Positions 1-64,000 of a stretch of DNA of 64,000 bases are shown in pieces. This DNA comes from Caenorhabditis remanei (taxonomy: Eukaryota > Nematoda > Chromadorea > Rhabditida > Rhabditidae), in NCBI RefSeq assembly GCF_010183535.1, contig NC_071332.1, forward strand, positions 18,724,001 through 18,788,000, read 5' to 3'. The stretch's first letter is position 1. Each line of letters begins with the position of its first letter. The translations under genes and the position numbers were made by a program. Below the pieces are notes generated by a model that had not been told where the DNA came from, ran no database searches, and worked only from the letters and a program-made list of their open reading frames with translations.

Positions 1-876
1 CATCAGCGTGATCTATTAAAAACTTTACAGTCCTTTCATCAAACGAATGTACTGTTTCAGCAGTTAACTCAATGCATTTATTATCAATGTTTTTATAGCT
101 GATAGTAATAGAATTGAGTTTTTTGGATGTGGAGGTGAGCAGCTGAAAGAGAAAAAAGATTGGTTGATGAAAAGTTGAGTTCTCTTGGTGTTGGTGCTAT
201 CGTTTATAAAAACAACAACTAATAGTAAAACATTGAAAATCCTCACCTTTCTCACTTCCTCCAGCACTTCCAATGAGAATTCATGCAAGTGGATTCTCAG
301 ATCCAACCTCTGCCGTCTCTTCCCTTCTATTAGAGGTATGAAGTCGTAAGCTGTGAATACTTGATCTTCAAACGGCAAATGTACAGTAACTTCCTGTAGG
401 ATCTCACGGTCGAGTAGGTTGACTGCTGATACAGCTTGATATATATCGAAAACTGACAGAGAGAACTGTTTCACTTTCAACTTGTATGTCCTCGATTGCA
501 ATGAGATTTCCAAACTTCGACACATTCTGTTGATGACTCTTTTTAACATTTTCCAATCTCCGACATTTTCCAAAGTATTTATAGAAAGTTGATCCAATTT
601 CTTTATCCGAAACATCACAAATGCTTCCACATCTTTACAAACCACCGACATAAAGTAGTCACCTACTAAATATTCAGTGGAATAGCATGTGAACCCAGTC
701 GATACTCCTGCAGACCCTTGAACATGTCTGTAGTGACATTTTGCCAAATCAAAAAACTGCGATATTGTACCATAAGCTTCTTGATCGTTGAAACAAAAAC
801 TCATTTTGGTTGCATGTCTTGTATCTAGTGAGATTATATGATCGTAGAAAATAGGCATTGGGAGGTTCTGAAACAT
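1..876 (-). CDS. Gene A: FTH/F-box family gene, 5' part only (cut by window edge)
   Basis: Two exons are visible: 247..876 (210 codons, ATG at 876) and the start of exon 2 at 142 running off the left edge. The exon 1 donor is AAG|GTGAGG and the exon 2 acceptor is TTTCAG. Exon 1 encodes the N-terminal region shared with genes B-G: start MPIFYDHI, a conserved VVCKDVEAFV patch, then an FTH (DUF38)-like segment (residues about 125-210) with a VNLLDREIL core. Exon 2 begins LLTSTSKKLNSI. I chose the ATG of MPIF because every paralog has an ATG there, whereas the ATG 18 bases upstream (MFQ) overlaps a TTTCAG acceptor and is absent in three paralogs. FTH/F-box proteins are adaptors of SCF ubiquitin ligases; the F-box exon of this copy lies outside the window, so integrity is unknown. 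Confidence 0.75.
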
Positions 877-2185
877 TTTTTTATCTATAGACAAGAAGAA
901 AACCGTCGGGGACAAAGAAACAATTCTAGAAACTGAAGAATTCGAAGGAAATTGGAAGATGTAGCATATACATAAGATTTATCAAGATAGGCTCTCAGTG
1001 TTATAAGATGGAGAACTTATTTAAGTTGAATGAAGTTTATGTCTACGATTAATTTTATGATCGTAAACGAAAGGCAGTGGAAGTTTTTAGAACAACAAAA
1101 TGTGCTTATGTTGACATTTTGAAACAGAGAAACTTAGCAAAATTGTACTACGAATTTTCAACTCTTCCCGACCAATTTTTCAATAACTTCAATTGAGGCA
1201 GTGACTATTAGGATAATGATACAAAAACATGACGTGCAACCCAGACTAGTGTGGAAAGATGAATATAATTTGTTTTGTGATCTATATGAAAAGATGATAT
1301 TTTTCGCTGTGTTGCCAATCTTCGAGCTCCAGTTTGAGCATTTCAGATTTTTCATAACCAAATTTTGAAAACGGAAATTTAAATTACGAGGCTATAGTAT
1401 AGGTTCACTTGTTAGTGAGTTTGGAAAAGGACGCTAAATGTTTATGTGCTAAATAATTATAAGGTTTTGACAAAAAAAAGCCAAACGGTCTGAATTGAGT
1501 GGAGAAGAAAACAAGAAGGAAATTTCTCAAATTTCAAGAATGAGAAAAGAATGGAGCTCTGGCTACCTACGGCCTCCGAGGCGGAGTCAAAGAGAAATAA
1601 GATAAGAATGTTCAGAGTCTTCGACATCAAAAGAAAATGGAAGAGAAAGAAGGAAGCGGTACGGAAAAAGAACATTAAAATGCATATAAAAAGTGGTAAG
1701 AAAGCGAAAAAGCGAGAAAAACGTCAAGAATTGAGGACTCTGTTTTAGAATAGGAAGACAAATTCAAAGATCGAAAACCAAGTGATAGGAAAACTATTTT
1801 AAAAGTTTGAGAGAATTCTGGAAATTGTATTGGAAAATGTATTATAGTGAGAGGTTTGAATTTGATTATGACTCCAGCAAGCTCATTTACATTCTTTTAC
1901 ATTCTACAAATTTGACAATGAATTTGAATTTGAATTTGTATTCCTGATATCTATTTTTCCACTCCCCTGCCACTGAAAAACATGAAAGTTTCTCTGTGGA
2001 GTGTTAGCAGAATGATTACTGATCAGATGCTGCAAGCAATTCCCCCAGTCAAATTATGATAGAATTATTTTGTTTCAAACATTGGAAAAACTGTTTAAAT
2101 AATGGAGTGCCTTCCTGGAGGATTTCCGGTTTAAAAATTGTGATTAAATAATTTCATTTCAACCTCCAAAAAACTATTATCAAAT
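877..2185. other. Intergenic spacer with family-shared blocks
   Basis: No convincing gene. It holds spacer blocks that recur between the other F-box copies: about 1105-1300 matches about 8150-8320 and, more weakly, 12,500-12,620; about 1480-1780 matches 6750-7000, 8640-8960, 13,270-13,570 and 17,640-17,960. Around 1040-1110 there is a degraded copy of the gene-family exon 1 start (minus strand). The short open frames here are not conserved between the repeated blocks and look fortuitous. At about 1783-1800 the sequence is the empty site of a TA-targeting MITE present in two other spacers. Confidence 0.6.
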
Positions 2186-5016
2186 TCAAAAGAATGGAGT
2201 GTCGAACCTCGAGATGTTCGTAAACTGCAAACGGCCTGCAGCTTGAAGTGGGACATGTCCAAGCATCACATGAAGATATCTCCGGGTGTTCCCAATCCGG
2301 AAATACCATATATACTTTATGTTGCTGACTACTCGATAAGGTTCTCCCAGGGCTGCAAGAAAGTCGGCAGTCGCACAGTTTTTGATGCGGATTTGGAAGT
2401 TCCAAATTACTGAAGGTCGAGTTAGATTCTGAAATTAAAGTACATAATTTTATGCTTCACAAGTGGTTTGCAATGGAAGCGTGTGTTGAAATATAGAGCC
2501 ATAAGAAACTTATATCATGTCTATCAACACCTCGTGCGGAGCTCTTGCCGACTAATTTCACCCGTTATACTGTGTTGCTACTTTGCCATCCCCTTCCTAG
2601 TTTCGTTCATCTCTATTCTTCATGAAATACACATTTTTCCCCGTATTCAGTTTTGAATAAAAACAAATTACAAAGCTCGCAATCAATACTTTCATGAAAT
2701 ATGATATTTTTTTCATTTCATTTCGGAGGGCTTCTCCGAAAAAATAGCAATTCAGCTTGAAAATTAAATTTTTATTTTTCTAACTCTGATTATTAGTTTT
2801 TGATCAATTGTTTTCAACAAAAATTGACAAAAAGAGCATAAAACATTCAAAAACGGAGAAAATGATGAAAAAGTCATCGAAGAGAATTGCAAGTTCAATT
2901 AATTTAGGTTTCAGGCTTACTGAGAAGACATGGGTCCAATTTCCAAGCTATTTAGACGCGGGACGTTTACAAGTACGGCGCCTCGAAGGATTTAAATTCC
3001 GCGCGAGCACATGGAAAATTACATATATTCTACCATTTGTTATATGCCCCCATATACCAGCCATTGCAAGCAACGTAAAATCAAATACCAGCATTTCTGT
3101 GTACAAGATGGTCTAAGATCAGTTTATATTCAAAAATAACTCACTTTTCTGCAATAATTAATATCCTCCTGTGACATTGTTTCCACAGTGATATCAATAA
3201 TCTCAAAATTCAAAATATTCATATCTTGAATTGACATCCGAACAGTTGACTTGGTTATCCACAGTCTTTTAGCCTTGCTCCATTGCTCAGTTTTCGACAG
3301 TTCATCTAGTTCAATAGTACATTCTTCATTAAGTCCTGCGTTCCTATGAATGTGAATATTTTCCAAGCATTCTGCGTCGAGATACGGTAGTATCTCCATC
3401 ACCAAACATTGCCAGTGGGTATACAACGTCAAATGTCTAACCTTCAATGGTGATGTCCTGGAGATCAAGACATTTCTGAGCAGTTTGGTGACAAAGCTGG
3501 ATCAACTTCTTCTTTCAACTTACAGATTTCTTTATCCATATCAATATTTAAATTATCCATGCAACTTTTTTGATGTCTGGTATTTGAATCGAAATCATTT
3601 ACAACTCGTACTGCTTCCTGTTCCAGAGATCCCTTGTAGTGTGCCCAAATTGGTCTATTCATCATTGAGTCAATACGAACTCTCAAAGAATTCCCTACCC
3701 GAATGAAACATCTATGGATATGCGGATCTGGTTTGACATAATCGACACACTGACGGATTCCTCGAGACACCTTTCGAAGTGTTTGGCTGAAATTGGTTGC
3801 TCAACGATTGGAAGGCTTTTTAAGTATACCTACATTTCAAAACATCCTAAAGGAGATGCAATTGACATCATTATCGAAGGAATCTCGAAAATATTCAAAG
3901 TAAATCTGTTGTCAGATAAATTGAGCTTAAATCGTGAAATGTTTTTTTTCTAATAACACGTAGCTACTTACCATGGCTATTTCTTCAATTGGATCAGCAG
4001 AGTGATCGATTGAAAACTTGACAGTCTTCTCCTCCGGCAAATGTTCTGTTTCAGCAATTAACTCAATGCATTTCTCATCAACATTTTTGTAGTTGATAGT
4101 GATAGAATTGAGTTGATTGGATGTGGAGGAGAGCAGCTGAAAGAGAGAAAAGATTGGTTTATGAGAAGCCTTTCTGCTGCCTCTAATTAAAATTAGCCGT
4201 CTAATCATTAATGGGGTTTATTTTATCAAAATCCTCTCCAAAAAATGCGCTGGTATCGCCGCGATTACTTCAAAGGCGTAGAGGTAAACGCGGAAAAGAA
4301 ATGGCTACTGTGGACACCTTTTCCGCGGAAAAGTTATTTTGGACGCAGCATTATAGATCACTGTTATAAAAACAACGACTAATAGTCGTAAAAAAAACTC
4401 TCACCTTTCTTACTTCCTCCAAAACTTTCAATGAGAAATCATGTAAATGGATTCTCAAATCCAACTTGCGCCGTCCCTGCCCTTTCATTAGAGGTATGAA
4501 GTCGTCAGCCATGAATAAATGATCTTCAAACGGCAAGTGTACAGTAACAATCTGTAGAATCTCACGGTCGAGTAGGTTAACTGCTGATACAGCTTGACTT
4601 ATTTCGAGAACAGACAGAGAGAACTGTTCCACTTTCAACTTTTCCTTTCTCGATTGCAATGAATTCTCCAAACATCGACACATTCTGTTGATGTTTGTTT
4701 CCAGCATTTTCTGATCTCCGTATGTATTCGAAGTAGTTAAAGAAAACTGAATAAAATTCTTTGTCTGATGCCTCACAAATGCTTCCACATCCTCACAAAC
4801 CACCGATATGAAATAGTCTTCTACTAAATAGTCTCTGAGACTAATCGTTACCACAGTGGATACTCCTGCAGACCCTCCAATATGTTCGTAGTGACACTCC
4901 GTAATACTAAGGGGTTGTCTTATGAAACTTCGAGCTTCTTGGTCATTGAAACTAAAACTTATTCTAGTTGCCTCTCGTTTAAATAGTGTGGATATTTCAT
5001 TGTAGACGATAGGCAT
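2186..5016 (-). pseudogene. Gene B: FTH/F-box family gene with a frameshift in exon 4
   Basis: Exons by splice consensus and homology: 4405..5016 (204 codons), 3972..4136 (55 codons), 3834..3925 (first half of the F-box), 3145..3786 (second half of the F-box plus FTH domain) and 2186..2428 (C-terminal exon, 81 codons with TGA). Exon 4 is 642 nt instead of the 649 nt of intact copies; about 7 nt are missing near 3485-3500, so the frame ends at ...NCSEMS while the downstream FTH part continues in another frame. Exon 5 is itself intact (NLTRPSVIWNF to DTPFF). The last intron (2429-3144, 716 bp) is far longer than the 60-90 bp of its paralogs. Exon 3 uses a TTTAAG rather than TTTCAG acceptor. The start is the conserved MPIVYNEI ATG; the upstream MFQ position reads GTG here. 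Probably a recent pseudogene, unless the sequence contains an indel error. Confidence 0.7.
2429..3144 (-). other. Expanded intron 4 of gene B
   Basis: This 716-bp stretch separates exons 4 and 5 of gene B, where paralogs have 84-120 bp at most. The first bases next to exon 4 (about 3119-3144) still match the paralogous intron, so about 0.6 kb was gained. I see no terminal repeats, no splice-supported exon and no recognisable protein in it; open frames at 2468-2656 and 2808-3116 match nothing I know. Confidence 0.4.
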
Positions 5017-7234
5017 TGGGAGTGTCTGGAACACATATTAATGAAGAAAAAAATTCAAACCATCGGAAGATTGAACTTTTGAAGATGTAAGAATTATCAT
5101 AACATTTTCTCAGCGTTATAAGGATGGGACCTTATTTCAGTTGCATAGAGTCTATGGTTACGATCGGTTTTATGATTGTAGACAAAAGTCATTGGAAGAG
5201 TCTGGAACATTATTTAATCTTTAAAAAAATCAAAAACTGGGAAAGCAGTGTCACAACGACATCCTCACTCTTGACAAAAAGTTGTGTACATATTCTTGTG
5301 GAAAGGGAAAATAAGATGATAGGAAGAAACATAGAATTATGAAAAGACCAAACGAGGGTCAGTCAGAAATTTTGAGGAAACGAGGACAGACTTGCAGGAC
5401 CAGTGTGGAAATTTTTACCGGCCCGTGATTGCAGTATTAAAATTAGAAATCTTGGTTTTCATTGTGTTGCTTTTCTTATTATTTTCAACCCGAGCCGACT
5501 TGGAAAGTTGTTTATAGGACGGATATTTTGCAATTCTGGGCTGCCCGAGATGAATTGAAAATTCGCTGAGTTTTTTTGCTTCAAAATAATGAAAAAAAAG
5601 CAATATTCGAAACAATTTGGTACAACTTTCGATACAAAAATTTCAACAAAACTATATAAAGCACTATCAACATGTCTCTCGTAACATCAATTCATTTTTT
5701 GCCTAGCACTTTATCATTTGAGACTGTGTCTTTAAAAAAAAGGAGTAGGGAAGAAGAGACGAGACAAATACACGTAACATTGTTTTTTGATTGATTTTTG
5801 TTTTCGAATGGCTTTGTTATATGGTTTTTTGTTGCATAACTTGCTTATGTTGCTGTCTAACTTTTACAAATTGTTTGATATAAATGCTCTCTTCAATATT
5901 TTAGTAATAGACTTAAACCGGATAACATTGTTTTCTCATACCTGTCGGTCGTCTGATCATAATTTTTTTGTCTTGGAGAATTTTATCCAAAACTAAATTG
6001 TTATAACAAATCAAAGTCTTTCTTTACAAATACCATTTGTTTCCTCATAAAAATCTCAGAGTTTTGATATAAATCCAACTAGAACCAAAAACCTTTTCAT
6101 AATAGGAATTTGATTGGAGACAGAAAAAACTGTTGTTTTACGAGTGGACTGTCCGTGCACTAACCCAAAATTTTTTGTTAGCCACTGAAATGGTCATTAT
6201 CATGCAAAAAAGTTTGGGTCGATAAACAATCACAGTGCCTAGAAACAGTGAGTCAAAGTTCAAACCAAAAAATAGAAAGACTCTTATGACTCAACCTAAT
6301 AGAATAAAAAACATTTTAAAAACTGGGAAAGTATTCCAAAGTGAGAAGCAGTTATGAAGTGGAATGATTATCTTTCATTAGTGCGGCGTGTTTCAAAAAG
6401 AACAGTGTCATTCGTCATTGTTGTGGAGAAGGAAATTGAGATGATTGGAAGAGTCAAAGGAGGATGAATATTTTTCATCGAGCGAATACTTTACAAGTCT
6501 GCGTTGGCTTGGAAGAGGCCGGAAAGTTTTAATTCATCAGGAGGCTTGCAAAATCAATTTTCCGGAATGCGAAAAAGAAAGAAAAACTGAAAATAATTGA
6601 ACCCACCCAAAAATGTTTTTAGTTCTTGCAGGAAGTTCCCACCACTTAAAAGGTTTCCTCGTTAGCGAGCTTGGAAAAGGGAAGTTGGAGACTTATGTGC
6701 TAAGGAATGGTATGTTTTGAACAGATGTAAACAATAGAATAATACAAGGTAGACGGTCTTAATTGAGTGGAGAAAAAATAATGAAATCACTCCAATTTTA
6801 AGAGTGAGGAAAGAATGAAGCCCTGGTACCTCTCGCCAGCTGCGAAGTCAAAGGGAAAGAAGATAAGAATGTTCAGAGTCTTCGACATCAAAAGAAAACG
6901 GAAAAGAAAAAAGGGAGATCATTAAAATGAATATAAAAAAGGTGATAAGGCGGAAAAGCAAAAAAAAACGTCAAGAATTGAGGACTCTGTTTTAGAATAT
7001 AAGACAGGCCAAATTTGAAAATTTCATCTTTTGAACAAGACCTCTCATTTTTTTCAATTAATCAGTGGATTCCCAACGTGGTCATTGATCTTCAACAAAT
7101 ATGGGAATTATTGCTCAATTTCCACACGTTTTGAAGATTTTCGAGAAACCCTGAGTTTTGCGGGAGCCGGACAATGAAATCAGGTTACTCCTGAAACTCT
7201 TTAAAAAGACATTCTTAAAACAAAGTGTGATAAT
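5017..7234. other. Intergenic spacer upstream of gene B
   Basis: No gene recognised. About 5125-5215 is a degenerate copy of the family exon 1 start with its TTCCAG acceptor; about 5400-5640 and 5690-5790 recur in the spacers near 22.7-23.1 kb and, inverted, near 26.4 and 29.8 kb. About 6380-7010 repeats other spacers (17.3-17.9 kb). Open frames are short and inconsistent between repeated copies. Confidence 0.55.
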
Positions 7235-7910
7235 TACAAAATCAGTTTATTGACATGAAAAAAAAGTTCAATCACAAAATCACAGATCCGTTTCAGAAAC
7301 GAATCTGGGGAAATATAAAAAACAAAAGTTTGAAACGTAAATAAAATAAAGCCGTGAACTAATCGTGGATACCCATTCTGGATGCGAGCATCGGGAATGG
7401 GGAAACATGAGAAAAACTAGAAAAGGTTATAGGCGTGAACTATGAAATGTGGATTCACATTCTGATTTCACGAAATGGATATGGGGAAATTCGGAGAAGG
7501 CCAAATAGAAAGACGATGGGAATCAGAGAGCTTTCACAGAAATATTCTTGTAGACCTCTGAATATACTTCCGGCTAGCCAACATTGAATTTTCTATCGTA
7601 AGTCTTCTGAAATAGAACATTTAGTTACGAGAAAGGTTTTATAACAGCTTACCTTTTGCGAAAAAGCATTTGTCTCTTCAAAAACTGTCAAATATCCATA
7701 AATTCACGATTAAATCTGAAAGCGTAAATAGAAGATTATGTCACCTGCTTTTCGAATAATATAGGTCATAGAGCCGAAAACAATGTATCCAGATTGTATT
7801 GAGAAGAATAGGCTAGCAACATACGACGATGTTGAAAGTTGGCAAAATGAATAAAAAACAACAACAACAGGGAAAGGTCACGTTGTTTTTACTGCAAAAA
7901 AAGAAGATTC
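7235..7910 (-). other. Possible spliced gene fragment of unknown identity
   Basis: Reading the minus strand there is an open, hydrophobic stretch around 7865-7756 (including SLFFSIQSGYIVFG, membrane-segment-like) ending at a GCAG|GTGACA donor, then CTTTCAG|AT continuing the frame to a stop, then AAAAG|GTAAGC and TTTCAG bounding a further exon, and AATAAA near 7250. The pieces look like the 3' end of a gene with short Caenorhabditis introns, but no start codon or known domain is visible and most of the last exon is non-coding. It is not repeated in the other spacers. It could be a gene relic inserted between F-box copies. Confidence 0.25.
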
Positions 7911-7943
7911 AGGTATATCGATTATTATTCGTTATTTATTTAT

Positions 7944-8177
7944 TTATTTATTTTTTTTTTTTTTGATGTGTATTTTGAACTCTCGAAAGAGTGGAGATTG
8001 AGGGAGATTCTGAAATAAAAGGATATCTTTAAAGCGAATGACGTTTTGTGAAATCAAAAAGGTATTATCGTCTAAAAGATCTAAAATGGTAGTGGTAAAA
8101 CGATCAATGATACATTCTTCATCAATTTCATCGATCGTGTGTTCAACTCTTCCCCACCAATTTTTCAATAACTTCAA
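7944..8177 (-). pseudogene. Relic of an FTH/F-box family gene (exon 4 and exon 5 fragments)
   Basis: The minus-strand frame contains a fragment of the C-terminal exon (QNLPQSPLFREFKIHI) preceded by a fragment resembling exon 4 (EIDEECIID, compare IDEECTIDLDE in intact copies). The exon 5 piece is cut off by a T-rich run and a TTTA simple repeat at about 7930-7968. It marks a former additional gene copy between B and C, consistent with the unusually long 4.6-kb spacer here. Confidence 0.55.
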
Positions 8178-8957
8178 TTGAGGCAGTGACTATTAGGAAA
8201 ATTATGGGAGTTAAAAAGTATAATCGAAAATGATACAAAAACATGACGTGCAACCCAGACTAGTGTGGAAAGATGAATATAATTTCTTTTGTGATCTATA
8301 TGAAAAGATGATATTTTTCGCTGACAGGAGAGATGAATAAAACATTATTTCTAACTAGCAAACCTTTTGAGTGTGGGAACTTCCAGTTGGTGAGAACAAG
8401 AAATCGAACTCATCCAAAAAAGTTTTTTAGCCCAGGTTAATTCAATTCCGCCAATGCATCGTTGTAATTACTATGCTAAATGTTGCCAATCTTCGAGCTC
8501 CAGTTTGAGCATTTCAGATTTTTCATAACCAAATTTTGAAAACGGAAATTTAAATTACGAGGCTATAGTATAGGTTCACTTGTTAGTGAGTTTGGAAAAG
8601 GACGCTAAATGTTTATGTGATAAATAATGATAGGGTTTTGACAAAAGAGCCAAACGGTCTGAATTGAGTGGAGAAGAAAACAAGAAGGAAATTGCTCCAA
8701 TTTTAAGAGTGAGGAAAGAATGAAGCCCTGGCTACCTCTCGCCAGGCGCGGAAGGAAAAAAGATAAGAATGGCCTGAGTCGGCGACATCAAAAGAAAACG
8801 GAAAAAAGAGAAGGAAGCGATATGAAAAAAAGAACATTAAAAGAATATAAAAAGTGGTAAGAAGGCGGAAAAGCGACAAAAACGTAAACGGGTTGAGAAC
8901 TCTGTTTAGAATAGGATGACAAATTTAAAAATCGAAAACCAAGTGGTATGAAAACTA
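8178..8957. other. Intergenic spacer, repeat of the 1.1-1.8 kb spacer
   Basis: No gene. About 8150-8320 and 8460-8950 are close copies of the spacer at about 1160-1780, with a segment present here (about 8320-8460) and missing there. This supports unit-wise duplication of gene plus spacer. Confidence 0.55.
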
Positions 8958-9297
8958 CCGTAAAAATTGTATTCGAGGTGCCCCTCTATTTGAATTGCCC
9001 CTCTAATAGTGGTGCCCTCCGTCGGATCCTTTGAACAATTGAGTTGCATCCTCTAATTGAGGTGCCCGACAATATCGTCATTAACTGACTCCGAATTGTT
9101 CTCTCTCATTACTATTTCAGCATTTTTTTGTTTACGTAAAAGTTCGATTAATTCGGCATTAAAAAATGAGGTCTGGCGAATTCGTCGACAAAAAATAGAG
9201 GTGCACCCTCTATTTGAATTGCCCCTCTAATAGAGTTGCACTCCGACGGACATTTTGAACAATAGAGTTGCATGCACCTCAAATACAGTTTTTACGG
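8958..9297. mobile_element. Palindromic MITE with TA target duplication (copy 1)
   Basis: The element begins CCGTAAAAATTGTATT and ends with the near reverse complement (AATACAGTTTTTACGG), flanked on both sides by TA. A paralogous spacer at about 1783-1800 has the uninterrupted site (AAAACTATTTTAAAAG), so the TA duplication is visible directly. The interior carries repeated 'gcccctctaatagagttgca'-type segments in inverted arrangement. TA targets and short inverted ends suggest a Tc1/mariner-type non-autonomous element. Confidence 0.75.
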
Positions 9298-9622
9298 TAT
9301 TTTAAAAGTTTGAGAGGATTCTAGAAATCGCATTGAAAATTATATTATAATGAGAAATTTCATTTGATTGTGATTCCAGCAAGCTCATTTACATTTTTTA
9401 CATGCTCTGAATCCGGCAACACATTTGAATTTGAACTTGAATTTTTTCTGTATTTATTTTTACTTCACTCTCCTGCCACTGTATAACATGAGAGTTTGTC
9501 TGTTGATTGTTTGCAGAATAAATTATTACTGATAAGACGCAACAAACATTGTTTCCTGTTAAAAAAAAATAAAATTACAATAAAGTTATTTAATTTCAAA
9601 CATTGAAAAACTATTATGAAAT

Positions 9623-11917
9623 TCAAAAGAATGGAGTTTCACCATGATGGACTCTCGCAAAGTGCAAACGGCCTCCAGTTTGAAGAGGAATTTGTTCAAG
9701 CGTTACATGAAGATATTCTGAGGTATTTTCAATTCGGAAATACCAAATATACTTGCAATTGTTGACGACTCGATAAGGTTCTCCCAATGTTCCAAGAAAG
9801 TCAGCAGCCAAACAGTTTTTGATGTATATTTGGAACTTTTGAAAGACTGGAGATTGGGGGAGGTTCTGAAATGAAAGATCTTTCTTTGACGCTTTGTTAA
9901 GGTATTATTGTCTACATTCTATATTCAGTTTATATTCAAAACAACTCGCCTTTCTGCAATACGTAATATCCTCTGGTGATATTGTTTCCACAATAATATT
10001 AATCGTCTCAAAATTCAAAATATTCATCTCTTGAATTGACATCCGAACAGTCAAATTTGTTATCTGCAATACCTTCGCCTTGCTCCATTGCTCAGTTTTT
10101 GAAACTTCATCTAGTTCAATAGTACATTCTTCATCAATTCCTTCGATCCTCCTAAGGGTAATACCGGACAAAGATTCTGTGTCGAGATACGGTAGTATAT
10201 CCATTACCAAACATATTCGGTGGATCATCAAAGTCAATGTGTTGACTTTTAATGGGGACGACCTAGAGATCAAAACATCTCTTATCCCTTTGAAAAACTT
10301 TGACATAACTGATTCTTCTTCTTCTTTCGATTTCCAGATTTTTTTATCCATTCCAATGAGTAGCCAATCCATGCATCTTTTTTGATGTCTTGTTTTCAAT
10401 TCGAAATTATTTACAATTCGATCTGCTTCCTGTTCCAGAGATCCTTTGTAGCGCGCCCAAATTTCTTCATTCATCAATTCATCATAACTAACTCCCGATG
10501 GTTTCTTGAGAACCAGGTAATAAGCGAGGATTTGCGGATCTGGTTTGATATAATCAAGACAGTGTCGGATACCTCTAGACACCTTTCGAAGTGATTGGCT
10601 GAAATTGTTTGCTAAGTGATTGGGAGGCTTTTCAAGTACACATACATCTGAGTACTTCCTAAACTTGATACAATTGACCTCATTATCGAAGGGATCTCAA
10701 AAGATATTTATAGAAAATGTGTTCTCTGACAGGTTGAGCTGAAATCTTAAAATTGTATTTTTAACATGCACCAACTAACCATGGTCATTTCTTCAACTGG
10801 ATTTTTTGAGCACTCGAATATTAATTTGACAGTCTTTCCATCTAACAAGCGCTGTGGTTCTTCAATAAACTCGATGCATTTATCATCAATGGTTTCAAAG
10901 TCGATGATGATACAATTGAGTTTGTTGGAAGTGGAGGTGAGCAGCTGGAAAAGATTTGTTGATGAGAATTTGAGTTTTGAAAAAGTTCAACGCGCGTTAG
11001 CTTTAATATTTTTTAACATTTCGTCGTGCCACATACGGTCTCCTAGGATGATTTCAGAGACATATTACGTTATCAAACGTGGAATGTCACAAAAAATGAA
11101 AAATTACAGAAAATTCACACGTAAGGGATTTTTTAAACAAGGAATGAAGTGGCCATCCATTTTCTCGAGAACCAGGGCAAATCTGGAAAAGCTGTCACAC
11201 AATTTTGTTCGAAACTGTGATATAAACCTACTTATATTTTTTGTGTTTTTCTGTTGATTAATTTTTTAATAGTAGCGAAACATGCAAAATCCTCACCTTT
11301 TTCATTTTCTCGAACACTTCAAATGATAACTCATGTAACTTGATTCTCAGATCCAACATTTGCCATCCCTGCCCTTCTATTAGAGGTATGAAGTCATCTG
11401 CTGTGAATACCTGATCTTTAAACGGTAAGATTACAGTAACCTTTCGTAGAATGTCACGGTCGAGTAGGTTGACTGCTGCTTCAGCTTGATTTATTTTGAG
11501 AACAGGGAGAGATAAATGTTCTACTTTCAACTTTTCAGTTCTCGATTCCAGTGACTTTTCCAAACATCTACATATTCTGTTAAAGATCGGTTCTAACACT
11601 TTCTGATCTCCGTCGGTATCCAAAATATCTAATGACAAGTAACTCAATGTCTTTATCTGATGCCTCACAAATGCTTCCACATCTTCACAAAACACCGATA
11701 TAAAATAGTCATCTATTAAATATTCATCGAGAAGGTATGTGACCACAGTGGATACTCCTGCAGACCCTCCAATATGTTTGTAGTGAAATTCTGTATTATT
11801 AATTAAAGACATTGCACGCCATATTGTACTTTGAGCTTCTTGGTCGTTGAAACTAAACGACATCATAACTGCATGGTCTTTATGTCGTGTGTCTATATGA
11901 TCGTAGGCGAAAGGCAT
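9623..11917 (-). pseudogene. Gene C: FTH/F-box family gene with a 1-bp insertion in the F-box exon
   Basis: Exons: 11297..11917 (207 codons, start MPFAYDHI), 10780..10944 (55 codons), 10646..10738 (93 nt), 9950..10598 (649 nt) and 9623..9865 (81 codons with stop). Exons 1, 2, 4 and 5 are open and match the family. Exon 3 should be 92 nt; an extra base near 10,709 turns the conserved NIFEIP into a TGA stop, destroying the F-box. The intron after exon 4 starts GC (AAG|GCGAGT). A TTCCAG acceptor lies 9 nt before the ATG. C-terminal exon: NLPQSPVF to GETPFF. If the insertion is real the copy cannot make the F-box or the second FTH domain. Confidence 0.7.
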
Positions 11918-13876
11918 TGAAATTTTCTGGAACATTAAAAAACGATTGTTTAAATCAAAACACTTGGGAAATATTTCAAGTTGCGAAAAAAGTTACGACT
12001 AAGTAAGTAAGTGAAATGAATATTTTCCATTAGTACGGTGTGTTTCAAATAGTAACAGTGCTATCCGTCTTACTAGAGAAAAAGAAATAAGAGAATCGTT
12101 ACGGGACCAGTTTGGGCCGGGTTCGCTGTATGAAAATTCAAAATCTTACTCAATGAGGTTCATGTAGAGCAAGAGACAGTCAAATTTTGAGTGCTTTTTC
12201 TGTAATCGGTGGTTCGATTCCACCGTAGTCTAATTTGACAACCACTTGATTACAACCTTTCGTGCAAAAAACAAAAAACAAAACATCTTCTTTATGAGCA
12301 GCTCCAAAGAGCAGTACTCCAATTTCCATATCAGTTATTAGATTAGTTTTAATTAATAGTTATAAATTTTGAAAAATGTATAACTAATTATATCATATAC
12401 TAATGTGTCAGCATAAACAATCAAAAATCAAAAAATTCTCTGCCCTTCCATTTTAAAAAACATTCTCAAATGATAAGGTATTGTTTTGTTGAATGACCTT
12501 ATGTTGACATTTTGAAGAAAATCAACTTACAGTTTTTCTGTTAGCAGTTTTTAAAAGTTTTCCACTCATCCCGGCCAATTTTTCAAAAATTTTATCGAGG
12601 CAGTGACTATTAGGAAAATCAAACAACTTGCCGGGTCGGTTAAGGTTCGAAATATCGAGAAAAAAACATTTCTATAAAAACAAATGTGTGGTAGGAAACC
12701 AATCTTTTGGTAGTTATCGAGATTAACAATCGTGTGGAAAGATGAATAACATTATTTTGTGATCAATGTAGAAGGAGGATATTATTCACTGACAGGGGAC
12801 ATGAATAATAATTCATCCTCTTACAAGTGAACCTTTTAAGTGGTGTATATATTTCCGTTTTCAAAATTTGCACATGAGACCTCTGAAATGCTCAAACTGT
12901 AGCTGAAGTTTGACAACTTTTAGCATGGGAATTACAATGCCGCGTTCAATCCATTCATTACCGCCCTCAGAATATTTAAAAAGAAACTGTGACCGATTGG
13001 GGCAGTTGGGGTAAAACCTTTGGGTAGGGTCGTTTTTTTTTCAAGTTTTTTTGCATGACATATTCTGCTACAAGAAACCATTTTAATTAATCAGAAGGTT
13101 TGCAAAAGCTATTTTTAAACCGCAAAAAAAGAATCGAATCCATCCAAAAAAGTTTTTAGTTTTTGCTGGAAGCGTCCACCACTTAGAAGGTTCTTTTGTT
13201 AGTGAGTTTGAAAAAAGGACGGCAAAGACTTATTTGCTAAATAATGGCTGTGTTTGAACACATACAAACAATACAATAATTCAAGCCAGACGGTCTTAAT
13301 TGAGTGGAGAAGAAAATAAGAAGGAAATTGCTCCAAGAGTGAGGAAAAAATGAAGGCCTGGCTCCTTGTCACTGGAAGGCGGAGTCGAATGGAAAAAAGA
13401 TAAGAATGTCGGCGACATCAAAATATTCAAGAGAAAGAAGGAAGCGATAAGGAAAGAGATTGTTAAAATGATTATAAAACGTGGTAAGCAGGCGGGAGAA
13501 GAGAGAAAAACGTAAAGAGTTGAGAACTCTGTTTTAGAGTAGGATGACAAAATTAACGATCGAAAATCAAGTGGTAGGAAAACTATTGTAAAAGTTTGAG
13601 AGCATTCTAGAAATCGTATTGTAATGAGAAGTTTGAATTTGATTATGACTCCAGCAAGAAACGTAACTATGTAATAAAACTTAAATGAACTCTCCGGTTT
13701 CCACCATTTGAATGTGGCAATGAATTTGAATTTCTTATATTTTTATTTTACTCTTCTACCACCGAAAAACATGGCAGTTTCTCTGTGGAATGTTAGCAGA
13801 ATAAATTATTACTGATCAGATGCTGCGAAGATTTCTTCCAGTAAGAATTTTATAAACTTATTTTATTTCAAACATT
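11918..13876. other. Intergenic spacer upstream of gene C
   Basis: No gene. A perfect tRNA T-arm-like hairpin sits at 12,207-12,225, but I cannot build a tRNA around it. About 12,270-12,420 (minus orientation) is a close paralog of the host DNA on both sides of the 31.9-49.45 kb Helitron array, so it acts as the empty site. About 13,270-13,620 repeats the 1.48-1.8 kb spacer block and again lacks the TA MITE. Confidence 0.6.
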
Positions 13877-16800
13877 TCACAAAAAGAATGGAGTTTTATC
13901 CTGATGGATTTTCTCAAAATATGAACAGCCTTCAATTTGAAGTGGTCCTTGTTCGAGCGCTACATATAAATAGTATTGAGTATTCTCAATCCGGAAGTAC
14001 CATATATACTCAAAGTCGTCGACGACTCGATAAGGTCCTCCTAGTGCTGTTAAAAAGTCTTCAGTTGAACAGTTATTGATGTGTATTTTGAAATTTTGGA
14101 AGACTGGAGATTGAGGCAGGTTCTGAAATAGAAGAATGTAATTAAAACGATCTACTTTTTTAAAAATCAAATATGGGTTTTATTGTCTACATGATCTCAG
14201 ATTGTAGGGTAAAAAATTAGTTTAATATGTTGTCAAGTAAAACAACACTCGAAAAAGTTAATTTTATAGTCAAAACAACTGGCCTTTCTGCAATACGTTA
14301 TATCCTCCCGCGACATTGTTTCCACAATAATCCTAATAGACCCAAAATTCAAAATATTCATCTCTTGAATTGACATCCGAACAGTCAAGTCTTTTATCCA
14401 CAATTTCTTCGCCTTGCTCCATTGCTCAGTTTTCACAATTTCATCCAGATCAATTGTAGATTCTTCATCAATTTCTTCGATCTTCCATATTCTAATAGAA
14501 TCCAAATATTCTGCGTCGAGATACGGTAGTATGTCCATCACCAAACATTGCAAGTGGATGTTCAAAATCAATAAATTAACTTTTAGTGGGGATGTCCTGG
14601 AGATCAAAACATCTCTCATCCCTTTGAAAAACGTCGACATAACTGATTCTTTTTCTTCTTCTTTTATCTTCCAGAACGATTTATTCATTCCAATCGCTAA
14701 AAATTCCATGCACGTGTTTTGATGTCTTGTATACAAATAGAAATCATTTACAATTCGAACTGCTTGCTGTTCCAGAGATCCTTGGTGAATTTGAATGATT
14801 TCCTGATCAAACAATCCGTGGTCAACACCAACAACTACACTAAAAGAACGAATCGTAATCTGATAAAGACGGATATGCGGATCTGGTTTGATATAGTCAA
14901 CGCAGTGTCGGATACCTCGGGACACTTTTCGAAGTAATTGACTGAAATTGGTTGTTCATTTGTTGGGACGCCTTTTAAGTACCTATATTTGACGACATCC
15001 TAAATGTGATGCAATTGACCTCATTATCGAAGGGATCTCGAAGATATTCAAATGGCGTTTGTTGTCCGATAGAGTGAGCTGAAATCACATAAATGATTTC
15101 TCTAATAATAATCATCTTAATTTACTTACCGTTGCCATTTCTTCAGTTGGATCATCAGCGTGATCTATTGAAAACTTGAAAAAATACTCTCCATTTGACG
15201 AGTGCTCTGTTTCAGCAATTAACTCTATGCATTTCTCATCAATGGTTTGATAGCAGATAGTGATAGAATTGAGTTTGGAAGTGTAGGTCAGGAGCTGAAA
15301 GAGAGAAGTTTTGATTTGAAAATGCCCTTTTGGTAAATTCAACGGAGTTTCAATATTCATGACTGTCAATAGTTTCTAGTTGTACGGTTAATGTGGCAAA
15401 CAATTTCCAATTGAAAAAAAAATGTTGTGCGAGCTAATAAAGACGCAAAATAAAGACGTAACAGAAGCCAGTGGAAAAGTCATTTAGAGCTAATCTTGAG
15501 AACGTTGACGCCGAAATATCTTTCTTATATAAAAAACAGACTTGCAAAACTCCGGCGCGGCCCGGCCCGGCCCGGTTTCAGCCCGGCCCGGCCCGGCCCG
15601 GCCCGGTCGGCCCGGATTTGAATTTTTGAATTTTTTTCACTAGAAATTTTTTTTTCAATAACTTTTTTTTCAAAATTTTTCTCAAGTATATGTAAAAAAT
15701 GCGTTTAAATTGGGATATGAGATCCAAAAATTCCAAAAATCGCTCACTTTTTCACTTTTCGTGCACTTTATCAGTACATTTTAATAGAAATTCTCGTCGT
15801 CTGTACATGAAATGCATGCATAATTGTTCATTTTTCAATTTTTTCTCTAAAATTTTTGAAAATATTGCTTTCTCGTGCACGACGAAGAGAATTTCTATCG
15901 AAATGTACTGGAAAATTGCATGACTAGCATCGATTTTTGGCATTTTGAGGTCTCATAACTCGCTTTAGACTCATTTTCAGACATGAATCTACAAAAAGAT
16001 TATTTTTTCCTGGCGTTCTGAATCGATTCAAATCAAAAATCCTAAGTTTAGGAGTAGTTGTTATCCCCTTTGAAAAAATTTTCCGAAAAAATCGAAAAAA
16101 ATTCGAAAAAAAAATTGAATTTTTTTAGTACTGAAAATCCGGCCCGGCCCGTTGCAACTTTGATAAAAAACCGTGTGGGCAATGTCTGTAGATTCGTCGG
16201 TGTGTTTTCCAGGATGTCAGCATTTAATTGGTATTTACAAAAATACAAATTATCGAGAAAACGCGCCGAAAGCGCGTCAGGCTTTACTGGTTAAAGAATT
16301 ACTGGGTTTTAAAAAATTGCCTAATTTTTGGGATTTACGGACCCTGAAACCGTTTTTTGGATAACGCGATACAGTTTTCTCAAGTACGCTCTACCGAAGT
16401 CCTTTGCGTTTCTTAATTCTTAGCTAATTTTCCGGCATCAATAGAGCGCATTTATATAATCCAAATAGGGAAACATCAAAAACCCTACCTTTCTCACTTC
16501 CTCTAACAATTGCAATGAGAATTCATTCAACAGAATTCTCAGATCCAACCTCTGCCGTCCCTGTCCTTCTATTAGAGGTATGAAGTCTTCAGCTGTGAAT
16601 ACCTGATCATCAAACGGCAAGTGTACAGTAACCAGCCATAGAACTTCACGGTCGAGTAGGTTGACTGCTGATACAGCTTGGCTTATTTCGAGAACTGACA
16701 GACCGATACGTTCCACTTTCAACTTTTCCGTTCTCAGTTTTAGTGAGTTCTCCAAACATTGACACATTCTGTTGATGTTTGTTTTTAACATTTGCTCATC

Positions 16801-17166
16801 TTTATAGGTATCATCCAGAGCAGTTAAAATTAATTTAGTCAACTGGTTCATCTTATTTCTCACAAATGCTTCCACATCTTCGCAAACCACCGACATAAAA
16901 TATTCATCTACTTCATGTTTATCAAGTTTAAACTCGACCAAAGTGGATGCTCCTGCAGACCCTTCAACTTGTTTGTAGTAAAAGTTCTTCTTATTATTGG
17001 AAGATTTGGTTATATGCCTTGCAGGGTCTCCAACATGTTTGTAGTTTTCTGTCCTAATCGGGGATAGCAATATTGTACCTGTAGCTTTTTGGTCGTTGTA
17101 ATCAATGATTAATCGGGTTGCATCGCGTTTATATAGTGTGTCTATGCTATCGTAGACGAGAGGCAT
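13877..17166 (-). pseudogene. Gene D: FTH/F-box family gene with lost splice donor
   Basis: Exons: 16489..17166 (226 codons, start MPLVYDSI), 15130..15294 (55 codons), 14987..15078 (92 nt, first half of the F-box), 14284..14941 (658 nt, rest of the F-box plus FTH) and 13877..14122 (82 codons; the usual stop is replaced by Leu with TGA one codon later). All exons are open, but the intron 3 donor that reads GTAGGT in paralogs is ATAGGT here (G to A at 14,986); read-through meets a TAG at once. Exon 1 carries an extra segment of about 25 residues that looks like a partial internal duplication. Intron 1 is about 1.2 kb because of a foldback element. The intron after exon 4 begins GC (AAG|GCCAGT). 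The acceptor before the ATG is TTTCAG and there is no MFQ codon run, which supports MPLV as the start. Confidence 0.7.
15540..16159. mobile_element. Foldback element with GGCCCGG-rich ends, in intron 1 of gene D
   Basis: The sequence starts ACTTGCAAAACTCCGG followed by tandem GGCCCGG runs and ends CGGCCCGTTGCAACT. Arms are inverted repeats: 15,718-15,743 pairs with 15,929-15,954, and 15,774-15,801 pairs with 15,878-15,906. Paralogous intron 1 in genes B, C and E is only 205-352 bp and lacks it. Ends resemble the foldback at 19,511-19,854. No coding capacity. Confidence 0.6.
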
Positions 17167-17175
17167 TTGAAGTTT

Positions 17176-17950
17176 CTGAAATTTTTTTTATTATTAAAAA
17201 ATATCAAAGAACAGGGAAAGTGTTCCAAGGTGAAAAACAGTTATAAAGTGAAATGAATATTTTTCAATCTCTGAAACCTCAAAAGACTAGAAAAAAAGAA
17301 AAAATGACTAGAGAAAAAGAAAAACGAGAATTGTCTTCCTCTCTCCTGATAAAAAGTTGTGGGATTATTGTGGAGAGAGAAATTGAGATGATAGGAAGAG
17401 TCAGAGGAGGATGAAACTGATAAAGAATGTGTTTTTCTTTATGAGCCGACCCCGCAAGGAGAATACTTTGCAAGACTGGGTTGGCCGGGAAGATGCCGGA
17501 AAGTTTTAATTCATCAGGAAGTTTGCAAAAGCCATTTCAAAATGCAAAAAAAGAAGAAAAACTTTTAAAAATTTTTCGCTGGAAGTTCCCACCTATTGTT
17601 TCAATACATACTGACAATAGAATAATTCAAGCCAAATTTCAAGTCTTAATTGAATGCAGAAGAAAACAAAAAGTAAATTGCTCCAATTTTAAGAGTGAGA
17701 AAAGAATGAAGCCCTTGCTACCTCTCGCCAGGGGCGGAGTCGAAGGGAAAAAGATAAGAATGGCCTGAGTCGGCGAGATCAAAAGGAAAACGGAGGAGAA
17801 AGAAGGAAGCGATACGGAAAAAGAACATTAAAATGAATATAAAAAAGGGGTAAGAAAGCGGAAAAGCGAGAAAAACGTAAAAAGTTGACGACTCTGTTTT
17901 AGAATAGGATGACAAACTTGAAGAGCGGAAACCAAGTGGTATGAAAACTA
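17176..17950. other. Intergenic spacer between genes D and E
   Basis: No gene supported. About 17,210-17,430 and 17,640-17,950 repeat the other F-box spacers. The plus and minus open frames at 17.5-17.95 kb are in the repeated block and are not conserved as proteins. Confidence 0.5.
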
Positions 17951-18337
17951 CCATAAAAATTGTATTTGAGGTGCCCCTCTATTTGAATTGCCCCTCTAAT
18001 AGTGGTGCCCTCCGGCGGATCCTTTGAACAATCGAGTTGCACCCTCTAATTGAGGTGCCCGTCAATATCATCATTAACTGACTCCGAACTGTTCTCTCTC
18101 ATTACTATTTCAGCATTTTTGGGGTCAACACGTAGTTTTTTTTATAAAAGTTCAGAATTTTCTTCGTTTTTTCCCGTAAAAGTTCGATGAATTCGGCATT
18201 AAAAAATGAGGTCTGGCGAATTCGTCGACAAAAAATAGAGGCGTACCCTCTATTTGAACTGCCCCTGTAATAGAGTTGCACTCCGACGGACCCTTTGAAC
18301 AATAGAGTTGCATGCACCTCAAATACAGTTTTTACGG
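17951..18337. mobile_element. Palindromic MITE with TA target duplication (copy 2)
   Basis: Same element as at 8958-9297, inserted at the same base of the paralogous spacer (TA|CCATAAAAATT ... TTTACGG|TA), with about 50 bp more in the middle. Identical position in two spacers indicates that the element was duplicated together with the gene unit instead of inserting twice. Confidence 0.7.
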
Positions 18338-18472
18338 TATTTTAAAAGTTTGAGAGCATTCTAGAAATCGGATTAAAAATTATATTATAATGGCAACACA
18401 TTGTTTCCTGTCAAAAAAATAAAATTACAATAAAGTTATTTAATTTCAAACATTGAAAAACTATTATGAAAT

Positions 18473-20984
18473 TCAAAAGAATGGAGTTTCACCCTGATGG
18501 ACTCTCGCAAAGTGCAAACAGCCATCAGTTTTAAGTGGGATTTGTGCGAGCACGACATGAAGATATTCTGGGGTATTTTCAATCCGAAAATACCATATAT
18601 ACTTGATGTTGTTGACTACTCGATAAGGTTCTCCCAATGATGCAAGAAAATCTTCAGTTGAATAGTTTTTGATGTATATTTGGAACTTTTCGAAGACTGG
18701 AGATTGAGGGAGGTTCTGAAATGAATGCATTTAAAATAAGAAGTTGATGCTTAGTCAAATTGAATACGGGTATTCTTGTCTACAAAATAGAAATTCAGTT
18801 TCTATTCAGAAGAACTCGCCTTTCTGGAATACATGATATCCTCCTGCGACATTGTTTCCAAAGTAATCTCAATCTTCTCAAAATTCAGAATATTCATCTC
18901 TTGAATTGACATCCGAACAGTCAAATTTTTTATCTGCAATGCCTTCACCTTGCTCCATTGCTCAGTTTTTGAAATTTCATCTAGATCAATTGTACATTCT
19001 TCATCAATTCCATGGATTCTCTGTATGATAATAGATTCCAAACAATGTGCATCGAGATACGGTAGTATGTCCATCACCAAACATTGCCAGTTGGTACTTA
19101 AATTCAAACTTATAACTTTTAATGGTGATTTCCTGGAGATCAAAACATTTCTTAGCAATTTGAAAAACTTCCACAAAGCTGAATCGTCTTCTTTTTTTAA
19201 TTTCCAGGTTTCTTCATCCGTTCGAATATATAGTTCATCCATGCAACCTTTTTGATATCTTGTATACAAATAGAAATCATTTACAATTCGAACTGCTTGT
19301 TGTTCCACAGATCCCCTGTAGTCCGGTATACATCCTCGACTCATATTTTCATATATAGTAACCATCGAATAATTCTCGATCCAAATATCATATTTAAGGA
19401 TATGCGTTTCAGGTTTGATATAGTCAACACAGCGTCGGATACCTCGCGACATTTTTCGAAGTAATTGACTGAAATTGGTTGTTGCTTCGATTGGGAGGCC
19501 TTTCAAGCATACTTGCAAACCGGGCCGGCACGTAGCTCGCTTCAAACTCAATATTATGAGCTGAAAAATATACCGAAATGTAGATCTCGGCGAGTTCTAT
19601 GTCCGTGACCTACTAAAGGGCCAGATGGCTATTCGTTATTGTGCCGCGGGCCGGGCTCGAATGGCTTTTTTGGCAATTCCCCCGTTTTTTGGCACTTTTT
19701 CCCGGCCTGCGACATATTAACGAATAGTCATCCGACCCGTAGTAGGTCACGGACATAGAACTCGCCGAGATATACATTTCGGTATATTTTTCAGATCATA
19801 ATATTGAGTTTGAAGCAAGTTACGCGCCGGCCCGTGTCGGCCCGGTTTGCAAGTACGCTTACAAGTATACCTACATTTCAAAACATCCTACGTGTGATGC
19901 AATTGAACTCATTATTGAAGGGATCTCGAAGATATTTATAGGAATTGTGTTGTCAGATAGGTTGATCTTAAACCATACAATTGTTTTCTCTTATAACACG
20001 TACCTACTTACCCTGGCCATTTCTTCTGGATCATCAGAGTAATCTATTGAAAACATGACAGACTTCCCATGTGACGAGTGCTTCGCTTCAGCAAGTAACT
20101 CAATACATTTCTCATCGATAGTTTCATAGTTGATAGTGATAAAGTCGAATTGGGAAGCGTAGGCCAGGAGCTGGAAGAGAAAATAATTTGCGGATGATAA
20201 TTTGAGAAGCTTAGCGAATTCCGCCGTGCCGCATCTTTTGTAAATTTTTGAACTTTACAACTGAAAACTGTGGGGTTTTGGGTTTCTTGATTTTTCACTA
20301 ATTTCCCAGCATTGAGGGAGGACACATATATAATTCACGATTTCCTAATAGTAGTAAAACATTGAAAACCCTCACCTTTCTCACTTCCTCCAATACTTCC
20401 ACTGAGAACTTGTGTAAATAGATACTCAAGTAGAACCTCTGCCTTTTCTCTCCTTCTCTCAGAGGTATGAAGTCTTCAGCTGTGAATACCTGATCTTCAA
20501 ACGGCAAGCGTACTGTAACTATTCCTAGACAATCACGATCGAGTAGGTTAATTGCTGATACAACTTGACTTATTTCAAGAACTGACAGAGATAAATGTTT
20601 CAATTTCAACTTTTCCGTTCTTGATTGCAATGAGTTTTCCAAACATCGACACATTCTGTTGATGTTTGTTTCCAGCATTTTCTGATCTCCGTATGTATCC
20701 AAAGTAATTAAAGAGAAGTATTCCAATTCCTCCGTCTGATGCTTCACAAATGCTTCTACATCTTCGCAAACCACCGATATGAAATTGTCGTCCACTAAAT
20801 GTTCACTGCGATCAATTTTGACCACAGTGGATACTCCTGCAGACCCTCCAATATGTTCGTAGTAACATGTTGTCCAATTAGAGGGGTGGAGTGTACCTTG
20901 AGTTTCTTTGTCGTTGAATCTAAACCATATATTATTTGCATGACGTATATATCGTGGGTCTGTATGATCGTAGACGACTGGCAT
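18473..20984 (-). CDS. Gene E: intact FTH / F-box / FTH protein
   Basis: Exons: 20376..20984 (203 codons, start MPVVYDHT), 20012..20170 (53 codons), 19875..19966 (92 nt), 18820..19468 (649 nt) and 18473..18715 (81 codons, TGA). The frame is continuous through all five exons. Order of domains: N-terminal region with a VVCEDVEAFV patch; FTH-like segment ending LEEVRK; linker; F-box split by intron 3 (NIFEIPSIM in exon 3, LLRKMSRGIRRCVDYIKP in exon 4); second FTH domain with VMDILPYLDAHCLESI; C-terminal exon ending GETPFF. It would act as an SCF ubiquitin-ligase adaptor. Intron 3 is about 405 bp because it holds a foldback element, exon 3 uses a TTTAAG acceptor, and the last intron starts GC. 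An acceptor-like GTTCCAG lies 9 nt before the ATG. Confidence 0.72.
19511..19854. mobile_element. Foldback element in intron 3 of gene E
   Basis: Near-palindromic over its whole length: left end ACTTGCAAACCGGGCC, right end GGCCCGGTTTGCAAGT. The arms include CGGCGAGTTCTATGTCCGTG and its reverse complement near 19,755-19,780. It lies between the donor and acceptor of the F-box-splitting intron, which is about 47 bp in other copies. The flanking CAAG on both sides may be the target duplication. Confidence 0.75.
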
Positions 20985-21142
20985 TAGAAGTTTCTGGAAC
21001 GGTATTAATGAAGAAAAGAATTCAAACCATCGGGAAAAAGAGAAAATTCTAGAAAGTAAGAAAGAATCCAAAATTACGACACTTTTAGAAAGTAGACAGG
21101 TTATTAAATTATGAGAAAAATTTAATTAAAAAAAGAACAAAG
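20985..21142. other. Upstream flank of gene E
   Basis: The 87 bases upstream of the exon 1 start stay open in frame (to 21,071) but they precede the acceptor-like GTTCCAG and are not shared by the paralogs, so I treat them as non-coding. Nothing else seen. Confidence 0.4.
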
Positions 21143-21756
21143 GCTCTATTCCAGTTAAGATGTCCATTGAAAACTTAAACGTCCCAAAAAACACTTAGAC
21201 GTCCTTTGAAACATTCAAACCTCCTTTCGGATCCCAAATATGTTCAAAAATGTATTAACGTCCCAAAAAACATTTCTGAATGTTTTGTGGGACGTCTAAA
21301 CGTCTTTCGGTACGTCTAAATCTTCAGAACTATATTTTGGGATTTCAAGGGACGTTTAAACATTTTATGGGACGTCTAAACTTTTGAAAGGACGTTTTGA
21401 AAAAAATAGAGTTCGAAAGGACGTTTAAGTGTTTTAAGGGACGTTCAAGTGTTTTTAATCAGGACAGAAGTCATATTTTTATGTCTGATTCTGATACTTC
21501 AAAAAATTCTTAACAACTTTCATCATTGGAGCATGTGCTCAAAATCGCTCTAAACACCCTAAATTCACGTTTTCCCGGCTCAAATTGATCTTTCGTGGAA
21601 GAGTTTTCCCACGCGGATTTTCTGAAAAAAACACGAAAATTTGTTGAAAAAAGCAAGAAAACGAAAAATCGAGAAATATGACTTCTGTCCTTCTTTAAGG
21701 GACGTTCAAGTGTTTTTTTTTAAGTTTTTAAAGGACATCTAAACTGGAATAGAGGC
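21143..21756. mobile_element. Foldback element with GGGACGTTTAA-type repeats
   Basis: The left end GCTCTATTCCAGTTAAGATG is the near reverse complement of the right end (CATCTAAACTGGAATAGAGGC). Between them run many copies of GGGACGT(T/C)TAA in both orientations. A second palindrome (21,461-21,691, ends AGGACAGAAGTCATATT / AATATGACTTCTGTCCT) is nested inside it. No coding capacity. Confidence 0.65.
21461..21691. mobile_element. Nested palindromic element
   Basis: Inverted ends AGGACAGAAGTCATATT and AATATGACTTCTGTCCT lie inside the outer foldback; the outer sequence (GGGACGTTCAAGTGTTTTT) appears on both sides of it, as expected if it landed within the outer element or duplicated part of it. 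Confidence 0.5.
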
Positions 21757-23692
21757 AAAACAAACTATTGAAATGTTGAAGATTTTAGAATTGTATTATA
21801 TTCTCAGCGTTATAAGAATGAGACCTTATTTCAGTTGCATGGAGTCTATGGTTACGATTGATTTTATGATCGTAAACAAAAGTCATTGGAAGAGTCTGGA
21901 ACATTATTTTATGTTTTTTTAAATTCAAAAACTGGGGAAGCAGTGTCACAACAATATAAGTACGGCGTGTTTCAAATAGTAACAGTGCCAGTCGTTTGAC
22001 TAGAGAAAAAGAAAAACGAGAATCGTCTTCCTCACTCTTGATAAAAAGTTGTATACATATTATTGTGGAGAGGGAAATTGAGATGAAGTCACAGGAGGAT
22101 GGAAGTTTTAGAGACCTGCCTACGAGTGCTAGAAGTTTTGAGAAAACGGGTCAAGACTTGCAACGGACCGGCCTGACCCAGGTTTGCAGTACAAAACTTC
22201 AAAATCTTACTCAATCAGGTTTATGAAAAGCAAGAGAGAGTCAAATTTTGGTCGGATCGGTATCAAAATGTACATCAGAACCTCAATATGAGGCCGGAAA
22301 GTTTTAATTTATCAGAAGTTTTGCAAAAGCCATTTCCCAAAATGCAAAAAAATAAAGTGAATTGATAATTATATCGATCTCTAAATCCACAAAAACTATT
22401 TTCAGTGTCACAACGACATTAGTACTGCGTGTTTCTAATAGTAACAGTGCCAGTTGTGTGACTAAAGAAAAAGAAAGACAAATATTGTATTCCTCACTCT
22501 TGATAAAAAGTGGTGGTATTATTATGGAAAGAGAAATTGAGATGATAGGAATAGTCACAGGAAAATGAAAATTTTAAAGATATACCAACAAGAGCAAAAC
22601 GTTTCTAGAAAACGGGTAGACACTTATAACGGGCCGGGCTAATTTGGAAATTTCAACTGGCCCAGCCTGACCCGGGTTTGCAATATAAAAATCCTATATC
22701 AAAAATTGGAAAATTGGTAATTAAGTAAACGTTTCTTTATCAATATTTTCAACCCGAGCCGACCCGGAAATTTGTTTATAGTACGGATACTTTGCAATTC
22801 TAAGTTGGAGTAGAAGAGTTGAAAATATGGAAGAAAAAATCTGCTGAGTTTCTCTGCTTCAAAATATTAATAAAAGCAATATTTAAAATAATATTTGTTG
22901 TCATACAAATTTCGACACACAAATTTCAACAAAACCGTGTGAAACACTACTAATATATATGCACATGTTTCTGGTGTTGTCGGTTTTTTTTTGTTTGCCT
23001 AGCACCTTATCATTTGAGAGTGTGACGTAATAAGAGGAGCAGAGAAGGAAAGACGATACATAACACGTAACATTGATTCTTGGTTTTTGATTGTTTATGC
23101 TGACACATTATCATACTCAATATACTACGATTCGTTATACGTTTTTTAAACAGTAAACATTTTTAATCAACTAGTAGGGGTTGACCATAAAGATGGTGCT
23201 TTCGCCCGAAAAATTGCAAGATATTGTCAAAAATCGATTACATCATAGAGAAATCATCGTTTTCAGATTAAGTCTCCGCTGCACTATCATGGGGCTACCG
23301 CTGCCACCGAAATTTGAGTCTCTCTTTCTTCACATGATCTTCATTGAGTAAGATTTTGAATTTTTGTACTGTGAACCAGGTCCGTTGCAAGTCTGTGCCC
23401 GTTTTCTCAAAATTTCTGATATTTGTTGGCACCTCTTTAACACTTTCATTCTTCTATAACTCTTCCTATCATCTCAATTTCCCTCTCCACAATAATCCAC
23501 AACTTTTTATCAGGATAGAGGAAAGCTATTCTCGTTTTTCTGCTTTTCCAGTGTGACGAATGGTACTGTTACTATTTGATAGTGATTTTTTGAGGTTTTA
23601 GAGATCGAAAAAATAATAATTTCACTTTATTACTATTTCGAACCTGGAATACTTCCGCAGTTGTTTGATTTTTTTAATAATTAATAATAATG
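21757..23692. other. Intergenic region between divergent genes E and F
   Basis: This is the turning point of the cluster: genes A-E point left, F and G right. About 21,835-21,905 is another degraded exon 1 start (minus strand). Spacer blocks repeat those near 5.2-5.8 kb. A 52-codon frame at 23,193..23,351 (start MVLSPEKLQDIVKN) is unrecognised and may be chance. Around 23,450-23,560 spacer blocks appear in inverted orientation, matching the change in gene direction. Confidence 0.5.
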
Positions 23693-23698
23693 TTCCAG
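23693..23698 (+). promoter_or_regulatory. Acceptor-like TTCCAG 9 nt before the gene F start (possible SL trans-splice site)
   Basis: TTCCAG is followed by AAATTTCCA and then the ATG at 23,708. The same TT(C/T)CAG with a 9-nt gap occurs before the start of all seven paralogs, although the three bases that spell the upstream ATG do not. In Caenorhabditis this layout is typical of SL1 trans-splicing. A cis-splice from an unseen upstream exon is the alternative. Confidence 0.55.
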
Positions 23699-23707
23699 AA
23701 ATTTCCA

Positions 23708-25989
23708 ATGCCTTTCTTCTACGATCATGTAAACACACTAGAGAAACACCATCCATCTGGAATAGTTTTCAGTTTCAATGACGAAGAAACTGATGGTGAA
23801 ACATGGCATTGGCATTACGGCGATTCGACAGAATATCGCTGCAAATATGTTGAAGGGTCTGCAGGAGCATCCACTGTCGTCACGCTTCATGGCAGGGAAT
23901 GTTTAGTAGAAGACTATTTTATATCGGTGGTTTGCGAAGATGTGGAAGCATTTGTGAGAAATCAGAAAAAGGAAATGTATTACATTAAATTAGAAGCTTG
24001 GAAACCCTATCGAGATCAGAAAGTGTTGGAAACAATCATCAACAGAATGTGTCGATGTTTGGAGAACTCATTGCAATCCAGAACTGAAAAGTTGAAAGTC
24101 CAAAACTTATCTCTGCCGGTTCTCAAAATAAGTCAAGCTATATCAGCAGTTAATCTACTCGATCGTGATTTTCTATCAATGGTTACTGTAGACTTGCCGT
24201 TTGAAGATCAAGTATTCACAGCTGAAGACCTCATACCTCTAATGGAAAGGCAAGGATGGCGAAGGTTGGGTCTCACGATCCAGTTACATAAGTTCTCACC
24301 GCAAGTGTTGGAGGAAGTGAGAAAGGTGAGGGTTTTTGATGTTTCTCCATTAGGAAATCGTGAATTATGTAAATGCGCTCTATTGATGTTGGAAAATTAG
24401 TAAAGAATCAAGAGACGCTATGGATTCTGCCACAGCGTAGTTGGGAATACTGTATTGCGACAATCTCAAAACCGGTTGTGTGGCCTGCCCCATGGATGGC
24501 GGTTCCAGAAACGATAGTCGTCGTCTCAAAACTAAATTTCCAATTATGAGTTGTCAAATTACAATGAGGCAGCACCAAGAGAACTCAAATTCTCATTACC
24601 AAATTCTTCTCTCTTTCAGTTCATTAACTGCACATCCAAACAACTAAACCTTATCATTATCAAATATCAATACATTGATGAAGAGTGCTATAAGTTAATT
24701 GAAGAAGCAACATTTTGCAAAGTTGACCTCATTTTGACAGGCGAAATTGTGTTTGGAGTAAATGACTTTCGTGATCAACTTCAAGAAATTACCATGGTAA
24801 GTAAGAACCTGTTATTAGAGAAAACAATTTCACAATCTTCAAATGTTTACAGAGAAAGCGTTTAAAGCTTAAGCTATCAGACAACACAATTTCTATAAAT
24901 ATATTCGAGGTCCCTTTGATAATGAGGTCAATTGCATCACATTTAGGATGTCCTCAGATGTATGTGTACTTGAAAAACCTCTCAATCCAAAAATAACTGA
25001 TTTCAGTCAATCACTTCGAAAGGTGTCTAGAGGTATCCGTCAGTGTGTTGATTATGTCGAACCAGATCCGCATATTCTTAGTTATTACATTTGGCTTGGG
25101 AATTCTTTGAGAGTTCGTATTGACTCAATGATGAATAGACCAATTTGGGCACACTACAAGGGATCTCTGGAGCAAGATGCAGTTCAAATTGAAAAAGATT
25201 TCGATTTGAATACAAGACATCAAAAAAGTTGCATGGATGAACTATATATTGAAATGTTTAAAGGAATCTGGAAGTTATTAGAAGAAGATCATTGGGTTCG
25301 GTCAATGATTTTCATACGGCTAAAACATGCTTTGATGTCTAGGACATCCCCATTGAAGGTTAGAAAATTGACGTTGATTACCCACTGGCAATGTTTGCTG
25401 ATGGAGATACTACCGTATCTTGACGCGGAATATTTGGAATCTATTAGCATACAGAGGATCAGAGGAATTGATGAAGAGTGTACCATTGATCTAGATGAAA
25501 TCATAAAAACTGAGCAATGGGTCAAGGCGAAGGAGTTGTGCATGAAAACTTTGACTGCTCGAACGTCAATTCAAGACATGAATATTTTGAATTTTGAGAC
25601 GATTGATATCTCTATGGAAACAATGTCACCAGGGGATATTACGTATTGCAGAAAGGCGAGTTGTTTTGAATGGGAATTTTGATCTTGTAGAAAATAATAC
25701 CCGTATTTGAATTTATAAAACTTCAAGTTATATTCTTCTATTTCAGAACCTAACTCAACCTTCAGTCTTCATAACGTTCAAGATACAGATCAAAGTTTGT
25801 TCAACTGACGACTTCCTTGCATCATTGGGAGAACCTTATCGAGTAGTCAACAATGGCAAGTATATATGGTTTTTCCGCATTGAAAATACCCTGTTCTATC
25901 TTCATGTAGTGCTCCAACAAATCCCTCAAACGACGGAAGGCCGTTTGAATCTTGCGAAAATCCATCAGGACGACACTCCGTTTTTTTAA
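23708..25989 (+). CDS. Gene F: intact FTH / F-box / FTH protein, 597 aa
   Basis: Exons: 23708..24325, 24620..24796, 24853..24959, 25007..25655, 25747..25989; total 1,794 nt with an unbroken frame and a TAA stop. Residues about 1-120: N-terminal region with VVCEDVEAFV; about 125-206: FTH-like segment; 207-265: linker; about 281-325: F-box (NIFEVPLIM ... SLRKVSRGIRQCVDYVEP) split by a 47-bp intron; about 415-515: FTH (DUF38) domain with LLMEILPYLDAEYLESI and an EQW motif; 518-597: conserved C-terminal exon ending DDTPFF. In this family the F-box binds Skp1 and the FTH region is thought to select substrates. The last intron is GC-AG (AAG|GCGAGT, 91 bp). The central F-box between two FTH segments differs from the usual N-terminal F-box and suggests fusion of two gene units. 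Confidence 0.85.
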
Positions 25990-27051
25990 ATTTCATGTTA
26001 TTTAGTGACAGAAGACTGAAATAAAAAATTTGATATATAAGTAAGGAATTTAAATTATAATTAAAATTTATTGCCACATTCAAAGGATGTAAAGGAAAGT
26101 ATACTAGAGAGTTCATTTAAGGTATATTGATTACGTTTCCTGCTATAGTCATTAAATTTTCTGGAACCATTGTTTAATTATTTAAAAACTTTCTAAAGTC
26201 AAATGATTTTTTTCGATCTCTAAAACCTCAAAAAATGCGTTTTCAGTGTTATACCAATACCATCACCAATGTCAATAGTGAAAATTTGTCAGCAAAAAGA
26301 AAACAAAAATCGAGAAATAATGTGGCGTATCTTGTTTGCTTTCCCTTTCTGCGCATTTTTTTACGGAACACTTCCAAATGATAAGGAGCTAGGCAAACAA
26401 TGAACTGACAATAAGATAATAAGATAGAAATTTATATGCGAGTAGTGTTTTATATAGTTTTGTTCTTTTATCATCTCAATTTCCCTCTCCACAGTAATAC
26501 CACAACTTTTTATCACGAGAGAGGAATACGATTCTCGTTTTTCTTCTTCTCTAGTTAGATGACTGGTACTGTTGACATTCCAACCCTTGCACAAATTTAT
26601 GGACAAAGTCATTGATCAACGTGTCCCAGCTCGCGTCATCAAATACCATGTCGATTGCCCGTTCGATTCCTTACGTCTTCCTAACAAATGTTCGTCCGAC
26701 CTCCCATGAATGAAAAAAACGGGGAATGTTACTATTCCTCGGGGTTGCTCATAAAGAAGTTTTTTTGAAGAAGGTCCAGAAACTTCCAATTCCATTTTAA
26801 AAAATGGTCTGTAGACATAAACGCCATAAAACTCAAATATAAACATGTTCCCATTCTTATAACACGGAGAGCTTATTTTGATTAGTTTTTTGTATGTGCT
26901 TTTTCTTCCAATTATCAATCATTTGTTTTTTTTAATAGTAGGACAACCTGTTTCCTTTCTTGAAATTTCGTAACATCTAATTCCTTCCCAGTTTCTAAAA
27001 AAGATCTTTGTCCCGATGTTTTCTTTTTTTTTAATTAAAAAAATGTTTCAG
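25990..27051. other. Intergenic spacer between genes F and G
   Basis: Inverted copies of the family spacer blocks (about 26,340-26,590). A short plus frame at 26,599..26,709 (start MDKVIDQRVPARVI) and a 100-codon minus frame at 26,616..26,918 match nothing I recognise. A TTTCAG acceptor-like site at 27,046-27,051 precedes gene G. Confidence 0.45.
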
Positions 27052-27060
27052 AAATTTCCG

Positions 27061-29484
27061 ATGCCTTTCGCCTACGATCAAACGATCATACATCCAATTG
27101 GATTACAATTTAGATTCAACGACCAAGAAGCTGAAGGTGTAATAGAAGATTGGCATTTTGAAACAAAATATCACTACAAACAAGTTAGAGGGCCTGCAGG
27201 AGTATCAAGTACTGCTGTTACAGTCCATTCCTCTGAAAATATAGTAGAAGACTATTTCATATCGGTGGTTTGTGAAGATGTGGAAGCATTTGTGATAAAT
27301 CAACAAGAGAGATTGTCTGATTTCGATTTAACTTCTTTATTCACCTACGAAGATCAGAAAATGCTAGAAACAAACATCAACAGAATGTGTCGATGTTTAG
27401 AAAACTCATTGCAATCGAGAACTGAAAAGTTGAAAGTGGAACATTTCACTCTGTCAGTTCTTGAAATAAATCAAGCTGTATCAGCAGTCAATCTACTCGA
27501 CCGTGATTTTCTAGGAAAAGTTACTGTACACTTGCCGTTTAATGATCAGGGATTCACAGCTGAAGATTTCATACCTCTAATTAAAGGGCAGAGACCGCAG
27601 AGGTTGGATCTGAGAATCCACTTATATGAATTCTCATCGCAAGAGCTGGAGGAAGTGAGAAAGGTAAGAATTTTCAATGTTTCTTTATCAGGAAATCTTC
27701 AATTATATAAATGCGCTCTATAAATGCTGGAAAAATAGGAAAGAATCAAGAGACGCAAAGGAATTGAGCCCCTTTTTCGCAAAATTTTTCGAAATTTTCT
27801 GAGAACTTCATCAAAAATAGTCAAAAATCCTATGTACGCTTGAATTTTACCGATATGTAAAAGAATAGTCAAAAATCCGCCTTGTTGCAAAAAAATTCAG
27901 AAAATTTGTCAAAAAAATTCAAATTCTCAAATTTTTATACTGTAACCCGAGCCGGCCCGTTGCAAGTCTCAGAGTCAGCTGGGTGGCCCGCCCTCCGCAT
28001 GGCGGTCCCAGCAACGATAGTCGTCGTCTCAAACCTGAATTTCCAGTTCTGAGTTGTCTAACTGTAATGAGGGCAGCTCCAAGAGAACTAAAATTCTCAT
28101 TACCAAATGTTTCACTCTTTCAGATTTTTAACTGCACGTCCAAACAACTCTACTCTATTTGTATCAAATTTAAATACATGGATGAAAAATGTTATGAGTT
28201 AATTGAAGAAGCAACATTTTGCATAGTTGAGCTCTATTACATGTTAAGCGAAATTTCGTTCACAGTAAAGGGAGCTCGTGAAGAAAAGGAAGAACTTATC
28301 ATGGTAAGTAGGTGCCTGTTATTAGACAAAACAATTTCAATATTTTTAAATTTTTTCAGAGAAGGTGTTCAGAGCTCAATCAATTAGACAACACAATTCC
28401 TATAAATATCTTCGAGGTCCCTTTGATAATGAGTTCAATTGTATCAAATTTAGAATGTCCTCAGATGTATGTGTACTTGAAAAACCTCTCAATCCTAAAA
28501 TAACTGATTTCAGTCAATCACTTCGAAAGGTATCCCGAGGAATCCGTCAGTGTGTAGACCATATCAAACCAGATCCGCGTATCCTTAGTTATTCCATTTG
28601 GCTTGGGAATTCTTTCAGAGCTTGTATTGACTCAGTGATGAATAGACCAATTTGGGCACACTACAAGGGATTTTCTGAAAACTTTCTGGAACGGGAATCA
28701 GTACTTCAAATTGTAAATGATTTCGAGTTGAATACCAAACATCAAAAAAGTTGCATGGATGAACTATATATTGAAATGTATAAAGAAATCTGGGAGTTTT
28801 TAGAAGAAAACGATTGGGATCGGCCAATAATTTTCAAACTGCTCAGAGATGTCTTGATCTCCAGGGAATCCCCATTGAAGGTTAGAAAATTGACGTTGAT
28901 TACCCGCTGGCATTGTTTGCTGATGGGGATACTACCGTATCTTGACGCGAAATATTTGGAATCTATTAGCATACAGAGAATCAAAGGAATTGATGAATAA
29001 TGTACAATTGATCTAGATGAAATTTCAAAAACTGAGCAATGGAGCAAAGCGAAGGAGTTGTGCATGAAAACTTTGACTGTTCGAACGTCAATTCAAGACA
29101 TGAATATTTTGAATTTTAAAACGATTGAGATCACTATGGAAACAATGTCGCTGGAGGATATTACGTATTGCAGAAAGGTGTGTAGCCAATAATACCCGTA
29201 TTTGATTTTACAAAGCGTCAAATTATATTCTTCTATTTCAGAACCTAACTCAACCTTCAGTCTTCATAACGTTCAAGATACATATCAAAAACTGTTCAAC
29301 TGCCGACTTTCTTGCAGCTCTTGGAGAACCTTATCGTGTCGTCAACAACCTCAAGTATATATGGTTTTTCCGGATTGAAAATACCCCAGAATATCTTCAT
29401 GTGGTGCTCCAACAAATCCCTCAAACGACGGAAGGCCGTTTGAATCTTGCGAAAATCCATCAGGACGACACTCCATTTTTTTGA
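27061..29484 (+). pseudogene. Gene G: FTH/F-box family gene with one premature stop
   Basis: Exons: 27061..27663 (201 codons, start MPFAYDQT), 28124..28303, 28360..28466, 28514..29177 (664 nt) and 29242..29484 (stop TGA). All splice sites are canonical, including GT at the last intron (AAG|GTGTGT). The frame is continuous except for TAA at 28,998-29,000, where gene F reads GAG (GIDEEC). The stop truncates the second FTH domain and removes the C-terminal exon; sequence after it is still in frame and conserved. F-box halves: NIFEVPLIMSSIVSNLECP and SLRKVSRGIRQCVDHIKP. A young nonsense allele or a sequencing difference are both possible; a truncated protein keeping the F-box could still be made. 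Confidence 0.75.
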
Positions 29485-29989
29485 ATTTCATAACAGTTTT
29501 TCAATGTTTGAATCTTTTTCCAATTCTCGGGCGATATGAGTTCATGAGACGTTTTGCAACTAGGCTATTTTGAAACTTTCATTTTTTCATTATCTATCTT
29601 TAATTTTATGGTCAACTCAAGGAGTAGCACTCCAATTTCCATATCAGTTATTAGATGTCAAAAAATGTATTGATAAGGATAATATATTAACTATGGAAAT
29701 GTGTCAGCATAAACAATCAAAAATCAAGAAATAATATCACATATTTTGTATCGTCTTTCCTTCTCTGCTCCTCTTTTTTACAGCACATTCCAGAATGATA
29801 AGGTTCTAGGTAAACAATGAGATGATAATACGCGAAACATATGCTAGTAGTGCTTCATACAGTTTTGTTGAAATTTTTGTGTCAAAAGTTGTATGACAAC
29901 GAATATTATTATAAATGTTGTTTTTGTTAACATTTTGGGGCACAGATACTCAGCAGATATTTCTTCCGTATTTTCAACTCCTTCCTGCC
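29485..29989. other. Spacer downstream of gene G
   Basis: No gene. About 29,600-29,860 repeats the inverted spacer blocks, including the paralog of the Helitron array insertion site (about 29,670-29,740). Confidence 0.5.
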
Positions 29990-30102
29990 AAACCCAAGTA
30001 TATATGGTATTTCCGGATTGAAAATACCCCAGAATATCTTCATGTTGTGCTCGAACAAATCCCAATTAAAACTGATGGCTGTTTGCACTTTGCGAGAGTA
30101 TC
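29990..30102 (+). pseudogene. Orphan fragment of the family C-terminal exon
   Basis: The plus frame encodes KYIWYFRIENTPEYLHVVLE and on to LHFARV, the middle of the C-terminal exon of genes A-G, closest to genes E and G. It lacks the exon start, stop and all other exons. The sequence following it (to about 30,300) is open but unrelated to the family. Confidence 0.65.
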
Positions 30103-30403
30103 TACAGATGAAAATCTTGACAACTGGCTTGGCGGATCCCAGAAGTTTTCTAGATCGTATCACTGCAACTTCCCCGCCAACTACGGCAGCTCATTTGGTA
30201 GCCTAACTACAACAAAGCTAGTCATGACAGACAGACATGCATGCATTTTTGGGTCAGATGTTCCTGAATCATTTCTAGTAATGAATCTTATGTAAAAATC
30301 AGACTTTCTAATAAGAAAAGCTTTATTTCATCGAAATAGCAGAACGTGAAAATATAAAAGAAAACATTATTTGATACCAACAATGTTATTTAGAACAGAG
30401 CGT

Positions 30404-31439
30404 TCACGGCCAAACAAGGAAATGGATGACTGTCGACCTCTGCCCCTCCGCGTCTATGAATAAAATTGTGGCTTTCTTTCCATCCGCTCTCCTTATTATA
30501 TCATATCCTCCACAAAACGATACCCCTAAAAAGTCTAGTTGTTTCGAGTAGTGGAACGCTCTTTCTTGGTCTCTTGGAAAAGGAACAGCCTTCAGTCCTC
30601 CCAGAAGATTCCTTACATTGACTTTTTCGGATGTAGACACTAACAAGTGCTCCAGTCTTGAATCACATTTCTTTCTTATCCAATTTTTGAAGAATAGATT
30701 GAGTTCTTTGAGATTTAATTCTGCGTGTTTAAGATTCAATTTCAGTGCATTCGTGATCATCAAGAGTGAACTTGAATTTCGGGAAAGTACTCGTCTCAAT
30801 ATTTAAATACTTTAAATTGCTCTTCAGAAATGTCTGGAACTCTTCTCTGGTCTCGAAAGGAATTTGGGACAGTGAAATTTCCGTGGTAACCGCCGAAAGG
30901 ATTTCCAGAGATTTCTTTGCAAAATTATAGGAACATCCGAAAATGATGATTAACTTATGGAGTTTTGTCACTTGACCAAAAGTATCGCACATTTCTAGCT
31001 GTGGAGATCCACAGAGATCCAGTTGACCAATCGATTCACAATTCGTCACGTCAAGAACCCGTTCGAACCATTGTGTTGCTGTTAATCCGGTGTTTTCGTG
31101 AGTAAACGTTTTTTCTTGAAACATTACATTGACCAAATGTGGAACTCCTTTTGTGTAGAAATAGAGGGGCACTGATTTTCCATTACTCAAGTAAACTGTA
31201 ATATAAAGGTGATCTTTTCCTACTAGCAGATTCATGGAACTGGAACATAATTTGCGAAAGATTTTTGACAAATAATTGGCTTTTCTGGAAAGTAGCGAGA
31301 CGGCAATTCTGTAATAATTGAATATGAGACAGAACGAAAAAAGAAATAGGAAAACTTACACATCACTTGTTTCCATTTGTTGAAAAACTGGAATCAGTGC
31401 AAGTCTTGGAAGGCGTAAGAGAGGAAACGGAGTCGTCAT
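30404..31439 (-). pseudogene. Gene H: fbxb-like F-box gene with a frameshift
   Basis: Exon 1 31360..31439 (26 codons + 2 nt, MTTPFPLLRLPRLALIPVFQ, an F-box N-terminal half) is joined by a 51-bp intron (GTAAGT ... TTACAG) to exon 2 30404..31308. Exon 2 continues the F-box (IAVSLLSRKANYLSK) and an F-box-associated (FBA_2-like) region. At about 30,755-30,765 roughly 8 nt are missing relative to genes I and J (TLDD[LLV]TNALK), shifting the frame into a stop; the downstream part (TNALKLNLK ... IHFLVWP) continues in another frame. Genes of this type also encode SCF adaptors. Same family as I and J but opposite strand. Confidence 0.72.
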
Positions 31440-31923
31440 CTCGGTAGGGGAGAGAAAGGATACAAATGAGATGAGGAATCAATGACTGGTGGTGTCGGAG
31501 GGAAACCGCATCGCACGGCCGCGACGAGGTTAAAGTGCGCTCTGGGAAGACAAACATTTTTAGGGAGAGCACCTGCACATCTAACTCTCGTCCTGAGAAC
31601 ACAGGTAAAGCGTGGAGAGTGGTAAGCGAGTGGTACCTGAAGGCCCGCTGATTGGCGAATTGTGGAATCGTATTCGTTTTTATTGTTCCGATTTTTCTTG
31701 TACATGTCTTTGCAAAAATATGAGAAAAAAAGCGATAGTTGCAGCTAGACAGACAGACGTGTATACATTAATATATTCACGTCTCTTATTGTTGGTTCAT
31801 TGTTTGCCTAGAACGTTATCATTTGAGAGTGTGTCCTAAAAAAAGAGAAACAGAGAAGGAAAGAGGAGAAAACAAAAATTTCACATTATTTTTTGATTTT
31901 TGATTGTTTATGCTGACACATTA
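31440..31923. promoter_or_regulatory. Conserved upstream block of gene H and left flank of the Helitron array
   Basis: About 31,450-31,610 is the upstream block shared by genes H, I and J (a GCAGGTGCTCTCCCTAA core on the coding strand). The remainder is F-box-cluster spacer (about 31,780-31,923) ending GACACATTA immediately before the first Helitron. Long frames here are shared because the DNA is duplicated, and they differ in their ends, so I do not call them genes. Confidence 0.5.
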
Positions 31924-33257
31924 TCCACCACCTTCTTTCCCAATGGGGCGTAGGTATGGCTGGGCCAAAAAAAGTGGGCGGGGCTTAAGTGCGTGTCTAT
32001 AATTTTGTTTTTTGCTTTGGCCAGTGTAACTCTGTTCAAACTTTATAGTTTTCGATAATTCTTTTTTAGCTTCTTAGCTAATAACTTTTTCTTGCTTTTT
32101 GCCAAATTTCATATTTCTGGAGTGAAAAAGAGCAGAGTTCTGCTCAAAATTCGGCAAAAAAAACGACAAAAAATGTCGATTTTTTTGTCCGCATCTTGAG
32201 CCATTCATAACTTTCCGAATTCTCGATGAAATTTTGATTTTATTTTTTTAATCGATAGGAATTTTATTTTTTTACCTTTTATTAAGAACCCCCTTTTTGA
32301 GATTCCATACTTCTAAACGAGTTATAATCGATAGAATGGAGGCAACTTTTTATTTTGAGAAAATTTTCGGTTTTTTGATTTTTCGGTTTTTTTGCTTTAC
32401 CTCGATTATCTCGAGTTCTACCCGATATTTTTTCATATAACTTGGTTACTAGACGTATTGTTCGACGAGAAATCACTTTTTCACGTCAAATTCCTGATTT
32501 GAATCATCCCCCGTCCGGTACGGCCGGTGGTCTGAAGAAAAACACAAAAAAACGCCTTGCTGTAGTCGGCCTCCACCGGACTTTTTTGGCTGTCCTGAAA
32601 AATTTTTGCACTAAAGTTGTTTTGATTTTTTGATATGTTTGTCAAATCGGAATTATCTAATGGAATATCAAGTTTCAGCCAAAACGGTCCAGTGGGAGCT
32701 GAGCTGTGGAGAAAACGTGTTTTTCGCTTATATCGCTTAGCTCTGGAGTGTCTTTTGTCCGGCTAATACGGTTTTGTGTTGTGTGTTAGCCAAGAAAATT
32801 ATCTAGAGGGAGAAAAAAACAGATTGAAAAAATATTGATTTTGACCCGAGTTATAGAGTCCCAAACTTTGAAGAACATTTTTGAAAGGAGACAACTGGTC
32901 GAGTCGAAGCAAGCGTGCGTCTTCCCACCACTTAAACGCCATCTGGGTGGCTACACACCAGCGAGTGTGTGGCTCAGTGGTAGTGTTGTTGTGCGTCGCT
33001 GGGGAGGTTTTTGGTTCGAGTTTCTGGCTGGTCTAATTTTTTTGTTTTATTTAACTCGGCTCAAAATTGTCGTAGAACCTTCATTTTACTACCATTCGAA
33101 AGCTAATGAAATTCTGTTTGCTTGGGTCACATAAAATAGAAAAACGCTCACAACTTGCTTCAAAATGGTCGTAGCGATCTGATTCAAAGCTTGCTGAGCA
33201 CTGCGCAAGGGGCGAAGCCCCTTCTAGCGGAGCCCGCCGGGAGGCGGGGGACGCTAG
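31924..33257 (+). mobile_element. Helitron unit A1, non-autonomous (family 2)
   Basis: Begins TCCACCACCTTC after host A and ends with a GC-rich hairpin region (GGGGC-gaa-GCCCC, then CCCGCCGGGAGGCGGG) followed by GGACGCTAG; CTAG at 33,254-33,257 is a CTRR-type Helitron terminus. No Rep or helicase coding. The 3' part is related to the 3' region of Helitron C. A tRNA-like pair of Pol III boxes lies at 32,970-33,023. Directly abuts unit A2. Confidence 0.85.
32970..33023 (+). promoter_or_regulatory. tRNA-like Pol III box A/B pair in Helitron A1
   Basis: Box A-like TGGCTCAGTGGTAG at 32,970 and box B-like GGTTCGAGTTT at 33,013, spaced as in tRNA genes, with a T run shortly downstream. No cloverleaf is apparent, so it is tRNA-derived or promoter-like, not a tRNA gene. 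Preserved in unit A2. Confidence 0.45.
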
Positions 33258-34302
33258 TCCACCACCTTCTTTCCCAATGGGTAGTAGGTATGGCTGGGCC
33301 AAAAAAAGTGGGCGGGGCTTAAAAATGTGTCGAAAAAAGTTTTTTTGCTTTGCCGCTTCTAACTCTGTTCAAACTTTATAGTTTTCGATAATTCTTTTTT
33401 AGCTTCTTAGCTAATAACTTTTTCTTGCTTTTTGCCAAATTTCATATTTCTGGAGTGAAAAAGAGCAGAGTTCTGCTCAAAATTCGGCAAAAAAAACGAC
33501 AAAAAATGTCGATTTTTTTGTCCGCATCTTGAGCCATTCATAACTTTCCGAATTCTCGATGAAATTTTGATTTTATTTTTTTAAAAGATAGGAATTTTAT
33601 TTTTTTACCTTTTATTAAGAACCCCCTTTTTGAGATTCCATACTTCTAAACGAGTTATAATCGATAGAATGGAGGCAACTTTTTATTTTGAGAGATTTTT
33701 CGATTTTTTGATTTTTCGATCTTTTTGCCTCACCTCGATTATCTCGAGTTCTACCCGATAGTTTTTTATATAAATTGGTAACTAGACGTGAAATTAGACG
33801 AGAAATCACTTTTTTACGTCAAATTTCTAATTTGAAGCACCCCCCGCCCGGTACGGCCGGTGGACTGCAGAAAAACAGAAAAAAACGCTTTGCTGTAGTC
33901 GGCCTCCACCGGACTGTTTTTGCTGTCCTGAAAATTTTTTGTACTAAAGTTGTTTTGATTTTTTGATATGTTGGTCAAATCGGAATTATCTAATGGAATA
34001 TCAAGTCTCAGCCAAAACGGTCCAGTGGGAGCTGAGCTGTGGAAAAAACGTGTTTTTCGCTTATATCGCTTAGCTCTGGAGTGTCTTGTGTCCGGCTAAC
34101 ATGGTTTTTTGATATGTGTTAGCCAGGAAAATTATCTAGAGGGAGAAAAAAACAGATTTAAAAAATATTGATTTTGACCCGAGTTATAGGGTCCCAAACT
34201 TTGAAGAACATTTTTGAAAGGAGACAACTGGTCGAGTCGAAGAAAGCGTGCCTCTTCCCACCACTTAAACGCCATCTGGGTGCCTACACACCAGCGTGTG
34301 AG

Positions 34303-34357
34303 TGGCTCAGTCGCAGTGTTGTGGTGCGTCGCTAGGGAGGTTTTTGGTTCGAGTTTC
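34303..34357 (+). promoter_or_regulatory. tRNA-like Pol III box pair in Helitron A2
   Basis: Copy of the A1 box pair: TGGCTCAGTCGCAG and GGTTCGAGTTTC with similar spacing. Box A has two changes relative to A1, box B none. Confidence 0.4.
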
Positions 34358-34437
34358 TGGCTGGTCTAATTTTTTTGTATTTTTCTAACTCGGCTCAAAA
34401 TTGTCGTAGAACCTTCATTTTACTACCATCCGAAAGC

Positions 34438-34678
34438 ACGATAATTCAAAGTGAACCTATGCAAATGCGCTCTTTTGAGAAAAATCGCTTACCTAAATTT
34501 TTGTGTTTAAACTTAAAAACTTAGACAAGAAATAGTCTTAAGGAGAAATATAATCGAGAAAGGCCAATTTTTTGGAAAAACAAAAAATATTAAAAAATTG
34601 CATTTAAGGCGTCAAATAATATTACCAAAATGTAGTCTCAACAAAGCGCGTTTGCATAGGTTATGATTGAATTATCGT
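34438..34678. mobile_element. MITE inside Helitron A2
   Basis: Inverted ends ACGATAATTCAA and TTGAATTATCGT, with GCGCGTTTGCATAGGTT in the right arm pairing with AACCTATGCAAATGCGC in the left. The flanks are CCGAAAGC and GCGAAAGC, a 7/8 match; unit A1 shows the empty site (TTCGAAAGCTAATG). An 8-bp duplication fits a hAT-type MITE. Confidence 0.72.
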
Positions 34679-34840
34679 GCGAAAGCTCTTCACTTACTGC
34701 TTGCTTGGGTCACATAAAATAGAAAAACGCTTATAACTTGCTTCAAAATGGTCGTAGCGATCTGATTCAAAGCTTGCTGGGCACTGCGCAAGGGGCGAAG
34801 CCCCTTCTAGCGGAGCCCGCCGGGAGGCGGGGGACGCTAG

Positions 34841-35598
34841 TCGGCCCCTCTTCTTAAATCGCGTAAGTATGAGCGTGCCGATTTTGAGTGGGCGGAGCTT
34901 GAGGTAAAAAAATGTCGACAAAAATGTCCACAATTTTGACCGCTTTTATTTCCCTTAATAACTCTCTTTGTTCTCAACTTTTTCAAAAAGTTCTTTTTTG
35001 TGGTGATACAAAAACTTGGGGCGCCGGTGGCGACCGCCAGGGGGTGGGTTTGGAGCACTCGGGGAAAAGTTATGAGCACAAAAGTGAGAGCAACTTTTTT
35101 CGCTCAAAAAAATGGCTTGAGAAATTCACTCTTTTCACCGTTTCCTGCTTCGTAGGGCGCCAGTTTTGAACATTTCTGGGGGATTCTTTGGACTTAAGAT
35201 CTCTGAACATCTGGCTATCGAGTCATGTAAAAATTATCTGGAAATCTGGAAAAATATGATTTATGGCCATAAAAGAAGGGGGACAACTTTTTTTCTCGAA
35301 TTTTTTACTTTCCTCTCGATATCTTGCGTTGTATTGAACCGAGAGCTTTGAAATTTGGTACAGATATGTAACTTGGCATGGGAAAGATGGCTAAAAAAAC
35401 ATATTTCAAATTGGAAATGATGCATTCGAGTTATACTCAAAAAACAGTCTAAAAATGAGCAATTATCGATCGATCCCCCTTTTTGCGCCCAAAACTTTCA
35501 CCGGCTGTAACTCCCTCAGTTTTGAGAAATTTCAAGATCCGAAAAAAAGGAAATGTGTAGAAAAAAAATCTCTATCGATCCATGTAAAATTCAATATA
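34841..35598 (+). mobile_element. Helitron unit B1: 758-bp 5'-end fragment (family 1)
   Basis: Begins TCGGCCCCTCTTC directly after the CTAG of A2 and repeats, apparently without any difference, as the first 758 bp of unit B2 (35,599-36,356). It has no CTAG end; it stops in mid-sequence at ...TTCAATATA. Frames inside it are identical in both copies, non-coding in appearance and also present, inverted and diverged, in element D. Confidence 0.75.
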
Positions 35599-36688
35599 TC
35601 GGCCCCTCTTCTTAAATCGCGTAAGTATGAGCGTGCCGATTTTGAGTGGGCGGAGCTTGAGGTAAAAAAATGTCGACAAAAATGTCCACAATTTTGACCG
35701 CTTTTATTTCCCTTAATAACTCTCTTTGTTCTCAACTTTTTCAAAAAGTTCTTTTTTGTGGTGATACAAAAACTTGGGGCGCCGGTGGCGACCGCCAGGG
35801 GGTGGGTTTGGAGCACTCGGGGAAAAGTTATGAGCACAAAAGTGAGAGCAACTTTTTTCGCTCAAAAAAATGGCTTGAGAAATTCACTCTTTTCACCGTT
35901 TCCTGCTTCGTAGGGCGCCAGTTTTGAACATTTCTGGGGGATTCTTTGGACTTAAGATCTCTGAACATCTGGCTATCGAGTCATGTAAAAATTATCTGGA
36001 AATCTGGAAAAATATGATTTATGGCCATAAAAGAAGGGGGACAACTTTTTTTCTCGAATTTTTTACTTTCCTCTCGATATCTTGCGTTGTATTGAACCGA
36101 GAGCTTTGAAATTTGGTACAGATATGTAACTTGGCATGGGAAAGATGGCTAAAAAAACATATTTCAAATTGGAAATGATGCATTCGAGTTATACTCAAAA
36201 AACAGTCTAAAAATGAGCAATTATCGATCGATCCCCCTTTTTGCGCCCAAAACTTTCACCGGCTGTAACTCCCTCAGTTTTGAGAAATTTCAAGATCCGA
36301 AAAAAAGGAAATGTGTAGAAAAAAAATCTCTATCGATCCATGTAAAATTCAATATACTTTTAGTTGAAAAATCTTTCAGGAAATCGGATTTTGTGGTTTT
36401 CGTGGTTTTTCGGTCATGTGGGGATTTTTTCCATTCACTGTCCTTGGAACTGGATTCACTGAATCGCTCTGAATTTTGGACACCGATCTAAACTTTTGGA
36501 GATCTAATGGAACCAAAAAGTCCGATCAAAAAATATTCAAGCCAGACGATTCTGTGGAGAAACCTGAATCTCCACTGACATTTTTTTCGAATACACTGAC
36601 AATTTTGTCATTGTATGTGTCATTGTACTGCTGCGAGGAGCGCCCCTTTTTTCAATTCCCTCAATGACCGCGTTTCTCTGTGCGTCGG

Positions 36689-36740
36689 TGGCGCAGTGGC
36701 AGTGGGCGGGGGTGAGAATCGGTGAGGTGATGGTTCGAAT
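36689..36740 (+). promoter_or_regulatory. tRNA-like Pol III box A/B pair in Helitron B2
   Basis: Box A-like TGGCGCAGTGG at 36,689-36,699 and box B-like GGTTCGAAT at 36,732-36,740, followed by a T run at about 36,758. The corresponding site is kept in element D (about 57,413-57,470, minus). A full cloverleaf cannot be folded with confidence. Confidence 0.45.
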
Positions 36741-36959
36741 CTTCTTATGAGTAATTTTTTTTACAATGCATATTTTCTATAGAAGTATTTTACCTTTTGG
36801 ATTTGAAGTTATTTTCGAGTTGAACAAATCTTTCATGAAAGGTTTTTATAGTTTGAGAACGTGAGGTTAAGGGAAATAAATCAGTGGGAGATTGTTCTTT
36901 ATAACTTTTTTTGCTTTTTTGGATAGGGAAGAATCCAAACAGTTTTTAAACTTCAAAAC

Positions 36960-38640
36960 TTTGACTTTTTGAAATTTTTAATAGAAAACCCGGACGCTAA
37001 AAAAACCAACGCTCTATCTTCTTTTTAATACTTCAGCAGAAGATTTAAGAAGGGGGGCCTACAAGGTTGAGTCACCGTACAGCGGTCACTTTGCAAACAG
37101 ACAGAGGGTCACATTCGAACAAAAGCGCCTTCGAATACCTCTTTTCTTCTTTTATTCTTTTATATTGTTTCAAGATTGTTTCTTGCTACTTGGATTATTT
37201 CATTTTCTCATTTTCTTTATTTCTTAAAAATAGTATATTCCCACTTTCTCTATCTATATCCCACGAAAAAAGTTTAACTATTTCTACATCCTTTTTCTCT
37301 CTCTCGCTCTCAGCATTTTTTGTCTACAGTTTTCAATTATATTTCTTTCTTTCATACTTCAATCGAATTGATGCTTCTTCTAAGAATTCATTTCGTTCTT
37401 TTTCACCACTTTTCTGTCTCATCTGTCTCAAAATGAAATTTTCCTTTTATTGATCTGCTCATTAATCTATTGAATTCAGTTTATTACAAGTGAAAATAAA
37501 AAACTGAACGATTTAGTTTGGAAATTAATAAGTTTCTTTGCCATTTCTGTGTTCAAAATTCTAACATTTGAAATACTTTGAATATATAGAACCGTATCTG
37601 TACGAGCTCCATGAAAACATATTGGTAAAGTTCCGGACTATCGGAGATAATATATATTTTCAAAATATTATAAACAGCTGTGTTTTCGAATTGAAATTTT
37701 AAATCCCAGGTGTCTTTCTTACTTTACCGTTTTGAAATATTTAATAGAAAACCTGAACGCTAAAAAACCAACGCTTTATCTTCCTTTTTATACTTTAGCA
37801 GGAGAAAAAGTTGAGTCACCGCATAGTGGTCACTTAGCAAACAGGCAGAAGGTCACAAAAGCGCCCGAGAATCCCCCTTTTTCTTCTTTTCCTTCCAAAA
37901 ATTCTCTCATTCTTTCAATATTATTTCTTGCTACCTGGTGATTTCATTTTTCCTATTTTTTGAAAATTATGCCATATGTTTCTGCTTTACGTTTATACCA
38001 CTTCGAAACTCACAATGGAAACAACATGTAGACCTTTTTGTTTCATTTCTCTATTTTTTCCAAAAGATAGTTTTGAAAGATTTAAAGTTTTGTTCAATGT
38101 CGTTTGAAATTTCTTTCAGAAATTGTTTCTTTCGCCTATAATGTTTAATCTTTTTACATCGCTTTCTCTCTCTCTCACTTTTCGATTTTTCTGTCTACAG
38201 TTTTCAATTCTATATCTTTCTCTCATGATTCAAAAATTGAACTTTTTCCCAATAATTCATATATTCTAAAATTTTGTAATTTTGTAGTTTTTCTCAACTT
38301 ATAGTAAGTGTTATCGCTGATTTAGTACACATGGTTGTTCTGTGATTTTTTAGCTTCCTATCATCTTTTCTTCTTTTCTATCATCTTTTCTATCTATTTT
38401 TAAATTTCTTCACCCACATAACTGTTTTATAGTTATATATTTTGCTTGGTACCATTTCCAAAACATTCATTTGAACCAGAAATTACCAACTTTTCAAATA
38501 ATATAAGCTTTTCAAGCCACAACTGTACGAGCTCCATTTAGACATATTGGTAGAGGAACTATCGGAGATAATATACTTTTTTTTAATACTGTTCAAAGCT
38601 TTGAATTGTTTGTAGTTTTTATAACGTGATTAAGTATTTT
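36960..38640 (+). repeat. Direct duplication of the region upstream of the Helitron B2 gene
   Basis: About 36,985-37,670 and 37,746-38,575 are diverged direct copies: both contain GAACGCTAA/GGACGCTAA followed by CCAACGCT, a GTTGAGTCACCG segment, a TCTCTCTCTC tract, GTCTACAGTTTTCAATT and ACGAGCTCCAT ... TATCGGAGATAATATA. No coding sequence recognised. It sits in the presumed promoter / 5' UTR region of the gene. Confidence 0.55.
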
Positions 38641-38647
38641 TTACAGA

Positions 38648-41600
38648 ATGGTTCGTGAAACTAAAGCGCAAGCAGATAAAAAGGCGGCAGATGTCGAACG
38701 GAAACGTGCAAATCGAAAACAGGAACATTTGAATAGTGGCGGAGACAGTCAGGGTATGTTCCCCTTCGGGCCTTCATCGAAATATTGTAACAACAATTCA
38801 ACTAAACAAAGAAAATTTTTCGCCTTGATTTGAACTTATCATTAACTGCTTTCTTCTATATTATCCCAACTTAAAATTTAAAAAATGACCAAATTTTCAG
38901 AACCTCAAAAAAAACGGACGGAAATGAGTCAAGAAGAGCTTCGAGTGTACTGGGCTGACCAAAAGCGCATCAAACGGGAGAAGCAGAGAAGTTTGCAAAG
39001 TTCTCAGCTCAGTGCGTGTTCACAAGAAACTCAATTATCAGGTGAGAACTTTTTTTCAGTTTTTAAAATAGCCTACATAGGACTCCTCATAAAATAGCAA
39101 ACACTGTTTTCTGATGTTGTCTCACCAACAAAAAATCTTAGAACCACGACGTCACCGAGTTGAATTTATAATTAACTGTTTTTTTTTCCAAATTATTATA
39201 AATTAGAACCCAAAAAATGATCTAATTTCCAGAAACTCGGAAAAAACGGTCGGAAATGAGTCAAGAAGAGCTTCGAGAGTACAAGGCACAAAACAAGCGC
39301 AGCAATCGGGAGAAGCAGAAGAGTTTGCAAAGTTCTCAGCTCACTGCGTGTTCACAAGAAACTCAATTATCAGGTAAGAACCTATTTTCAGTTCTCTCAA
39401 ACTCATAAGATAGCGAAAAACCAAAACGGTATTCCCATGTAGTAAAGTTGTTAATTTTTCGGCTATCTTGTGAATTAAAAAACCAGCTTTTATAAACTTC
39501 TCCTCATTCCGAATTAAGATCAAACTATAATTATGCAAAATTACAGAAGGAAGGAAGAAAATTAAAGATATGAATCCTGAAGAGCTTAGTAATTACCGGC
39601 GTCAAAATCGTGAAGCTTGTCGGAAGAAGGGAAGAACATCAACAACCTCTGATATGGAACTCAGCCAACGCACTTCGACATCCGATTTCAATTTTCAGCA
39701 CAGTTAGTTTATTCATTGTTTTCATAATTTTTAGTGGGAGGATACAGTTTTGCAACATAGTGGGAGGATACATTTTTTTAGTGGGAGGATACAGTTTTGC
39801 ATCCGGAGGGAAGTTTTTCCCCGTAATTAGTATACCAGAAAAAAAACTATTTTTCGTTATTGTTTTCCCGGACGTGAATAGTCCTATTCGGTTTACATCA
39901 TACCCATAGTATTTTTTTCGAGTAATTTTTGACGAAAAAAGTTGCTATAAAACACGATCCACCGAGATACACACATCTATTTTCAAATGTCGTATACTAA
40001 ATACTTCCTCATTGAAGAGCAAATGTAAAAATTTACTTTTTTTAAAACGGACATGCGACTTTGGGGCTTATAATTTTGAGCGCGTCTTCGACATATTTTT
40101 TCATACTTGTCAAGGCCCGGCCCGGGCCTTGCCAGCCAGCGAAACTAAGGCCCGGATATTTGGCGCCAAGATTCTAAATACAAATTTTTTCGAATTTTTT
40201 AACATTTTTTGAATTATTTTTTCTTAGAGATTCTTTTAAACTCAATTTTTTTCAAGGTCCGGCCGATGAAAAGTTTTACGCGCGACTTCAAACAAAATAA
40301 CCATTTTTTCAACATTATTTTTGACTTTTTCCAATTTTTCATCGAAAGTGTGAAAATTCTTGACGATTTTTCAGAATTTCTGCTAATTCTGAATCATAAT
40401 CAAAAATATGATTTCATCTTCTTCACTATGGTGTTTGGAGAAACGCTTTTATGAAACACCTTTTCAGACAGCCAATTCGACATGGAATCACTTCATTCAG
40501 AAATGTCGGACGTGTTCGATCAACCAACGAGCAGCAATGCTGCAGCTCGAATTGGAAGAAAACGGATGATGAGTCCACAAGAGGAGGAGGAGGAGGACGA
40601 TGACGATGAGATGCCTTCGTCACAAATGTCCACTTATATGCCGAATTGGAGTGCAAAGGAAAAGGAAGAGTTCAAACGAGTGAAGGTCCGATACAACACT
40701 CGATCGAAGAAGGCTTTGATGTCGCAATCGTCATACGGTTCTCCCGATGATCACCAATCTTCCGTAGCGACATGCGATGTAGCGGAGCCTCAAGAACTCC
40801 CAGAGCAGCAATTCAACTGCAAAATTCGTTTTGCACTTGTGGATCTACTTCAAGTAGAAACGGATTGCATTGTTTTCCCCTTTTGCGGTGATCTGGATTT
40901 GACAAAACGCACAAAGATTTACAGTCAATTCTGGAGAAAGATGTGCAGGGAAGTCGATGATCAGGAAGAATATAAAGAGTTCTTAGAGGATCAGTGTCAG
41001 GAATTGGAAGAAGGAGACATTGCGGGCTTTATATGGCAAAGATTGGGAAGATCTAAAAGTAAGTTTTAACAAATTATAAAAAGCCCATAGATAATTTTAA
41101 TTTAGTCAATCAATACGCATTTAAGTCATCAGAATTTCAAAAATGTTCATTTCATCATCATTTTTCAGCGTGCTTCCACATTCGAGAGCCGGTCAGCGAG
41201 AAGAACAAGTACACAACTGTGTATGAAGCCCAACTTCGAGCCGCCATTTTCAAGTGTCTCTACCAAGCCGATCGAAATGGTCACAGCAGCATTGCGTTTC
41301 CAATTTTTGGTCAAGTCGAAAATCGTCTCAAGGCAACTGCAATCACATTGCAAACAATTTGGTCATATTTTCAAGTTGTAAGAAAATCAAATTTGAAGTT
41401 GGTGTACTTGACCACAAAAATTGCACCGCTCTATGATTTTATTGGGAAATGCATGAGCTACATCCGAGAGATTGACCTTTCGAATTGGAGTCGTCAACAC
41501 TTCTTTCAGTTCGAACAAATGCTTTTCGACAAGATCAAAAGTGAAGTGATCTACTCCACTGTTCCTGGAACCGATATGGCAATGAGAGCTTTCAAGTTCA

Positions 41601-44600
41601 GCTTGGAAAGTAAAAAAGTTAAAGACCAGAAAGAAAAACTGAAGTAAGATACATTTAAGTTTATAATTAAATTTAACCATTTATTTTAACAGAAATCTCC
41701 ATGCCGAAATGTGCTCAATGACAGGATTGCCAGCCAGTGACTTCGTTTTAACCAGGGATAGTGGACGTCGATTGCCTCATCATTACATCTCTGACGTAAC
41801 AGTTTCTGATGATGAGTCTCCGGAGCTCATCAGTCTGTACTTTCCGATGGAGAACGTCTGTGGCTCAACATCTGTACTTCGAAAGCTTTGGGTCGTATCG
41901 TATTACTACATGTATTACAGCGACAGACTTGGAGGTTTGTGTCAGAAACGGGGGAAAAACATAGTGAACAAAGCTTTTGGTTCGGTACTATAAGGTAAAT
42001 TCGTAGATTTCTCTTTGAAGCTTTAGAAAAAGAAAAATGTTGTTGGTGGTGCTTAAATAATGACCCGATGGATGGGTACAAAACCTTTTTTGCTTTCTCA
42101 ACTCCTTTAATACTTTTTAATTTGCAGACTCATTCGACTTTGCTGAAAACTCACTGGAACATAAAACACGCAAAGAAATGTTCAACAAACTTAAAAATTT
42201 GCATCGAGAAGTATTGCTTCAGTGGAAAAGGACAATGAGAAGTAGGAAATTAGTAGTGGGGTTTCATGTTCTGGTTGCTAATTGATTTTTTTCAGACGTT
42301 TGCTACAAATGCAAATGCCAAAAACCGGATGGATATCATGAAAATCTCTCTTATTTCAATACTCAGATGAGTCACCCGGACATTGTTTTTGATCAATGGA
42401 TACTATTCGACAAATGCATTCTGGTTGATGGAGAAGATGTGATGAATTTGCAAAATCTTAGCATCCAGACTTCTCCTCAGAAATCTGAAGAAAAAGAGAA
42501 AGTCATGTTGAAGTTGGCTTCTGAGCAAGAAGAAGTGGTTCGTAGCTGAATTATCTTACTTTCCATACAATACATTGTTTTCAGGTGAAAGAAAAAGTCC
42601 TTGAATGGTTCAAAAATGTGAAGGAGTATACCAGAAATCGAACTCGCAACTTTCGAGCAATTATCGAGCATCTTGATCTCAGCGACATACGAACGGGAAT
42701 AGATGATGACCCAGCAGTGTTTGATGATCTCGAAGTATATGATGAATACTTAGATAGAAGAGGAGACGGCGGGGAAGAGAATGACGCTCTGACTGAAGCT
42801 GAAGTGATTTATAGGATGGCTTATGGAATGGAGGAAATTCAAAAAGCAGCTGAAGAAGTTAACCGTTGTCTCCGTGATGTTGCGTTAAAACGATATGTCG
42901 AGCATGAAATCAATGAAGGACATCTGGAGAAGTCATTACGGCACAGTAATAACTTTTTCAGGGTTGTCGGTCTTTTAATCACTCAATTTTCAGGAATGGT
43001 CCGGAAGAACAAATACACTCTCAGTCCGCAAGTAGTTGAATTATGGAAGACAGAGAACAATCGGACTTGTACAGTTGACGAGTTCATAGCTGCCGAAATG
43101 AAAGAGATGGGAAAGAAAGAGTTGGATCTTCCACAACATATCGACACTACATTGGATGACACATTCAGAATGTTCTCAAGATATCCAAAACCAATTGATC
43201 TTGGAAGAAGAACAGATAAGTGCTACCATTGTGGAGCACTTTCATTCCCACGAGAGAGACTGAAATCGTGCTGCAAAAACGGGCGTTTTTGGATTAATCC
43301 AGTGAAGAAGATCCCACCTGCGATTACCCAGATGTTTCAGGAAAAGTTCAGAGGATGTCTGATTTCGGTAGGTTTCCTATATATAATTTGAACGTTTTTC
43401 ATAAAAATTTTCCAGGCAAACGCAGCATTCTCCATGGCCAGCGTCAACTACAACCGTCAACAACAGAAGGCTCACGGAGTGCAGTCGATGAAAGTTCAAG
43501 GAGTAGTAACCTTCCTGCCATCTGCCATACATCCACGGGAGACCGCAAAAGCAAGATATGCAAACTTCATTGTACTGGAACACGACAATGAAACAATTGC
43601 ATCCATGCGATTCGAGTCATTAAGAGTAAAAAATCCTCTACTGGAGAAAATGTTTTTGGACATTCAAGAATACTTGGACGCTAACAACTCCTTGTACAAA
43701 TGCTTCAAGAGCATGGCTCAGCTGGAGAAAGAGGAATTGCAGAGACGAGGGCTCAGCCAAAGTGATGCCAGCAATGAGTTCATCCGGTTCACAATACTGT
43801 CACCCACAGAGTTGGATCATCAAGACAAGCTTGTTGCACATCCAGGTGTCTATGCTCAGAAGAAGAGGATGCCGAAACATCACGTGGCTGTAGCAATCAG
43901 TATGAATCCAGAAGACACTTCTGCTCGGCCACGAGGATTGACCATCTATCCAAAAAATCCATCCAAAGGAAAGCCGCAACAGGCGATTTCAATCTACTCG
44001 GACTTGTGCGACACAATGGGTTACCCTCTCCTGTTTCCTGATGCACAAGGTGGATATGCTCTTCATAAGTACCCAAGACGGACTGCAAAAGATCCAAAGC
44101 CGTCGTACGAGCAGAACATCAGGAACCACATCGAGGAATTGTTGAGTAACGAGGAGAACCCTGAGGACTACTACAACTTGGGACCAGAGTTCAATGAGAT
44201 GTTGGAGAGTTTGAACCAACCATCTACTTCTGCAAGCGGGATGGAATTTGATGACTCGGATTTGTAAGTAATATACATATTTCGTAATAGAAGAGCAATC
44301 GAATTATTCATCAACTCAAATTCTCACATTTTCTTTTTTCAGAGATGATATGGATGTCCGGCAAGATCAAGACGTTGAGGATGGATTTGATTGGGACGAA
44401 GAGGAATATGATCCAGAAAAGTGAGTAATGGAGATGAATTATCTGAAAGATTGATTAGGGATAAACATTGTTGAAGTGGGGGGATAAATGATAAGCAGAA
44501 CCATACAATCATCAAAGTTATTTTTTTCAGTTTGGACAATCAGCAAATACTCGATCAGGGATTGCTGGAAGATGAGCAAGAGTTTCCGGTGGACGACGAA

Positions 44601-47600
44601 ATCGGACAACAGAACAACATCACAATGAAGCAACGAAAAGGAGATATGTATCCAGTCATCGATCAACACCAAAGAACCATCGACATTCCAATTGTATCCG
44701 GAAATCCATTTGGGCCGGACAGTGATTCTGAGGAGGAGCCGCCAATTGACCGATACAGAGGTACGAACAACTACGACGATTATGTGCCCCAAGAATTGGA
44801 CAATGTTGATATGGATAGGGAGAGAGAAGTTGAACTGGAAGAGGATAGACTGAAGGAGAGAGAGGAATCGGTTCGAGGTTCAAGAGAAGAAGAAGATGAA
44901 GGAGAAGAAGACGAAAATGATGAGCTTGAACTCGACGCAGTATGTTATGGCGACGAGCACGACGCAGAACCGCTGGCTCTTGCAAGAAAAAATGATGGAG
45001 TTCTTGTTAAGAATGTGAGTTTACTTTTAGATTATCGTATTGACGAAAAAAAGCAATCAAATCAAAAGGTTAATTATTATATCATTTCAGATCGGACAGA
45101 GGCTGAACGTCAGCAGAGCTGAACACGCAAACTTCTTGTTTCAAGACCGAGAAGAAATTCCGAACAGATATCAAGGAGAATCTCGAACTCTTGGACAATT
45201 GGTTGTGATTGACTACGGAGCCCGCATGATTGAAGGAAGGATGAACGCATTACTTGTGCATCGAAGTGAATTTCATCGGTTCGCGGGCAGAAGCCAAGTT
45301 TTCAAGTTTCAAGAACAGATGGTAAATGAAAAGTTTAATGGCGTTAGGAAGCTCGGACAACTGGCCACACTCCCTTCGAGTGTTCCAGGAACTGTCAAAT
45401 ACCAACGAGAGTTAGTCATGACGGGAGTCACACTTGCCAACAAGCTTGGAAAACCTCATCTGTTCATCACTTACACTGGAAATCCGAAATGGCCAGAAAT
45501 TCAGAGAGAAACGAAATTGAGAGGAGTCAACTGGACTGACATTCCGACATTCGTTAACACCGTCTTCTGGACAAGGTTCGAAATTTTCATCGAAGAAGAG
45601 CTCCTTGGACCAAAAAAGAAAATCTCCGCTCAAGGAGGAAAGATCGTGAGAGAAGGTGGAAATTTTGGCGTTGTGAGGTGGTTCATATACTCGGTGGAGT
45701 TCCAGCAGAGAGGAATGCCCCACGTCCACTTGATTGTCTGTCTGGAAAAACCAATCACCACCGCAGCTGAAGTTGATGATATCATTTCGGCCGAAGTACC
45801 AGAGATGCCAAAACGAAACGATCCAGAATATGAAGAGGTTTGTTTTCTTTAACATATTAGTGTAATTTTCACAATTCCTTTACTGAGAATCATCAAAAAC
45901 AACTAATTATGTTTTTTCCAGAAACTCCGGTACTACAATCTGGTGAAAGATATGATGGTCCACTTCCCCTGTGAAAACGATCCAACTGCGTATTGCAGAG
46001 AAGGAGCAAAACTTCATTGGAAACAATGTGTGAAATCATTTCCTAAGAAGATGTCAGATTTCACCGTGCTGACGGACAACCAATATCCGGACTACAAAAG
46101 AACGAATACAAACAAGTTTGTTTTGTACCGGAAAGGGAAAGCACATGTTGCTGGCAGTGAATATGTGGTGTCTCACAACAAGCCTTCGTTGATGAAACAC
46201 GAGTGTCACATCAATGTCGAAGTCATCACAACTCTCCACACCCTGAAGTACATATTCAAGTACCTCTTCAAAGGTCCTGATCGCATGCTTCTTGAAGTTT
46301 GTGAGAATATGGAAAAAGGAAATCCGGACAAGACTGCGATGACTCTTAGAGGCAACGTCTTTGCTCCAGCTAATCTTCCTGAAGGAAAATTACGTGCCCG
46401 GCAAAGACAAGCTGACAAAATGATGGATGCTGCCGGAGTCACCATTCCAAAAGATAAGCGTCTTTCAATGAATGAATGCACTGCTGTTTTGGATATGGCG
46501 GCAATGACGGCTAACGAAGCAGCTTGGAAACTCGCTTCACGACCGATGCATGGATGTTCCCATATTGTTTTCAAAGGATACGTTCATGAAGAGAACAATG
46601 AATTGCTGTATTTCAAACGCGGACTATCTGCGGCTTCTGCAAAGAAATTGCTCGAAAAAAAAGTTGCTGGGCAGATGGCTGCTTGGTTTAACGAAAACAA
46701 GAATCCAAAGCAGCTCAAAAACGGAATGATGACAACTGATCTGACTCTTCCAGAAATGTTCCGTTTCTATATGTTTAGCATGAAGACGCAGAAGTTCATT
46801 CTCCGAAAACGTGATCTCTCTGGAAAAATCTTTGGGCGGATCCAAGCACCACAGCCAAGAAATCTGGAACTCACCGCAGTCCGTTTACTTGCTCATCATG
46901 TTTGTGGACCGACAAGCTGGCAAGACTTACGGACATACAAAAACGTTGTCTACCCAACTTGTCTCCAAGCAGCACGGGCTCGACGTCTGATGAATGGAGA
47001 GCAGGAATGGAATGATTTATTGACTGAAATTGCTGGTTATGAATCTCCAATTGAATCCCGTCGGATGTTTGCAAGTATACTCCTTCACTGTGCTCCAGCC
47101 AATCCGAAAGATCTATGGGACAGTCATTGGGAAACCTTGGTTAGTAACAAAACGTCTTGGTCGGATTCTCAAAAGAAAGCTCACGCTCTTCGACACATCA
47201 ACTTCCTTCTGCAACGCCATGGAATGAATCTGGATCAGTTCGAGCTTGAAGGAGATTACAAAAAAGAAGATTTACCTTTAATCGACCCAGCTGAGGACTT
47301 CGACAACCCAGACTTCGTCAACTTATCTCGAAACGAGCATGAAAGTAAAGGAAGAACGTTGTACCGAGACTTGAACACGGAACAGAAGAACTTTGTGGAC
47401 CGAGTATTGGAGATGGATGACGAGACGGAGGTACCCAGAATGGTTTTTGTCGGCGGAGCTGGAGGAACCGGAAAAACATATTGTTATAATACAATATACC
47501 ATGTGTTGATGGCACGAGGCAAACAAGTTGGTACAGTCTCTCACTCTGGAATTGCAGCCAGTCTTCTACCAAATGGATGCACAGCTCATCGGAAGTTTTC

Positions 47601-48910
47601 CATCCCGCTTGAAGTTTGTGATAGGATGAATTGCAGCATTGACCTGATTTCAGCCGAAGGTGAGTGTTTCGGGAAATTAGAGTGTTTCAGTGAAGGGGGG
47701 TGTTTTAGGTTGCCATGTAGTATAATTTTTTAATTTCAGCTACTGCACTGAGAGCTTTGAGTGCCGTCATCTGGGATGAAGTTTGTATGTCCGACCGTAG
47801 AATAGTGTCGGCAGTCGACAACCTCTTCCAGGAACTCCACGAAAGCACACTTCCTTTTGGTGGAGTTTTGTTCATAATGGGTGGAGATTGGAGGCAAATT
47901 CTTCCAATTGTTCAAGGTGTTCGAGATCAAGGAGTCATTGAATACACTCTCAAGAACTGGGGTGATAATTGGACTCAAGTTGAGAAATTCCACCTGACAA
48001 TCAATCAAAGAGCCATTGATGACCCAGACTATGCCAGACTGATTCTCGAGATTGGAGATGGATCCAACTATGTACATGAGAAGAGACAGATGGTGTCAAT
48101 TCCGGACAAACTCATTCTAACCGGAACGGACACGGATCTCGTGGACTGGGTCTTTCCAGACGTCAACACCTACAAACTGGTGGAATCTTCTGCAGTATTG
48201 ACTGTGGACAATAGAACGGCTCTCCGAATCAATGAATACATCTTGGACAAGTTGAACGGAGAAATGAGAGAGTTTGTATCCATTGACACAGCTGATAAGG
48301 ACAACGCTCTCAACGTGGACCCAGCCATCTTTGCTACGGAGACACCACCTGGAATGCCACCCCACCGTCTTCGCTTGAAAGTCGGAGCCCAGATTGTTCT
48401 CCTTCGCAATCTGTCTGTGGAAGCCGGACTGTGTAACGGCACAAGATTGACGATTGTGTCTTTCGGAGAAGACGTAAGTTTTTTTGTCACATCTTTTTTC
48501 GGTTGAACCTATGCATAAATAAACTATTTTATTTCCAGATAATCTACTGCCACCGGAACACCGACCCGAAAAAGCCAAAGCAGATGGTCTTCTTGCATCG
48601 AATCTTGATGAGTCCCTCTGGAAAAGGAGGAAAGTCTTGTGGATTCCGCCGTCGACAGTTCCCAATTCGTTTGGCGTACGCCTGTACGATCAACAAGAGC
48701 CAGGGACAAACGTTGACAAGATGTGGACTGCTTCTGCATTCTCCAGTCTTCTCGCATGGCCAACTCTATGTTGCAATGTCGAGAGTAAGAAGAAGCGAAG
48801 ACTTCCGATTGTGGCACTACAAGAGAGGGACTCCCGACGACAACTACATCCATGGAGGGATTCTTGTGCGAAACGTGGTCTATCGAGAGGTTCTGCAGCT
48901 GGGAAATTGA
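38648..48910 (+). CDS. Helitron Rep/PIF1-type helicase, 17 exons, 2,663 aa (unit B2)
   Basis: Exons: 38648-38753, 38901-39041, 39233-39373, 39547-39702, 40468-41058, 41169-41643, 41693-41934, 42128-42241, 42296-42537, 42585-43367, 43416-44263, 44343-44420, 44531-45014, 45091-45837, 45922-47659, 47740-48473, 48539-48910. The sum is 7,992 nt with compatible phases throughout. Residues 1-180: basic, with three repeated exons (MSQEELR motif). About 298-470: macro-domain-like ([20 protein letters not shown]). About 948: Cys cluster [18 protein letters not shown]. About 1200: [11 protein letters not shown]. About 1380-1460: very acidic. About 1674: HUH nuclease motif PHVHLIV. About 1823: two-tyrosine [10 protein letters not shown]. 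About 2226: Walker [10 protein letters not shown]. About 2305: IWDEVCM. Near the end: [12 protein letters not shown]. It should nick and unwind DNA for rolling-circle transposition. TTTTTTACAG one base before the ATG could be an SL acceptor. Exon limits are by eye. Confidence 0.82.
39703..40467 (+). other. Long intron 4 of the Helitron B2 gene, with repeats
   Basis: 765-bp intron (CACA|GTTAGT to TTTTCAG). Contains three copies of GTGGGAGGATACA (about 39,733-39,795) and, at 40,102-40,112, CATACTTGTCA followed by GGCCCGGCCCGG, identical to the left terminus of the hAT at 49,824. No matching right terminus was found, so this may be a solo end. Confidence 0.5.
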
Positions 48911-49452
48911 AAATTGTGAGTTCGCGAGTTTCCAAAATTGTCTCAGCTTGCTGTGAAATTTATAACTATTCTCTCTCTCTCTCTTCGGAAGATAATGAAC
49001 GTGTTTTCAGCGATGCTGGGAGAATCGATACAACAACGGGACATCGGATGATTTGGCATTGGATTCTTTTGGCACGTTACACTTAGCATTTATTATTGAC
49101 TGGTTCATGTTTTAATTTTCTTGTTATTTTTTGCTGTTATTTTCTATTGTTTTTTTATTATTGTTATTATTACTTTTGAGATATGAATTGTGAAACTTTT
49201 TTGAAATTGTTTGGATATTTGAAAAAAACTTCAAAGAATGTTCAAAGAATGTAAATTATTTGAAAAATAATTTAAACATTTATTTGAACACTCTAACAAT
49301 TTCCAGATGATATAAAGCAATGTTACGTACAATTTCCAGTAAAATTTAATTTAAAAAAGGCAATGCAATAATTTGAATGTAAAACTTGCCATGCACCGCG
49401 CACGGGGCGAAGCCCCGTCTTGCGGAGCCCGCCGGGAGGCGGGGGACGCTAG
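48911..49452 (+). other. 3' non-coding region of Helitron B2
   Basis: AT-rich 3' region ending in the hairpins and CTAG. A possible further exon (TTTTCAG at about 49,009, then open to 49,085) lies after the stop, but no donor requires it. About 49,240-49,452 matches the 3' end of element D. Confidence 0.5.
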
Positions 49453-49823
49453 TCATAGTCAATATAATTATGACTAGTTATTTTCAAAATTCAGCATTAT
49501 TAATTAAAACTATTCCAATAAGTAATATAGAAAGTGGAGTTGTTTTCCTTGGGTTGACCATACAAGATTTTGAATTTTTATACTGCGATCCCGGACAGGT
49601 GCAAATTTCGAAATTAGCTCGGCCCGTTGCAAGTCCGTATCCGTTTGCTCAAACTTTCTGGCACTCGTTGACAGGTCTTTAAACTTTTCATCTTCCTGTC
49701 ACTTTTCCTATCCGCTTAATTAAACCAAGCTTTCCGTCTTCAACATTTTGTTACTTACTTTTAACACGTTCACGAAAAGTCGAAAAGTTTTTGAGTTTGA
49801 AAGAGAAAGAAAGAAAAATAAAG
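49453..49823. other. Host spacer right of the Helitron array
   Basis: TCATAGTCAATATAATTATG ... TTAATTAAAACTATTCCAATAA continues the F-box-cluster spacer that stops at 31,923, judged by its paralogs near 12,290-12,420 and 29,670-29,740. About 49,560-49,650 carries a degenerate ACTTGCAACGGGCC-type foldback end. It ends with AAATAAAG, the left target duplication of the hAT. Confidence 0.6.
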
Positions 49824-50090
49824 CATACTTGTCAAAAATCGGGCCGGGCCGGAATTTCTCTTGGCCCGGCCCGGCCCGTCGGCCCGGAAAGTGTTTTATT
49901 GCAATTTTTAAAAAGGTTTATTGCAATTTTATTTATTTGATTTCGCGCTCTTTTACAAAACAACGACACTCCGAAATTACGCAAGCGCCTGTTGTTTATC
50001 GTCCTTAGGAAGAATTTTGTCCGATTTCTTTCCCGGTTTTCGCGTTTTATTGAGAAAATTTTCAGGGTTTTTATATAAAATCTATTGAAA

Positions 50091-52901
50091 ATGACGGATA
50101 ATCAAAAAGAAAACTCGTTTACTAAATTGCTGCAAGGATATATCGAAAAACGTGATATCAAAGTGAAGGCTGTAAGTGTCAATTCAGCCTTTTTCGTATA
50201 TTAAAAATAATATTGCAGGATGAAGCTTATAGAGACGAAAATTACCGTATTGTTATGTATCGTGAAGACGAAGACAAGGAATATGAAGAAACAGGCCGTG
50301 TAATGTGTGTAGGCTGCAGAAAGATACTCTCCGGAAAAGACGGGAGTCATCTGCGTCGTCATACGAAAAATTCTTGCAAGATGAAGAGAAAACTGCCTGA
50401 CAGTGTTGAAAATGGAGATTTGGAATCGAGTTTGTCCGAAGTTAAAAGTCGGAGAATTGATGGTATCACTATTTCTGAGATTTTTGTAAAAATGAGCAAA
50501 AGTAATCAGAAAGAATGCAGTTATCTAAGGGGTTTCAGAAAGTTTCAGAGAAAAAAAACTATTTCCAGAGTTTACCACCAAACAATTCCGACAAGGCGAG
50601 TTATCAAAAATCACAACGGCTATTGCGAAGTACGGAGTGAGCTCGGGACGTTCGTTCAATCATTTGAGTTCTGAATCTATGAAACGATTGGTATTGGATA
50701 TAAGTAATGCATCGTCGTGAGTAGCTCAGTTTAATATATAAGCCATTGTAACTAATTAATATTTCAGAAGTGGTGGTTATGGCGAGGCCGCCCTGAAACA
50801 ACTTCCGTCACGCAATACTATTCAGAAAGTTTCCGAAAATATGGCTCAGAACCTGATTACAAAACTTTATACGTATTTGTCACGTTTCACCGAAAATCGT
50901 CTTCATTTGATTATCGATTATGGGAAGCTTGTCACCCACTATCTAAGTGTGTTCGGATCTTTTGTCGATGATGAATTCAAACTGCAAGTCGTACCGTTAG
51001 CATTCATTCCCACATTTGAAGGGAAAACAGCGAATGAGACAGCAAAGTTAATCAAACATCGATTAGAAGAATACGGTTGGACCAAAGAACAAATTGAGTC
51101 GTGTTATGTGACTGCCGATGGTGGTATCTCTAATATTGGTTCACATTTTTACAGTTGTGAGTGCGTTTTTTCCACTAAATAAGCATAACAGTTTTCTTCA
51201 GATGTGAGATGCGTGTCGCATAGTGTCAGCTTGCTTGGATCGAAAATTATAACTCCACTGTTGATTCATCGAAAAAATCATCTATTGTCATCAGAAGATC
51301 TCGATATGTTAAGCCGACTAGAAGATGTTATCAATGTATCCAAAAAAGTTGCTGGCTACATTCGCTGGAATTCTACTATATGCCAGTCTCTGCCACGTCT
51401 TCCTACTTTGCCTTCGGATACTAGATGGCTTAATGGTGTAAAATGTCTGAAAGACGTCATGGAACTGATGGAAAATATTCAACCAAATATTCAACTGTTC
51501 TCCCCGAAAGGTAGAGAACGAATCCGACGTCTCGCTTCTGAAGATGAAAAACTCGCTCACTCAATTTTATTGGTATTTTCACCTCTGCTGACATACAATC
51601 AGGTGTTCCAATGCCAGAACAAGATTACTTTAAATCTTGTATTGCCTGCTTACAAACATTTAGACAATCGATTCAAAAAATTCCTCGAAGACGATTTCAC
51701 TGGAGTTGATATGGACACAATTGATACAGATTTTGTCAAAGTTATGTCGAAATCCGGTAGATTGGCCCTACAGCATTACTACGCGGAGTTCACCGATTTA
51801 CACTATGGCGCTGTGATGCTGTCTCCGGCTACAAAAAAAATGTCGAACTTTGAGAGAGCAGAACAGCTGAGAGCTAAAGGGGGGTATTTGAGTTTAGAAC
51901 TCGGAAGAATAGAACTGCGACAAAATAAAACTGTGAAAATATAGAACAGGAAAAAATAGAACTGAACAAAGTGGAACTACGAAAAAATGGAACTGCTACA
52001 AAACAGAACTCGACAAAATAGAACTGAACACAATGGAACTGCTACAAAATAGAACTGTTACAAAATAGAACTCTAGTTCGAATGGAGCGCGTTTGCATTT
52101 TTTTGCAAAAATTCAATTTATTTTTGACTTTTCTCAAATAAATTCATATTTTTCATCGAATAATTGTTCAAATTAAAAAAAAAGTCGTTCTGATTCTTCT
52201 AAAAAGAAAAAAAATGCAAACGCGCTCCATTCGAACTAGAGTTCTATTTTGTAACAGTTCTATTTTGTAGCAGTTCCATTGCGTTCAGTTCTATTTTGTT
52301 GAGTTCTGTTTTGTAGCAGTTCTAACTTTCACTGTTCCAGTTTGTAACAGTTCTATTTTCGTCTGTTCTATATTTTCACAGTTTTATTTTGTCGCAGTTC
52401 TATTCTTCCGAGTTCTAAACTCAAATACCCCCAGCTAAAGACTTTATTATGGATATGCTACCGAAAGACATGTCATCTGTGAGAAATTCTCCAGCACCCA
52501 CTAAAAATGATGGAGTAGAAGATCTGTAAGACCTTCTTCGCGACACTCCTCAATCAACTTGTGATGCGAACAACGAACTAGAACGGTAATTGAACCTTCC
52601 GCCACAGCGACATTTAAATTTGTATTACAGATATCTCTGTGAACATGTTGACTCAAATTATTCCGAAACTCTTGAGAATTACTGGCACCGCAAAAAGAAC
52701 GAGTATCCCGCACTCTACGAAGCAGCCACAAAATTGTTCAGTGTGATTCCAAGTGAATCAATCTGTGAATCCTGTTTTTCGACTGCTTCATATTTATTAG
52801 ACAAACGTAGGACACGTCTTCAATATTCGAAAGCTGAGCTAGTCGTAATGGGGTGCCAATTGGCCAATAAATTTCCACACTGGTTAGACGATCTTGCATA
52901 A
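50091..52901 (+). pseudogene. hAT transposase, interrupted by a MITE
   Basis: Exons: 50091-50171; 50219 to about 50,487; about 50,557-50716; 50768-51156; 51202-51879 continuing at 52441-52525 after the MITE; 52631-52901. The borders of exons 2 and 3 are uncertain. Exon 2 has a BED-type zinc finger (CVGC ... HLRRHTKNSC). Then hAT catalytic-region landmarks: IIDYGK, TADGGISNIG and DTRWLNG. The last exon is the hAT C-terminal dimerisation region (SICESCFSTASYLLDKRRTRL). The 553-bp MITE introduces a stop at 51,944; removing it with one copy of its 8-bp duplication restores the frame exactly, so the gene was intact before that insertion. Confidence 0.8.
51880..52432. mobile_element. MITE inside the hAT transposase
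   Basis: Near-perfect palindrome with ends GGGGGTATTTGAGTTTAG and CTAAACTCAAATACCCCC; arms of tandem (TAGAACTG.(N)CAAAA) repeats; loop near 52,110-52,210. Flanking 8-bp duplication AGCTAAAG at 51,872-51,879 and 52,433-52,440. It could have been mobilised by a hAT transposase. Confidence 0.85.
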
Positions 52902-53094
52902 TCCATCCGTTTTTCTTTCCTAATTTTTCTATGTTTTTCTCTTTCCTTTCTGTTATTGTTCTTTCTTTGTTTGCTGTTGAAATTTGCTGATTTTTTAAAG
53001 CATTAAATACATTTATTTTTGAATTTCAGTTTAACTTTTCCTGATTTCCTCGCTCATAATTCGAAAACAGGTGACCATTTTCAGATACAATTTA

Positions 53095-53369
53095 CCGTAA
53101 ATACTGTATTATAACGGCATGCCGTTATATTTTTCAACTGCCTCCGAGAGAAACTTCGTGGTTTCGGAAACTCATTAAAATTAAACAAAAAAAAACTTTT
53201 TTGGACGTTCCATTTGCTGATCAAGTAGTTACTAATCACTGTACTTCTAATCAGAACCAAGATAAAATCACCCGGATAATCATATTCATAAATTCTTAGT
53301 ATAGATGGAGCGCCGTTATAATACAGGTGCCCTTCTATTACAGGTGCCGTTATAATACAGTATTTACGG
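53095..53369. mobile_element. Palindromic MITE with TA flanks
   Basis: CCGTAAATACTGTATTATAA at the left and the exact reverse complement at the right, with TA on both sides. The ends resemble those of the MITEs at 8958 and 17,951 (CCGTAAAAA), so probably the same superfamily. It lies between the transposase stop and the hAT right end. Confidence 0.75.
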
Positions 53370-53634
53370 TATATTATCTTATACAACTAAAGTGATTCAA
53401 ATTACTCTGCACATCCTACTTTCGGTTGTAAATTACAAATTTAATCGAAGACTACAACTTTTCCAAAAAATTCAAAATTTTCAAAAATGTTTCAAAAACT
53501 GTTTCGAAACGGGCCGAGCGGGCCGGGCCACGGGCCGGGCCGGGCCGGGCCGGGCCGGGCCGGGCCGAACATTTTCTTGATTTCGGCCCGGCCCGGCCCG
53601 GCCCGGCCCGGCCCGTGACAAGTATGAAATAAAG

Positions 53635-54035
53635 TAGTTTTTTAAAATTTAATTTTTTGCTTATCATGATAACTCTGGCGAATGCTCAAACCATTTCAAA
53701 AACCTTATATTGGACAGATGAATTCTTCCAAACTCATGACTTTACTCATGCAGCGAGCACGTCAAGTTGTTTTTTGAGTTTTCTGAAATGTGAGCGGTCC
53801 AGAGAGTTTCAGAAAGCTGTCGCGCTCATCGTTCATCGACTGCCCCTTTTTTGAGCCAGCAAACATACGGAATCCACCATCTCACGACAAGAGTTAGATG
53901 TGCAGGTGCTCTCCCTAATGATGTTTGTCTTCCCAGAGCGCACTTCACTCGCGTCGCGGTCGTGCGTTGCGGTCTCCCCCCAACACCACCAGACATTGAT
54001 TCCTCATCTCATTTGTACCCTCTCTCCGTAAGAGA
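53635..54035 (+). promoter_or_regulatory. Upstream block of fbxb-like copy I
   Basis: About 53,660-54,030 is repeated before gene J (about 55,140-55,470), in part before gene H (inverted) and at 56,600-56,818. It probably carries the family promoter. The long frame at 53,851-54,081 lies in this block, has diverged ends in each copy and overlaps the pseudo-exon 1 in another frame, so I do not call it a gene. Confidence 0.5.
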
Positions 54036-55040
54036 GGGACGACTCCTTTCCCTCTCTTACGCCTCCCAAGACTTGCACTGACTCCTGTTTTCCAACAAAT
54101 GAAAACAAGTGAATTGTGAGTTTCCCTCTTTTTTTATTCCATCCTTCATTTTCAATCGTTTCAGAATTGCGTTCTCGCTTATTTCCAAAAGAGCCAAAAA
54201 TTTGTCAAAAACCCTTCGCAAAATATCTGTCGGTTCCATCAATATAACTGTTAGGAGTCATTATCCTCGTATCACAATTAATTTGAGAGACACATCAGTG
54301 GGGCTCAGTTTGTACACGGAGAGAGGGGGCCAGATGTGGGCAACAAGATGATTCAAAACAAAACGATTTCATGTGAAAAGGGGTCTCTCACTGTCGCGAA
54401 ATTAGTAGAGCGAATTGCTAGCGTTACTAGTTGTGAATCGCTTGAATATGTGGAACTCAGGGGACCTCTACAACTAGAAGTGTGCGATACTCTCTCTCAA
54501 CTGACAGAACTCGGGACATTAGCCGTCATGGAAGACTGTTCGGATAGTTTCGCAAAGAAAGCTTTTGAAATTGTCTCAACAGTTACCACGGAGATTACAT
54601 TGTACCGAATTCCATTTGAGAGCAAAGAAGAGTTTCAGACATTTCTGAAGAGCAATTTGAACTATTTGAAGATTAACTCAGATTTCTCAATGTTCACTCT
54701 TGATCACCTTCTAGTCACAAACGCACTCAAACTGAAATTGAGAGAAGTCATGTTGAGTGTCACAGATATTAGTCAATTTCTTACAAAGTGGTTTCACAGC
54801 AAATGCAACTCTCGACTAAAACATCGGTCATTGTGCACATTGGGAGGTATCAATGAAACGTGTCTTCGGAAGTACTGAAGGCTGTTCCGTTTCCAAGAGA
54901 CCGAGAGCGAACGTTCCAGTACTCGAAAAAACTGGACAAGTCATCAGTATCGTTTTCTGGAGGATATGATATCGAAAGAACAGATGGGAAGAAAGCCACG
55001 ATTGTATTTGTGACCTTTATCTGACGGACGTTTGGCGGTG
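54036..55040 (+). pseudogene. Gene I: fbxb-like pseudogene
   Basis: Exon 1 (54,036 to about 54,112) matches MTTPF(P/F)LLRLPRLAL but its ATG is GGG. The intron ends TTTCAG at 54,164. Exon 2 begins IAFSLISKRAKNLSK, then shifts frame near 54,325-54,335 (a G-rich run, +2), continues as the FBA_2-like region to about 54,870, loses one base there and is truncated near 55,010 where gene J has ...VTFIDFYVWP. At least four lesions, so clearly non-functional; it is a tandem neighbour of gene J on the same strand. Confidence 0.8.
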
Positions 55041-55477
55041 ATACGCTGTCCTTTGCTTTGTTTAAAATGTAATGATTGATTGAATCTTTATTCATTTCTT
55101 GTGTCGTGCAATGTTTCATTGTTTTGATCAAATAAAGTCATTTTTTTATTTATGCTAATCATGAGGACTCTGGCGATTGCTCAAACTCATGCAGCGAGCT
55201 CGTCAAATTGTTTTTTGAGTTTTCTGAAATGCGAGCGGTCCAGAGAGTTTCAGAAAGCTGTCGCGCGCATCGGTCATCGACTGCCCCTCTTTCCAATCTG
55301 CAAACATACGAGTTTCACTTTCTCTCGACAAGAGTTAGATGTGCAGGTGATCTCCCTAATAATGTTTGCCTTCCCAGAGCCCATTTCTCACGCGTCGCGG
55401 TCGTGTATTGCGGTCTCTCTCCGATCTCCTCAGACATTGATTTCTTCATTCACTTCTACCCTCTCCCCACTAGCAAG
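55041..55477 (+). promoter_or_regulatory. Intergenic region and upstream block of gene J
   Basis: Contains the AATAAA-like end of copy I (about 55,128) and the duplicated upstream block of the fbxb copies (about 55,150-55,470), including a GCAGGTGATCTCCCTAA core. The long frames in it are shared only because the block is duplicated. Confidence 0.45.
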
Positions 55478-56502
55478 ATGACGACTCCGTTCTTTCTCTT
55501 ACGACTTCCAAGACTTGCACTGATTCCTGTTCTTCAACAAATGGAGCCTATTGATCTGTAAGTTTTCATCTTTTTTTTGTTCTATCCCTCATATTCAATC
55601 GTTTCAGAATTGCGTTCTCGCTTCTCTCCAATAAAGCAAAAAATCTGGTAAAAATGTTATGCAAAATAACTGCCGGTTCTATCAATGTGGTTTTTAAGAG
55701 TCATTATCCTCGTATCACAGTTGTATTGAGAGATGATACATCAGTAGGGCTCAGTTTGTACACGGAGAGAGTTCCGGATGTGGCCAACATGATGCTTCAA
55801 CACAAAACAATTTCATGTGAAAAGAAGTCTATCACTGTCGCGAAATTGGTAGAGCGAATTGTCGACGTTACTAGTTGTCAATCGCTTGAACTTGTGGTTC
55901 TCAGAGGACCTCTACAACTAGAAGTGTGCGATACTCTCGCTCTACTGACAAAACTCAGTAAATTGACTATCATGAGGGACTGTTCAAATTGCTTCGCAAG
56001 GAAAGCTCTTGAAATTGTCTCGACAGTTACCACGCAGATTTCATTGTGCCGAATTCCTTTCGAGACCGGATATGATTTTCAGACATTTCTGAAGAGCAAT
56101 TTGAACTCTTTGTATATTTACAGTTGTTTCTCGAGGTTCACTCTTGAAGACCTTCTAGTCACAAACGCACTCAAAGTGGTATTGAGACAAGTCAAGTTGA
56201 GTGCCAGGGATATCACTCAATTTATTACAAATTGGTTTCACAGCAAAAACAACTCTCGACTAGAACATCTGTCATTGCTTGTAGACGAAGTTGTCAATGA
56301 AATGTGCCTTCCGGAAGTACTGGAGGCTGTTCCATTTCCAAGAGACCAAGAAAGAACGTTTTTTTATTCAAAACATTTGGACTATTCATCAGAATCGTTT
56401 CGTGGAGGATATGATATCAAAAGAACAAATGGGAAGAAAGCCACAATTGTATTTGTACCCGGTCACGGAGTGACATTTATCGATTTTTACGTTTGGCCGT
56501 GA
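55478..56502 (+). CDS. Gene J: intact fbxb-like F-box protein, 324 aa
   Basis: Exon 1 55478..55557 (ATG, 26 codons + 2 nt), a 50-bp intron (GTAAGT ... TTTCAG) and exon 2 55608..56502 (TGA) give 975 nt in frame. Residues about 4-45 form the F-box (PFFLLRLPRLALIPVLQQM ... IAFSLLSNKAKNLV), split by the intron as in genes H and I. The rest is the F-box-associated region, with the best FBA_2-like part at about 180-260 (SRLEHLSL), ending VTFIDFYVWP. It is expected to be an SCF substrate adaptor. A poly(A) signal AATAAA lies about 90 bp past the stop (56,593). It is the only intact member of the three copies here. Confidence 0.85.
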
Positions 56503-56818
56503 TACTCTGTTCTTCGCTTTGTCTTTAAATGTAATGATTGATGCGAATCTTTATCCATTTCTCATGTCGTCCAAAGTTTTGTTATTTGATCAAATAAAGT
56601 AATTTTTATCTTGATGACTCTGCTCAAACCACTTATGAACCTTTTTTAGATAAATGAACGCTAGCAAACCTAGGACTTTATTCATGCATCAAGCCCGTTA
56701 AACTGGTTTTTTGAATCTTCGGAAATGGGAGCGGTCTAGAGAGGTTTGGGAAATTATCGCGTGCATAACTATCGTGCATTCTCGAGTCGGCAAACATACA
56801 ATTTTCACCTTCTCACGA
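56503..56818 (+). other. 3' end of gene J and upstream block of a fourth fbxb copy
   Basis: About 56,610-56,818 repeats the upstream block of genes I and J up to TTTTCACCTTCTCACGA, where Helitron element D begins. The gene that should follow would lie beyond the Helitron pair, outside the window. Confidence 0.55.
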
Positions 56819-58553
56819 CTAGCGTCCCCCGCCTCCCGGCGGGCTCCGCAAGACGGGGCTTCGCCCCGTGCACGGTTCATGGCAAGTTTTAAATTCAAAA
56901 TATTGAATTGCCTTTTAAAATTAAATTTTACTGGAAATAGTACAGAACACTGCGTTTATATCATCTGGAAACTGTTAGAGTGGTCAACGTTTAAATTATT
57001 TTTTCAAATAATTTACATTCTTTGAACAATCGTTGAAGTTTTTTTTTTCAAATATTCAAAAAAGTTCAAAAAAAGATTCACAATTTATATCTCAACAGCA
57101 ATAATAACAATAAAAAAACTTTTTTTTTTAATTTTTCAAATTCGAAGTTTTGAATTTGAAAAAATCAAAAATCTTTGTCGAAATCTCAGTAGTATTGAAC
57201 AGAACTGTTTGGATTATTCCCGATCCAAAAAAGCAACAAAACGATTATAAACAGGAACTTCCCATTGACTTAATTCCCTAAACTTCACGTTCTAAAGTTG
57301 TAAAAACCATTGCTGAAAGATTTGTTCTATTCGAAAATCACTTCAATCCAAAAAGTAAAATAATTCTAAAAAAGTTTAATAATAAATTTTTAAAAAGTCA
57401 CTCATGAGAAGATTCGAACCATCACCTCACAGATTCTCACCCCCGCCCACTGCCACTGCGCCACCGACGCACAGAAAAACTCGGTCATTGAGGGAATAGA
57501 AAAAAGGGGAGCTCCTCGCAGCAGTACAATGACACATACAATGACAAAATTGTCAGTGTATTCGAAAAAATGTCAGTGGAGATTCAGGTTTCTCCACAGA
57601 ATCGTCCGATATCAATATTTTTTGATCGGACTTTTTGGTTCCATTAGATCTCCAAAAGTTTAGATCGGTGTCAAAAATTCAGAGCGATTCAGTGAATCCT
57701 GTTCACAGGACAGCGTATAGAAAAAATCCCCACATGACCGAAAAACCACGAAAATCACAAAATCCGGTTTTTTGAAAGATTTTTCAACTAAAAGTATCTT
57801 GAATTTTACATGGTTCGATAGAGTTTTTTTTTCTACACATTTCTTTTTTTTCGGATCCTGAAATTTCTCAAATCCGGGCGAGTTACAGCCGGTGAAAGTT
57901 TTGGGCGGAAAAAGGGGGATCGATCGATAATTGTTCATTTTTCGACTGTTTTTTGAGTATAACTCGATTGCATCACTTCCAATTTAAAATCTGCTTTTTT
58001 AGTCACCTCCCCCATGCCAAGTTTCATAACTGTACCAAATTTCAAAGCTCTCGGTTCAATACAACCCGAGATATCGAGAGGAAAGTAAAAAATTCGGGAA
58101 AAAAAGTTGTCCCCCTTCTTTTATGGTCATAAATCATAATTTTCCAGATTTCCAAATAATTTTTACATGTCTCGATAGCCAGATGTTTAGAGATCTCAAG
58201 TCCGAAAAATCCCCCGGAAATGTTCAAAACTGGCGCCGTACGAAGCAGGAAACGGTGAAAATAGTGAAATTCTCAAGCCATTTTTTTGAGCGAAAAAAGT
58301 TGCTCTCACTTTTGTGCTCATAACTCTCTCCCAAGTGCTCCAAACCCACCCCCTGTTGGTCGCCACCGGCGCCCCAAGTTTTTGTATCACCTCAAAAAAG
58401 AATTTTTTGGAAAAGTTGAGAGCAAAGAGAGTTATTAAAAGAAATAAAAGCGGTCAAAATTGTGGACATTTCTGTCGACATTTTTTTTACCACAAGCTCC
58501 GCCCACTCCAAATCGGCACGCTCATACTTACGCGATTTAAGAAGAGGGGCCGA
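56819..58553 (-). mobile_element. Helitron unit D, non-autonomous (family 1)
   Basis: Minus-strand 5' end TCGGCCCCTCTTC at 58,553, 3' hairpins and CTAG at 56,819-56,822, then host T. The 5' part matches units B1/B2 and the 3' 200 bp match the end of B2, so it is an internal-deletion derivative of that Helitron. The tRNA-like boxes are kept at about 57,413-57,470. No coding capacity. It directly follows the CTAG end of Helitron C. Confidence 0.85.
57413..57470 (-). promoter_or_regulatory. tRNA-like Pol III box pair in Helitron D
   Basis: Minus-strand TGGCGCAGTGG and GGTTCGAAT with the same spacing as in B2 (36,689-36,740), conserved although the surrounding DNA has diverged. Confidence 0.4.
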
Positions 58554-58828
58554 CTAGCGTCCCCCGCCTCCCGGCGGGCTCCGCTAGACGGGGCTTCGCC
58601 CCGTGCGCAGTGCCCAGCAAGCTTTGAATTTTTGTTCTTCGACCATTTTGATGCAAATTAATTTACTTTTTTGATTTTATGTAACCAAAGCAAGCAGATA
58701 TTCATTAGCTTTCAAATGGTAGTAAAACCAAGTCTGTACGACAATTTTGAGCCGAGTTATAAGATTTTGAAGTGTAGAGGCTGGGGCGCCGCGAGGCGCG
58801 AAGCTTCTGAAGTTTATCAGTTTCACCC

Positions 58829-58925
58829 TGTGGGGACACATTTGGCTATCATCTTGTGGGGACATCTCTGCGAGTCACCATGGAGCAACTGTGAATCTAC
58901 CACCTTGTGGGGACACATGTGACTA
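58829..58925. repeat. Short TGTGGGGACA repeats in the Helitron C 3' region
   Basis: Three spaced copies of (C/T)TGTGGGGACA in about 90 bp. No coding role is visible. The rest of the region up to 59,050 shows nothing recognisable. Confidence 0.4.
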
Positions 58926-59049
58926 AGGCTGACACAGCTGTTTTTTTTTCTCTTTCTACGTAGTAATGAGAAGAAGGCTCTGGGAAAAAATATTTGTATG
59001 CAAAATAGACTGTAATTATTTTTTAAGTTTTATTATTCAAAATAAAAAT

Positions 59050-59260
59050 CTACAATAAAATTAATACAAATAAAACAATAAATACAAATAAAACAATAAA
59101 TACAAATAAAACAATAAATACAAATGAAACAATAAATAATATTAATAACATTTCATTTAATTCTATAACAAATATTCTATAACTATTCTATACTATTCTA
59201 TACTATTCTATAACATTCTATAACTATTCTATGTATCTATAACAAAAAATCTATAACAAA
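59050..59260. repeat. AT-rich tandem repeats after the Helitron C gene
   Basis: Tandem AATACAAATAAAACAATA units (about 59,060-59,140), then tandem CTATACTATT/CTATAACATT units (about 59,175-59,245), just downstream of the stop codon at 59,273. Confidence 0.65.
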
Positions 59261-59272
59261 TAATTAAACATT

Positions 59273-62200
59273 TCAAATTTTCACAAAAGCTAGAAGAGTC
59301 GCTATGTAATTTTCCAAATCCACATCATATTGTTCGCACTCCTTTTTATTGTCACTGATGCAAACCATGCCATCTTCTCCTCGCACCCATGCTTGATAAT
59401 GTCCGCTCAGTCCTCCATCGCTCGAACTGTACTCAGCAAACGCTTGGAACTGGTAGAATTCCCCAAACATTGAAACGACTGTGTTCACATTGAGATCCCA
59501 GAATCGTTTCATGTTGGGGATGACAGTTACAAAAATTTGCGAGCCGTTGATAATTATCTTCGGTTCTGTCCACATGTCCTTCGCGTTGCATTTCGTACAA
59601 GGAGTGTCCAAGTGTCTCATCTCGTAAATATCATTGAATAGATCCTCAAAGTTGGCATCTTGTGACATCTGGACTTCAATATGTGTTGCAGCAGTAGCGT
59701 TTCCGTAAGAAGGTTCTTCATCGCATGATCTGCATTTGGTCTCCGGTGCGTGTTCCATCTGGATTGTGGTTCCATCTTCAACAGCCAGTGCCCTCATCAA
59801 CATATCGAACACTTCCACCAGATCCTGTTGACCAGTGTGGAATTCCGCTGGCAGTGTTTGGCGCCACTCTTTGGCGGAGAATGTTTCTTTTCGAAAGATT
59901 CGTCCCAATATGTTTCCAAGTGGCATATTTGGATGTTGGCAATTTACGTACTTCTCTCGAACCTCCGGGCAGTTGTAGAGAATGTTAACAATGGTGTTAA
60001 TAAAACAATCCGTACCATCTGTGTCCAACAAGAGGTAGGGAAGGTCCAGTCTCTGTGGAGCAAATGGGGCCGCTCCAGAATTGTTTCCAATATTCGAAAC
60101 AACATCACTGCTCTTCTGCACTGGTTTTTTGTTGAAGATTTTGAAGAATCGTTGCAATGTCGAAGGTTTTGAAGATTTGGTGGTTTTCGAAGATTTTGGA
60201 GCCATGTCCGTTTCATCAGATGTTTCGGAATCGATGGATTTGGTTGGGGAAGTTCTCGTGACTAATAAGGTATCGGCTGTTGTTTTCATAGATTCGAGTG
60301 TGGTTTTGATTGGCTCATTTCGCAAGACATCCCTATAAACCACATTTCGAACAAGAATTCCACCACCGACTATGTTGTCATATCCTTCGGTGACTCGCTT
60401 GGTATGCCACATCCTGAAGTCTTCTGCTCGTTGCACGCGAGACATTGCGACATATAGTTGTCCGTGAGAAAACACGGCGGAATGTACTAAGAGTCCGCAT
60501 CTTGACAACGTCTGACCTTGACTCTTGTTAATTGTACAAGCATATGCCAATCGGATGGGATACTGTAATCGTCTGAAGCCACATGAATTCGCACCATTTC
60601 CAGTTGGACACATTATCATTCGATGCAGGAACACAGTTTTCGGCGATTTCGAAGTAGGAGTGTTGACGGAACAGAAGATAACCTGAGAAATTAATCAATT
60701 AGTTGGTGAAATATGATAGGAGAACTTACATCATTTCCAAACGCTTCAACAGTCAAACGTGTTCCATTACAAAGACCCTGTTCCACAGACAAGTTGCGAA
60801 GTAGCACAACTTGGGCTTTAACTTTTAGTCTCAGCCGATGTGGTGGCATACCTGATGGAGTTACAGTTTGGAACACGGAAACATCAGCTGTGAACCCTGT
60901 GGTCTTATCAGAAGTATCAGTCGAGAAAAACGTTCTAACCACTCCATCAAGTTTGTCGAGAATGAAGTCATTCATTCGGAGAGCAGTTTTATTGTCAATA
61001 GTGAGGAGGGCAGCCGTTTTTGTTTCTTCGATTTTGTTGACATCAGGGAACACCCAATCGGCTAGCGCTTTATCACCGGCTCTCTCAACGAACTGTTCGG
61101 GAATATGTACCATTTGACGTTTCTCATCGACATAATTGGTTCCATTACCAATATGGAGAATCAGCTTAGCATATTCAGGATCGTTGATGGCACGTTGGTT
61201 TTCTGTTAGTTCGAACTTCGTCATCTCATCCCACAGAGTACTGGTTTTGAGAGTGTAGTCCGAAACTCCATGTCCTCTGACACCTTCGACGATAGGTAGA
61301 ATCTGGCGCCAATCTCCTCCCATGATGATTAAAACTCCGCCAAAAGGTATATCAGCTTCACCTTTTAGAATTCGAAAAAGAGCGTCGACCGCATGTATGA
61401 TTCGTCTGTCGGTCATGCAAACTTCGTCCCAAATTATGCAATCAAGTAAACGGAGTGCAGCTGCTGAAAAAATGAGAAATTGGTTAGTTATTCCATTGAT
61501 TTCCTAAATTTCACTCACCTTCTGATCCTTCCGCATCCACTTTGCAGACCATACGGTCTACGACTTCCAGTGGAATCGAAAACTTCCGATGTGCAGTGCA
61601 CCCATCAGGTAGAAGACATGCAGCAATTCCATAGTGGGACACGCAGGCAACAGATTTCTTTTTTGACATCAAAATGTGGTGAATGGTTTTGTAACAGAAC
61701 GTTTTGCCTGTACCTCCTGCTCCACCCACATAAACCATTCTTGATTTTCCCACAACGTTCACCAACTTGAGCACTCCGGTAACGAATTCTTCCTGTTTTT
61801 TGTTCAATTTCTTGAACATCTCTCTTCCTTTTTCTTTATGTTCGTTTCGGTTGAAATGGACGATATTGGGATTGTCGACATCGTCTTCTGGGCGGAAGTT
61901 GGGCAAGTTATCCTCGTCGTACTCTTTGTCCAGTTCGAAATCGCTCAATTCCATTCTATGACGTGCAAGAAGAAATTGGATATGACGGAGTGCATGGGCG
62001 ATTCTCTGAGCGTCGGACCATGTATTATTCGTGTTGATGAGATCTTTCCAATGGAGTGTCCAAAGATTTTTTGGATCAGATGGGGCACAATTCAGAAGAA
62101 TACTGGCGAAAAATCGTCGGCATTCTACAGGGATTCGTAGTTGAGCAATTTCCGTTAATGCGAGATCCCACTCAGTATCTCCGTTCATAAGCCCACGGGC

Positions 62201-64000
62201 ACGAGCAGCTTCAAGACACGATGCATAAACTGTTCCTCGATAACTTCTCAAATCTTCCCAACATGTCGGTCCCCGCACAGCTTCAGCCAGAATACGAGTG
62301 GCAGTTCGCTCGAGAAATCTGGGCTGCGGTGGTTGAATGCGGCCAATTATCCGATGAGAATAATCTCTTTCGCGAAGAATGAATTTTTGTGCTTTGGTAT
62401 CGAACTTATAGTATGATGACATTTCAGACAATGTTAAGTCAGTCGTAGAGATGTCATCAGTTATTTGGTCGGGTTTCTGATTAGCCTCGAACCAAGCATT
62501 CATCATACCTTTGGACTTTTCTTGGCACATCCTTCCAGCTTTTGCGGCATCAACTCCTCGAACTGTGTACATTGGTTCTTTGTTCTCTTCGTGGATGAAG
62601 GCTTGGTTAACGATATGAGATGAACCGTGCATGTGGCGACCAGAGAGCCTCCAGATTGCCTCAGGCGCTGTCATTGCCGACAAATCCAACATGTACGTGC
62701 AATCATTGATAGCGATGTGGTTTTCGGTCACATTAACACCGGCCGCTTTCATTGTTTTGATTGCTTGTTCCTGGCGTTCTCTGACTTTTGCTTGATTGAG
62801 ATTTTTTGGAACGAACACACAGCCATCTAAGGTCATTGAATCTGACGCCTTCGATCCTTTCACGTTCTTTTCCGATGCTTCCAGTAGAATACGATCCGCT
62901 CCTTTGTGGATATATTTGAAAACATACTTTATGGATTTCAGAGAAGAGACGATTTCGACATTGATGTGGCACCCATGCTTCATGAGTAGCTTCCTGCTGT
63001 GGGGAACGACGTAATCACTTCCGGCAATGACTCTTCTTCCTTTTCTCATGAAAATGAATACGTTCTTTCTGGTTCTCCTGTATTTTGGATACTCATTATC
63101 ACAGAGTACTGTCTCGTCAGAAAATTGTTTTGGAAATCCTTTAGTGCATGTCCTCCAGTGAGACTTTTTATCCTTCATACAGTAAGCGTCGTTATCGTGC
63201 TCGCATGGGGCGTGAGTCATCATGTCACGAACCAGATTGTAGTAACGAAGATCCTGAAATTATGGTGTTTGTATACATAGTCTTTAAAAATTCACTTACA
63301 TCTTCATAATTAGGACTGTTTGTGTCTGTCGGAAAGTCTGGAACTTCGGCAGAAATAATTTCGTCAACTTGCTCGGCGGTAGTTATAGATACTTCCAAGC
63401 AAACCAGCTGATGAATATGAGGCATACCGCGTTGTTGAAACTCCACTGAATAATTGTGCCACCGAACTTGTCCAAACATTCCAACTTCTCTGACCACTTT
63501 TCCGTTCATCGATGACATTTTCTTCTGCTTTCCAAGAACGTCTTCGAAATACACTTCGCTCTTCACATCAAAAACTCGTACAATTATATCAGGAATATCT
63601 GCCCACTTGCAAGCTTTCATCATTGTTGCTCGTTTAATTTCGGGCCATTCAGGGTTACCAGTATATGTAATAAACAAATCAGGAGGTCCGAGCCGATTGG
63701 CAATGGTCACGGCACTCATCACCAGCTCACGCTGATATTTGCTTGATCCAGGTACACTTGACGGTATTGTGACGAGAGAGCCGATTTCCAACAATCCGCG
63801 ATAGTTCTCTTTGACCATTTTGGCGAGTGTCTTCATCATTGCACTTTTATTAGTTGCTCGTGGAATTTCCAATCGGTTGTAGGCAATCGCGTTCATTCGC
63901 ATTTCTTTGGCACGAAAAGCGGTGTCAATAACCCACAATTGTCCAAGAGAACCAGCTTTTCCTTGATATCTGCTTTCAATTCCTGGACGATCTTGTATGT
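59273..64000 (-). CDS. Helitron Rep/helicase with C-terminal USP-like protease domain (5' part outside window)
   Basis: Exons: 63300..>64000, 61519..63253, 60730..61463, 59273..60682; phases and intron positions match the last introns of the B2 gene. HUH motif GMPHIHQLV, two-tyrosine KYVFKYIHKG, Walker [18 protein letters not shown] and [12 protein letters not shown] are all present, so both activities look intact. After RNVVYRDVL the protein continues for about 360 residues (B2 stops there): a Lys/Ser-rich linker, then a domain with a Cys box (TDGTDCFINTIVNIL, Cys codon 60,005-60,007), two CxxC pairs (CRSC near 59,730 and CTKC near 59,595) and a His box (GLSGHYQAWVR, His codon 59,399-59,401). 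That is the landmark order of ubiquitin-specific proteases (C19), including the zinc finger. It probably removes ubiquitin from the transposase or host factors; this role is inference. Confidence 0.85.

Follow-up and report, generated by a model that had tools for sequence, protein, structure and literature searches.

Animal rolling-circle transposons that carry a deubiquitinase have been described before, and among the closest known systems are the VTD domains of Helitrons and Helentrons. According to the accessible part of PMC9741609, the VTD domains of zebrafish Helitrons (DrT1 and DrT2) are active deubiquitinases; Helitron VTDs react with probes for ubiquitin and cut di-ubiquitin of both K48 and K63 linkage. 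They are reported from vertebrates, insects, cnidarians and molluscs, and it was proposed that they keep proteins needed for transposition from being degraded. Animal Helentrons also carry OTU-like proteases (PMC4067079 and PMC6431247, available portions), and a C19 peptidase is fused to a transposase in the protist Trichomonas vaginalis (XP_001314237.1, Transposase_11 plus Peptidase C19; PMC2836005, available portion). No published description of a USP on a Helitron was found in the literature searched, most subscription papers lying outside its scope; within that literature a USP on a Helitron is new, whereas OTU- and VTD-bearing Helitrons are already known.

The locus described here lies in the genome of Caenorhabditis remanei (130,466,896 bases, 186 contigs), in a stretch of 64,000 nucleotides that we call the window (C5:18724001-18788000). 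Our main reading, to which we give a probability of roughly 0.7, is that the tail of its Helitron protein is a predicted active deubiquitinase of the C19/USP class, forming the C-terminal end of RepHel in a Helitron whose coding sequence is intact. The locus resembles the VTD-bearing elements in having a cysteine deubiquitinase in a rolling-circle transposon frame, with the catalytic residues kept and sometimes two domains per element; it differs in that those domains, in the sections seen, are of the VTD class and sit on Helentrons with an AP endonuclease. The OTU-like proteases likewise combine a ubiquitin-pathway cysteine protease with a rolling-circle transposon but belong, as far as the excerpts go, to the OTU class on Helentrons, whereas the window's domain matches UCH/C19. 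The Trichomonas protein shares the fusion of a C19 domain to a transposase, and its transposase (transposase_11, pfam01609) is an unrelated one in the portion of the paper available.

The RepHel gene and its C-terminal tail

The feature forms the C-terminal end of RepHel, and the coding sequence of this Helitron is intact. The gene lies on the minus strand, runs from about C5:18792936 to window position 59273 and thus overruns the right end of the window. Once its exons are joined over twelve GT..AG introns of 44-55 nt, picked by reading the sequence, it encodes 3029 residues without a stop. Another intron, 45 nt long, was probably left in: two stops (residues 1269 and 1273) fall inside this stretch in the copies L033 and L034, which have no further stop ahead of the final one in the exons covered (9-13, with part of 8 in L034). 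With this extra intron RepHel would comprise 14 exons and about 3014 residues. Matches to PIF1 helicase (PF05970, 81.2 and 69.3 bits) and Pif1_2B (58.8 bits) fall, after exon joining, in one protein with the Rep domain (Table 1).

A minus-strand frame of 473 codons, 60694-59273, stays open between the helicase motifs ([17 protein letters not shown]) and the stop at 59273, so that helicase, linker and USP-like domain follow one another in the last exon. The preliminary description had read an in-frame fusion to the Helitron helicase here, and with neither stop nor intron in between the fusion holds; the codons after the last helicase motif number 386 and not about 360 as it had stated. The landmarks that it named, a Cys box, two CxxC pairs about 45 residues apart, a His box about 200 residues after the Cys and an ISDN motif, were all located, with 45 residues from CRSC to CTKC and 202 from Cys to His. 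The 473-codon frame is intact in all four neighbouring C5 copies, and the near-identical C4 copies L005 and L006 have a 489-codon frame of matching layout; three other C4 places and the remaining tail matches are partial or broken. As was also noted earlier, the neighbouring family B2 is without the domain: its frame stops just past the helicase (...[13 protein letters not shown]), the last codon ending at 48907, and the search downstream of it gave no tail match at E 1e-3.

Table 1. Coordinates of the RepHel gene, the landmarks of its USP-like domain and the features compared with them. Positions are those of the window unless a locus is named; residue numbers are counted within window:59276-60091, minus strand.
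Feature	Position	Strand	Basis
Exon with Rep, extending beyond the window	63300..64000	-	Helitron_like_N at C5:18787402-18788004, 170.4 bits (cut-off 28.9)
Exon leading from Rep to PIF1 helicase (first PIF1 match)	61519..63253	-	Pfam, exon joining
Exon with PIF1 helicase and Pif1 2B domain	60730..61463	-	Pfam, exon joining
Last exon of RepHel: helicase C-terminal part, linker, USP-like domain, stop	59273..60682	-	Open frame, exon joining
Linker from helicase to USP-like domain, 91 codons	60050..60322	-	dN/dS 1.54, 6 changes only
USP-like (C19) domain, 258 codons	59276..60049	-	Pfam, seven-tail profile, landmarks
Predicted catalytic Cys 29, GTDCF	codon 60005..60007	-	Invariant in 7/7 tails
QQD box, GQQDL, Asp 90 (D90)	59822..59833	-	Its Asp invariant in 7/7 tails
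First CxxC, CRSC	59723..59734	-	Landmark reading
Second CxxC, CTKC	59588..59599	-	Landmark reading
Predicted catalytic His 231, SGHYQ	codon 59399..59401	-	Invariant in 7/7 tails
Predicted third catalytic residue Asp 247, ISDN	codon 59351..59353	-	Invariant in 7/7 tails
Probable 3' end: GC-rich hairpin, CTAG, then T	58553..58578	-	26-mer identical after B2
B2 RepHel, related Helitron without USP domain (comparison)	45031..48907	+	Frame and downstream tail search
Macro-like domain, N-terminal exon of the window's element	L031:9389-10000 and L032:1-378	-	Pfam and PDB profile
Macro-like domain, B2	40455-41066 and about 41200-41650	+	Pfam and PDB profile

The probable 3' end of the element lies 719 bases past the RepHel stop and agrees with the Helitron pattern of a hairpin and CTRR with a T behind it. 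It was found by reading the sequence for a CTAG end and by counting its 26-mer in the window, where five exact copies occur (33233, 34816, 49428, 56818 and 58553) and none in 100 shuffles; the copy at 49428-49453, on the plus strand, follows B2. This distribution suggests non-autonomous relatives using one common end. Two DNA searches near the 3' end returned shared terminal blocks and did not reach the terminus itself, and the 5' end is bracketed at about C5:18793378-18793432. No C-terminal AP endonuclease, a mark of Helentrons, was present in the exons scanned, the protein ending with the USP-like domain.

Other features of the window include probable hAT-family remains at 50156-52901, where one of three frames scanned matches Dimer_Tnp_hAT (52590-52898, 38.3 bits). 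Frames similar to F-box-associated genes recur across 64-31355. Matches to this group were obtained at 9908-10696 (FTH, 54.4 bits) and 55555-56499 (FBA_2, 61.0 bits), and a third frame tested, 67-978, had no Pfam match. The flank with 55555-56499 was duplicated along with the Helitron.

Homology to ubiquitin-specific proteases and selective constraint

Beyond the genome itself, comparisons covered PDB, Pfam, NCBIfam and phage records. Alone, the window's domain matched UCH and no other Pfam family, at 17.9 bits (E 0.0025), below the cut-off of 23.9, and as a single sequence the tail matched three PDB chains up to E 10, all of them USPs at a non-significant E of 0.63-0.91. A structure predicted from the single sequence had a pLDDT of 36.7, too low for use. 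Because the single-sequence matches were weak, relatives were collected by their likeness to the tail and not to USPs. The resulting alignment comprises seven tails (the window's family, L035, L038, two of L041 and one each of L042 and L039), three of them joined by hand over an intron. Kept outside it were the near-identical copy L033; the partial L043; L040, in which the CxxC part seems to be absent; L037 and the second domain on C53, both broken; and L044, which has no Cys box and was used in the smaller profiles described below.

The six other tails are 19-48% identical to that of the window, and C29, D90, H231 and D247 are invariant in all seven; the two CxxC pairs are not kept in every one of the aligned tails. 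Searched against PDB up to E 10, the seven-tail profile matched 93 distinct sequences, and the best 60 of these consist of 59 USPs and the deubiquitinase TssM. The top match is USP12 (E 7.9e-10), and USP46, USP5, USP14 and USP7 are also found. At E up to 1, Pfam UCH was matched by every one of the seven tails (best E 9.8e-11); twelve other families were each hit by one tail alone, the strongest being Herpes_UL17 (E 0.0046), which we take as a chance match. A profile restricted to the close clade (three rows) gave USPs in 7 of 9 PDB matches, none significant and with an antibody chain on top (E 0.28); when the L038 tail from C1 was added, USP5 came first at 7.3e-4 and USPs made up 29 of 35 matches. 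Two relatives exceed the UCH cut-off unaided, the C90 frame with 41.0 bits and the C53 place with 32.2 bits. An NCBIfam search with four tails gave no useful match, and the phage records held no match to the domain.

The preliminary assignment to the C19/USP type is therefore upheld by the match of the seven-tail profile to solved USPs and by UCH in all tails; the profile check proposed with it turned out positive for the alignment, and for the window's domain alone the score is weak. The tail is almost certainly homologous to USPs. A domain assembled from landmarks goes beyond chance here because of the E value of the USP12 match, the UCH match shared by all seven tails and the purifying selection described below. 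Cellular USPs, of which USP12 and USP46 are nearest by profile, share the Cys box, the QQD box, the paired CxxC, the His box and the Asp; the window's domain differs from them in being short and RepHel-fused, and in that the three genome searches with such tails, scoring first-look candidates, reached none of the UCH places outside Helitrons.

Selection was examined between copies, as had been proposed earlier. Over the 1938 codons compared, L031 and L032 do not differ. Between L031 and L033 the tail shows 13 synonymous changes against 8 non-synonymous ones (dN/dS 0.15, binomial P 4.5e-5), and counts are equal when L034 replaces L033; the predicted catalytic Cys, His and Asp are not among the seven changed residues. 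In the same comparison the helicase part of the last exon has 4 synonymous and no non-synonymous changes, the whole RepHel body 40 and 12 (dN/dS 0.09), and the linker 1 and 5 (dN/dS 1.54), that is, no detectable constraint in six changes only. The domain is under purifying selection between diverged copies, with the reservation that the window's flank is common to L033 and L034, so that the C5 copies are at least partly segmental duplicates and dN/dS says less about selection during transposition. Against the C4 family L035, where synonymous sites are saturated, the tail changes about twice as fast as the helicase part (pN 0.338 and 0.169, respectively). For L044, an orphan, N-terminally shortened C4 tail, constraint relative to L035 was non-significant (dN/dS 0.77, P 0.28).

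Distribution and history among C. remanei Helitrons

The genome was searched with three tails, and in each case first-look candidates only were scored (47 for the window, 55 for C90 and 15 for C1). The window's tail gave 39 matches; the C90 Helitron tail gave 43, consisting of its own relatives, the window's family, C4, C53 and orphans; and the C1 Helitron tail gave five, itself and only the four copies of the window's family. A search with the UCH family found 44 places, a single one of which, C53:4992-5237, lies within 3 kb of any tail match, and this place sits inside a Helitron. The three tail searches thus reach no UCH place outside Helitrons, which disfavours a recent capture from the host, with the proviso that a host USP could be missed because first-look candidates alone were scored. 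The earlier proposal that the family took up a host USP is not supported in that form, since what the searches reached were Helitron tails and orphan relatives. To judge from these sequences, the domain looks like an old transposon-borne USP lineage common to several Helitrons.

At least 36 Rep matches exceeded the cut-off, and at least 11 of them have a same-strand tail within about 6 kb downstream (four on C5, two on C4 and one each on C18, C90, C116, C53 and C1). One further Rep match, C4:2387161, has a tail upstream. The remaining 24 showed none, though some of these may have a tail that is too diverged to be found or that is cut off by the end of the contig. The helicases of the tail-sharing Helitrons are about 24-41% alike where aligned, and family A (L045), like B2, ends right after the helicase. 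In a helicase tree of seven rows, with pieces joined by hand, a midpoint root and A on a long branch, {L038, L041, L042} separate from {A, (window family, L035, B2)} with support of 100/100, and the tail occurs on both sides of this split. In the tree of the tails long branches meet, and the only join with support is that of the window's family and L035. Tail presence requires at least two changes on the helicase tree, which histories of gain and of loss fit equally: the tail may have been inherited from an early ancestor and lost in A and B2, or it may have passed from one Helitron to another. By reading, the tails of L039, L040, L041, L042 and L043 have a phase-0 intron just past the QQD helix, which the window's family, L035 and L038 are without.

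Tail-like USP domains were also seen at L039 (C2:16.94 Mb), L040 (C6:4.17 Mb) and L043, with copies at C2:17.81-17.86 Mb, on C19 and on C23. No helicase match was found in the 10 kb around L039, L040 and L043, which may be either relics of transposons or genes that the host has domesticated.

At least two USP-like domains stand in tandem after the helicase in L041 (2408-4310) and L042 (3051-6242), the second one on C53 (L042) appearing broken by a frame change. Exact four-fold TTAGGC arrays occur in 3 of 48 loci, L038 (C1:17221001-17231000), L041 (C90) and L042 (C53), which are the three divergent USP-bearing Helitrons; on C1, a contig of 17247545 bases, such arrays extend from 17218883 to at least 17240436. 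The USP lineage thus looks to be present, also in tandem, in Helitrons among telomeric repeats. These three resemble the telomeric Helitrons of Oscheius tipulae in having very long PIF1-helicase proteins among telomeric DNA; the accessible part of that report mentions no USP domain (PMC8022731), and the element in the window does not itself lie in telomeric arrays.

Possible roles of the domain

From its sequence, the domain is probably catalytically active. By analogy with the Helitron VTD domains, its most likely role would be the removal of ubiquitin from RepHel or from nearby proteins. The USP domain would travel with Rep and helicase to the DNA being replicated or inserted and would there strip ubiquitin from RepHel or from other proteins assembled at that DNA, and the transposition complex might thus be spared degradation and disassembly. 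Such action in cis, for RepHel or the transposition complex, is put forward tentatively.

An alternative agrees with this on an active deubiquitinase and differs in the target, which would be host chromatin or silencing (for example ubiquitinated histones or piRNA-pathway factors) and not the transposase. It fits the faster change of the tail relative to the helicase between the two families (pN 0.338 versus 0.169), as in host conflict, although weaker constraint would explain faster evolution equally well. It also fits the persistence in the same genome of the tail-less Helitrons A and B2, from which the domain may be dispensable for the basic reaction. We regard such counter-defence as rather unlikely.

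An active enzyme, whether acting in cis or on the host, is to be weighed against a USP fold kept without activity, which would serve RepHel by binding ubiquitin or by targeting. By reading of the alignment, the residue five before the Cys is Thr in the window's tail, Ser in L035 and Asn in L038, L039 and L042; in USP7 it is an Asn, which we take to form the oxyanion hole. The Thr at this presumed oxyanion position in the window's family would suit a pseudo-enzyme, as would the inactive USP54 among the matches of the seven-tail profile and the insect relatives of Helitron VTDs, which are likely inactive according to the part of PMC9741609 available. Set against this, Cys, His and Asp are retained in all seven tails despite their low identity to that of the window, and loss of activity appears improbable.

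USPs cleave after the C-terminal glycines of ubiquitin, and no ubiquitin-like domain was present in the exons scanned with Pfam; both points speak against a protease that cuts its own long polyprotein and releases RepHel from N- and C-terminal parts. The length of the protein, about 3000 residues, would suit such self-processing, and cleavage of the Rep/Helicase has been named as a possible role of Helentron OTU proteases (PMC4067079, available portion); we consider it very improbable here.

That the tail is a functionless passenger is more doubtful still: the capture of gene fragments by Helitrons is known (PMC6431247, available portion), and the orphan C4 tail L044 is without significant constraint, but the window's tail is constrained and the domain recurs in several Helitron families. 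Finally, an OTU or VTD domain merely resembling a USP is scarcely credible, even though both classes are known in Helitrons (PMC9741609, available portion), since UCH is the sole family hit by all seven tails, neither class is among the 13 Pfam families listed for them (for VTD a judgement from that listing and not from a profile of its own) and USPs make up 59 of the best 60 of the 93 PDB matches.

A macro-like (ADP-ribose-binding) domain was seen near the N terminus both in the window's family and in the tail-less B2. Pfam Macro was matched in both members (best E 0.0057, 17.0 bits, cut-off 22), and a two-row profile, its B2 row joined over an intron guessed by eye, matched macroH2A chains or fusions in 8 of 11 PDB matches (best E 6.9e-5). 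No paper pairing a macro domain with a Helitron was found in the literature searched, most subscription papers lying outside its scope. The chances seem to us evenly balanced that an old USP lineage of nematode Helitrons is a third class of Helitron deubiquitinase, multiplied in tandem in Helitrons among telomeric repeats and, together with the macro-like domain, joining modules for ADP-ribose and for ubiquitin. ADP-ribose and ubiquitin are host signals governing DNA repair, and one transposition protein would, if this is true, carry modules for both.

With OTU, VTD and USP, three unrelated classes would be found on rolling-circle transposons, for which accident is hard to argue; the recurrent gain of unrelated deubiquitinases would, if true, suggest that Helitron transposition generally needs ubiquitin to be removed, and the three classes would give a concrete handle on host ubiquitin control of this process. 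Since one genome holds families with the domain (the window's and L035) and without it (B2 and A), and since B2 and the window's family have the same 26-base 3' terminus, what the domain contributes can be tested directly.
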